In this document: one piece after another, positions 1-41,755 of the stretch
Numbering within the stretch: the stretch's first letter is position 1
Layout of the letters: each line of letters starts with the position of its first letter
Origin: Oscillospiraceae bacterium
GTDB lineage: Bacteria; Bacillota; Clostridia; Oscillospirales; Oscillospiraceae
Direction of reading: 5' to 3'
Length of the DNA stretch: 41,755 bases
Assembly (NCBI GenBank): GCA_009785345.1
Contig: WQWL01000017.1
Span: 1-41,755 of the forward strand
Made by a program: the position numbers and the translations under genes
Notes under the pieces: model-generated
The model's database searches: none
The model's input: only the letters and a program-made list of their open reading frames with translations
What the model was told of the DNA's origin: nothing

Positions 1-13
1 AAAAATCCCATTT

Positions 14-88
14 GTCATCCCGGGCTTGACCCGGGATCTATTACAAAGCTTGATTCTATCAGATTGCGGCTCGGAGGCCGCAATGACG
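14..88. repeat. Compound palindromic intergenic repeat (type A)
   Basis: Two palindromes lie in tandem. The first is ATCCCGGG-CTTGA-CCCGGGAT. The second is ATTGCGGC...GCCGCAAT ending in ATGACG. The unit opens with GTCAT and closes with ATGAC. A degenerate third part (GACCGCAATGACG) follows near 128-140, just before the cupin gene. The same architecture occurs at 4501-4578. No gene is visible in bases 1-163. Confidence 0.7.
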
Positions 89-163
89 ATAGGTAAAAAT
101 ATGCACTTTGTCAGCGACCTCGGTCAGACCGCAATGACGAAGTAATTATGGAGGTATTTTAAT

Positions 164-502
164 ATGCACGTTATCTATAAAAACGCTTTTATTCAAGCAA
201 ACAACGAGAATATAACAAGAAGAACTTTGGCTCATCAGGGCAATTTAATGATGGTAGAGGTGATTTTTCACAAAGCCGGTGATGATTATGGCCTGCATTC
301 ACATCCTCATGAACAGATAGCATATGTGCTAAAAGGAAAATTTGAGTTTGCAATCGACGGTCGGGAAAATGTCATTTTAGAAGTGGGTGACTCGATATGC
401 TTTGATCCTGATGTAATTCACGGTGGCAGACCACTTGAAGATAATTCCATACTTTTGGATGTTTTCACGCCACAACGCGAGGATTTTTTACAAAACAAAT
501 AA
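164..502 (+). CDS. Small cupin-domain protein
   Basis: This is a 112-residue single-domain cupin. The first cupin motif is visible as GLHSHPHEQIAYVLKG, with histidines and a glutamate placed as metal ligands. The second part has GDSICFDPDVIHGGRP, with the last histidine ligand. Proteins of this size are usually stand-alone beta-barrel metal proteins acting as small enzymes or sensors, and the substrate cannot be read from the sequence. The start is supported by GGAGG about nine bases before the ATG. The gene lies between a palindromic repeat and a lacZ remnant, so its neighbours say nothing about its role. Confidence 0.8.
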   Translation: MHVIYKNAFIQANNENITRRTLAHQGNLMMVEVIFHKAGDDYGLHSHPHEQIAYVLKGKFEFAIDGRENVILEVGDSICFDPDVIHGGRPLEDNSILLDVFTPQREDFLQNK

Positions 503-556
503 TATTAAATTCTATCGCAAAGCATAATTTGTTTTATATCAAAAAGTCAAAAAGAC

Positions 557-1024
557 ATGGAAATGCCGTTTTTACCAAGATTCGGAATCAGGCTTTTCAT
601 GCCGAGAGCTTTTGACGATGTTAATTATTTCGGATATGGCGAATACGAAAGTTATGTTGATAAACGCAGAGCATCATACCGTGGTTTGTTTAATAACAAA
701 GTTGCAGACATGCACGAGGACTATATAATGCCACAAGAAAATGGAAGTCACTACGGTTGCGACTTTGTTTCTGTGTCAAGTAAGGGGTTGACGCTTAAAG
801 CGGTGTCATCAGATAAGTTCAGTTTTAATGCTTCTCCTTACACCCAAGAAGAATTAACCACAAAGCAACACAATTTTGAACTCAATGAATGCGGTGATAC
901 TGTGCTATGCCTGGATTACAAACAATCCGGAATCGGCTCCAACAGCTGCGGTCCGGAACTGCTTGAAGAGTATCGTTTTAATGAAGAATACTTCACATTT
1001 GAACTCGCACTCATTATGAATTGA
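557..1024 (+). pseudogene. lacZ: Beta-galactosidase C-terminal fragment (lacZ remnant)
   Basis: The 155 residues match the end of GH2 beta-galactosidase (Bgal small-chain domain). The visible motifs are LPRFGIRLFMP near residues 6-16, YFGYGEYESYVDKR, the block HEDYIMPQENGSHYGCDFV, and the closing SGIGSNSCGPEL. A complete enzyme has about 1000 residues, so at least 80 percent is missing, including the sugar-binding and catalytic domains. The reading frame is open back to base 509 with more LacZ-like residues, but a TAA at 506-508 closes it. There is no ribosome binding site before the first ATG. I read it as a decayed remnant and not a functional small gene. The galM gene at 4.6 kb is consistent with earlier galactoside use. 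Confidence 0.85.
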
Positions 1025-1035
1025 GAATTTCTAAC

Positions 1036-1075
1036 AAAAAAAGAAGGCTTCGCAAATATGCAAGGTCTTCTTTTT
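1036..1075. terminator. Bidirectional terminator hairpin
   Basis: The stem AAAAGAAG...CTTCTTTT is extended by CTT.GC/GC.AAG, with A-runs on one side and T-runs on the other. It separates the plus-strand lacZ remnant from the converging minus-strand nadA and could end transcription from both sides. Confidence 0.7.
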
Positions 1076-1118
1076 ATGTCGCATTATTTAAGGTCTATTA
1101 ATACTAATCCCCGCTTAC

Positions 1119-2036
1119 TCACTTACTCAACTCTATCATCTTATCAATACAACGCTTTGCATCGTTTATTGTCTCATCGTCCAGTACGATTTCTTCGCCA
1201 CCTATGCCTTCTACACAATTGAGTACATCAACAAGTGTAGTTATTTTCATGTTGGGGCATAGCAGCTTGTGTGATAAACTATAAAAACGCTTATCGGGAC
1301 AACGGTATTGTAAGTGCTCTGCAATGCTCATTTCCGTTCCGATTATAAATTCTTTGTTATCGGATGCTTCTGCATAATCCATAATAGCGGGAGTCGAACC
1401 TACAAAATCTGCAAGACTCACAACATCCGGCACACATTCCGGATGGATCAGCAACTCGGCATTTGGGTGAGCAGTTTTTGCTTTCTTCACATCATTTACG
1501 TTTACAACAGCATGTATCGGACAACCGCCTTGCAGTAGCTTTATATTTTTACTTGGAACCTGTGATGCAACATATGCGCCTAAATTGCAATCAGGTAAAA
1601 ACAGAATATTATCATTGTCGATATTCTCTATGATTTTAACAGCCGAAGATGATGTTACGCACACATCACAGATCGTTTTTAGCTCTGCCGTTGTGTTTAT
1701 GTACGCAACAACTGTGTAATCGGGATATTGTTTCTTTACACCGCTGATTAGTGCCTTATCCATTTGATCTGCCATCGGGCACCCGGCATCAGGGTGAGCA
1801 AGAAGAACAGTTTTGTCAGGCGATAATATTTTCACTGTTTCTGCCATAAAACGAACACCGCACATCATAACAGTTTTATTATTAACCTTACTCGCTGCTA
1901 CACTTAGTTGAAACGAATCGCCTGAAAAGTCAGCTACTTCAACTATCTCCCTTGCCTGATAACTGTGTGCTAATATGCAAATGTCTTTTTCCTTTTTCAG
2001 TTTTAGTATTTTATCTTGTACTTCTTTGATTGTCAT
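1119..2036 (-). CDS. nadA: Quinolinate synthase NadA
   Basis: NadA condenses iminoaspartate with dihydroxyacetone phosphate to give quinolinate, the pyridine precursor of NAD, using a [4Fe-4S] cluster. The 305-residue length fits the short bacterial form. The three cluster cysteines fall in DAGCPMAD (about residue 87), QGGCPIHA and LLCPNMKIT near the C-terminus. The triplicated-fold motifs CDVCVTSSSA, FLPDCNLGAY and IHPECVPDVV are intact. nadB and nadC are not adjacent. The gene is last in an apparent operon with serine acetyltransferase, a NifU scaffold and a cysteine desulfurase. That makes sense because NadA is an Fe-S enzyme. Confidence 0.95.
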   Translation of the reverse strand: MTIKEVQDKILKLKKEKDICILAHSYQAREIVEVADFSGDSFQLSVAASKVNNKTVMMCGVRFMAETVKILSPDKTVLLAHPDAGCPMADQMDKALISGVKKQYPDYTVVAYINTTAELKTICDVCVTSSSAVKIIENIDNDNILFLPDCNLGAYVASQVPSKNIKLLQGGCPIHAVVNVNDVKKAKTAHPNAELLIHPECVPDVVSLADFVGSTPAIMDYAEASDNKEFIIGTEMSIAEHLQYRCPDKRFYSLSHKLLCPNMKITTLVDVLNCVEGIGGEEIVLDDETINDAKRCIDKMIELSK

Positions 2037-2049
2037 AATGAAACATACC

Positions 2050-2853
2050 CTACCCTTTCACTTTACTATCTTGAGCAACAGATTGTGTAATAAATACATT
2101 TCCGCCGATTGTTGAATTTTTACCTACAATGGTTTCGCCGCCCAGTATTGTAGCCCCTGCATAGATCGTTACGTTGTCCTCAATAGTTGGGTGTCGCTTT
2201 TTTCCGGCGAGTTTCTGACCACTCCTAGTTGACAATGCTCCAAGTGTTACACCTTGATAAAGCTTGACATTATTGCCAATAATAGTTGTTTCGCCAATAA
2301 CAACACCTGTTCCATGGTCAATGAAGAAATGCTCTCCAATTGTAGCGCCCGGATGAATATCAATGCCTGTAAGACTATGGGCATATTCACTCATCAATCT
2401 TGGAATAAATGGAAGATTTTCAATAAATAAAAAATGCGCTATACGATAAACAAAAACGGCGAAGAAACCCGGATATGTTAGTATCACTTCGTCTACATTC
2501 TTTGCCGCAGGGTCACCATTAAACCCTGCTTGTGCATCCTTGTTTAAAAGTTGCTGTATGTCCGGAAGTCTGTCAATCAACTTTGCGGCAATACCACTCC
2601 CAGGCAACACTTTTTCAAACTCATCTGATAACTCCTGATATATCTCCATGAGTATTGTATTGATGCATTTTTCGTGAGTTTTCGGTTCACAAACTACATT
2701 GAAATATCCCGGAAACAAAACCTGCTTAACCTTGTTTAGTGTCCCGGCAATAACTTCTGTAATTGGGTAAACAACTATCTCATTGCTCACAAAACCTTGA
2801 TGTCCCTCAAGCAGTTTTTCCGATGATTCAAAAACTATTTTATTAATGTCCAC
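2050..2853 (-). CDS. cysE: Serine O-acetyltransferase (EpsC/CysE type)
   Basis: The enzyme acetylates L-serine to O-acetylserine, the acceptor for sulfide in cysteine synthesis. At 267 residues it resembles the EpsC/NifP-type enzymes. An N-terminal helical region (about 1-130) precedes a left-handed beta-helix built from hexapeptide repeats. The latter shows [27 protein letters not shown] and [11 protein letters not shown]. The start codon is GTG (gtggac), preceded by AGGGGG at five bases, and the upstream nifU stop is only nine bases away. Its place next to the cysteine desulfurase suggests local supply of the cysteine used for Fe-S assembly. Confidence 0.92.
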
Positions 2854-2862
2854 TCTTGCCCC

Positions 2863-3279
2863 CTAGCAATCTTCACACTTCATATCACATCCGATAATCG
2901 GAATAGGATCAACGCCTTGTCTTTCGTAATAATTTGATATTGCCGCTCTTATCGCTTGTTCGGCAAGCACGGAGCAATGCATTTTTTCTGACGGTAAACC
3001 ATCAAGAGCTTCGCTAACAGCCTTATTACTGATATGAAGTGCTTCCTGTACAGTTTTGCCTTTCGCCATTTCGGCTGCCATTGATGAAGTCGCAACAGCC
3101 GCACCACAACCGAAAGTTTTAAAACTAATATCTTTTATAATATTATCTTCAATTTTCATAAATATCTTCATGATATCACCGCATTTTGCATTACCGACTT
3201 CACCGATAGCATTTGCATCCGGAAGCTCACCCACATTTCGTGGATTTGTAAAATGCTCCATTACCTTATCTGAATACAT
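2863..3279 (-). CDS. NifU/IscU-type iron-sulfur scaffold protein
   Basis: This is a 138-residue scaffold on which Fe-S clusters are assembled before transfer. The three conserved cysteines are visible: NAKCGD (with the neighbouring aspartate), FGCGAAVATSS and MHCSVLAEQA. The opening MYSDKVMEHFTNPRNVGE is typical of the family. The C-terminus carries a further cysteine cluster, GCDMKCEDC, whose role is unknown to me. The gene lies directly downstream of the cysteine desulfurase with an 11-bp gap, the usual donor-scaffold arrangement in Clostridia. Confidence 0.93.
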   Translation of the reverse strand: MYSDKVMEHFTNPRNVGELPDANAIGEVGNAKCGDIMKIFMKIEDNIIKDISFKTFGCGAAVATSSMAAEMAKGKTVQEALHISNKAVSEALDGLPSEKMHCSVLAEQAIRAAISNYYERQGVDPIPIIGCDMKCEDC

Positions 3280-3290
3280 GTATTTCTCTC

Positions 3291-4448
3291 CTATTCTTCA
3301 TTCCATACCGGAGACATACTTCTTAGTTTAGCAACTATTCCCGGCAATTTTTCTAAAACATAATCTATATCTTCATCGGTGTTATTTTCGCATATTGAAA
3401 ATCGCAAAGATCCGTGTGCAATTTCATGTGGTAAACCAAGAGCCAATAGAACATGGGACGGATCCAGCGATCCGGAAGAACATGCAGAGCCTGAGGATGC
3501 ATCAATTCCGCACTGGTCGAGTAAAAGTAATATAGACTCGCCTTCAATACCTTCAAAAACGAACGATGCAATACCCGGCAATCTATTTACAGGGTCACCG
3601 GTGAGACGTGAACGTGTAATTTTTAGCAACCCCTCAATCAACTTGTCTCGCATTTGGGACACATGATTGAGCGGAATACGTGGTAAAACATCATTAAGTG
3701 CAGCGGCGAGTGAGACAATGCCTGCTACATTTTCAGTTCCACTTCGCTTTCCTCGCTCCTGTCCACCACCATGTATAAATGGTGGTAAGTTCAAACCTTT
3801 TCTAACATATAGCACACCGACACCTTTAGCCCCACCAAGCTTATGACCTGAAAGGGTTAACATGTCTGCGCCGATTTCCTTTACATCTACCTCTATATGA
3901 CCTACTGCTTGCACCGCATCAGTATGAAACGAGACATTATTCTCTTTAGCAATCTTTCCGATTTCAGCAGATGGGAGAATCGTTCCAACTTCATTGTTCG
4001 CCATCATAATTGTTATTAAAACTGTATCACTTCGAATAGCTTTTTTCAATTCATCAAGGGATACTTGCCCATACTCATTTACATCCAAATATGTAACATC
4101 GCAGCCTTGTTTTTCAAGATACTTCAAGGTGCTCATAACTGCCGGATGTTCAATGGCAGAACTTATGATGTGCTTGCCTTTATCTTTATTTTGTTCGACT
4201 GTGGACCTTATTGCCCAATTGTTTGATTCAGTCCCACTGCCGGTAAAGTAAATTTCCTCCGGCATAGCACCAATCGCTGTCGCAACAGTTCTTCGCGCGT
4301 CTTCAATAGCCTTTTTCGCATCCCGACCTACAGAATACACTGATGACGGATTACCATACCCATCAGTTAGATATGGAAGCATCGCCTCAAAAGCCACCTT
4401 AGAAATCGGTCTAGTTGCTGCATTATCAAAATAATATATTTTTTTCAT
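3291..4448 (-). CDS. Cysteine desulfurase (NifS/IscS family)
   Basis: This PLP enzyme removes sulfur from cysteine and passes it to the scaffold encoded next to it. The 385 residues begin with the family hallmark DNAATR. The PLP lysine sits in SGHKLGGAKGVG and the persulfide cysteine in SSGSACSSGSLDPSHV. The start is supported by GTGGAGATATAA just before the ATG. It is the first gene of the nifS-nifU-cysE-nadA set. The specific assignment between NifS, IscS and NadA-dedicated paralogues cannot be made from sequence alone. Confidence 0.95.
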   Translation of the reverse strand: MKKIYYFDNAATRPISKVAFEAMLPYLTDGYGNPSSVYSVGRDAKKAIEDARRTVATAIGAMPEEIYFTGSGTESNNWAIRSTVEQNKDKGKHIISSAIEHPAVMSTLKYLEKQGCDVTYLDVNEYGQVSLDELKKAIRSDTVLITIMMANNEVGTILPSAEIGKIAKENNVSFHTDAVQAVGHIEVDVKEIGADMLTLSGHKLGGAKGVGVLYVRKGLNLPPFIHGGGQERGKRSGTENVAGIVSLAAALNDVLPRIPLNHVSQMRDKLIEGLLKITRSRLTGDPVNRLPGIASFVFEGIEGESILLLLDQCGIDASSGSACSSGSLDPSHVLLALGLPHEIAHGSLRFSICENNTDEDIDYVLEKLPGIVAKLRSMSPVWNEE

Positions 4449-4471
4449 TTATATCTCCACGTTTGCTCAGG

Positions 4472-4490
4472 GTTATTTTATGTAAATAAC
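4472..4490. promoter_or_regulatory. Small palindrome upstream of nifS
   Basis: GTTATTT and AAATAAC flank a five-base centre, 24 bases before the cysteine desulfurase start. The position suits a repressor site or a leader hairpin. I cannot name a regulator. Confidence 0.3.
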
Positions 4491-4500
4491 TTATACTCCT

Positions 4501-4578
4501 CGTCATTGCGGACTTGATCCGCAATCTCAGATGATATGCTTCTATTCAAGGGATTGCGGCTTGGAGGCCGCAATGACG
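4501..4578. repeat. Compound palindromic intergenic repeat (type A)
   Basis: GTCATTGCGGA-CTTGA-TCCGCAAT is followed by a 23-base spacer and ATTGCGGC-TTGGA-GGCCGCAATGACG. The outer ends CGTCAT/ATGACG also pair, so the whole unit can fold as a cross. It matches the layout at 14-88. Confidence 0.75.
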
Positions 4579-4592
4579 GATAAACAACTTTA

Positions 4593-4619
4593 CTAACCCC
4601 TAAACCCTAGCCCCTAATA
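4593..4619 (-). repeat. Telomere-like TAGGG tract after galM stop
   Basis: Read on the coding strand there are three G-tracts (GGGG, GGG, GGGG) spaced by CTA and TTTA, starting just after the galM stop codon. The 20-mer ACTAACCCCTAAACCCTAGC here is nearly repeated at 31350. Confidence 0.7.
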
Positions 4620-5654
4620 TTAAACTTCTCTAAATCTATATACAGTTTTATGATTGTAAACTTCGCCTTTACGAAGGAGTTTCGATGGAAATTCCGGAAC
4701 GTTTACTGAATTCGGCCAGTATTGTGTTTCTAGGCAAATACCGGTTCTCTTTGAATATACTGCACCGTCCTTGCCGGTTTCACCTGCCATCATATTACCA
4801 CTATAGAATTGAATGCCCGGTTTTGTAGTAAAGCATGTCATGCTCAAACCATCGCATTCAAGAACTGCAGCCATTGCTAACGGGCGATGCGGCTCATTGG
4901 ATAATACCCAGTTGTGATCATATCCGCCACCTAACTCAATTTGTTCGTTTGTACTCTCAAATCCCGGAGCAATGCAAGCAAGTTCTCTAAAATCAAATGG
5001 TGTGTCTGTTACATCCATCAATTTTCCTTCAGGAACAAGGTTCTCATTAACTTCTGTTATCTTATGTGAGAAAATTTGAATTTTGTGATTTTCGATACTT
5101 CCTGCGTCATGACCAACAAGGTTGAAATAGCAATGATTTGTGAGATTTATCGGTGTATCTTCATCACAAGTCGCAGTGTACTCTATGCCTAGTTCTCCAT
5201 TTGCAAGGGTATATTTTACTTTTACCTCAATGTTGCCCGGCAAGCCTGCTGCTGTCCCCTCTTTATCATTCAATGTTAGAACCAAAGCGTTTGACTGTTC
5301 TTCAGCAGACCACACTTGTTTATCAAAACCTACAAACCCACCGTGCAAACAATTAGTCCCATCGTTAACATCCATGTGGTATGTTTTGCCGTTCATCTCA
5401 TATTGTGCATTTGCGACACGATTGCCTATTCTGCCAATTATTGCACCGTGATAACCTTTATTCGATTCATAACCAGCCATATCGTCAAAACCGAGAGCAA
5501 CATCTCTTTTTCCTTCACCCACCGGAACGTTAATGCTACGAATCGATGCTCCATATGTAATTATCTCTACGCTATGCCCATTATCGCGCAACGTGTACAG
5601 TTCAACCTCTTTACCATCCTTAGTTTGTCCAAACGTGCATTTTTCTATAGTCAT
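4620..5654 (-). CDS. galM: Aldose 1-epimerase (mutarotase)
   Basis: The enzyme interconverts alpha and beta anomers of galactose and other aldoses in the cytoplasm. It has 344 residues, the normal family length. Motifs include ITYGASIRSINVP, GRIGNRVANAQ, the DGTNCLHGG loop, the catalytic histidine region NLTNHCYFNL and the catalytic glutamate in ETQYWPNSVN near residue 310. It is a single-gene unit with its own promoter. The lacZ fragment 4 kb away suggests it once worked downstream of lactose cleavage. No other Leloir pathway gene is present here. Confidence 0.95.
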   Translation of the reverse strand: MTIEKCTFGQTKDGKEVELYTLRDNGHSVEIITYGASIRSINVPVGEGKRDVALGFDDMAGYESNKGYHGAIIGRIGNRVANAQYEMNGKTYHMDVNDGTNCLHGGFVGFDKQVWSAEEQSNALVLTLNDKEGTAAGLPGNIEVKVKYTLANGELGIEYTATCDEDTPINLTNHCYFNLVGHDAGSIENHKIQIFSHKITEVNENLVPEGKLMDVTDTPFDFRELACIAPGFESTNEQIELGGGYDHNWVLSNEPHRPLAMAAVLECDGLSMTCFTTKPGIQFYSGNMMAGETGKDGAVYSKRTGICLETQYWPNSVNVPEFPSKLLRKGEVYNHKTVYRFREV

Positions 5655-5744
5655 ATGTTATATAATCCTTTCCAGTTTTGTGCTTATTTTCTTCATTAAA
5701 TAATGTATGCATCTTCATTGCTACACAGACGCGTTCGTGCCTAC

Positions 5745-5772
5745 TCTATAATAGTTTCTATTTAGATGTCAA
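5745..5772 (-). promoter_or_regulatory. Sigma-A-type promoter of galM
   Basis: On the minus strand there is a perfect -35 TTGACA, a 16-base spacer and TATAGA as -10. It lies about 90 bases before the galM start. Confidence 0.6.
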
Positions 5773-5821
5773 GATAACATTGTAACTGAAATTGTCATAT
5801 TTTGTAACTGTTTCATTTGTT

Positions 5822-6652
5822 TCAGAAGACAGATGAACCGTCCCGTCTCCTCAATATCACACAACTAAGCGCTATGCTTATCACAAACAATGCAATTGAG
5901 ATATATTGAGATGTGGAAAATACGCCGTAAACTCCACGCGCAATATCACCCCTATAATACTCGAGAGCAAATCGAAATGCCGAGTACAACGCACCGTACA
6001 AACAAGCTATAATTCCTGAATATGGTGAAAACTCGTGTTTGTATATCTTTTTATATATAACTGAAAGAATTACTGCAAGTATAAATAAGCCCGCAGCTTC
6101 AATTAGTTGTGTTGCAATTAATGTAACTCCTGCCGGGGCTACTAGAGCATCTTGTGGAAATGTCACTGCAAATATATGAGAACGATCCACCGGAATACCA
6201 TAACAGCACCCACCAAAGAAACAGCCAATCCTACCAAATCCATGAGCTAATGCTAATGCAGGTGCAAATAAGTCAGCCGTTGGAAGAATCGGAATTTTAT
6301 ATACTCTACAGAAAACAATCATTGCGATTATTCCGCCTATAAGACCACCATAAAATACAATTTCTCCGAAAACCACTGTGAACATTACATTTACAGGCAA
6401 TTGTCGAAAAGCTTCCCAACGCATGATAATCTCCGGGATTCTCATAATTGGACGCAGTAAAGAAGCACCAATCATACCACCGCATATACAAATAAGAAAA
6501 ACGAGAGTTGCATCTTTGTTTTTAACTTTATCATTATCACTTATCTTTGATAATAGTTTTATCAAGAACCACGCAGCTACGCCACCTAAAACGATAAACA
6601 TGCCATAGGTGCCGATTTGTCTTCCAAATATTTCAAATAGTACTGGATACAT
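5822..6652 (-). CDS. lgt: Prolipoprotein diacylglyceryl transferase family protein
   Basis: Lgt moves diacylglycerol from phosphatidylglycerol to the lipobox cysteine of prolipoproteins. This 276-residue protein has about seven membrane helices. It shows the Lgt signature region in the form HGFGRIGCFFGGCCYG (about residues 137-152), followed by an EYYRGD-type C-terminal motif. The cysteine-rich form replaces the asparagines of the classical RIGNF.N signature and is seen in clostridial homologues, so it may be a paralogue and not the housekeeping enzyme. I chose the ATG at 6652 because AGGAAGG stands directly before it. An upstream ATG at 6676 has no such site. Confidence 0.85.
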   Translation of the reverse strand: MYPVLFEIFGRQIGTYGMFIVLGGVAAWFLIKLLSKISDNDKVKNKDATLVFLICICGGMIGASLLRPIMRIPEIIMRWEAFRQLPVNVMFTVVFGEIVFYGGLIGGIIAMIVFCRVYKIPILPTADLFAPALALAHGFGRIGCFFGGCCYGIPVDRSHIFAVTFPQDALVAPAGVTLIATQLIEAAGLFILAVILSVIYKKIYKHEFSPYSGIIACLYGALYSAFRFALEYYRGDIARGVYGVFSTSQYISIALFVISIALSCVILRRRDGSSVF

Positions 6653-6672
6653 GCTTTCCTTCCTTATACACA

Positions 6673-6697
6673 ACACCGCTGCGAATTACAGCGGTGT
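6673..6697. terminator. Perfect hairpin between DUF4190 gene and lgt
   Basis: ACACCGCTG and CAGCGGTGT form a nine-pair stem with a seven-base loop. There is no T-run after it, so it could be an attenuating or processing hairpin and not a full terminator. Confidence 0.4.
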
Positions 6698-6739
6698 CGA
6701 TAACATAAAAATTATTTGCTATTTTATAACTTGAACCTG

Positions 6740-7141
6740 CTATAAATAAAACCATGAATTCATAGCTCCGCAAAGTATGCAGCTCGTTACTAGAACAGAA
6801 ATACCAATACTAATCGCAGAACATATAATTCCGCCTGTTGCAACACCACTCCGTACTCCGGCTTCACTAGCACTTTTCTTGCCGACTATACCAAGAATCA
6901 AGCCAACAATTGCCATTATAGTACCGAAGAAAGGAATCCAACAAAACACAAGTGACGCAGCACCAATCACTAATGATGCAATTGCCATACCCTTGCCCGG
7001 ATAATAGTCTGATTGTTCTTGCGGCATAATAGGCGGAGGTGGGGGCGGTGGGGGTGGTTGAAATCCCTGCGGCGGGGGCGGTGGAGGCTGAGTTCCTTGT
7101 TGAGGAGGCTGTGGAACAAAATCTTGATTGTTGTTATCCAT
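6740..7141 (-). CDS. Proline-rich DUF4190 membrane protein
   Basis: The 133-residue protein has a low-complexity N-terminus of proline runs (about residues 8-40), followed by a DUF4190 region with two hydrophobic segments. These are MAIASLVIGAASLVFCWIPF and GTIMAIVGLILGIVGKKSA, followed by a third helix. Proteins of this kind are small membrane proteins of unknown function and are common in Firmicutes and Actinobacteria. The proline-rich part probably faces the cytoplasm. The gene is read in the same direction as its neighbours. AAGGAAA stands upstream of the ATG at a somewhat long distance. Confidence 0.75.
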   Translation of the reverse strand: MDNNNQDFVPQPPQQGTQPPPPPPQGFQPPPPPPPPPIMPQEQSDYYPGKGMAIASLVIGAASLVFCWIPFFGTIMAIVGLILGIVGKKSASEAGVRSGVATGGIICSAISIGISVLVTSCILCGAMNSWFYL

Positions 7142-7240
7142 AGTATGTTGTTTCCTTTCAAATAATCATACAGTATTGCTTTTCACGGTAAAGTATAACT
7201 CAATTGCATAGTTCCGTCAAGAAAATACGCACATACATAA

Positions 7241-8536
7241 CTATTCCTCAATATCTGCCATTTCAAATGGTATTCTTTTAGTATTTTCCCATTTAAAATA
7301 GTCATAACTTGTTAAAAACACAGTGACGAACACTCTAAAATACCCCATCATGTATATGGGATTGAAAAATAATACAACCATTTTTTTGAATAAAGATATC
7401 TTCATATTACGCCAGCCAGCCAGAAGTGTTATTAATGTAAAAACAAACAGACTCCCATAAATAAATGCAAGAGGTAGCATTGCCATAGGTAGAGATGTTG
7501 CAAGGCTTAGGTTGGTCGTATTGCTAAAAAGCGAAAAACCGATTGTTACAATTCCGAATATCATCGCTACTGTAGAAATCCCGTAAAATGCATAGGCAGG
7601 GTATGTACTATACAGAAAATCAAAGTTCTTCCACCTTATACCACGGTCGAACGTCTTTCTGACGATCTTTTTATAATTCATTCTCTGACATTGACTGTAA
7701 CCTTTAATCCAACGCATTTTGCGCTTAAACGCCGTCTTTGCTTCAGTTGCTTCTTCTGTGTAAACCTTGGCATAGGAATAGTACATTGATGTCCAACCTT
7801 TTACAATAGCATCAGCAGTCATTTCATAATCCTCGGTAAGACTGCGGTATGGCCAGCCATTATTTTCTTTTATTACATCTGCACGTACCATCATGCCTGT
7901 ACCAATCATTGTAATGGTCATACCCATAATGTTGCGAGCACGGTTTCCCAGCTCGTCTACTTGTGTATATAATAAAGCAGTACAGTTTGAGATAAATGAG
8001 TTTGAATCAGGTCGGCGGCTTTGCCAATTTTTGATAAGCTTTTTGCCGCAGATAATCTGTTTGTTGCTACTAAGTGCATTGTTCATTTCTTCCAACAAGT
8101 CGGGTGCTGCAAGGTTGTCTGCATCCAAAATCAAAAATGCATCATATTTGTCAGGAAACTTTGTCAAAATTTTTTTCAACACCCCATCAAGTGCTTCACC
8201 TTTGCAAGTCTGTTCTTCTATTACAGTTATATATGTACGTTCATAACCAGAGGCAATCTCCATTGTTGAATCCATTTCATCCGCTATGACAACGTGGATA
8301 TCAAAGTATTGTGAATCATATGTCTGAGGGACAAGCGAGTCAAGACAATGTGAAATTACGGAGCTTTCATTTCTGGCAGGGATGATAACAGCAATTTTAT
8401 TCTTCATTAAATTGACGAGACTTTTTTGTTTTTTGAAAGCAAAAATAAAATAACAAATACGCGGCGAAAATGCTATTAACAACCCGATACAAAGCCACAG
8501 ATAAATCTGAAGCACCAAACTTGTTACGTGTTCCAT
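7241..8536 (-). CDS. Membrane glycosyltransferase family 2
   Basis: The 431-residue protein has one N-terminal membrane helix, a GT-A domain and several C-terminal helices. The domain opens with IAVIIPARNESSVI. It has a DXD-type metal site in LILDADNLAAPD, the acceptor motif SLTEDYEM and a RW motif in KRKMRWIKGYSQ. This is the layout of processive beta-glycosyltransferases such as hyaluronan or poly-GlcNAc synthases, but some non-processive lipid glycosyltransferases share it. The donor and product are unknown. The start could be 8548 or 8536. The only SD-like GAGGA abuts the first ATG, so the second is more likely. It is the distal member of the lipid block, three bases after the pentapeptide gene. 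Confidence 0.85.
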   Translation of the reverse strand: MEHVTSLVLQIYLWLCIGLLIAFSPRICYFIFAFKKQKSLVNLMKNKIAVIIPARNESSVISHCLDSLVPQTYDSQYFDIHVVIADEMDSTMEIASGYERTYITVIEEQTCKGEALDGVLKKILTKFPDKYDAFLILDADNLAAPDLLEEMNNALSSNKQIICGKKLIKNWQSRRPDSNSFISNCTALLYTQVDELGNRARNIMGMTITMIGTGMMVRADVIKENNGWPYRSLTEDYEMTADAIVKGWTSMYYSYAKVYTEEATEAKTAFKRKMRWIKGYSQCQRMNYKKIVRKTFDRGIRWKNFDFLYSTYPAYAFYGISTVAMIFGIVTIGFSLFSNTTNLSLATSLPMAMLPLAFIYGSLFVFTLITLLAGWRNMKISLFKKMVVLFFNPIYMMGYFRVFVTVFLTSYDYFKWENTKRIPFEMADIEE

Positions 8537-8551
8537 ATTTATAGCCATTCC

Positions 8552-9115
8552 TCACATATAATTAGCTCCAATATTGGCCCAACTTAAATCCGTCGTACTT
8601 AAATCAACCGCTCTCAAATCAGCCCAATTCAAATCAGCCTCGCTCAGTACTGCGCCATTTAAATTCGCCCATTTTAAGTCAGCCCTGTTTAAATTTGACT
8701 TACTCAAGTTTGCAGCGCTCAAATTTGCCGAAGTTAAATTCGATGAGCTTAAATCAGCTTCTGCGATATAAGCTTCACTTAAATTTGCAGAGCAAAAGTT
8801 TGTCTCTCTCATATTTGATTTACTCAAATTTGCCCTGCTTAAATCAGCCTTTGTGAATATTGCCCTACTTAAATTCGCTTCCATTAGTAATGCTGAACTT
8901 AAGTTCGCTTCATAAAAAACCGATTCGCTTAAGTTGCACTCATTAAAAACAACTCCTCTTAAATCAGCATACCTCAAATCAACTTTGCTTAAGTTCAACT
9001 TACTCAAGTCAGCACCGCTCAAATCAGCCCTGAAACCTTGTGTAAACTGCGTCTCTATCCAGAGTCTGTGACTTGCTATAATAGCATGAAGATCCCTCTG
9101 ACTAATATTTCTCAT
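8552..9115 (-). CDS. Pentapeptide repeat protein
   Basis: From about residue 32 the 187-residue protein is built almost entirely from A(D/N)LSxx units, for example DLSGADLSKLNLSKVDLRYADLR cut at any point. Such repeats fold into a right-handed quadrilateral beta-helix. The biochemical role of most pentapeptide proteins is unknown, though some mimic DNA or scaffold enzymes. No catalytic domain is attached. AGGTG stands five bases before the ATG. It lies between two glycosyltransferase genes in the same direction, which suggests a scaffold role in the same pathway, but this is inference. Confidence 0.9.
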   Translation of the reverse strand: MRNISQRDLHAIIASHRLWIETQFTQGFRADLSGADLSKLNLSKVDLRYADLRGVVFNECNLSESVFYEANLSSALLMEANLSRAIFTKADLSRANLSKSNMRETNFCSANLSEAYIAEADLSSSNLTSANLSAANLSKSNLNRADLKWANLNGAVLSEADLNWADLRAVDLSTTDLSWANIGANYM

Positions 9116-9156
9116 AATCTCACCTTATCCCTTTCTTGAATGTCATATTGTTATCG

Positions 9157-10254
9157 TTACATAGGTATTTCGTTGAAAGCTTTCAACAGATATTTTGCGA
9201 CAACCTCTGCACCGGATATGTCAGTGCATCCTTTTTGATTATTCGAAAACTCTTTTAGTAGTTCATAATCATTTGCAAAAAGTCGGTTTAAAGCTTCACT
9301 CAACTCTTCCTGAGAATCACATTTCACACCATATCCATTTTCAACTATGTATTGGTAGTTTTTCTCTTCTTGACCTAAAATATGTCCTGTAATTATAATC
9401 GGAACGCACATTTTTACTGCTTCTAAGATTATATTTGGACCTGCTTTTGTGATTAAAACATCGGCGCGAGACAACCTTTCTGCCATATCAAGCACGTACC
9501 CCAGAACTGTTACGTTCTCAACGTTCGAAAGCTTTTCATCCAGAAATTCTTTAAGTTTTTTATTACTTCCGGTCACAACAGTTAAATTTACGTTATGCTT
9601 TAATGCTGCTAAGATAAGTTTTAAAGTTACTTTCTCACTTTTCAAACTGGGATTGACCATTAAAACATTAGGAATCAATATTTTTTCTTTTGGATTCTTA
9701 TTTATTTTATCAAATTTAGTGTTTATGGGAAAACCGGAATGAACTACTTTTTTCCTTTGGAAACCCTTTTTCAAAAGAAAATCACACATTTTGAGTGTGG
9801 GCACAAACGTTATTTCGCATTTTTTCTCATGCCATAAGTATGAATGCTTCACTAAGTCTATAATGCACGTATAAACAGGAATAGTCAACTTCATTCTATT
9901 TAAGCATATATTAACACTTCCAACAAAGCATGGATGAACCGACAAAATTATATCCGGTTTATATTCTTTAATCAGTTTGCTAAAACGTTTATAAATGGGC
10001 TTGGAAAGAATGTAATTAGAAATGCCTTTGAATAATGATGTTATTTCAAAAAAACACTTCCAAAAAAATCTATAACGTGTGGTAAATGAAATATAGCCTT
10101 CTTCGTCGCCGGTATATCCATAAAAAAAATTCATTGCATCATAGTCATTCACATCCACATCAGGGTCTAACTCGTGTATCGCCGCTTTTATGGCATCAGA
10201 GCTACTCCTGTGCCCACCACCCTTTCCGGTGGTCAATATAAGAATTTTTTGCAT
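9157..10254 (-). CDS. MGDG-synthase/UgtP-like glycolipid glycosyltransferase
   Basis: The 365-residue protein has the layout of GT28 diacylglycerol glycosyltransferases. The N-terminal domain starts KILILTTGKGGGHRSSSDAI, the glycine-rich loop that binds the lipid acceptor. The C-terminal domain has VLGYVLDMAERLSRADVLITKAGPNIILEA, here quoted only to show the GPN motif of the nucleotide-sugar site. Members add galactose or glucose from UDP-sugar to diacylglycerol at the membrane face. I prefer the ATG at 10254, with AAGG nine bases upstream. An ATG at 10263 overlaps the stop of the hydrolase gene. Its position in the fatty-acid activation operon supports a glycolipid product. Confidence 0.85.
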   Translation of the reverse strand: MQKILILTTGKGGGHRSSSDAIKAAIHELDPDVDVNDYDAMNFFYGYTGDEEGYISFTTRYRFFWKCFFEITSLFKGISNYILSKPIYKRFSKLIKEYKPDIILSVHPCFVGSVNICLNRMKLTIPVYTCIIDLVKHSYLWHEKKCEITFVPTLKMCDFLLKKGFQRKKVVHSGFPINTKFDKINKNPKEKILIPNVLMVNPSLKSEKVTLKLILAALKHNVNLTVVTGSNKKLKEFLDEKLSNVENVTVLGYVLDMAERLSRADVLITKAGPNIILEAVKMCVPIIITGHILGQEEKNYQYIVENGYGVKCDSQEELSEALNRLFANDYELLKEFSNNQKGCTDISGAEVVAKYLLKAFNEIPM

Positions 10255-10259
10255 CTGTT

Positions 10260-11252
10260 TCATCCTTTTAAACGGGGATTAGTATAAGAGCGCTGTTGTA
10301 AAAAAGTTCCAACAACATCATCGTACTTAACTTCTTGGCTGGATCTGACGTGAGAGTGTCTGCCCTCGGGGAAAAAATAAATTCCTTTGTATTTCGACAC
10401 ACACGCTTCATACAACTCCTCACACTTTGACCTTGTGCAAAAAATATCTTTAGCGCTCCAAATGAGCAAAATCGGAATATCAATATTTCCCATATATTTC
10501 AATGGTGTTTCACTAAAAAGTCTGACTTTAGCGAGGATGAAAGTCAGAAAAAAAACTAAGTGCAGTGCAGGAAAAACGGGCTTTTTACGCATTTTAAAGT
10601 TTTGCTTAAATATTTCATAATAGCTTTGAAATAACCCGTCTGTTACTAGTGTTTTTACCCAATCTATGCCTTCATTTTTTAGTTTGACATATGTATAAAT
10701 CGCTGTCGCACCACCGACACAAATACCATGAATAGCAAAATCGCTTATTGCATATTTGTCATTAATCAGCTTAATCCATAAAACTAAATCATCGCTTTCC
10801 TTAATACCTGCTGTTTGATATTTCCCATCACTAAGCCCGTGTGCTCTTACATCGACAACCAAAATATTGTAACCATTTTTGACGTAAACATCGGCAAAAT
10901 AGTAGGAGTAGAGCAACGATTCAGTTCTTCCCTGCAAAATTATCGCGCATTTGTCAAATCCTAAATTTATATATTCGCCATATAAGTTCAACCCATCGCT
11001 TACAATGTGCAATTTCTCAGTTATATCCTCATATTGTTTCGCCCAGGTTGTACCTTCTTCGAACATCCGCATTTGCTCTTCATCTTTTGTATTAGTACAC
11101 TCTCTTGTTCTTTTCTTTTTTGGATTACGATATATTGTGTTACAAAAAATCACGATAGGTACTACAAAAAACAAAACGATAACATTAACCGCAACAAATA
11201 TAATAGTGGCAATTACCCAAGGATTATTTAATGTTATAGCAGACATACTCAT
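10260..11252 (-). CDS. Membrane-anchored alpha/beta hydrolase
   Basis: One N-terminal membrane helix (about 12-36) is followed by an alpha/beta hydrolase fold of about 250 residues. The oxyanion region is CAIILQGRTES, and the strand-turn VVDVRAHGLSDG is typical. The nucleophile elbow reads GICVGGA, a G-x-C-x-G form, so cysteine replaces the usual serine. An acid (SAKDIF) and a histidine (EGRHSHV) complete a possible triad. It may act as a lipase, thioesterase or acyltransferase on lipids made by this operon. It overlaps the upstream DegV gene by ATGA and is coupled to it. Confidence 0.8.
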   Translation of the reverse strand: MSMSAITLNNPWVIATIIFVAVNVIVLFFVVPIVIFCNTIYRNPKKKRTRECTNTKDEEQMRMFEEGTTWAKQYEDITEKLHIVSDGLNLYGEYINLGFDKCAIILQGRTESLLYSYYFADVYVKNGYNILVVDVRAHGLSDGKYQTAGIKESDDLVLWIKLINDKYAISDFAIHGICVGGATAIYTYVKLKNEGIDWVKTLVTDGLFQSYYEIFKQNFKMRKKPVFPALHLVFFLTFILAKVRLFSETPLKYMGNIDIPILLIWSAKDIFCTRSKCEELYEACVSKYKGIYFFPEGRHSHVRSSQEVKYDDVVGTFLQQRSYTNPRLKG

Positions 11253-12184
11253 AAACTTCTCACTATATCGCCAATAATTTTTTTCTCATTTTCCAAATCT
11301 GTAATTTCTGTCCCAAAATAGTATGCTGCTAGAAGACCGGGTCCTGCATTTATTCCGCTCATGGGATACATATTGCTAATAATAACTTCCTTTGGCTTAA
11401 TTTTTTCTGTTATTTGTGCAGCTAATATTTCCGCCTGTTTTCTTCTCGCAGAGTGGACAACAAAAACAATTTGCTCATTTGCAGCTTTTATCGTTTTGTC
11501 GATATACTTAACTGTTGTCTTGTAAGCTTTTTCGTAGCCACTTACTTTAGCTAGAACCGTCACCATACCATTTGAGTCAAAATCTCCCATTGGCTTTATT
11601 CCCGCCACAGAGCCAAAAAACGCCTTTGCGTGCGAGATTCTCCCTTTTGATGCCACCCAAAACAAATCGTCTATGGGACCCATTTGATGAATTGTCCTCT
11701 TAACATTTTCTATCGCTTCAGCAGTTTGTTCTATTGTGTAACCTTCTCCACGTAACTTACAAGCTTTGATTGTTAAGAGTCCGAGAGCCATTGAGTATCT
11801 CATAGAATCAATAATTAAAACCTTGCGCTCGGGATATTTTTGACATACTATTTCTTGTGCGCATATCATCAAATTGTATGTGGCACTTAGTGCACTCGAT
11901 ATACTTAGTGCCAAAATATCTTGTCCTTGTATTAAGAATGTTTCAAAATACGAAACGATATCATCAACACTTGGCGCGGCTGTTTTGTATTTGTTTTTAT
12001 GTGCTTTTAACAACGAATAAAATGCGTCAACTTCGGCATCGCTTAAATCGAGTGTACCTTCAACCTCATCTGCGTCCGGACTGCTCATATAGCTTTTCAT
12101 ATATCCGTCAACTTCAAAACGCTCTCTAACCTCCAAAGATAAATCGCATGTGATGTCTGCAAAAATCGCATAACTGTATTTCAT
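11249..12184 (-). CDS. DegV family fatty acid binding protein (FakB-like)
   Basis: DegV/FakB proteins bind one fatty acid and present it to the kinase FakA, which makes acyl-phosphate for phospholipid synthesis. The 311 residues contain the ligand-loop motif SISSALSATYN, equivalent to the SSxLSGTY motif, and end with INAGPGLLAAYYFG, equivalent to the GTHTGPG motif. In this copy the histidine position of that motif reads asparagine. A FakA gene lies 3 kb upstream in the same operon, which supports the assignment. GGAGGGAG precedes the ATG. The ligand could be an acyl chain unlike those of ordinary FakB proteins. Confidence 0.88.
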   Translation of the reverse strand: MKYSYAIFADITCDLSLEVRERFEVDGYMKSYMSSPDADEVEGTLDLSDAEVDAFYSLLKAHKNKYKTAAPSVDDIVSYFETFLIQGQDILALSISSALSATYNLMICAQEIVCQKYPERKVLIIDSMRYSMALGLLTIKACKLRGEGYTIEQTAEAIENVKRTIHQMGPIDDLFWVASKGRISHAKAFFGSVAGIKPMGDFDSNGMVTVLAKVSGYEKAYKTTVKYIDKTIKAANEQIVFVVHSARRKQAEILAAQITEKIKPKEVIISNMYPMSGINAGPGLLAAYYFGTEITDLENEKKIIGDIVRSL

Positions 12185-12211
12185 AAATTGTTAATCTCCC
12201 TCCACATGTTT

Positions 12212-12270
12212 CGTTATTCTGCGGGTCGTCGCAGAATGACGTTAGTTTTTCACAGATACACTTTGACATT
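12212..12270. repeat. Palindromic repeat (type B), copy 1
   Basis: CGTTATTCTGCG and CGCAGAATGACG form a stem, followed by a conserved right flank GTTAGTTTTTCACAGATACA and TTTGACATT. Two close copies lie at 36851 and 38359 in the same orientation. Confidence 0.75.
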
Positions 12271-12272
12271 AT

Positions 12273-13250
12273 CTATAAATCTAGTGTTACTCTGTTTGCA
12301 AAGTCAAGACAATTGTTGTTTACTATGTCGTATCCACCTTGTCCTATGCATGACTTGGCATACTTTTCCATATCTTCCAAACTTCTAACAAATCTTTTTT
12401 CACTTCTTTTAAGCGTGCGTACTTCCGGGATTTTATTGTCGCAAAAATCATTTAATGAAACGCTGTTGACAACTACATTATCACCGTTCCTGTTTATTGT
12501 ATGCCCAAATTGTATGACCTCGCCTGCATTTAGATATACGCCGTAGTGATGGTAGTGACCAACAAACACTCGAATAACATCACCTTTTTTTGGCGAAGCA
12601 AAAGTATAATTATTCGAAAGTTTTTCCGCCTTTTTTCTTTTCAACTTATAAAATAGCATTAGAAATTTATTGCTTATCTCATCATTAATTTCATTCAACT
12701 TTTCTTTAGTGATATCAGCTCCGAAATGATTTGATAAATCTATGCTGTTTCCAACCATTATGTGAACTCTTTTAAAAAGACCATAATTAAAATCGTTAAC
12801 AACCGGAACAATTTTTGCACCTGTTTTAATCGCAAGCATTATATATCCTGCTGAGAATTTCGACGGTTCATATGTAAACTTGAAGCCTCCCTCGGGAAAC
12901 ATCAGTATAGCTCTGCCTTTTGCAGTTACTTTCTTACTTTTTTCAATAAAATCAAAGTTTTGCCCGTTTTCGCCAACAAATATCCCACCTGCAACGCTTA
13001 TAATAAATTTTAATAATCTTCGTTTGTTTCTGTAAAAATCGGTAACTAAAAAGTGCAATCTTTTGAAGAAATATATAAGTGCAATGACGATACCATCCCA
13101 AAATGAACGATGGTTTGATATAATTATTGCACTACCCACAATTCGTTTGTTTTGTTTACCTTCATCTTCATAATATTTTTTTGTTTTAAATAAAAACAGT
13201 TGGACAAGCAGTAACTGTATAAGTCCGAAATAATACAACGCTTTGTTCAT
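12273..13250 (-). CDS. PlsC-type acyltransferase fused to LRAT/NlpC-like domain
   Basis: Residues 1-215 form a 1-acylglycerol-phosphate acyltransferase domain, with a hydrophobic N-terminus, the NHRSFWD form of the HX4D catalytic motif and FPEGGFKF as the substrate site. Residues about 225-325 form a permuted papain-like LRAT domain. It starts KKGDVIRVFVGHYHHYGVYL, carrying the catalytic histidine, and ends with NNCLDFAN, carrying the nucleophilic cysteine. LRAT relatives transfer or hydrolyse acyl chains of phospholipids through a thioester. One protein therefore holds two different acyl-transfer chemistries. The ATG at 13250 is chosen because the earlier ATG at 13262 is directly fused to the AAAGGA site. 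It lies eight bases or so after an acyl-ligase gene. Confidence 0.85.
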   Translation of the reverse strand: MNKALYYFGLIQLLLVQLFLFKTKKYYEDEGKQNKRIVGSAIIISNHRSFWDGIVIALIYFFKRLHFLVTDFYRNKRRLLKFIISVAGGIFVGENGQNFDFIEKSKKVTAKGRAILMFPEGGFKFTYEPSKFSAGYIMLAIKTGAKIVPVVNDFNYGLFKRVHIMVGNSIDLSNHFGADITKEKLNEINDEISNKFLMLFYKLKRKKAEKLSNNYTFASPKKGDVIRVFVGHYHHYGVYLNAGEVIQFGHTINRNGDNVVVNSVSLNDFCDNKIPEVRTLKRSEKRFVRSLEDMEKYAKSCIGQGGYDIVNNNCLDFANRVTLDL

Positions 13251-13290
13251 TATGATGATCATTCCTTTCGGATTTCTTTGCACAAAACTG

Positions 13291-15207
13291 TCATGAAAAA
13301 GGATGATTCTTGATATACGTATGAAAACATTTCGGAGTGCGTAAGTTCAGACCATCTTTAAAGACAATTTGAATGCCAAACATACTTTCAAGATCGCTTA
13401 TCAACATCATGTAGTCAAGACTTGTGCCACCTAAATCGATGAAGAAGTCTGAATCCGATTTAACTTCTTCAGCTGTATTTGTAGCATTTATAAACGCCTG
13501 CTTTATTGAAAACATTGTAGCATCATCGACACTGTCACTTTGTTCTCTTGCATTGTCGATTAATTCTTTATAACTCGTCAAAATAACTTCGCCCTCAGCT
13601 ACTTTTCGGCGTAATAATGCACGAGACACTTTAATCGCATTAGGGTTTGCAATGAGCTGGCGAGTGGCAAAAATGTCGACGATATTGTTGCCGTAAGTGA
13701 CTTTACTCAACATTTCTTTAATGCTCTCTATTTCTTTAACAATTATTTCATTTGCTAATTTTTCGCCATACTCTAAAACAATTATAAGCTTTCCGTCCAG
13801 CTCCAAGACAGAGAATCTATTTGCTTTTTTAACTTCTAACGCGTTTTGAATTATATCAGGACTTATATTTTCACCGTTTTCGCCAATATATAGGTCGCTT
13901 TTTCGTCCAACAATAAAGTGCCTACCGTTTATTGTTTTTATCAAATCGTTTGTTTCAATGCTACTAAACTCACTTTCTTCGCCTTGAAACGTGATTATAC
14001 GTTTACAAATTGAGTTACCTGAAACAACTAATGTTTCATCATCTTTGCGTGTATAGTTGATACTCGTAAAAGGTTTCCCAATCGAGCCATCGACCCTTAA
14101 ACTTATTTTCTTTGCCAGATTTGCACCCGAAATCGCAGTTTCTGTTGTGCCATACCCGTTAAACAGCGGGTAGCCTATACAGTTTATAACTCTTAAGGCA
14201 TCGCTGTCTATATAAGCACCACCGGAAATCATAAACTGAGGTGATGCTCCGAATGATGCCGTCAAAACTTCCTTAAAGAGTCTTTTCGAAATTCGTACTC
14301 CCAACGAAGGGAATATATTTTGCAAAGCAAACGCAAGCTTGAGCCCTTTTTGGAATTTCTTCTGTTTCTTCTCACTCTCACGCAAAACACCACTCATTAT
14401 CCCATTATATAATTTATGGAATAATATCGGAGGAGCAAATATATGTGTCACATTGTGTCTATTTATTGTTCCTCTAATGGTTTCAGGTGAATTGTCTTTA
14501 AGAAAAACCATCGTACGCCCAAAAAAGCCAAGCCAAAAGTAGCCTGCCATTATTCCGAAGATATGGAAAAGTGGTAAAATCATGGCAATTTTAATTCTAT
14601 TTTGATAGTCGCTAATTAGCCAGTCATTGTCTTTCAAAACATCTTGGGTGTTTAACAGTTGATTAACAACAGCATCGCCATCAAACACACATATCTTTGC
14701 CTCAAGTCCTGTTAGTGTCGAGGAAAGTGCGAACTCATTTTGCCAATGCTCGTCAGAAATTTGCGGACAATTCTTATTATATCCATTAATATCAACATTC
14801 GTAAAATCCGTATAATCAGTCGCATTGGTTATCACTATTTTGACATTGAGCATTTTAAGCAACCTTGCTCTAAGTTCACTTGGATAAAATGAGTTAATCA
14901 AATACGGTTTGTTTCCGCTCATTAGCGTTCCCCAAAGAGCAATCAAAAAGTTTGGTGAGTTGGCGAGATCGATACCTACGTATTCCCCCGAAATATCCGG
15001 ATAAGTATGTCTCATATATGCCGCAAATGCCTTTATTTCCAGATCAAATTCTTTATATGTTACCGCTTCAATTTCATAGTCAACAAGTTGTTCATATGCA
15101 AAATGATCGTAGTGTGAGAACATTACGTGATAAACATCTTTTAATGTCTTGTCAGACTTTGTTATCGCATCAATATCTCTTGCGACAGTTCTCTTGTAAT
15201 TTTCCAT
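13291..15207 (-). CDS. AMP-dependent acyl ligase with C-terminal acyl carrier domain
   Basis: The 638-residue protein has an ANL-type adenylation domain. Core motifs are GGAYID, the A5 motif FNGYGTTETAI, the A8 region FIVGRKSDLYIGENGENISP and a distal lysine in AIKVSRA. The A3 loop, normally TSGTTGxPKG, reads SSTLTGLEAK and is degenerate. The last 75 residues are an acyl carrier domain with DLGGTSLD, where the serine should carry phosphopantetheine. The enzyme probably activates a carboxylic acid and loads it on its own carrier domain. The start at 15207 forms a TAATG overlap with the fakA-like stop and has GGAGC upstream. It is likely translated by coupling. Confidence 0.88.
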   Translation of the reverse strand: MENYKRTVARDIDAITKSDKTLKDVYHVMFSHYDHFAYEQLVDYEIEAVTYKEFDLEIKAFAAYMRHTYPDISGEYVGIDLANSPNFLIALWGTLMSGNKPYLINSFYPSELRARLLKMLNVKIVITNATDYTDFTNVDINGYNKNCPQISDEHWQNEFALSSTLTGLEAKICVFDGDAVVNQLLNTQDVLKDNDWLISDYQNRIKIAMILPLFHIFGIMAGYFWLGFFGRTMVFLKDNSPETIRGTINRHNVTHIFAPPILFHKLYNGIMSGVLRESEKKQKKFQKGLKLAFALQNIFPSLGVRISKRLFKEVLTASFGASPQFMISGGAYIDSDALRVINCIGYPLFNGYGTTETAISGANLAKKISLRVDGSIGKPFTSINYTRKDDETLVVSGNSICKRIITFQGEESEFSSIETNDLIKTINGRHFIVGRKSDLYIGENGENISPDIIQNALEVKKANRFSVLELDGKLIIVLEYGEKLANEIIVKEIESIKEMLSKVTYGNNIVDIFATRQLIANPNAIKVSRALLRRKVAEGEVILTSYKELIDNAREQSDSVDDATMFSIKQAFINATNTAEEVKSDSDFFIDLGGTSLDYMMLISDLESMFGIQIVFKDGLNLRTPKCFHTYIKNHPFS

Positions 15208-16781
15208 TAAAATGCTCCGATAATAAAATCGCAATCACACTGCCCACCGTCAAAATATGTAAACTCAATACTGTCATTGTTCTCAAAGTGAGCACAAACA
15301 CTAGCAACATCATTTGGCCTACAGTCTTTTCCACCAAAAACAACCACTGTCGAATACTGACTCAAAACATCTTCATTAGCCACTACATTTAATAAAGCCT
15401 TAAAGTTATTTTCAGCAATAACTTTATTATTCAAATACGCTGAATATTGCTCATCTTCTTTTGTGCCGGTGGCTGTTATCTTAGTCTGAAATGTCTGCTG
15501 CTTTTTCAGGTTATCAAGCGATTTTGTAATGTTCTTAAAATCATCGGCAAAAATCAATGACGAAAGTGTAAAAAATGTTTTTGGTAAACTGTCAGTTTCC
15601 GCAACATATAGATTGCCAAGATTTGAAAACCACTTAATTCGTTTAAGCCTCTCTTGTATTTGTTTATCATCGGGAAAAACAATCAGATTTTCTTCTAACA
15701 AATCATCAAGCAGCATTTTGAGTTCGTCTTCATCCGGAAAATGACCTGCCGGAACACTAAATGCAACATCTACACCCAATTGCTCTAAAAGTGTTGCATT
15801 ACCCTCTCCGTTTGTAAATGCAACGACCGCAAATTCCGCATGCTTTCGTTGCTTTAGTTTTTCGAACTCCTGTGTCATAAAGAGATCATCAACTTTTTTA
15901 ATCGCAATATTGCCGTACTCAGAAAACTCATCAATTATTTCTTGCGGCTTGTTTGTATGTATATGAACTTTCAGAATGTCTCCATCTTCTGCAACAACAA
16001 TTGATTCTCCTTTTTCTTCAAGTAAGCTGACAAAGTAATCTCTTTTTTGTGTGTCGTGTTTCTTTAAAATGAACTCGGTGCAATAGCGGAAAAACGAAAC
16101 ATTTTTAGCAACACTTGGGATGCGTTTTGGTAGCAATTCGCTTTGCTCGCAATCAAAATACTGAACATCACCGTTCAACGTTCTCTTCATTCCGTCAAAA
16201 ATCAGATATAAACCCAATGCACCGCTATCCACGACATTATTTTCTCGTAGCATGTCCATTTGTTTTACGGTTTCTTGCGTGCACAAAAACATTTCTTCAA
16301 CAAAAATATTGAAAAATTCTTTTGCAGATGTCTTCTCGCTGATTTTAGGCACCACTCTACTAATCGCATCACGCATTACTGTCAGCATGGTGCCGTAAGC
16401 AGGTTGAAGAACCGCTCTGCAAGCCATGCAATAAGCATGCTGCAGAGCGCCACATAAATCAGCACTTGTGACTGACTCTTTATCCTTTGTATAATCGTAT
16501 ATTCCTAAAAAATACTGCGATAATATAAGACCTGAGTTGCCCCTTGAGCCAACTAACATTCCTTTTACAAAGGCTGAAAACACCGTATGAAACGAGGATT
16601 CGTCAGTAAGTTCAGCTATCCCTTTTTCAAACGTGTTTTTCATATTTGTGCCGGTATCACTATCTGAAACGGGGAAAACATTTAAGTCATCCAGATAGTC
16701 TTTATTGTACGACAGACTAGTAAACCCGTTAAGAAGCATCCTGCACAACAATTCCCCATTTATTGTATTCACACGTATCAT
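15207..16781 (-). CDS. FakA-like fatty acid kinase (DAK2/DhaL domain)
   Basis: FakA phosphorylates a fatty acid held by FakB. The 524-residue length is near that of known FakA (about 550). The N-terminal DhaL domain has the metal/ATP motif NVFPVSDSDTGTNM, with one serine in place of the usual glycine of DGDTGTN, then SRGNSGLILSQ and DSGALGLYL. The middle domain (about 230-310) and the C-terminal domain follow as in the family. The ATG at 16781 is favoured because GGAGGG stands four bases before it. A DegV/FakB gene in the same operon supports the function. Confidence 0.88.
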   Translation of the reverse strand: MIRVNTINGELLCRMLLNGFTSLSYNKDYLDDLNVFPVSDSDTGTNMKNTFEKGIAELTDESSFHTVFSAFVKGMLVGSRGNSGLILSQYFLGIYDYTKDKESVTSADLCGALQHAYCMACRAVLQPAYGTMLTVMRDAISRVVPKISEKTSAKEFFNIFVEEMFLCTQETVKQMDMLRENNVVDSGALGLYLIFDGMKRTLNGDVQYFDCEQSELLPKRIPSVAKNVSFFRYCTEFILKKHDTQKRDYFVSLLEEKGESIVVAEDGDILKVHIHTNKPQEIIDEFSEYGNIAIKKVDDLFMTQEFEKLKQRKHAEFAVVAFTNGEGNATLLEQLGVDVAFSVPAGHFPDEDELKMLLDDLLEENLIVFPDDKQIQERLKRIKWFSNLGNLYVAETDSLPKTFFTLSSLIFADDFKNITKSLDNLKKQQTFQTKITATGTKEDEQYSAYLNNKVIAENNFKALLNVVANEDVLSQYSTVVVFGGKDCRPNDVASVCAHFENNDSIEFTYFDGGQCDCDFIIGAF

Positions 16782-16782
16782 T

Positions 16783-18309
16783 TTACCCTCCGGCATCTAC
16801 CTTTTCCCCTACAATCTCTGAGTCCGCCAAATCTTCGCTATCTGGGACATAGTTTGCATCAAACAATTTTCCAATAGTTTTTGTGTCATAACTCTTTGGC
16901 ATAAAAAATGCCATTCCGAAAGAAATCAAACATAGTGCTGACACAATAAACGGAGTTATAAAGCCACCCAACGGAATGTTATACATGCCTCCTTCGATCC
17001 CGGGCATGTTGGTATATACAAAAATTTCACCAATGCCTCTAAGGGATGTGTCTGCAATAAGACCTGTAGCGATTGCTCCAGCTATGCCTATTACAATGCC
17101 TTGTCCCGCAAAATACATTGCCGAATTTCTGCGTTTGAGAACTTTGAGTTCAACTGATGCAACTTGAGACGGAATCATAAGCACCATCATAAAGAACGCA
17201 CCTATTGAGAAGCTTGAAATTGTGCCACCTATAATGTTTATAACTATACGTGGAACTATAGAGTCTGGGAAAAACATCGCCGACCCCAACGAAAAGCACA
17301 AAATACCTACAGCAAACGACAAGGTGGACATTTGAAGTGCAAATCTGATTCCTTTTTTCCTTGTGAGTTTATTATAGAAGTAAAGCATAATGGGAACCGG
17401 ACCAAATGCGGCGGCATTGAGCAATGCCGCATATTGAGCGGGAAGCTGCAGAACCCCCGAAATCAACTCGTTTTGCATTGTAAGGAATAATTGTAATCCC
17501 ATGAAATAAATAAACACAACAACCATCCATGGCCAAAATGCTTTGTTCTTCATAACAAATGATAAGCTTGAAAGTATGCTTATCTTTGCAGTTGCTTCTC
17601 TTATTTCATTATTTAGTTCTGAATTTTCCTCTGTATCTTTATGTCCTTTCGACAACAGTAGCGGAATAAACAGCGTCGCCATAAGTGGGATGGTGAACAA
17701 AATAATATGCATAATATTAAGCCCTGTTCCTCTAAGTGCAGACAAAATTAGCGGAGCCACCGCATACGCTGATGCAAATTGAACAGTATCAATAAATGAC
17801 TTGAAATAAGCAACCCTCGCGCGTTGTGCACGATCTTTACAGATACTTGAAAGACCGCTGTAAAATGCGACCATAACAAGAGTATATGCGGAGAAAAATA
17901 CAATTAGCGCAATAAAAAACCAAATTGTGTTAAGTGCGCTGTTTGGAGTCAAAGTTAACGGAAAACAAAGTGCAATTGCGCCACCTACTAATGGAACAAT
18001 CGAAATTAAAATTGGTAATCTCAAGCGCGCATATTTATTTTTCATCCTATCAAGTTTTGCGGCAAGCGGAATATCTATAAGTGCATCAAACACACGCCCA
18101 ACAGTGAACAACAATCCAAATATCGATGTCATAACTATTGGCACTGCATATATACCGCCTTCCTGCATCCATGCCCAAAGTGCTATGTCCTCGCGCAAAT
18201 TTTGCGGGTTCACAGCACTTGTAAAATATGCCAACAGCATTGTAAATACTAAGTTTGGTCCAAAAACACTAAGTGCGTATAGAAACTCTTTTTTCTTATT
18301 GTTTAACAA
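16783..18309 (-). CDS. GPH/MelB-type MFS transporter
   Basis: The 508-residue protein has about twelve membrane helices. Helix 2 carries the GPH family motif GRVFDALIDIPLAAKLDR. This family includes bacterial sugar-cation symporters such as MelB and also the vertebrate lysophospholipid carrier MFSD2A. The start codon is TTG with GGAGAAGG five bases upstream, and it overlaps the preceding glycosyltransferase by 14 bases. Given the operon of fatty-acid kinase, acyl ligase and acyltransferases, a lipid cargo is more attractive than a sugar, but this is inference. Confidence 0.85.
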   Translation of the reverse strand: MLNNKKKEFLYALSVFGPNLVFTMLLAYFTSAVNPQNLREDIALWAWMQEGGIYAVPIVMTSIFGLLFTVGRVFDALIDIPLAAKLDRMKNKYARLRLPILISIVPLVGGAIALCFPLTLTPNSALNTIWFFIALIVFFSAYTLVMVAFYSGLSSICKDRAQRARVAYFKSFIDTVQFASAYAVAPLILSALRGTGLNIMHIILFTIPLMATLFIPLLLSKGHKDTEENSELNNEIREATAKISILSSLSFVMKNKAFWPWMVVVFIYFMGLQLFLTMQNELISGVLQLPAQYAALLNAAAFGPVPIMLYFYNKLTRKKGIRFALQMSTLSFAVGILCFSLGSAMFFPDSIVPRIVINIIGGTISSFSIGAFFMMVLMIPSQVASVELKVLKRRNSAMYFAGQGIVIGIAGAIATGLIADTSLRGIGEIFVYTNMPGIEGGMYNIPLGGFITPFIVSALCLISFGMAFFMPKSYDTKTIGKLFDANYVPDSEDLADSEIVGEKVDAGG

Positions 18310-19072
18310 TTTTCCTTCTCCTATACTCCCACTTTAATTTAGTGAGCATGTTAATTCTAGCTATTCTTTCAAAGCAGCTAAAAATTCGTTTACCCAATAC
18401 AAATCTTGCTGACTTAGCAATTTTTCGGCCCACAAGTTTTCCTGTAGAATGCCATGCCGACGAATAGTGATGTATTGCCACCGTGTTCTCTGTCATTTCT
18501 ATTTCGCGAGTAATGTAATGTTGTGGAAAAAAATATTCTGTAGCAAGAAGCATTGCATTATCATCTATTTTTTTTGTTTTCCCATCAAGTTTAATTCCAT
18601 ATAGTTTTTTTATTGCAGCACTAAAATTCAACACACATAACATATTTGAGTGGACATTTATTTTTTTACAAGGTGTGAGATACCTCTCATATACCTCACG
18701 CATTATTCTGTGGTTCTTTTTCGCACCTAAAACAGCGCAACCAAACCAGAGGTCTGTTTCATATCCAATAAAAAAATCGTTTTCTTCTACCAACTCATCA
18801 AGGGGCTTGACAAGTTCAATATCCGTATCAAGATAGACACCGCCATGATTAAGTAAAACCGAGCTTCTTATAACATCAGCAGCCAGTGAATAATTCTTTT
18901 GCTCGATTGCCAGTCTTATCCAATCGTTACTTTCGCAGTCATAATTTTCTTCACTCCACTTCATAATTTCCCAATGTGGATGAAGTTTCTGCCAATTTTC
19001 GATGAAAGCGGCAAATGCGTCCGGGACTTCTTTACTCCCTAACCAAACATAATGAATTACTTTTTCTATCAT
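18296..19072 (-). CDS. DXD-type glycosyltransferase (Gly_transf_sug/OCH1-like)
   Basis: The 258-residue protein begins VIHYVWLGSKEVPDAF and has the metal-binding site NHGGVYLDTDIELVKPLDEL, characteristic of the glycosyltransferase sugar-binding (DXD) family that includes OCH1-like and capsular enzymes. The C-terminal part has AIHHYSSAWHS, a conserved His/Trp block of the family. No membrane helix is obvious. It is the first gene after the operon promoter, with AAAGGAAA upstream of the ATG. The likely role is to add a sugar to a lipid or surface glycan. Donor and acceptor are unknown. Confidence 0.85.
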   Translation of the reverse strand: MIEKVIHYVWLGSKEVPDAFAAFIENWQKLHPHWEIMKWSEENYDCESNDWIRLAIEQKNYSLAADVIRSSVLLNHGGVYLDTDIELVKPLDELVEENDFFIGYETDLWFGCAVLGAKKNHRIMREVYERYLTPCKKINVHSNMLCVLNFSAAIKKLYGIKLDGKTKKIDDNAMLLATEYFFPQHYITREIEMTENTVAIHHYSSAWHSTGKLVGRKIAKSARFVLGKRIFSCFERIARINMLTKLKWEYRRRKIVKQ

Positions 19073-19134
19073 CTACAGTTTCCTTTAATTGTAATGCCCT
19101 ATTACACAATATTGTACTCCACCGATAATCAAAT

Positions 19135-19163
19135 ATTATCGCAAATTTTGACACTAAAATCAA
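19135..19163 (-). promoter_or_regulatory. Sigma-A-type promoter of the lipid operon
   Basis: On the minus strand there are -35 TTGATT, a 17-base spacer and -10 GATAAT, about 60 bases before the first glycosyltransferase. The 345-bp interval 19073-19417 holds no gene. It contains only this promoter, a hairpin and the terminator of the yjiH-like gene. Confidence 0.5.
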
Positions 19164-19254
19164 GCATTTCTGTATTAATTAGTCAATTATCTTACCCTCT
19201 TACAAGTGACTGCCCTGAAAAGTCCTCCTCGCTAGTCAAATAAAATGACACCAT

Positions 19255-19285
19255 GAACAAGCCCGTCTAAAAAGCGGGCTTGTTC
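19255..19285. other. Perfect 11-bp stem hairpin
   Basis: GAACAAGCCCG and CGGGCTTGTTC pair completely around a nine-base loop. No clear T-run follows on either strand. It may be a processing or back-up terminator hairpin. Confidence 0.5.
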
Positions 19286-19348
19286 AAAGGAGTGGATAGT
19301 TGATAATCCCCGTTTAAAAGTATGGTATCTTTACGGTATATTTTGCAA

Positions 19349-19401
19349 CAAAAAATGTGCCGATTCATCCTATCACCTGGTGGGTGGGAATTCTCGGCAC
19401 A
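19349..19401 (-). terminator. Intrinsic terminator of the yjiH-like gene
   Basis: On the minus strand TGTGCCGA and TCGGCACA enclose a 30-base loop and are followed by TTTTTTG. It lies 16 bases after the stop codon. The loop itself contains a small CACC/GGTG stem. Confidence 0.65.
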
Positions 19402-19417
19402 TTTATTGTTGTTAAAA

Positions 19418-20821
19418 TCAGAACAGTAGGCGAGTAAGCAAAACAATAATCGGCAGTGCAATGAGCGTTCGCATCATGAATATCACAAACAGTTTCCAAA
19501 TATTTAGTGGCATTTTTGATTTTAAGATTAACACGCCGGTCTCTGCAAGATAAATAATCTGTACGATTGATAGTACACCAAGTGCAAAACGTGTCTCTAA
19601 AGGCGCCGAGCCAAGCAATACGGCAGGAATAAACATGTCTACGAAGCCGACCAACGTTGCAGGCGCATAATCAAAAGCACCCTCCACGCCAAGCAGGTTT
19701 AAGAAGTGTCCCATTGGCCACGCAATTATGTCAAATACAGGAGTATGCTCGACGACGATCAACGCCACAGTTCCCCAGGCAAGAATTATTGGAATGAGGT
19801 CCATGAAGATGTTCAAATAATTCATACCACCTGAGCGAACAACATCTTTAGCCGTAGTCTGATGCGCACGTCGTGCAGCAAGGGTCACAGCCTGCGTAAA
19901 CATAGAAGTGTTTCTTGGTACATCTTCATCAATTTGCTTTCCAACCTCCGGAAGATACGTGTCCGACAAGTTACGTAGCGGCCAGATGCGCGGCATTATT
20001 AGCGCTAGAATGATACATGTAATACACATGACAAGATAGAACAGAGGAAACTGAGGTGTCAAATCAATAAAATATGCAATAAAGAATGTAAAAGGCAGTG
20101 ATACGAAGCAGAAATTAGTAGCTACAACAGCTGCTTCTCTGCCGGTATAATAACCACGATCATGTTGATCTGTCGTGATAAGTATGGCAGCGGCCGAAGA
20201 ACCAAACCACGATGCCATCAGATCCACAGAAGCACGACCAGGCAAGGTGAACAGCAGACGAACAACTTTCTTGATCAGCACACCGAGAAACTCCATAAGA
20301 CCAAATGCAGTCAAAAGCGGAATAGCCGGTCCTAAGAAAATGAATATGACCACCAAACTTGCAGTCAAATTAATCATTACATCACCAGTCCATGAGCTAA
20401 TGACCATGTCCGGGCCGATTCCAAGAAAAATCATCCACACAATAGCAAAACCGACAGCCTTGCTAATGAAGTAAATTGGTGAACTGCGAAATATACTCCG
20501 TATTTTTGGATTATTCATAATAAATCCAGGCTTAAAAATGTACGCCACTAAAGTTCCTAGAAAAGAAACCGTGATGAAAATCAAAGCCAACAGATAGTGA
20601 AGTCCTAAATAACCCGAGTTACCATATGGTGCATAGGCTCCCAAAGATACGGCGGCAAGCACATCATCTCTCAGCCAGTCAATAGCATAGCCTAAAGGAA
20701 TATTAAATCCTCCACGACCATCCGGAATAAGCGCAAGGAACAAAAAAGCGCCTATTAAAGAAACAACGACGAACTTGACAATATCTTTTCCCTGCGGTCT
20801 AAAATTGTTATTGTTTTCCAT
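19418..20821 (-). CDS. YjiH-family nucleoside-recognition (GATE) membrane protein
   Basis: The 467-residue polytopic protein has about ten helices and the nucleoside-recognition gate fold of the YjiH family. Visible parts are SSPIYFISKAVGFAIVWMIF, the LMASWFGSSAAAILITTDQ block, PFTFFIAYFIDLTPQFPLF and FVDMFIPAVLLGSAPLETRF. The substrate of this family is not established. I chose the ATG at 20821, seven bases after GGGAGAG. An alternative GTG at 20836 would include that site in the coding frame. The gene has its own promoter and terminator, so it separates the lipid operon from the flagellar genes. Confidence 0.8.
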   Translation of the reverse strand: MENNNNFRPQGKDIVKFVVVSLIGAFLFLALIPDGRGGFNIPLGYAIDWLRDDVLAAVSLGAYAPYGNSGYLGLHYLLALIFITVSFLGTLVAYIFKPGFIMNNPKIRSIFRSSPIYFISKAVGFAIVWMIFLGIGPDMVISSWTGDVMINLTASLVVIFIFLGPAIPLLTAFGLMEFLGVLIKKVVRLLFTLPGRASVDLMASWFGSSAAAILITTDQHDRGYYTGREAAVVATNFCFVSLPFTFFIAYFIDLTPQFPLFYLVMCITCIILALIMPRIWPLRNLSDTYLPEVGKQIDEDVPRNTSMFTQAVTLAARRAHQTTAKDVVRSGGMNYLNIFMDLIPIILAWGTVALIVVEHTPVFDIIAWPMGHFLNLLGVEGAFDYAPATLVGFVDMFIPAVLLGSAPLETRFALGVLSIVQIIYLAETGVLILKSKMPLNIWKLFVIFMMRTLIALPIIVLLTRLLF

Positions 20822-20852
20822 AAAATACTCTCCCACTGAATGTGATTGAATA

Positions 20853-20880
20853 ATTATACCAAACTCATCAAAGAAAGCAA
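20853..20880 (-). promoter_or_regulatory. Promoter of the yjiH-like gene
   Basis: The elements are -35 TTGCTT, a 16-base spacer and -10 TATAAT with an upstream TGG (extended -10), about 30 bases before the ATG. Confidence 0.55.
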
Positions 20881-20905
20881 GGGTTTTGCGAATTATTATT
20901 CAATA

Positions 20906-21349
20906 TTATTCAACAGCTACGCTAAACGAAACCAAATCATCCATCTCTTTTGCATCCTCGAGTTGAGCTTCCTTTAGCCACACTTGATACTGCTCATCAC
21001 GAAGCTTCTCATAGGTTTTCAATTCCTTCACAGTAATCATAAGTTTCTCTTGACATTCAACAACAAACTCTTCCGCTTTGACTATTTTCTCACGAATCGC
21101 AACCAACTCATCACGCAAAAATCTAAAATAAGCATCATGCTCACTAAGAGCAGCACCAACACCATGACCACTCTTCAACGCTTTCTCCAACGATAATTCA
21201 TTATCATCCCAAGCCGTTAAAAGCCTAGTCTCTTCATCCTGAAAATCTTGCAAAACCTGCTGCGCCCTTTTGAGTTCAGCCATCTGCAATTTTTCAACAG
21301 TCAATTTGTAATTCTGCAACACCTGAAGCGAAAATTTAAATTTTTTCAT
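20906..21349 (-). CDS. fliJ: Flagellar export chaperone FliJ
   Basis: FliJ is a coiled-coil protein that sits in the FliI ATPase ring and moves export substrates to FlhA. The 147 residues equal the usual Firmicutes length. The sequence opens MKKFKFSLQVLQNYKLTVEK, typical of FliJ, and is charged and helical throughout. It follows fliI, as is normal, but is separated from it by a 216-bp spacer that holds a long foldback repeat. In most genomes these two genes nearly touch. It is the last flagellar gene of the block. Confidence 0.85.
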   Translation of the reverse strand: MKKFKFSLQVLQNYKLTVEKLQMAELKRAQQVLQDFQDEETRLLTAWDDNELSLEKALKSGHGVGAALSEHDAYFRFLRDELVAIREKIVKAEEFVVECQEKLMITVKELKTYEKLRDEQYQVWLKEAQLEDAKEMDDLVSFSVAVE

Positions 21350-21376
21350 AAGTAAGCCTCATTTACAGTTTAGACA

Positions 21377-21547
21377 GTTCTGTAAATATTATTTTGTAAG
21401 CGTATAGTGTAGCGCATTAGCCACACATAGCGAAATTTCAGAAAAAGGCTGCGCACTGTTTGAGGGTCGCGAGTTTGCGCAGACTCTGAAATAAGCTTTG
21501 TGTGGCTTTGCGCGGAACTCCTAGCGTCAAAATAATATTTACAGAAC
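21377..21547. repeat. 171-bp foldback element between fliI and fliJ
   Basis: The ends are a perfect 20-bp inverted repeat, GTTCTGTAAATATTATTTTG at 21377-21396, with its complement at 21528-21547. Further pairs lie inside in the right order: AGCCACACA (21419) with TGTGTGGCT (21499), TTTCAGA (21436) with TCTGAAA (21485), and CTGCGCA (21449) with TGCGCAG (21476). The unit can fold as one long imperfect hairpin. It encodes no protein. It could be a MITE or a structured RNA in the fliI-fliJ transcript. Confidence 0.75.
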
Positions 21548-21565
21548 GTGCACAACCGCACAAGC

Positions 21566-22882
21566 CTAATCATCAACAATATCCTTCATCAGCTCCAACG
21601 TCTCTTCAAAAGTATAACTCTCCAGCATATCTTGCTTCAAAAAACTCTGAATCGGCGTATGCAACTTCACCGATCTATCAATCTCAGGATTTGCACCCTC
21701 GCGATAAGCACCAATATTTATCAAATCCTCAGCCTCACGATAAACCGCGATCATATTCTTTATCGTCCCAAAATCATCTAAATGCTCCTTGGTCACAATA
21801 TCCGGCATAACACGACTTACGCTACCGAGAACATCAATCGGCGGATAATGATCACTATTCGCAATAGCTCTCGACAGAACAATATGCCCATCTAAAATAC
21901 CACGAACAGTGTCAGAAATCGGCTCATTTATATCATCACCTTCCACAAGAACAGTATAAAGAGCCGTTATCGAACCCTTATCAGGCATTCCGGAACGCTC
22001 CAATAACTTAGGCAAAATCGAATACACTGACGGAGGAAAACCTCTCGAAACAGGCGGTTCGCCTGCAGCCATTCCTATTTCACGCTGTGCCATTGCAAAA
22101 CGTGTCAATGAATCCATCAAGAGCAAAACTTTTTTACCCTGATCTCTAAAATATTCAGCAATCGCAGTTCCCGTCATAGCACACTTCAAGCGCAAAAGCG
22201 CAGGCTGATCAGAAGTTGCTACTACTAAAACCGACTTGCGAAGCCCCTCTTCACCGAGATCTTTTTCGATAAAATCACGAACCTCGCGACCCCTCTCTCC
22301 GACGAGTACAATAACATTTACATCAGCAACAGCATATCGAGCCATCATACCAAGAAGTGTACTTTTCCCAACGCCCGACCCTGCGAAAATGCCCAACCTC
22401 TGACCACGTCCGACAGTTAACATACTGTCAATCGCCTTAATTCCAAGAGGAAGCACCTCATTTATACGCTCTCTGGTCAGGGGATTTGGCGGCACATTAT
22501 CGGCAGAATACCATGCATCAATTTTAGGTTCAGATAGTTCGTCAAATGGATTACCAAGAGCATCTAAAACCCTTCCTATAAGCTCATTTCCAACAGGAAT
22601 TTTGAGCGCCTTTCCTGTATAAGCAACATAACTTCCAAGCCCTATACCCTCAAGACTTCCAAATGGCATCAAGAGCATTCTGCCATCCTTGAAGCCGACA
22701 ACTTCGGCAAGCATGCTCCGCTGATTATCTAGCATATGTATATGGCAAATATCTCCGATTTTCGAAGCAGGTCCTGTCGCTTCAACAGTAAGCCCTACTA
22801 TTTTTGTAACCCGCCCTGCACGCTCGAGGGTGTCGGTTTTTGAAAGAGCCTTAGTATACTTTGTGAAATCAATCTGACTCAT
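21566..22882 (-). CDS. fliI: Flagellar export ATPase FliI
   Basis: FliI is the F1-beta-like ATPase of flagellar type III export. The 438 residues show the Walker A motif GSGVGKSTLLG, VLVGERGREVRDFIEKDLG and the Walker B strand VLLLMDSLTRFAMAQREI, followed by GEPPVSRGFPPSVYSILPKL. The start at 22882 (MSQIDFTKY) overlaps the fliH end by 14 bases. An upstream ATG at 22906 is possible but less like the family start. FliH, FliI and FliJ are encoded in normal order. Confidence 0.95.
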   Translation of the reverse strand: MSQIDFTKYTKALSKTDTLERAGRVTKIVGLTVEATGPASKIGDICHIHMLDNQRSMLAEVVGFKDGRMLLMPFGSLEGIGLGSYVAYTGKALKIPVGNELIGRVLDALGNPFDELSEPKIDAWYSADNVPPNPLTRERINEVLPLGIKAIDSMLTVGRGQRLGIFAGSGVGKSTLLGMMARYAVADVNVIVLVGERGREVRDFIEKDLGEEGLRKSVLVVATSDQPALLRLKCAMTGTAIAEYFRDQGKKVLLLMDSLTRFAMAQREIGMAAGEPPVSRGFPPSVYSILPKLLERSGMPDKGSITALYTVLVEGDDINEPISDTVRGILDGHIVLSRAIANSDHYPPIDVLGSVSRVMPDIVTKEHLDDFGTIKNMIAVYREAEDLINIGAYREGANPEIDRSVKLHTPIQSFLKQDMLESYTFEETLELMKDIVDD

Positions 22883-23651
22883 GTGTACCTGCTCTTTCAA
22901 ACGCAAGCCTTACTAACATAAGTTGTGAATCTACTCCTGCATTAATAGTAAAATCATCTGTGTCAATTATGCACTCACCATCTTCGAGAGACAAATCATT
23001 TATCACCGATGCCGTGACCTTCACACCACTATCAAGCTCAATAGTTGTCGCACCAGAAGCAAAAAATCTCTCATACTCCGTTGCACCAACACGTATTATA
23101 ATTTTGCTCTCAGCAGATATTTGCCTAAGAGCATTTTTTATTAGTGATGTGAACACAGTACCCAGCTCATCCTCTGCCGGATTAATAATCTTCCTTACTA
23201 TCTCCAAAGCGAGACTTACTACCTCATCCTCCATATCCAGCATAGCCCGCTCACGCTCACTATACAGCTCGTCAAGAATATTATTCAACGCTTCGTCATT
23301 TTCACTTATTTTTATTGCAAGCTCTTCGTCACATAAACGTTTACTTTCAGCTGAACCCTCTTCAAAACCTTGATTAAATCCACGTTTACGCTCTTCTTCA
23401 ATTTCTTCGTGGGCATCTGCAAGTATTCGCGCCGCTTCATCACGAGTTCTTGTAAGAATCTCTTCGGCTTTCTCGTTTATCTCAGCTTCGGCCGTGCTAA
23501 TGTATTCATTTACCATTGCTTCCGCAGAGGTCGCCGCATTCGGGAACATACCCTTTGCGCCGACCCCCCAATTTCCATCAGTACTCGACTGACTATTCTT
23601 TTCACTAACCAGCTTTACCAAACTTCTGTCAATCCTAAACAATAAAGTCAT
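22869..23651 (-). CDS. fliH: Flagellar assembly protein FliH
   Basis: FliH binds FliI and holds it at the export gate. The 260 residues start at MTLLFRIDRSLVK, with GGAGAAGGGG directly upstream. This gives a 17-base overlap with the fliFG gene. A long central coiled coil (about 60-130) contains EEIEEERKRGFNQGFEEG, the conserved Gly-rich turn of FliH. The C-terminal domain resembles the V-ATPase E subunit, with VVSLALEIVRKIINP and a final KVTASVINDLSLEDGE. The family is weakly conserved, so position in the operon adds to the assignment. Confidence 0.88.
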   Translation of the reverse strand: MTLLFRIDRSLVKLVSEKNSQSSTDGNWGVGAKGMFPNAATSAEAMVNEYISTAEAEINEKAEEILTRTRDEAARILADAHEEIEEERKRGFNQGFEEGSAESKRLCDEELAIKISENDEALNNILDELYSERERAMLDMEDEVVSLALEIVRKIINPAEDELGTVFTSLIKNALRQISAESKIIIRVGATEYERFFASGATTIELDSGVKVTASVINDLSLEDGECIIDTDDFTINAGVDSQLMLVRLAFERAGTHESD

Positions 23652-25920
23652 CCCCTTCTCCACGAGCAATAATAATCTTGCCCTCATCTTCAAGTTTGCG
23701 GATAGCATTGACAATTCTCTGCTGTGCTTCTTCAACATCGCGAACCCGGACAGGACCCATAGCTTCCATGTCGTCTTTTATCATATCTTCCAAACGTTTT
23801 GAAATGTTGTTAAAGATAGTCTTTGTAACATCTTCGCCTGCCATTTTGAGTGCAACAGCTAAATCTGCGTTATTAATTTCTCTCAAAACACGTTGTACAG
23901 TAGCATTGTTGAGTTTTGCGATATCTTCGAATATAAACAAGCGCTTTCTGATTTCATCGGCAAGCTCACCATCGCTAATATCAAGACTTTCAAGAATACT
24001 CTTCTCAGATGAGCTATCAAGAGCATTGATAATTCCGACAGCAGCATCAATACCGCCTACAACTATATTATCTGTAACACCCATAGATGTTATTTTGCGC
24101 TTGAGTATCCGTTCAGCTTCTTTTACGTACTCCGGTGATGTACTGCCCATGCTCGATATTCGACTGATTATTTCTGTTTGCTTTTCCGGTGGTAACGATG
24201 CGATAATTGATGCCGATTGCTTCGGCTCAATATATGATAGAATCAGTGCAATGATTTGCGGATGTTCATTGTGAATTACATTAAGAATTTGGTCTGAGTC
24301 AATTTTTCGTATGAAGTCAAATGGGCGAAGTTGTACTACTGAAGCAGAGTCCTTATCGATAAAACGCTCAATTTGTTCAAGTCCGGGAGTTTTTGTACTT
24401 AGATTTGCATCCTCATACTCAACTAATTGTGGCTCATCATCTCCTACAATAATATCAATACCTTCCGGCACTATTGTTCCGGTCGCTGTTGCTACTGCTA
24501 TTGCCGACTCCGAAACAACGGGTTTTTTCGCAGCTTTCACAATAGTTATAACGAGTATCATAGCCATAATGCCCAAAAGTACAATGGTTGCATACATAAT
24601 GATAGTTTCAAAATGCTCTCTGTCTGCTCTGGCCGTTTCCATTTCCGCCCATTGCTCATATAAGTCAGCAATAGTTGTGTCTTCATCGTATGCAAATGGC
24701 AATAACTGAACTGCAATGTTTACAGGGTCTACACCAATCGCCCTTGCCACCAAATCTGTCACTTCTTCAGAAAAATCTTGCCTTACTCCTTCAATCTCAC
24801 TATTTATCAATACCGCAATACTTAATTCTTGAATTGTACCTCGCTCATGCTCAATACGTTGTCTTGTTTCATTTATCTCGAAATTCCTGCTTATAACAGC
24901 ACGTCTGTACTCATCTGTATCTTCGAGTGTACCAAATGGATATTCCTCTGTACCCATGTAATTTGAATCTGTATCGGGCACTCCTTCGGCATCCATCAAT
25001 CTTCTTGAGTTTTCAAAAATTTCTTCCGAACTACGCACAATGCCGTCCATCTCACCGTATATAGGTGGCGTAAATTCGACACTTTCTGTCACAACTGCAT
25101 CAAAATTCAAACTTACATGTGGTTGAACTTGCAGGTTGCCTGCGCCAAATATAGGTGCGAGTAGTTGCATTACCTGACCTTGCATTTGCTCTGTCAGCCT
25201 ATTCTCAAGCGCAGAACGCTGACCTACAATCATATCAATATCTTGCGAAGCATCACCCACAGGATAGAAGTTAAGATCACTATCGGAAATACTTATGTTT
25301 TCATAAGATATACCCGGCACCGCATTTCTTATCAGCTCACCAATGGCTTGAACTTCCTGTTGAGTCAATCTTCCACCATCGGATAGGGTAAGCATGACTG
25401 TCGCAGTTGCTTGTCTTGCGTTTGTATGAATTCTAAACGGTGATGTTTCACCGGAGTTTACTATAATTAGCGCGTTTTGAATTCTTGGGACTTGCAATAA
25501 TTGTGTTCTAATATGCTCTGCTGTTTGTGCGTCATACAATTGCCTGGCATGAGCATCTGTAACACCAAATCCGGCGGCTCCTTCCATAATGTCAAACGTA
25601 AAATCTGTAGCGCCCAATATGCCTTGTTCTCGTAATCGCATCTGTGCTTCTCCGAGTCTCTCTTCCGGAACGAGTATGTTGCCGCTTTCAATTCTCGTCG
25701 GGAACCCCATATCTACAAGTGCAGAATATACATGAGGAGATGCTGCAGGATCAGCAACAGGCACACGCACCCAAGTTGTGCGTGTAATGAGACCCACAAC
25801 CACTACAGCAAGAACAATTACAAATATAGATAAAACTGCCAATTGGATTTTCTTTCCTCTTGGCATATTAGTAAACCATTCTCTCAATTGCACAAACATA
25901 TTGTTAGTAGTTTCTCGCAT
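23635..25920 (-). CDS. fliF-fliG: FliF-FliG natural fusion: MS-ring and switch protein
   Basis: One open frame of 761 residues. Residues 1-465 are FliF: a first membrane helix (27-46), the ring-building domains with DPAASPHVYSALVDMGFPT and ITLxDSDLN-type regions, and a second helix (439-463). Residues 531-761 are the FliG middle and C-terminal domains. They start LRPFDFIRK, with the EHPQ motif at 552-555, FIFEDIAKLNNATVQRVLRE near 662-681 and the terminal MGPVRVRDVEEAQQRIVNAI. The FliG N-terminal domain (about 110 residues), which normally binds the FliF tail, is absent. A short segment (about 466-530) bridges the two, and its end, GLEQIERFIDKDSASVVQ, resembles the FliF tail. AGGGGGG stands seven bases before the ATG. 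No separate fliG is present. Confidence 0.93.
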   Translation of the reverse strand: MRETTNNMFVQLREWFTNMPRGKKIQLAVLSIFVIVLAVVVVGLITRTTWVRVPVADPAASPHVYSALVDMGFPTRIESGNILVPEERLGEAQMRLREQGILGATDFTFDIMEGAAGFGVTDAHARQLYDAQTAEHIRTQLLQVPRIQNALIIVNSGETSPFRIHTNARQATATVMLTLSDGGRLTQQEVQAIGELIRNAVPGISYENISISDSDLNFYPVGDASQDIDMIVGQRSALENRLTEQMQGQVMQLLAPIFGAGNLQVQPHVSLNFDAVVTESVEFTPPIYGEMDGIVRSSEEIFENSRRLMDAEGVPDTDSNYMGTEEYPFGTLEDTDEYRRAVISRNFEINETRQRIEHERGTIQELSIAVLINSEIEGVRQDFSEEVTDLVARAIGVDPVNIAVQLLPFAYDEDTTIADLYEQWAEMETARADREHFETIIMYATIVLLGIMAMILVITIVKAAKKPVVSESAIAVATATGTIVPEGIDIIVGDDEPQLVEYEDANLSTKTPGLEQIERFIDKDSASVVQLRPFDFIRKIDSDQILNVIHNEHPQIIALILSYIEPKQSASIIASLPPEKQTEIISRISSMGSTSPEYVKEAERILKRKITSMGVTDNIVVGGIDAAVGIINALDSSSEKSILESLDISDGELADEIRKRLFIFEDIAKLNNATVQRVLREINNADLAVALKMAGEDVTKTIFNNISKRLEDMIKDDMEAMGPVRVRDVEEAQQRIVNAIRKLEDEGKIIIARGEGDDFIV

Positions 25921-25985
25921 ATACGAACCCCCCTGTTCGGAAGCGCGTGTTTTTCAAGATGTCTGCTATTTTATACTGAACATTG

Positions 25986-26117
25986 ATAGAACAGTAGGTA
26001 AGATTTTCGAGAATATTATTCGGCTGGTGAGGCGGACGACGCAGCCTTACTATTGTAAGGCAATGAGGACAACGATGCCAGACGGAAAATATTATGAAAA
26101 GATGTCTACTGTTCTAT
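25986..26117. mobile_element. MITE-like element, copy 1 (132 bp)
   Basis: The ends are a perfect 12-bp inverted repeat, ATAGAACAGTAG and CTACTGTTCTAT. Imperfect inverted pairing continues inward. The core (AAGATTTTCGAGAATATTATTCGG and GACAACGATGCCAGACGG, each part of a longer match) recurs in reverse orientation at 27220-27326. This copy has an extra stretch of about 30 bases containing the perfect small hairpin GCCTTAC-TATT-GTAAGGC. There is no coding capacity. It fills part of the 345-bp gene-free interval 25921-26265. Confidence 0.8.
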
Positions 26118-26188
26118 TAGGGTTTTGTATTACTAGCCACATCACCTCAAATTCTAACACTTTATACATGAATATGCAACTGAATTTT

Positions 26189-26248
26189 CAAAAAAAGCCC
26201 ACAATATATAGAACACAGGACATTGCCAAATGCTCAATATATTGTGGG
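26189..26248 (-). terminator. Terminator downstream of csrA
   Basis: On the minus strand CCCACAATATATT and ATATATTGTGGG form a 12-13 bp stem around a long loop, followed by CTTTTTTTG. It would end the flgM-flgN-fliW-csrA transcript before fliFG. Confidence 0.7.
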
Positions 26249-26265
26249 TAGCTATCCATTTACTG

Positions 26266-26373
26266 CTACAATTTATACTCTTTTTTCGTACTCAACAACT
26301 CGGGTATTACGTCAATATCCGGCACTTTGTGAATAACCGCATCAAACTCACATGTTTTCATGCCGTCCCTCAT
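26266..26373 (-). pseudogene. DUF1905-like N-terminal remnant coupled to csrA
   Basis: This 35-residue open frame starts at an ATGA overlap with the csrA stop codon. From residue 5 it reads MKTCEFDAVIHKVPDID, which matches the opening of the common Firmicutes DUF1905 (YdeI/OmpD-associated) protein. The rest of that domain (normally about 90-100 residues) is replaced by a short unrelated tail ending KKEYKL. It is most likely a broken gene, although translation by coupling from csrA is possible. It is too short for routine gene calling. Confidence 0.6.
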
Positions 26374-26597
26374 GGGTTATCACTTGTTTTCGACAAATCA
26401 AATGACACTGTCGGTGCATTTAGTGCTTCCATATTCGTATCTCTTGTTGCCACAAGTAACTCTTTTTTGAAAACCTTGACATCACGCGGCGCATCGACAC
26501 CTAATTTGATTTTGTCACCATCAATCCCAAGAAGGGTCACACGGACATTCTCGCCGATAACTATCGTCTCATTCAGCTTCCTTGACAGAATCAACAT
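26370..26597 (-). CDS. csrA: Carbon storage regulator CsrA
   Basis: CsrA is an RNA-binding dimer that represses translation of flagellin and other mRNAs and is sequestered by FliW. The 75 residues start MLILSRKLNETIVIG, and VTLLGIDGDKIKLGVDAP follows, both hallmarks. The position of the important RNA-contact arginine (HRxEI in relatives) reads FKKEL here, a lysine. The start codon is one of three successive ATGs. The third, used here, gives the family N-terminus and suits the AGGGGGG site. The gene overlaps fliW by about 29 bases, so the two antagonists are co-translated. Confidence 0.93.
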   Translation of the reverse strand: MLILSRKLNETIVIGENVRVTLLGIDGDKIKLGVDAPRDVKVFKKELLVATRDTNMEALNAPTVSFDLSKTSDNP

Positions 26598-27057
26598 CAT
26601 CATCGCCCCCCTCTCTTGTAATTAACTTGCAAATTTGCTGAAAAACAGGGGCTCTGACATCATATTCATTATCATTGAGTACAACCTGTCTTCCTCGCCC
26701 CGTCAAAGTGTTAATAATAATCGGAGCGGCGAGATTTACAGTCATTCCATGAATATCTTCCGGAATAACCACTACACTAACAACGTGCAGTTCATCAGGG
26801 CTTTTCAATTCTAATGCGTTGACATCAATATCATCAATATCGAAAACATAATCCGGCAATACATTGAATGTGTCAAGTACCGGAAGACATACACCGGCAT
26901 CTTCAACCGATTGAAGCCAAACTATAGGATAACTCTCCTCAAATTGCAGCAATGCATACTTTTTGAATTGCCCAAGACCCGGAATGCCATCGGCAAAATT
27001 AATGACTTTTTCAGGGGCGACTGCAACCGTCCCAAACCGTAGCGTATCTACATGCAT
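26569..27057 (-). CDS. fliW: Flagellar assembly factor FliW
   Basis: FliW binds CsrA and flagellin and so links flagellin translation to secretion. The 162 residues show VINFADGIPGLGQFKKYALL, the conserved INFADGIPGL motif near residues 18-30, and VVVIPEDIHGMTVNLAAPI with APIIIN typical of the family. GGAGAGG stands close before the ATG. The fliW-csrA pair is normal in Firmicutes. Upstream of it, where flgK and flgL are expected, only an flgL fragment and a MITE remain. Confidence 0.93.
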   Translation of the reverse strand: MHVDTLRFGTVAVAPEKVINFADGIPGLGQFKKYALLQFEESYPIVWLQSVEDAGVCLPVLDTFNVLPDYVFDIDDIDVNALELKSPDELHVVSVVVIPEDIHGMTVNLAAPIIINTLTGRGRQVVLNDNEYDVRAPVFQQICKLITREGGDDDVDSVKEAE

Positions 27058-27147
27058 GGTGCCTCTCCTTCTCTAACACATTAATTCTGATTCCAAAAAC
27101 ATCTTAACATAATTAATATGGCGCGGTCAAATTTTCTAAGTAACAAA

Positions 27148-27213
27148 TTAGCGCAAAAAATCCATAAGCGACGGCTGAATCACATGAGCACCTGCAGAAA
27201 GTGCTGCCTCATA
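27148..27213 (-). pseudogene. flgL: C-terminal remnant of FlgL (hook-associated protein 3)
   Basis: The minus strand encodes 21 residues, ending AGAHVIQPSLMDFLR and a TAA stop. This is the characteristic C-terminus of Firmicutes FlgL (usually ...GARIIQPSLLDFLR). A TAG directly before the first residue closes the frame, and the MITE-like element begins six bases farther. The place, just upstream of fliW, is where flgL lies in the flgM-flgN-flgK-flgL-fliW order of Bacillus. The rest of flgL and all of flgK are missing here. Confidence 0.75.
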
Positions 27214-27219
27214 CTAATC

Positions 27220-27326
27220 ACTAATAAAAGAGTAGACATCTTTTCTGAATATTTTCCGTCTGGCATCGTTGTCCACCTCAACGGCCGAATAATATTCTCG
27301 AAAATCTTATCTACCATTTTATCAGT
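27220..27326. mobile_element. MITE-like element, copy 2 (107 bp)
   Basis: The termini are imperfect 19-bp inverted repeats, with four mismatches between ACTAATAAAAGAGTAGACA and ACTGATAAAATGGTAGATA. Its core is the inverted copy of the element at 25986-26117, without the extra hairpin. It touches the flgN stop codon on one side and lies six bases from the flgL remnant on the other. Confidence 0.8.
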
Positions 27327-27711
27327 GCTCAATATGAGCCTTTGTTAGTTCGCGATTTTCCATATTTACGGCGGCATGTTCTTCAATCAATGGCATAAGC
27401 TCCATTTGAAGCTTTCTAATTACATCGCGCTCATCAGGTTCGGCATTTTCTGCAATTATAGTCACTGTTATATCTTCATCAACTGGAATACGTAGCTCTC
27501 GCGCAATGACCTTGTGGAGTTCAAGCCTTTGATTCTCAATCACTCCAAGTCTATTAAGTTCCCAAAATTCGAGTCGAATAACTTCTTCAAGCTTTTCCGA
27601 CTCTCCGCTAATAATTATTTGCCGCTCCTCTTTCGCTAAAGCAAGCATTTTACTAAGAATCTCTTTTTGCTCCTGTAAAAGTGTGCATAAATCCGCAAGC
27701 GTTTGCCTCAT
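27322..27711 (-). CDS. flgN: Flagellar chaperone FlgN, probably C-terminally altered
   Basis: FlgN is the cytoplasmic chaperone for the hook-associated proteins FlgK and FlgL. The 129-residue helical protein begins LADLCTLLQEQKEILSKMLA and has the heptad pattern of the family, including ERQIIISGESEKLEEV. Relatives have about 150-160 residues. The stop codon TGA lies inside the terminal repeat of the MITE-like element, so the original C-terminus has probably been cut and replaced. Its client genes flgK and flgL are missing next door. The protein may have lost its purpose or serve copies encoded elsewhere. Confidence 0.75.
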   Translation of the reverse strand: MRQTLADLCTLLQEQKEILSKMLALAKEERQIIISGESEKLEEVIRLEFWELNRLGVIENQRLELHKVIARELRIPVDEDITVTIIAENAEPDERDVIRKLQMELMPLIEEHAAVNMENRELTKAHIEH

Positions 27712-27714
27712 CAG

Positions 27715-28002
27715 TCAAACACCGGAGGTTCTTGACAAAATGCTATCCACAATATCTTCGCTGTCAATTCTGTATTCACCATTTCTAACAGCTTCTTTGA
27801 TTTTTGCTATATGCGCTTTTTCTTCAGCAGTGCGGAACTCAAGTTGATTTTTGGCTTCCACTTTTGCCTTTGCAATACTAAGTGCTTCCGGCGATAAGGT
27901 CAGCTCGTCGCGATTGCTCACCACTGTGCTTTCCTCCTTTGTCACTTTCGTTGCTTGATAACTTCTTAAAATGTTTGGGTTTGTTATTGGGTTGATTTTC
28001 AT
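27715..28002 (-). CDS. flgM: Anti-sigma-28 factor FlgM
   Basis: FlgM binds sigma-28 and blocks late flagellar gene expression until it is exported. The 95 residues start MKINPITNPNILRSYQ, the standard Firmicutes opening, and contain RDELTLSPEALSIAKAK, then the sigma-binding helices ending VDSILSRTSG. AGGTGG stands before this ATG. The frame remains open upstream for another 51 residues to an ATG at 28155 that overlaps the preceding small frame. That extension does not resemble FlgM. The sigma-28 gene is about 1.5 kb upstream. Confidence 0.88.
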   Translation of the reverse strand: MKINPITNPNILRSYQATKVTKEESTVVSNRDELTLSPEALSIAKAKVEAKNQLEFRTAEEKAHIAKIKEAVRNGEYRIDSEDIVDSILSRTSGV

Positions 28003-28151
28003 ATATTCCACCTTTTCATTAGTTTGTTCTACATATACAGTATCGGTTAACAATGCGTTTAACGTTAGTAATATTTTCAAAATAATTTCATTTTTTATTC
28101 TTATAAAGCCTTTTAAATCACCTTTAATATCTCGATTCTCTGATTCTTTAC

Positions 28152-28259
28152 TCATTGCAATACTTTTTCAATCAAAGATGTAATCTCATCTTTGCAATTT
28201 CCGCACATTCTACCTGTATTAATCGGCTTTTTAGAAAATCTACATTGAATGATATCCAT
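28152..28259 (-). CDS. Possible 35-residue CxxC small protein upstream of flgM
   Basis: This open frame encodes 35 residues with one N-terminal cysteine (MDIIQC) and a MCGNCKDEITSLIEKVL block. GGAG stands five bases before the ATG. In Bacillus, the zinc-ribbon protein YvyF lies directly before flgM and has a similar C-x2-C...E...V pattern, so this may be a shortened relative. A TATAAT so close to the ATG would remove its ribosome site from the transcript, which argues against expression. The call is weak. Confidence 0.3.
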   Translation of the reverse strand: MDIIQCRFSKKPINTGRMCGNCKDEITSLIEKVLQ

Positions 28260-28272
28260 AAGTTCTCCAAAC

Positions 28273-28301
28273 ATTATATACGTATACATAAGTCAACGCA
28301 A
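28273..28301 (-). promoter_or_regulatory. Possible promoter of flgM-flgN-fliW-csrA
   Basis: The elements are -10 TATAAT, a 17-base spacer and a weak -35 TTGCGT, read on the minus strand. The palindrome ATACGTAT lies in the spacer. Confidence 0.4.
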
Positions 28302-28308
28302 GCACAAA

Positions 28309-28327
28309 TATAGGGTTTAGGGATTAG
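28309..28327 (+). repeat. Short telomere-like TAGGG tract
   Basis: ATAGGGTTTAGGGATTAG is a short member of the TAGGG family. Unlike the others it is not directly after a stop codon, and its G-rich strand is the plus strand. Confidence 0.5.
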
Positions 28328-28417
28328 TCTTAGACCACATGTCATATGATGAATTGTGACATTTCAGTATAATTCGAGGTGACATAATGTGTTTTCATAG
28401 TGAGCAAAATACGTATT

Positions 28418-28427
28418 ATGTTATAAT
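28418..28427 (+). promoter_or_regulatory. Extended -10 element for the acetyltransferase gene
   Basis: TGTTATAAT fits an extended -10 (TGnTATAAT) 30 bases before the ATG. No good -35 is visible. Confidence 0.4.
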
Positions 28428-28457
28428 TATACTTATTTTATTACGGAGGATACTATA

Positions 28458-28898
28458 ATGAACATCATACAAGCAAATATAGAGCATTTAGAGAGTTGGA
28501 CAAAACTTGCAATCATGTTGTTTCCGGACAGTACATTTGAAGAGGAATTAAAATTCCATAAAGAAATAGTAGAATCAGAAAAAGAAGTCGGCTTCCTATA
28601 TGAGAAAGACGACCGGCTTGTTGGCTTTATGAATATTTCCATAAGAAGCGACTATGTCAACGGCACAGACACATCACCTGTTGTATATATTGAAGCAATA
28701 TATGTATTGTCCGAATACAGAAAATATGGCATAGGGCGCAAATTCATTGAGCATGCAGAGCAATATGCAAAACAAAAAGGCATCACTCAACTTGCCTCCG
28801 ATTGCTTTATCGACAACACAATAAGTGAAAGCTTCCATAAAAGCTGTGGATTTGTTGAAAAGGAACGTGTTATCTGTTTTGTAAAGAATGTTGAGTAA
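28458..28898 (+). CDS. GNAT acetyltransferase, aminoglycoside 6'-N-acetyltransferase-like
   Basis: The 146-residue protein has the length and layout of AAC(6')-type GNAT enzymes, which acetylate aminoglycosides with acetyl-CoA. The region RSDYVNGTDTSPVVYIEAIY corresponds to the substrate-loop motif of that group. YRKYGIGRKFIEHAEQYA is the acetyl-CoA-binding motif A, and SDCFIDNTISESFHKSCGF closes the fold. Whether aminoglycosides are the true substrate is not certain, since chromosomal relatives can be silent or have other substrates. It is the only plus-strand gene inside the flagellar block, with its own GGAGG site and promoter, which suggests a later insertion. Confidence 0.7.
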   Translation: MNIIQANIEHLESWTKLAIMLFPDSTFEEELKFHKEIVESEKEVGFLYEKDDRLVGFMNISIRSDYVNGTDTSPVVYIEAIYVLSEYRKYGIGRKFIEHAEQYAKQKGITQLASDCFIDNTISESFHKSCGFVEKERVICFVKNVE

Positions 28899-29003
28899 CC
28901 GCTGTCCGATTATTAGCCTATCAACTTGGGAAGAATATCTAATAACCGTTCGATATAGGGTAGCAAATATGGGTATAAACTTGCCATGCTTCCTTGTCAA
29001 GCC

Positions 29004-29501
29004 CTACCCGCGCAAGCCAATCACAAGTAGGACCTCATTTCTGGTTATCCCCAGCTCTTGCGCAATCTCATTGTCAGACTTGCCCTCTTTTGCAAGTGAC
29101 AGTATTGCATCAGTTCTCATTTGTACGCTTGAATTCACTGCTATGTTCATTGCACTCTCAGCTACAGGCGAATTCACAACATCATCCAAGGCCTTTTTGA
29201 ATCCCGCTCCCTCTTGTTGTATCTGCACTTTCTGTTCCAGCTCCGGTGGTAGGTCAAACACTGACATGCCCGAAGTAAAGCGATACTCATGTTCCTTAAA
29301 CTCAGTTGTTGTCAACTTCACCTGTTCATTGAACTCTTCCATCAGCGTTTCAACTGATGTATATAGCTGCAATAATTTTGTCTCTTGTTCATCAAGCAAT
29401 TTTCTTTGTCTTTTTACATTGGCGAAAAGTAGCTTGCAAACAAATGCGATAACACAAATGAGTACCGCTACGAATAGTGCGAAAATATAATAACTTGCCA
29501 T
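29004..29501 (-). CDS. SwrB-like DUF6115 protein
   Basis: The 165-residue protein has one N-terminal membrane helix (about 5-27), a coiled-coil stretch (about 28-70) and a C-terminal helix-turn-helix, IAQELGITRNEVLLVI. The size, topology and place directly after sigma-28 match SwrB of Bacillus, which promotes assembly of the flagellar export apparatus. The sequence itself is poorly conserved among relatives, so this is mainly an assignment by context. The gap to the sigma gene is only eight bases. Confidence 0.7.
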   Translation of the reverse strand: MASYYIFALFVAVLICVIAFVCKLLFANVKRQRKLLDEQETKLLQLYTSVETLMEEFNEQVKLTTTEFKEHEYRFTSGMSVFDLPPELEQKVQIQQEGAGFKKALDDVVNSPVAESAMNIAVNSSVQMRTDAILSLAKEGKSDNEIAQELGITRNEVLLVIGLRG

Positions 29502-29509
29502 ACTTACTC

Positions 29510-30271
29510 CTAAACAACATGTGATAATTTAGCACGCATTTTTGCCAAAACCTTTGAATGAATCTGCGAAATACGAGACTCCGTAACACTTAGAATATCT
29601 GCAATTTCCTTAAGCAACAAACCTTCATAATAATACAATGTGATAACTGTCCGCTCCTTCTCAGGAAGCTCATCAATCACTTGTACCAGCACCGCTCTTT
29701 TTTCTTTTTCAAGCAGCTCATCCTCGGGAGACTTCTCATCTCTACTTTTAATCTCAGCCTCAGGATTTGCTGTACCCAATGCATCCTCAAAATTGATTAA
29801 GTTAAACATGTGGGTCTGGTTAAGCACCTTGTGAACATTTTCCACAGTCATACCCAACGAATCAGCAACTTGCTGGTCAACAGGACCATCGGGATTCTTG
29901 CTTTCATACACTTCATAGGCCGAATTAATCGCAGAAATTTTCTTGCGTAAACTTGGTGACGCCCAATCTTGTGCTCTCATATAGTCGAGAATTTCACCAC
30001 GAACACGTGTCACTGCATATGTCTCGAACTTAACCTCATGCTTAAGCTCAAATTTATTCACAGCATCAATAAGCCCAATCATTCCACTACTCACGAGATC
30101 ATCATACTCATTGTAGTTGTTATATTTGGGCATCATTCGCCGGACTATCCATCTTACCAAATAGCCATAATGAAGCAACAAATCATCTTTTGCGCCTTTA
30201 TCACCGGTTGACTTAAATTCAATCCAAAGCTCATCTAACTCCTCCGGACTCCGCTTATATGTAATATCCAT
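29510..30271 (-). CDS. sigD: RNA polymerase sigma-28 factor (SigD/FliA)
   Basis: This sigma factor directs late flagellar and chemotaxis genes. The 253 residues contain region 2, EYDDLVSSGMIGLIDAVNKFEL with FETYAVTRVRGEILDYMRAQDW, region 3, and region 4, ERTVITLYYYEGLLLKEIADIL with VTESRISQIHSK. Each quoted part is a fragment of a longer match. RGEILDYMR is typical for the FliA/WhiG group. The ATG at 30271 is used. An earlier ATG at 30283 directly touches the AAAGGA site and is unlikely. Its inhibitor FlgM is encoded downstream. Confidence 0.95.
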   Translation of the reverse strand: MDITYKRSPEELDELWIEFKSTGDKGAKDDLLLHYGYLVRWIVRRMMPKYNNYNEYDDLVSSGMIGLIDAVNKFELKHEVKFETYAVTRVRGEILDYMRAQDWASPSLRKKISAINSAYEVYESKNPDGPVDQQVADSLGMTVENVHKVLNQTHMFNLINFEDALGTANPEAEIKSRDEKSPEDELLEKEKRAVLVQVIDELPEKERTVITLYYYEGLLLKEIADILSVTESRISQIHSKVLAKMRAKLSHVV

Positions 30272-30421
30272 ATTTATGATCATTCCTTTCTGCGGGATTC
30301 AGTCACAATAACATTATCATATTTTACTTGCCAAAATCAACCTTCTTTTAACTTGTCGTTGTTATTTTCTTGGTGAAAAACGCGACAAATTTCTTTGTAC
30401 TCCCCAGATACACCAAAAACA

Positions 30422-31273
30422 TTATCCCTCATTTGTACTGAACATTCCCGAAAATACCCGCGAAAGCATGCTATGGGAAGCCTTCTCTTTAGGCATATTT
30501 AAAAGTTGCCTGGCAATCTCATCAATTTCATTTGCCGTTTCACCACTCGGCTCGCTAACAACAATCGGCACCTGATGCTTGATAGCCTTTGTAACATTGT
30601 GATTATATGAAATCAATCCCAGTAGATTAATATTTTTACCAAGATGCTTCCCACAAACAGCCGCCAGTCCCGTCTGCACATTTTGCGCATCTTTTTTGTT
30701 CTCACACTTATTTACCAGTAAATGTAAAGAATGTGATGCACCATGTTTAACAATCGTCTTTACTAATGCATACGCATCCAGAACCGAAGTTGGTTCAGAC
30801 GTAGTAACTACTATGGTTTCGGATGAAGCAAGCAGCATCTGCATTGTGATATTACCTACTCCTGCTCCCGCATCCATTATGATAACATCAATCGGCTCAT
30901 CGACATTAACGATTTTCGTCAAAAGCTCAGATAGCTGTGCTTCACTCATGTTAAGTAGTTCGCTAACACCCGAACCACCGGATATAAACCTAACACCCTC
31001 ATGACCAAATTGAATTATATCGTTGATTTTCCTCTCACCACGAAGAAAATGACTCAAATCATACCTCGTTGTTACACCAAGCATAGCATCGACATCGGCA
31101 AGTCCAAAATCAGCGTCCAGAACTAAAACACGAGCACCAAGCCGACTCATCGCAATAGCAAGATTCACAGAAATACTAGACTTACCAACACCCGTCTTGC
31201 CACTCGCAACAGAAATCACCCTTATCTCGTGACCTCTCCCCATCAACTCTCTCAAATTTTGAGCTTGATCCAT
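30422..31273 (-). CDS. flhG: Flagellar number regulator FlhG (MinD-like ATPase)
   Basis: FlhG is a ParA/MinD ATPase that regulates flagellar number and placement and stimulates FlhF. The 283 residues include the deviant Walker A motif SGKTGVGKSSISVNLA, LVLDADFGLADVDAMLG and IIMDAGAGVGNITMQML. The C-terminal part has LLVNKCENKKDAQNV and a short amphipathic end. The N-terminus AQNLREL is the FlhF-activating helix known in this family. The start at 31273 is preceded by GGAGTG at eight bases. The gene is in the standard flhF-flhG order, separated by a G-rich repeat. Confidence 0.92.
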   Translation of the reverse strand: MDQAQNLRELMGRGHEIRVISVASGKTGVGKSSISVNLAIAMSRLGARVLVLDADFGLADVDAMLGVTTRYDLSHFLRGERKINDIIQFGHEGVRFISGGSGVSELLNMSEAQLSELLTKIVNVDEPIDVIIMDAGAGVGNITMQMLLASSETIVVTTSEPTSVLDAYALVKTIVKHGASHSLHLLVNKCENKKDAQNVQTGLAAVCGKHLGKNINLLGLISYNHNVTKAIKHQVPIVVSEPSGETANEIDEIARQLLNMPKEKASHSMLSRVFSGMFSTNEG

Positions 31274-31300
31274 AGTGTACACTCCGAACTTCGTTCTTCG

Positions 31301-31383
31301 TTAGGGGTTAGGGGGGGTAGTTTACGTAGTAGTTGAGCCTCGCGGCTTTACTAACCCCTAAACCCTAGACCCTAACCCCTAAC
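31301..31383. repeat. TAGGG tracts forming an inverted repeat between flhF and flhG
   Basis: TTAGGGGTTAGGG at 31301 faces CCCTAACCCCTAA at 31370, a 13-bp inverted repeat. On the coding strand the part next to flhF carries four G-tracts in the pattern GGGG-N3-GGG-N4-GGG-N4-GGGG, a G-quadruplex pattern. The last codons and the stop of flhF come from the tract. Confidence 0.75.
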
Positions 31384-32556
31384 TATCGCTTTTACGATAG
31401 ATTCAACATCTGCTACTTCGATGTCATCCGGTACATCTTGCCCTGTTGTCACATATGCTAGTGGTTTTTGTGTGTACCAATTAATGTTGAAAATCGATCC
31501 TCGAAACTTTGTTTCATCAAGCTTGGTTATCATAACTTTATAATCATCAACAAACCCATAAGTATCCACCATTTCCTTGATAGATGAAAAGCTTGTTGTG
31601 GCGGCAAGGCAAAGCAGTATATCCTCAGGCTCCAAAATACGAACTATGTTAAGCAAGTCATCCTTGTGTTGCTCATCACCCGGACGCTTGCCGGCAGTAT
31701 CAACAAAAATTATATCTCTGTCTGACATCTGCTCCATTACATCTTCAAGCTCATCGGCTTGATAAACCACATGTATAGGAATGCCTAAAATATCTGCATA
31801 GGTTTGCAATTGCTCCTGTGCACCAATACGGTAAGTGTCGGTGTTGATTATTCCAACATTTTTCTTTTGTTTTACTGAAAATTCTGTAGCAAGTTTTACC
31901 ATTGACGTCGTTTTGCCTACACCTGTCGGACCTATCATTAGTACAACTTTCTGTGTGAATTTTTTGTGTAAAATTGGTTCTGGTCTACTGAACTCTTCAA
32001 GCATAAGGTGTTCAACAACTTCCAAAACATCTGCATCTGGCTGCTGCTTGAGTAATTGCTCCGCTTGTTTTGCAATGGAGTGAGCAAGTTCTTCACGCAC
32101 TTGTTCATCTATCAATTTTCCTAGTATTTTCAATACTTCTTTCGAATAATCATACGTTATATCACGTTTGACGTATGCAAACTTATCCAAGAAATCGGTC
32201 AACACTACTTCAAATGAGTTCATACGAGCATCAAATCGTTCAAGCTGCTCTGTACTCACATTTGAACGTTTGTCACTATCCCCACTACGTGCAAGCGCGT
32301 TAGCAGACGCACTCCTCGTATTTTGCATGCTATTTTCCCGCTCCGATGTATAAGACAAGTTTAGCTTTCTTGCCATGGGAGTGTTGGCAGGATCATATGC
32401 AAATTGAACTTCAAGAAGAGGCTTGCGAAACAAGTTTTTCAAACCCTTTCTCCGAACCTTGCTCTGAGCTATCATTACCGCATCCGAGCCAAGCTCACGG
32501 ATAGCAGTATCCATAGCCTGCTTCATATTTTCTGCATGATATCTTTTAACTTGCAT
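31372..32556 (-). CDS. flhF: Flagellar SRP-like GTPase FlhF
   Basis: FlhF is the third SRP-type GTPase and recruits early flagellar components to the assembly site. The 394 residues have a basic, variable N-terminal B domain (1-110), an N domain and a GTPase G domain with MIGPTGVGKTTSMVKLA, NTDTYRIGAQEQL, VDTAGKRPGD and TKLDETKFRG. It overlaps the flhA stop by TAATG. The natural end of the protein is modified: the last two residues and stop codon (RG and TAG) are read from a telomere-like repeat tract. Confidence 0.95.
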   Translation of the reverse strand: MQVKRYHAENMKQAMDTAIRELGSDAVMIAQSKVRRKGLKNLFRKPLLEVQFAYDPANTPMARKLNLSYTSERENSMQNTRSASANALARSGDSDKRSNVSTEQLERFDARMNSFEVVLTDFLDKFAYVKRDITYDYSKEVLKILGKLIDEQVREELAHSIAKQAEQLLKQQPDADVLEVVEHLMLEEFSRPEPILHKKFTQKVVLMIGPTGVGKTTSMVKLATEFSVKQKKNVGIINTDTYRIGAQEQLQTYADILGIPIHVVYQADELEDVMEQMSDRDIIFVDTAGKRPGDEQHKDDLLNIVRILEPEDILLCLAATTSFSSIKEMVDTYGFVDDYKVMITKLDETKFRGSIFNINWYTQKPLAYVTTGQDVPDDIEVADVESIVKAIVRG

Positions 32557-34604
32557 TATAACGTTATCACTCCTTCAGGCAGCACTTCGACCCCGCTATC
32601 TATCTCATTATACGATAAAACCGCAAGCTCCGGAGATATTTGTTCCGAAATCTTTCTAAACTGTCTTCTCACAAGTGGTGACGTAAGTATAATAGGTGTT
32701 TGACCTTTGTTTTTCATATTTTCGATGATTGTTTTAAGATTGTCATATATAGAATGAACTTGTATAGGTTCTATTGCGAGATACGAACCGTGCTCTGATT
32801 CTTTCGTACTATCAACAATCAGTTGCTCAAGTGATGGATCGAGCGTAATCGCATAAGCGATGTCATCCGGGATAAAACGCTTGGATATTGAGCGTTTGAG
32901 TGACTGTCTGGCATGTTCTGTCAACATATCGGTATCTCTTGTAATGTTACCATAGTCACCTAAAGTTTCAATGATTGACGCCATATCACGAATCGGAATA
33001 TTTTCTGAAAGCAAACTTGCGAGAACCTTCTGCACTTCGCCAAGTGAAAACAGCTTTGGAACAACTTCCTCTACAAGCGCGGGTTGTGATTTTTTTAAGT
33101 TGTCAATAAGCGTCTGCACTTGTTGTCGATTTAATAATTCATGACCATGTCGCTTTATTATTTCTGTCAAATGTGTTGCAATAACAGACGGTGGATCAAC
33201 AAGTGAGTACCCCAAAGTCTCTGCCTCTTCGCGGTCTGTATTAGAAATCCAAAGAGCAGATAGCCCAAAAGTAGGCTCTATCGTCGGAATACCATAAATT
33301 TCCTCTTCAAGGTTTCCAGGACTTAAAGCAAGTAAGTGATCTACCATCACTTCTCCATTTGCAACCTCGACTCCCTTAATTTTAATTGAGTACACATTTG
33401 TTCCAAGTTTAATATTATCTCGTATTCTAATTGCAGGAACAATGATGCCCATGTCAATTGCACATTGTCGCCTTATCATAACTATGCGGTCGAGCAAATC
33501 TCCACCCTGCGATGCATCAGCCATAGAAAGAATCCCGTAGCCAAACTCAAGTCCAATAGGATCAACTTGCAACAGTTCGGTTACACTCTCAGGCTTACGC
33601 TTTTCTTCCTCAACTGCATCTTCCTCTGCGTGTGCCTCTACATTAGCTTCTCCACGCATGCGGCTAGTCATAACATACCCGATAATCATTAACGTTGCTG
33701 CAACAAGCCACATCGGAATCGTTGGTAGACCAGGCATAAGGCTGATAATAATGAGTAACACACCACCCATGATTAATGCATTGGGTTGTTTGAGAATTTG
33801 CTTTGACATTTCTCCACCAAATGTTTCATCCCTGCCCGAACGTGTCACGATAATACCTGACGCTGTGGATATGAGGAGTGCCGGAATTTGTGTTATGAGA
33901 CCGTCTCCAATTGTTGCAAGTGTAAATATCTGCGCTACTTCACCGATAGAAGCATCCATAGTGAAAATCCCAATCAATATCCCGCCAATTATATTTATAA
34001 ATGTGACGAGGAGACCCGCAATTGCATCACCTTTAATAAACTTACTGGCACCATCCATCGCGCCATGAAAATCCGCTTCATGTTGTATCTTCTCACGTCT
34101 TTCGCGTGCAGTGTCTTCGTCTATAAATCCGCTGTTAAGGTCGGCATCAATCGCCATTTGCTTGCCCGGCATCGCATCGAGCGTAAAGCGCGCACTAACT
34201 TCTGAAACACGTTCGGCACCCTTGGTTATAACCATGAATTGTACAATCAATATTATTAAAAATATTATAACGCCAACCGCAAGATTGCCACCGACAACAA
34301 CCTCACCAAAAGCTCTGATTACTTCACCCGCATTTCCCGCATTTCCAAGAATAAGGCGTGTAGATGCAAGGTTCAACGCAAGACGAAAAACTGTAATGAA
34401 CAATAGTATTGTAGGAAACACAGAAAAATCAACAGGGTCCTTCACATAAAGTGAGAACAAAAGTATGATTATACAAACCGCCATATTAATTATGAGCAGA
34501 AAGTCCATTAGCGTAGTCGTCGGTGGGAATATCATAACAACGAGTATCGCAACAAGCAATATAGCTATAGAAATATCCGAAATTTTTATTCGATTCGTAT
34601 TCAT
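32556..34604 (-). CDS. flhA: Flagellar export gate protein FlhA
   Basis: FlhA forms the nonameric ring of the export gate and uses proton motive force. The 682 residues begin with eight membrane helices. The conserved cytoplasmic loop carries RFTLDAMPGKQMAIDADLNS, the FHIPEP family signature region. The C-terminal half is the chaperone-substrate docking domain, with RDMASIIETLGDYG. AGGTGAG stands eight bases before the ATG. The length is normal and there is no sign of decay. Confidence 0.97.
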   Translation of the reverse strand: MNTNRIKISDISIAILLVAILVVMIFPPTTTLMDFLLIINMAVCIIILLFSLYVKDPVDFSVFPTILLFITVFRLALNLASTRLILGNAGNAGEVIRAFGEVVVGGNLAVGVIIFLIILIVQFMVITKGAERVSEVSARFTLDAMPGKQMAIDADLNSGFIDEDTARERREKIQHEADFHGAMDGASKFIKGDAIAGLLVTFINIIGGILIGIFTMDASIGEVAQIFTLATIGDGLITQIPALLISTASGIIVTRSGRDETFGGEMSKQILKQPNALIMGGVLLIIISLMPGLPTIPMWLVAATLMIIGYVMTSRMRGEANVEAHAEEDAVEEEKRKPESVTELLQVDPIGLEFGYGILSMADASQGGDLLDRIVMIRRQCAIDMGIIVPAIRIRDNIKLGTNVYSIKIKGVEVANGEVMVDHLLALSPGNLEEEIYGIPTIEPTFGLSALWISNTDREEAETLGYSLVDPPSVIATHLTEIIKRHGHELLNRQQVQTLIDNLKKSQPALVEEVVPKLFSLGEVQKVLASLLSENIPIRDMASIIETLGDYGNITRDTDMLTEHARQSLKRSISKRFIPDDIAYAITLDPSLEQLIVDSTKESEHGSYLAIEPIQVHSIYDNLKTIIENMKNKGQTPIILTSPLVRRQFRKISEQISPELAVLSYNEIDSGVEVLPEGVITL

Positions 34605-34655
34605 ACTAACGACTCACCTGCCTTTCTGTTTTTTGCTAACACTACATTTTTAATG

Positions 34656-34687
34656 CTAACCCCTACCCCCTAAACCCTATCCCCTAG
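34656..34687 (-). repeat. Telomere-like TAGGG tract after flhB stop
   Basis: On the coding strand four G-tracts (GGGG, GGG, GGGGG, GGGG) are spaced by two to four bases. The flhB stop TAG is the first unit of the tract. It can form a G-quadruplex in the flhB-flhA mRNA. Confidence 0.7.
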
Positions 34688-35760
34688 CGCGGCAGCTTGC
34701 CGCTCTGTCTGTAGACAGAAACCAAAATATCCGCTACTTCTTGATATAAATCTTCCGGAATCTCGTCATTTATCTCACATGTTGCAAACAAAGACTGCGC
34801 CAATACGGGATTTTCTACTATTTGAATACCATGCTCAATTGCAACTTCTCTTATTTTATGTGCAACATAGTCTTGACCTTTTGCAAGCACAGATGGAGCT
34901 TTCTGTTCATCCGCCTTATAAGCAAGAGCAACTGCAAAATGTGTCGGATTCGTAATAACAACATCAGCTTCCGGCACCCGACTCATCATGCGCATTGCGC
35001 TCATTTGCATTTGTCTCTGACGAATCTTACTTTTGATTTGGGGATCACCCTCCATCATCTTAAACTCATCTTTTACTTCCTGCTTTGTCATTCTTAAATC
35101 TTTTTCATATTTCCACCATTGATACAAGAAGTCGGCTATTGCAATGAAAACCATAACCAAGCACATGCGCAAAGCTACCATAAAGGCCGTTCTCATCATC
35201 TCAATAAACGAAATATAAACATTTTGTCCAACATAGCTGCCGAATTGATCCAGCAATGCCATATACTCAACATACGCAACAAACCCAATTAGAGCGACTT
35301 TGAGCAAGTTTTTTATTAAGTCAACGAACCTTTGCGCGGAAAACATTTGCTTGAATCCATTAACCGGATTTATCTTATTAAGCCTTACCTTTAACGTATC
35401 GGTAGTAAACATAAATCCAATTTGTAATACGTTTGCAGCAATCCCTGCCACTATGGCTGCACCGAATATCGGAAGCAAAATAACAAAAAATCCGATAAGC
35501 ACACGAGCGAGCAAACTCATTATCTCATCATGATTCATCCCTCTGCTTGCCATCATGATCGACGCCGGACTCAAGTACTCGGAAAACAACGCAGTCATTT
35601 GGCCTGTGAGCCAAGGCCACAGCGCAAAAAGCAGACCAAACATAACGATGGAACAAAAAGCAATATTTACTTCATTACTGCGACGAACCTGACCCCTTTT
35701 TCTAGCATCACGTCGCTTCTTCGCCGTTGCCTTTTCAGTTCTCTCTCCACCTTGCCCCAT
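34684..35760 (-). CDS. flhB: Flagellar export switch protein FlhB
   Basis: FlhB controls the change from rod/hook to filament substrates. The 358 residues start with the conserved GERTEKATAKKRRDARKRGQ. Four membrane helices follow, and the cytoplasmic domain contains the self-cleavage site NPTH at 271-274 in ITNPTHFAVALAY. The C-terminus is of normal length. AGGTGAG, made from the fliR stop region, stands before the ATG. FlhB normally works with the hook-length ruler FliK, which is not in the window. Confidence 0.96.
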   Translation of the reverse strand: MGQGGERTEKATAKKRRDARKRGQVRRSNEVNIAFCSIVMFGLLFALWPWLTGQMTALFSEYLSPASIMMASRGMNHDEIMSLLARVLIGFFVILLPIFGAAIVAGIAANVLQIGFMFTTDTLKVRLNKINPVNGFKQMFSAQRFVDLIKNLLKVALIGFVAYVEYMALLDQFGSYVGQNVYISFIEMMRTAFMVALRMCLVMVFIAIADFLYQWWKYEKDLRMTKQEVKDEFKMMEGDPQIKSKIRQRQMQMSAMRMMSRVPEADVVITNPTHFAVALAYKADEQKAPSVLAKGQDYVAHKIREVAIEHGIQIVENPVLAQSLFATCEINDEIPEDLYQEVADILVSVYRQSGKLPR

Positions 35761-35763
35761 AAC

Positions 35764-36552
35764 TCACCTAACAAAATTAGCAAACATGTTCCCTATTCCA
35801 AGAAATAATTCATCAAAAATCCTTGCACTAAAAACACCATAAACAGGTAATGTAATAATAAAAAGGATGATGCCCACGAACATTTTCAACGGAATGCCAA
35901 CGACAAACATATGAATCTGCGGAACAGCACGCATCATCATTCCAAAAGCAATCTCAATTGTTAGCCCCGATGCAACAATAGGAAGCGCCATCATAGCACC
36001 TAACATAAATGCCCGCACAAAAATTTCGAGAGCCGTAATCCCAATTAAGGGTGAAATAACCAAGCTGCCTATCGGCATGCGCTCAATGGTCAAATACAAT
36101 ATCTCAATAAGCCTTAAATGCCCATTTACGACAAAAAACAATAATATGAACATGACATTCAGGACATTACCCATCATAGGCACTTGAGCATTATTTTGAG
36201 TATCGAAAACATTAACAATACCAAAACCAATTTGCATATCAATGAGCTGTCCCGCCGTGAATGCTGTAACAGAAAAGAATACATTTACCACATACGCCAG
36301 CGCCATACCCAAAAGCAACTCCCCTGTAGCCAGCAATGTAAACCCAAGCAAAGTCGTGTATTGGATTGTAATAGTTTGCGGAAAAATGGTGAACATCAAA
36401 AAGCTTAATGATGTAACAAGTCCAATTTTTGCGATTATAGGAACATTTATCCTACCGAAAATAGGTGATGCAAGAACAAGTCCACCCATTCTAAAAACAA
36501 GCAGAATAAAATAATCCGCACTCATTAAAATTGAAACTGCTGTCGCTGCCAT
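35764..36552 (-). CDS. fliR: Flagellar export protein FliR
   Basis: FliR is one of the core export-gate membrane proteins, together with FliP and FliQ. The 262 residues have about six membrane helices. The conserved sequence GELLLGMALAYVVNVFF, FTAGQLIDMQIGFGIVNVFD (two separate pieces of the same region) and ALPIVASGLTIEIAFGMM identify it. It abuts fliQ (one-base overlap) and is followed after three bases by flhB, the usual tightly packed order. Confidence 0.95.
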   Translation of the reverse strand: MAATAVSILMSADYFILLVFRMGGLVLASPIFGRINVPIIAKIGLVTSLSFLMFTIFPQTITIQYTTLLGFTLLATGELLLGMALAYVVNVFFSVTAFTAGQLIDMQIGFGIVNVFDTQNNAQVPMMGNVLNVMFILLFFVVNGHLRLIEILYLTIERMPIGSLVISPLIGITALEIFVRAFMLGAMMALPIVASGLTIEIAFGMMMRAVPQIHMFVVGIPLKMFVGIILFIITLPVYGVFSARIFDELFLGIGNMFANFVR

Positions 36553-36827
36553 TATGATACTACCAATGTATTTATTTGCTCGAATAAATTAGTAACAAAA
36601 CCACCTACTGTAGCAAAAATGAACCCTCCAAAAACTAACAAGGTCAATAAAACTGCTACAATTTTAGGAACAAATGCAAGTGTCTGCTCATTTATCTGAG
36701 TAGTTGCCTGAAAAATCGACACAAGTAATCCAACAACCATTGCAACAATCAACATAGGTGCTGCACTAAGAATTACAGTTGTAATCGCTTGGGTTAGTAT
36801 ATTAATTATTACACCTTCTGAAATCAT
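36552..36827 (-). CDS. fliQ: Flagellar export protein FliQ
   Basis: This is a 91-residue protein with two membrane helices and the conserved segment GLLVSIFQATTQINEQTLAF. FliQ forms a ring of subunits around the FliP-FliR pore. The length is that of the family (about 89). The gene overlaps fliR but is set 142 bases from fliP, where a palindromic repeat lies. fliP and fliQ are usually within a few bases of each other. Confidence 0.95.
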   Translation of the reverse strand: MISEGVIINILTQAITTVILSAAPMLIVAMVVGLLVSIFQATTQINEQTLAFVPKIVAVLLTLLVFGGFIFATVGGFVTNLFEQINTLVVS

Positions 36828-36850
36828 GGCACACCTCCCGACCTTTTACT

Positions 36851-36908
36851 CGTCATTCTGCGCGAAGTCGCAGAATGACGTTGGTTTTTCATAGGCTATT
36901 TGACATTT
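36851..36908. repeat. Palindromic repeat (type B), copy 2, in fliP-fliQ gap
   Basis: CGTCATTCTGCG and CGCAGAATGACG form a perfect 12-bp stem. The conserved right flank TTGGTTTTTCATAGGCTATT and TGACATT follows, as in the copies at 12212 and 38359. Confidence 0.8.
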
Positions 36909-36948
36909 CTTAAAACATTTGAGGATGCTTTACTCCCATTTTAAACAT

Positions 36949-36965
36949 GCGGCACCTTGTGCCGC
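36949..36965. other. Hairpin downstream of fliP
   Basis: GCGGCAC and GTGCCGC pair around three bases just after the fliP stop codon. No T-run follows, so it may stabilise or process the mRNA. Confidence 0.45.
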
Positions 36966-36969
36966 TTCG

Positions 36970-37662
36970 CTACATGAAAGTCTGCACTAACGAACCAATG
37001 ATGAGCTGCCAACCATCTACCATTACAAATAACAGCACCTTAAATGGAAGTGAAATCATTGCAGGGGGTAGCATCATCATACCCATTGACATTAAAACAC
37101 TTGCCACAATCATATCAATAACAACAAACGGAATATAAATTAAAAAGCCTATAAACATAGCATGCTTGATCTCACTCGTTATAAACGCCGGAATCAGTAC
37201 CGAGTTTGGAACCTCATCTATGTCTGCAAACTCCTCGCCTGAAAGTGCAATGAAAAAATTCAGGTCACTTTCAAAAACCTGATTGAGCATAAACTCCCGT
37301 GTTGGGTTCATTGCCTCCTCGATAAACTCCTCTTGTGTCAACTCTCCTGCAACAAAAGGCACATAGGCTTCCTCATAAACCTGTGTAAACACAGGTTGCA
37401 TAACAAAAAAGGTTAAGAATAATGCCAGACCAATTAATATTTGATTTGGCGGAGTCTGCTGCATACCTAATGCTTGACGAACAAAAGAAAGCACAATAAT
37501 AATCCGAGTGAAACCAGTCAGCATTATCAAAATCGATGGCAACAGTGTGAGTATTGTTAATAAAATCACAATATCCACAGTTTGTGCACCCTCGCCAAAT
37601 AGAGTTCTGACTATTTCATTAATCGTACCAATATCTCCGCCGGTATCTATATCTATCGGCAT
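36970..37662 (-). CDS. fliP: Flagellar export protein FliP
   Basis: FliP subunits form the pore of the export gate with FliQ and FliR. The 230 residues contain GFTRIIIVLSFVRQALG, the signature QTPPNQILIGLALFLTFFVM and, at the C-terminus, VASVLMSMGMMMLPPAMISL. There is no long cleaved signal peptide, which is usual for many Firmicutes FliP. The ATG at 37662 has GGAGG seven bases upstream. An in-frame TTG just before it is ignored. Confidence 0.96.
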   Translation of the reverse strand: MPIDIDTGGDIGTINEIVRTLFGEGAQTVDIVILLTILTLLPSILIMLTGFTRIIIVLSFVRQALGMQQTPPNQILIGLALFLTFFVMQPVFTQVYEEAYVPFVAGELTQEEFIEEAMNPTREFMLNQVFESDLNFFIALSGEEFADIDEVPNSVLIPAFITSEIKHAMFIGFLIYIPFVVIDMIVASVLMSMGMMMLPPAMISLPFKVLLFVMVDGWQLIIGSLVQTFM

Positions 37663-37706
37663 CAATCTTCCTCCGGATTCCGGGTTGTATTTTTCCTACT
37701 ATCGCC

Positions 37707-38339
37707 CTACCATGATCTATTAGATGAGTCATTATCAGATTTCATTGACAATGACTCTATTATATTTAATGCATCCTCCACCTCGGCTGTAACTTTTAAT
37801 CTTTTTTCGCGATCTGTATAATGCACACTTTCGCGCCACAATTCCTCATCTTCTGCACCTTCACGTTGTGCATTTTCAAAGCTACTTGCAAAACTAGCTT
37901 TATCAACTCCATCCACATCTTTTACGCCGTGCGTAGCGTCGTATTGCTGTTTCTTCCCTGTTTTCACCGCAACGTACTCAACAACTTTTCTTGTAAGCCT
38001 ATTCCCGTAACTACCCACCGGAGTCATATTCCATGGTACCGACTCGCTGTTACTTTCTGTTAGCTCAACAAATGCCTCTGCATCAAACGTATCAAGCAGA
38101 GTCATTCCATGATTTGTTGCACCCACAACATACACTTTGCCCGCTATCTCTATAATGCAAAACTGTTTGTCGCGAGCAATAGAGTAGCGGTCAATAATTC
38201 TAATATTCCTATTTTTCAAACCGGCACGAGTCTGCCCTGTTGCTTTCATTCCTATAAAATACGTTACATAATAAGCACCGAGTAAAACAACAATCGTACC
38301 GATTATAAACATAATTACCTGTTGTGTTTGTGGCTGCAT
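37707..38339 (-). CDS. fliO: Flagellar biosynthesis protein FliO
   Basis: FliO helps assemble the FliP ring. The 210 residues have one N-terminal membrane helix (about 8-28), then a small beta domain with RIIDRYSIARDKQFCIIEIAG and KVYVVGATNHGMTLLD, typical of the FliO/YscJ-like conserved core. A long charged C-terminal tail follows, with no clear motif. The ATG at 38339 lies nine bases after GGAGGGA. The gene opens the fliO-fliP-fliQ-fliR series. Confidence 0.85.
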   Translation of the reverse strand: MQPQTQQVIMFIIGTIVVLLGAYYVTYFIGMKATGQTRAGLKNRNIRIIDRYSIARDKQFCIIEIAGKVYVVGATNHGMTLLDTFDAEAFVELTESNSESVPWNMTPVGSYGNRLTRKVVEYVAVKTGKKQQYDATHGVKDVDGVDKASFASSFENAQREGAEDEELWRESVHYTDREKRLKVTAEVEDALNIIESLSMKSDNDSSNRSW

Positions 38340-38358
38340 AACAGGTCCCTCCAATCTT

Positions 38359-38414
38359 CGTCATTCTGCGCAAAATCGCAGAATGACGTTGCTTTTTCAT
38401 AGACTATTTGATGT
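38359..38414. repeat. Palindromic repeat (type B), copy 3, between fliE and fliO
   Basis: This has the same stem as at 36851, with loop CAAAAT, and the same right flank (TTTTTCATAGACTATTTGAT). It lies at the point where fliF through cheY would normally stand. Confidence 0.8.
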
Positions 38415-38457
38415 TACCTTCTAACATCCGGAATTAATGTAATGTGAAGTTGATAAA

Positions 38458-38477
38458 CTAACCCCTATACCCTTAAA
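38458..38477 (-). repeat. Short TAGGG tract after fliE stop
   Basis: On the coding strand AAGGGTATAGGGGTTAG starts three bases after the fliE stop. It has two G-tracts only. Confidence 0.5.
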
Positions 38478-38783
38478 TCATATAGACATTCTCATAATTT
38501 CATTGTATGCATCAATTACCTTGTTTCTAATTTGCAACGCAAGTTGCAGAGAAAGTTCTGCTTTTTGCGCATCAAGGAGAATTCCTGACAAATCATCAGT
38601 CCCACCCATTAGCAGTTGCAGCGTCGATGCTCTATCAACTGACTCGGTCTGATTTGCAGTTCTTAAAGCCTCTGTCATTACATCTGCAAAACCACCGGGT
38701 TCATCAGTTTTGTTTGAGTCTGCAGAAATCGGCTTTGGATTTAATAAATGAACTAAATTCGGAGAAATGGGATTAATACTCAT
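38478..38783 (-). CDS. fliE: Flagellar hook-basal body protein FliE
   Basis: FliE joins the MS ring to the rod and is the first exported rod component. The 101 residues have the helical C-terminal half of the family: DAQKAELSLQLALQIRNKVI and DAYNEIMRMSI. It overlaps flgB by ATGA. In most Firmicutes flgC stands between flgB and fliE, but there is no room or trace of it here. Confidence 0.92.
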   Translation of the reverse strand: MSINPISPNLVHLLNPKPISADSNKTDEPGGFADVMTEALRTANQTESVDRASTLQLLMGGTDDLSGILLDAQKAELSLQLALQIRNKVIDAYNEIMRMSI

Positions 38784-39202
38784 ATTGTTTTACTCCTTTG
38801 TATACCTTCCGATATCGCCATGCGCAAACGTCTAATCTCACTATTCAATCGCTCCACTAAAGCATTATAAAAAATACTATTCTGAGCAAGCCTTACATTC
38901 TCTGATTCGATATCAACATTATTACCATCTGCTCTCATCGACAACTCTTTGGATTGGCGAATAACAGGTTGTATATTATCGAAATTTCCGGCACCAATCT
39001 GACGATGATCGGGGTGTGTCATCTTTCCAATAAAACTACTCTCTTGAATCGACCTGGCAAGAAGTGTTTCAAACTCAAGATATGATGCCTTAAATCCCGG
39101 CGTTTCAACATTCGCAATATTATTACGAATAACAGCATCACGTTGCCAAGAAGCCGATAAACCTCTTTGTATTAAATCTAGCGGTCTGAATATATTATTC
39201 CA
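38780..39202 (-). CDS. flgB: Flagellar rod protein FlgB
   Basis: FlgB forms the proximal rod. The 140 residues start MWNNIFRPLDLIQRGLSA, then WQRDAVIRNNIANVETPGFK, the conserved N-terminal rod motif, and end with NALVERLNSEIRRLRMAISEG, the coiled rod C-terminus. I chose the ATG at 39202, behind the purine-rich stretch GAGGAGAAGG, because the region before it is unlike FlgB. It is the first structural flagellar gene of the block. Confidence 0.93.
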   Translation of the reverse strand, partial: WNNIFRPLDLIQRGLSASWQRDAVIRNNIANVETPGFKASYLEFETLLARSIQESSFIGKMTHPDHRQIGAGNFDNIQPVIRQSKELSMRADGNNVDIESENVRLAQNSIFYNALVERLNSEIRRLRMAISEGIQRSKTI

Positions 39203-39336
39203 CATCTCTCGCCTTCTCCTCAAATCATCATTCAAAACAACAAGGCAATATAAATTCATATTCAAAAATTATATCATGACAGCATTGTAATGTCTATATT
39301 TATTACAAGTTATCGCAATATATAATGTAGAAATAC

Positions 39337-39597
39337 TCACGATAAATGACCATCCTTTTTGTTGCGATATTCCTCAAATTCTCGCACATCAACTCTATCT
39401 ACAAGACTCTCTCCCTGCTTGTCAATATCACTCTTCACTTCCATAAGACGATCGAAGTGCGCCTCTTTTGATATATCGGTTAAAGTACTACGAAAAATAG
39501 AGTTTACAATCTCATCATTATTTTTAGTTTCAACTTTGCGTGTCTGAACGACAACACCTGATGCCGTAGCCTTTTGCCCTTGTATTCTAATGCTCAT
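39337..39597 (-). CDS. Short YaaR/DUF327-like protein
   Basis: The 86 residues end in FDRLMEVKSDIDKQGESLVD, then VREFEEYRNKK. This resembles the N-terminal half of YaaR (DUF327) proteins, which are about 145 residues and continue with a second helical block. The second half is not present, so the protein may be truncated. AAGG stands eight bases before the ATG. YaaR function is unknown. It lies upstream of flgB in the same direction. Confidence 0.45.
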   Translation of the reverse strand: MSIRIQGQKATASGVVVQTRKVETKNNDEIVNSIFRSTLTDISKEAHFDRLMEVKSDIDKQGESLVDRVDVREFEEYRNKKDGHLS

Positions 39598-39654
39598 ATT
39601 AATAACCTTGCCTTTCGTCAATCTTTTGGCACAAATGCTTATATATTTATCTTC

Positions 39655-39697
39655 GTAATTTACATTGCATTTCTTTATGTGAGTTTGTAATTTACAT
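39655..39697. promoter_or_regulatory. Direct repeat GTAATTTACAT pair in divergent promoter region
   Basis: GTAATTTACAT occurs at 39655-39665 and 39687-39697, 32 bases apart, about three helical turns. The region lies between the minus-strand YaaR-like gene and the plus-strand hydrolase. A -10-like TATACT stands near 39721 on the plus strand. It may be a binding site for a dimeric regulator. Confidence 0.4.
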
Positions 39698-39769
39698 ACT
39701 CACACTATTACAACATGTGGTATACTGTGAATATATATTTATCACATATTTTATTGAGGAGATTATGAT

Positions 39770-40915
39770 ATGGATTTCACAAAAACGACCGACTTCTTAG
39801 AATCTTTAATAGATGTCGGGATTCCGGGTGCTGATTTAGCAATCTATGTCAAGGGTAAAGAAGTTTATCGCCATCAAACAGGCGTTGCAAACATTGACGT
39901 ACAAAAGCCCATTGACGTAAACACAATATATCCCATATGGTCAATGACAAAAATCGTCACATGTGTTGCCGCACTGCAGTTGTTTGAAAAAGGCATATTC
40001 TTACTTAACGACAACATATCCGACTACTTGCCTGAATTCAAAAGCATGAAAGTCCGACATGTGTTGGAAAATGGTGAAGTTCATACCGCACCAGCAGCTA
40101 ATCAAATAAAAATTGTAGACTTATTCACTATGTCTTCTGGAATGTCATATGAAGCCACAGAGAATATAAAAAAACTTCACGAAAAAACCGATGGAAACTA
40201 CACATTGCAAGAGTTCTCTGACGCAATTTCTAAAGATCCTCTATGTTTTGAGCCGGGAACACATTGGCATTATGGCTTTAGCCACGATATACTCGGTCGC
40301 TTAGTTGAGGTTCTCTCTGGCAAAACATTGGGTGAATATTTCTACGAAAATATTTTTGCGCCTCTTGGCATGGAAGATACATTTTTCCGCATACCGGACG
40401 ACAAGTCAGAACACATGGTATCCTGCTATACATTTGATGAAAGTAAAAAAACGCATAATCTCACAGAATCACTCCCTATAAGGCATGACCTTGATTACAA
40501 GTTCGAAAGTCCGGGCGGTGGTCTACTTTCTACTGTTGATAATTATGCCAAATTTGCCAATGCACTTTGTTTAGAACTTTCAAGTTGTTGCGCAAATATG
40601 CATAAAATTCTTAGTAGAGCAACACTAGAATTAATGCGAACAAATCACCTTGATGATGTTCGATTTAAAGAATACAACAATTGGTCCCACACTCCGGGCT
40701 ATGGCTATGGTCTTGGTGTGCGCACTTTGGTTGATAAACCTGTCGGGGGAAGTAATAGTTACATCGGTGAATTTGGTTGGGCTGGAATGATGGGAACCTA
40801 TGTTCTAATGGATCCGGAAATTGAACTAACATATGTATACGCGCAACAATTATTCCCAAGCAAAGAAGATTATGTCGCTCCGCGATTACGCAATGTTGTA
40901 TACGGATGTTTATAG
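39770..40915 (+). CDS. Serine hydrolase of the beta-lactamase (class C/EstB) family
   Basis: The 381-residue protein has the penicillin-binding fold. The catalytic SxxK motif is S58-M-T-K61 in IWSMTKIVT. The second motif is a tyrosine in HWHYGFSHDILG (Y-x-N position), and the third is replaced by FGWAGMMG near residue 345. Members include esterases, D-aminopeptidases and true lactamases, and this sequence favours an esterase or peptidase over AmpC. No signal peptide is visible, so it is probably cytoplasmic. GAGGAG stands before the ATG. Confidence 0.88.
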   Translation: MDFTKTTDFLESLIDVGIPGADLAIYVKGKEVYRHQTGVANIDVQKPIDVNTIYPIWSMTKIVTCVAALQLFEKGIFLLNDNISDYLPEFKSMKVRHVLENGEVHTAPAANQIKIVDLFTMSSGMSYEATENIKKLHEKTDGNYTLQEFSDAISKDPLCFEPGTHWHYGFSHDILGRLVEVLSGKTLGEYFYENIFAPLGMEDTFFRIPDDKSEHMVSCYTFDESKKTHNLTESLPIRHDLDYKFESPGGGLLSTVDNYAKFANALCLELSSCCANMHKILSRATLELMRTNHLDDVRFKEYNNWSHTPGYGYGLGVRTLVDKPVGGSNSYIGEFGWAGMMGTYVLMDPEIELTYVYAQQLFPSKEDYVAPRLRNVVYGCL

Positions 40916-40941
40916 AATTATAATTATGGAGGAAACTTATT

Positions 40942-41505
40942 TTGCAAGCTAGACAGTTAATTGATTTTATCGGAATTATAGGAAAACTAAAGCACAATAC
41001 ACGCCATGTCTGGAGCGCAGAAGGCAGAAAAGAGAGTGTTGCAGAGCATAGCTGGTTATTATCCGTAATGGCACTACTCATTTTCGATGAATTTCCTGAT
41101 GTTGATATGTATAAGGTTATAAAAATGTGCCTCATTCATGATTTTGGAGAAGCCATAACAGGGGATATTCCCTCATTTTACAAAACAAAAGAAGATTCAG
41201 AAAAGGAAGATGAGGCCGTCGATGGTTTGCTTGAACTTTTGCCTGATAGCTTGGCTGCAGAATTCTCAGATTTGTTTGCAGAGATGGCAGAAAAAAAGAC
41301 AACGGAAGCAAAACTATTCAAAGCACTCGACAGAATGGAAGCCTGTATTTCTCATAACGAATCACCACTCGATACATGGCTTGAGCTTGAGTATAAGGAA
41401 AACCTGGTATATGGTGTTGAAGACGCTGCTCATAATAAGTACTTGACCGAACTTCGAGAAGAAATAAGAAAGGACACTGAGCGCAAAATTGCTAAAGGTG
41501 TGTAA
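40942..41505 (+). CDS. HD-domain phosphohydrolase (YfbR/HDDC2-like)
   Basis: The 187 residues carry the HD metal motif: H22 in RHVW, H36 in AEHSW, the H66-D67 pair in CLIHDFGEAITGDI and a later aspartate in KALDRMEA. Proteins of this type are 5'-deoxynucleotidases or related phosphohydrolases. The start codon is TTG, supported by GGAGG nine bases before it. It follows the serine hydrolase by 26 bases, so the two may be co-transcribed, though no shared function is clear. Confidence 0.88.
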   Translation: MQARQLIDFIGIIGKLKHNTRHVWSAEGRKESVAEHSWLLSVMALLIFDEFPDVDMYKVIKMCLIHDFGEAITGDIPSFYKTKEDSEKEDEAVDGLLELLPDSLAAEFSDLFAEMAEKKTTEAKLFKALDRMEACISHNESPLDTWLELEYKENLVYGVEDAAHNKYLTELREEIRKDTERKIAKGV

Positions 41506-41624
41506 ACCACCAGTTGCACAAAACACAATAATCCCATTGCCTTATTGTATTCAAAATGATATAATCTAATGTGTAAATAGCGTGTAGAATTAACATGATT
41601 TTTGAGAAAGGGATGGATTTTATT

Positions 41625-41755
41625 ATGGAAGCCAGTCATAAGTTTTTTAAGTGTGATCTTTGCGGTAACTTTACAGGGTTGATTCATAGTTCAGGTGCAC
41701 GTATGGTGTGTTGTGGTCAGGAAATGACCGAGCAGATTCCAAACACAGTCGAAGC
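41625..41755 (+). CDS. dfx: Desulfoferrodoxin (superoxide reductase), partial at window end
   Basis: The first 43 residues read as a desulforedoxin domain: HKFFKCDLCGNFTGLIHSSG followed by MVCCGQEMTEQIPNTVEA. The four cysteines (CxxC and CC) are the rubredoxin-type iron ligands, and the C-terminal superoxide-reducing domain would lie beyond the window. Such proteins protect anaerobes from superoxide. An earlier in-frame ATG at 41613 abuts the AAAGGG site, so 41625 is preferred. Confidence 0.9.
   Translation, partial: MEASHKFFKCDLCGNFTGLIHSSGARMVCCGQEMTEQIPNTVE

Follow-up and report, generated by a model that had tools for sequence, protein, structure and literature searches.

The window analysed here, a stretch of 41,755 nucleotides that forms one entire contig (C17) of its source genome, contains a single reading frame that runs from FliF, the protein of the flagellar MS ring, into FliG. 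The locus raises two questions, namely whether the joined gene is genuine, and what it could serve for when FliF and FliG form one polypeptide from which the FliG N-terminal domain is missing. The source genome is a single MAG of 3.5 Mb in 237 contigs, 85.86% complete and 2.2% contaminated. The isolate codes of Oscillospiraceae MAGs of the same genus presumably denote termite gut samples.

Structure of the Fused Gene

The gene comprises 761 codons and a stop in one uninterrupted open reading frame.

23635..25920, minus strand, fused fliF::fliG gene, FliF at residues 1–531 and FliG M and C domains at residues 532–761 (single open frame, Pfam domains)
~24325..24335, minus strand, fusion junction QL/RP, residues 530–532 (FliF tails and FliG linkers of 13 relatives compared)

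Pfam models recognised both FliF domains, YscJ_FliF at residues 60–217 (96 bits, cut-off 24.4) and YscJ_FliF_C at residues 254–399 (84.2 bits, cut-off 23.8), followed by FliG_M at residues 543–614 (94.3 bits, cut-off 25) and FliG_C at residues 644–751 (147.2 bits, cut-off 23.3). The FliG_N model also passes its cut-off (33.5 against 25 bits), but on residues 554–647, which are the M domain and the start of the C domain. This match was rejected as a real N domain and is read as the known likeness between helical repeats, because the true FliG_N sequence of relatives is absent from both the window and the genome. A relative's own FliG_N sequence finds no match in the genome, where the family model matches only the M domain, and a local tblastn against the window and 14 kb of contig C19 returned only E 0.87 and worse. 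The single frame, the Pfam domains and the absence of FliG_N confirm the natural in-frame FliF–FliG fusion without the FliG N domain that an earlier note had read from the sequence. The two FliF membrane helices given there (residues 27–46 and 439–463) agree with helices predicted at 21–45 and 417–464.

At the junction, FliF sequence ending in GLEQIERFIDKDSASVVQL is followed by FliG RPFDFIRKID; the FliF tail up to the join reads ERFIDKDSASVVQL, then RPFDFIR. At the same place in same-genus relatives, FliF ends at or near QLLRNWLSDE and a stop codon, and a spacer and about 105 FliG residues precede RPFDFIR. Relative to 13 of them, the fused gene has lost 8–9 residues from the end of FliF, the FliF stop codon, the spacer and about 105 residues from the start of FliG, or about 350–465 bp of DNA. 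The loss of the FliG N domain was thus correctly recognised earlier, whereas that of the FliF tail was overstated: the C-terminal FliG-binding tail is mostly retained (GLEQIERFIDKDSASV is kept), and this orphaned tail is unchanged relative to the nearest relative. The DNA comparison with the same 13 relatives found a few bases in common at the join, and a deletion of the usual short-homology kind would therefore be sufficient. A first alignment (A1) was set aside because its FliG_N rows appeared to overlie the FliF tail.

Residues 484–591 of the fused frame contain no in-frame ATG, GTG or TTG, and therefore no obvious separate start for FliG_MC. An AlphaFold2 prediction of the fused protein gave a mean pLDDT of 61.5. 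Within residues 440–560, a region proposed earlier for structure prediction, the pLDDT falls below 50 at residues 465–533, junction included. This stretch, lying between the second membrane helix and FliG_M, is perhaps a loose tether.

Copy Number and Distribution

The genome has one YscJ_FliF place, and its only FliG_C place lies in the window (two matches, same frame). A redundant second pair of complete fliF and fliG genes, raised earlier as an objection, was looked for in the assembled genome, and neither a second fliF nor a second fliG was found. Matches to FliF and FliG occur in 14 of 19 genomes of the genus, the source included, and in each of the remaining 13 the two genes are separate. 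Five of the 18 other genus members have no FliF match (two of the five are only 64% and 69% complete), and flagellar loss therefore seems recurrent in the genus.

A search of related genomes for similarly long FliF–FliG proteins had also been proposed. Among the matches listed, no other single match covers residues 1–761 either in 119 relatives' genomes (40 with a match, the source included) or in the 400 genomes searched across the family, of which 90 matched at 1e-20. The fliF and fliG genes occupy separate frames in G005, G013, G071, G097, G098, G325, G419, G320, G266, G228 and G021. G224 has a separate fliG of 339 aa, fliG alone being shown by the filter. Open frames of ~860–930 aa in several relatives were considered as full-length fusions and rejected; they are separate genes, the frame length reading across a stop. 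One degenerate pattern scan of 84,980 species, which is blind to other junctions and may leave the source's own or very near records outside, gave 0 occurrences of the same junction. A protein scan returned 39 loci, in which the matches across FliF and FliG are long enough to leave room for FliG_N; loci matching FliG alone are uninformative on fusion.

The fragmentation, completeness and contamination of a single MAG give some ground for regarding the junction as an assembly artefact or a join within a strain mixture. We consider this improbable: the join is in frame with just a few bases in common, FliG_N is found nowhere else in the genome, and several further deletions in the same flagellar system point the same way.

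Flagellar Genes around the Fusion

The fused gene lies among other flagellar genes of the same orientation, several of them shortened.

20906..21349, minus strand, fliJ
21566..22906, minus strand, fliI export ATPase, Walker A intact
22869..23642, minus strand, fliH (Pfam FliH; the relatives' next frame begins LFRIDR)
26569..27057, minus strand, fliW
27151..27213, minus strand, remnant of the 3′ end of flgL, the rest of flgK–flgL gone (tblastn with G009 FlgL, 18/21 residues)
27322..27711, minus strand, flgN, shortened (129 aa, 168–188 in relatives)
27715..28155, minus strand, flgM anti-sigma factor
28164..28274, minus strand, possible remnant of the small gene preceding flgM in a relative, presumably YvyF (weak tblastn, E 1e-4 and 0.002)
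29004..29501, minus strand, DUF6115 gene, shortened (165 aa, 203–209 in relatives)
29510..30283, minus strand, sigma-70 type factor, which we take by its position to be fliA
30422..31282, minus strand, flhG-like ParA/MinD-type ATPase
31372..32556, minus strand, flhF-like SRP GTPase
32556..34604, minus strand, flhA, accelerated in its cytoplasmic and not in its membrane part
34684..35760, minus strand, flhB, NPTH motif intact
35764..36552, minus strand, fliR
36552..36827, minus strand, fliQ
36970..37665, minus strand, fliP
37707..38354, minus strand, fliO
38478..38783, minus strand, fliE
38780..39265, minus strand, flgB; flgC, the next gene in relatives, is missing
39337..39621, minus strand, DUF327 gene, shortened (94 against 152 aa); cheW and cheR, next in G006, are missing

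The motifs of FliI, FlhF and FlhB are intact. The listed start of fliH at 23738 is probably too early; relatives suggest a TTG at 23642, giving an overlap of 8 bases with the end of the fused gene. In the relatives G009 and G006, some gene names being our own assignment, the order is sigma factor, a 614-aa gene, DUF6115, two FlgG-type genes, a small gene, flgM, flgN, flgK, flgL, a ~200-aa gene, fliW, fliF, fliG, fliH, fliI and fliJ. The window is without the 614-aa gene, the FlgG-type genes, the small gene, flgK, flgL and the ~200-aa gene, and a GNAT gene occupies one of its gaps. Further up, G006 has DUF327, cheW, cheR, flgB and flgC where the window has the short DUF327 gene, flgB and fliE. 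Since the window does not have flgC, flgK, flgL or the FlgG-type genes at the positions where relatives carry them, incomplete assembly is a poor explanation for the losses.

The flgL remnant consists of the last 21 codons, in the gap before fliW, and its last 57 bases are 67% identical to those of one relative, G009. The 18 of 21 residues kept indicate that flgL was working until recently and that part of the loss is recent.

FliM and FliN are present on contig C19 in trimmed form. FliM has lost ~18 residues from the stretch joining its middle domain to its C domain, and also its C-terminal tail; this early end could result from one late stop, and the N-terminal stretch of FliM, LSEILSQSEIDELLSALMTG, is unchanged relative to the nearest relative. 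FliY, of 538–565 residues in relatives, is cut to a 114-residue FliN, and its CheC part was not found.

Absence of Motility Genes

The whole genome was searched with 16 pieces from 15 flagellar and chemotaxis proteins. Only one piece, FlgB, was found, against 16/16 in each of G002, G003, G006 and G009; the query derives partly from these four relatives, so that their own hits are trivial, yet each was also matched by pieces of the others. MotA, MotB, FlgD, FlgE, FlgG, FlgK, FlgL, FliD, FliK, FliS, CheW, CheR and the CheC part of FliY were not found in the genome, and each is present in the four relatives. FlgC and a second FlgG-type protein, both found in G002, G006, G009 and G013, are absent here, while four non-flagellar genes included in the same query, which we take to be Asd, DapA, DapB and QueA, were all found both here and in those genomes. 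Neither MotA_ExbB (PF01618) nor Flagellin_N, a model that also matches FlgL of a relative, has a match in the genome; each matches at least 4 of 14 control genomes. Retained are the MS ring, the export gate, the ATPase complex, FliE, FlgB and a trimmed C ring, and the frames of FlhA, FlhB, FliP, FliQ, FliR, FliH and FliI are open while filament and stator genes were not found.

The charged residues of the FliG torque helix, which have a role in torque, are unchanged in the fused protein. Together with the motility of a Salmonella deletion fusion described in PMC6445934, this would suit a working motor with a covalent FliF–FliG rotor whose missing genes lie on unassembled contigs. Such a motor is very improbable given the 15 of 16 absent pieces, the missing MotA_ExbB and Flagellin_N, the loss of flgK, flgL, flgC and the FlgG-type genes from the places they hold in relatives, and the recovery of 4/4 non-flagellar genes. 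As no stator was found, the unchanged charges have nothing to act on. The proposal that the fusion tunes a rotor fails on the same absences, FlgC and the second FlgG-type protein included: as the searches found no MotA, MotB, hook or filament genes, nothing points to a torque or a bias that it could set.

Evolutionary Rates of the Retained Genes

For each retained protein, the residues altered in this genome alone were counted and compared with those altered in one sister alone (G002 or G009), using up to five outgroups and 9 of the 13 relatives (fewer for some genes); values below are mean private changes, this genome/sister. Gene groups were formed after the numbers had been seen, and p values carry no correction for multiple tests.

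The core shows no acceleration: FliP 8.0/13.5, FliQ 5.5/6.6, FliR 15.2/16.5, FlhB 33.1/27.8, residues 1–330 of FlhA 11.9/10.6, FliE 9.9/14.1, FlgB 10.4/11.5 and FliF 52.0/60.4. The gate, MS ring, FliE and FlgB together give 146 against 161, and the four non-flagellar genes 94/82 with G002 and 96/85 with G009 (one outgroup). Accelerated, with frames still open, are FliN (25.8/3.7), FliG_MC (25.5/5.6), FliM (35.7/13.7) and the cytoplasmic part of FlhA, residues 331–682 (33.8/9.0), along with FliA (19.2/8.4), FlgM (11.7/4.2), FliJ (20.6/7.7) and FliW (17.0/8.1). Intermediate values belong to FliI (26.1/18.8), FliH (28.2/19.7), FlhF (36.1/24.5), FlhG (27.7/16.5), FlgN (12.8/8.9), DUF6115 (20.2/11.3) and FliO (15.8/8.4). 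DUF327, with no G002 or G009 row, stands outside these counts; its distances are raised.

With G003 as outgroup, the pooled C ring (80/29) differs from the core pool (120/141) at p 1.3e-6 and from the four non-flagellar genes at p 8e-4, for groups chosen post hoc. FliG_MC alone gives 21/12 with this outgroup, which is not significant (p 0.07 when compared with the core pool and 0.34 when compared with the four non-flagellar genes), and 29/6, which is significant, with outgroup G018. The eight accelerated stretches hold 129 excess changes with open frames, where ~6.9 stops would be expected under neutrality (P ~0.001). In view of the unequal rates and open frames, selection seems to have preserved the membrane part, and relaxation or re-shaping, rather than death, seems to be the state of the cytoplasmic ring and docking parts.

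The main competing explanation is recent, ongoing decay, in which the open frames are remnants that have yet to collect stops and the fusion is a functionless, chance in-frame deletion; motility would have been lost stepwise, perhaps chemotaxis and filament first and flgKL lately. A loss in steps, some of them recent, likewise accommodates almost all of the observations, and we regard it as a serious possibility, if short of even odds. The little-decayed remnants of flgL and possibly of the small gene favour it, as do the unchanged FliF tail, now partnerless, and FliM N terminus, the shortening of FlgN, DUF327, DUF6115 and the FliM end (for the last of which a late stop could account), and the seemingly recurrent flagellar loss within the genus. 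The flgL remnant, the unchanged FliF tail and FliM N terminus, the shortened genes and the reliance on one MAG of 86% completeness were counted against a functional remnant. What decay explains poorly is that ~20 retained genes have open frames, that no stop has entered the accelerated stretches, and that the gate and MS ring are not accelerated although the C ring and FlhA tail are; this last contrast is tempered by a possibly recent loss and by the post hoc choice of rate groups.

Comparison with Known Fusions and Flagellar Remnants

The fused protein resembles the Salmonella FliFG d-f fusion (PMC6445934) in being one polypeptide with FliG N removed and FliG M and C kept. The Salmonella fusion, as described there, belongs to a laboratory strain with a full motor, motile with a CW bias, and lost 56 FliF and 94 FliG residues, against 8–9 and ~105 here; unlike it, the present protein mostly keeps the FliG-binding tail of FliF, and most other motor genes are missing. 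The gene content here offers no counterpart of a motile, CW-biased motor, stator, hook and filament genes not having been found. Suppressors of the Salmonella fusion are reported at FliG D124, at several positions in FliM and at one in FliN (PMC6445934). FliG, FliM and FliN are among the accelerated proteins of the present genome, from which we claim no compensation.

The earlier note was aware of no described natural FliF–FliG fusion without the N domain; this needs correction, since one is described in Chlamydiaceae (PMC4768692). It too is natural, no FliG N domain being described for it, and Chlamydiaceae are not thought to be flagellated. That protein of ~330 aa has a shortened periplasmic part and a cytosolic part resembling only the FliG M region (PMC4768692), in contrast to the two FliF domains and FliG M and C found here alongside FliM, FliN, FliH, FliI and FliJ. 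In the open-access literature, Chlamydiaceae provided the only case of a natural FliF–FliG fusion found, and no report of one joining complete FliF to FliG M and C was found. PMC7355467, PMC9380563 and PMC10579323 have no direct bearing on the fusion.

Reduced flagellar systems offer further parallels. Buchnera basal bodies, thought to be repurposed, have likewise lost flagellin, motA and motB and kept the MS ring and export gate (PMC8109811); they differ in that genes for the rod and part of the hook persist and FliF and FliG are two proteins, and Buchnera is an obligate symbiont with a 600 kb genome. Lysobacter enzymogenes OH11 is non-flagellated and has also kept flagellar export genes, which were shown to export foreign flagellin (PMC7277350); it is an unrelated bacterium, and the abstract of that report mentions no FliF–FliG fusion.

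A Possible Export Machine without Rotation

The reading we prefer, with a probability of roughly one half, is that the locus encodes a non-motile but still functional flagellar export or basal-body stub. A deletion of ~350–465 bp, probably at a few bases of common sequence, would have brought the fliF tail and fliG into one frame at the expense of the FliG N domain, the normal dock of FliG on FliF. In this lineage the flagellar system has also lost its stator, hook and filament, the greater part of the rod, and CheW/CheR. The presence of the two FliF domains makes an MS ring plausible, and the fused protein would most probably still build it through the intact FliF part around the FliPQR–FlhAB gate, with which a FliE–FlgB stub would sit. 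FliG_M binds FliM (PMC6445934), and FliM–FliN could therefore stay under the ring: the tethered FliG M and C domains would hold the trimmed FliM–FliN ring with no role in torque, as a docking place for FliH–FliI–FliJ. Ring and gate may then still assemble and export some substrate. That in-frame pruning turned the flagellum into such a non-rotating export machine, its C ring reduced to FliM–FliN core domains and its switch control lost, while the MS ring and gate remained under selection, is proposed more tentatively.

The locus bears on the old question of the interconversion of flagellum and injectisome, for which a lineage whose relatives retain the full set of flagellar genes provides a datable intermediate and shows which parts are pruned, fused or kept after the end of motility. 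The fused gene is a natural counterpart of a well-studied Salmonella mutant, and suggests that natural systems can do without the contact between the FliF tail and FliG_N where no torque is required. Should the system be merely decaying, it would still document cleanly in which order a flagellum is lost. If the export-machine reading is true, Chlamydiaceae would be a parallel case, in which a fusion replaces the FliF–FliG_N contact once rotation has been given up.

Reduced C ring proteins

The C ring proteins FliM and FliN are encoded on C19, another contig of the same genome, at locus L052:
L052:12607-13596, fliM
L052:13589-13933, fliN (a reduced fliY), 114 residues

FliM lacks about 18 residues separating the middle and C domains, as well as the C-terminal tail; the LSQSEIDELL stretch at its N terminus is unchanged. 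FliN has lost the CheC-like part and the proline-rich linker of the relatives' FliY. Large RHS-repeat proteins (L052:508-6222 and L126:8-4900, both on C19) and numerous small genes are encoded upstream of fliM, a position occupied by flgD and flgE in the relatives G009 and G006.

Gaps in the gene order

Two features were located in the window:
27151-27213, minus strand, flgL 3'-end remnant within the flgN–fliW gap
28458-28898, plus (opposite) strand, GNAT acetyltransferase gene

The flgL remnant shows little decay. The acetyltransferase gene takes the position of the relatives' rod genes.

Flagellar genes across the genus

FliF/FliG matches were absent from 5 of the 18 other genus members screened (G004, G011, G012, G015 and G017), two of these five genomes being only 64% and 69% complete. 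Given this absence, flagella may have been lost in these five members too.
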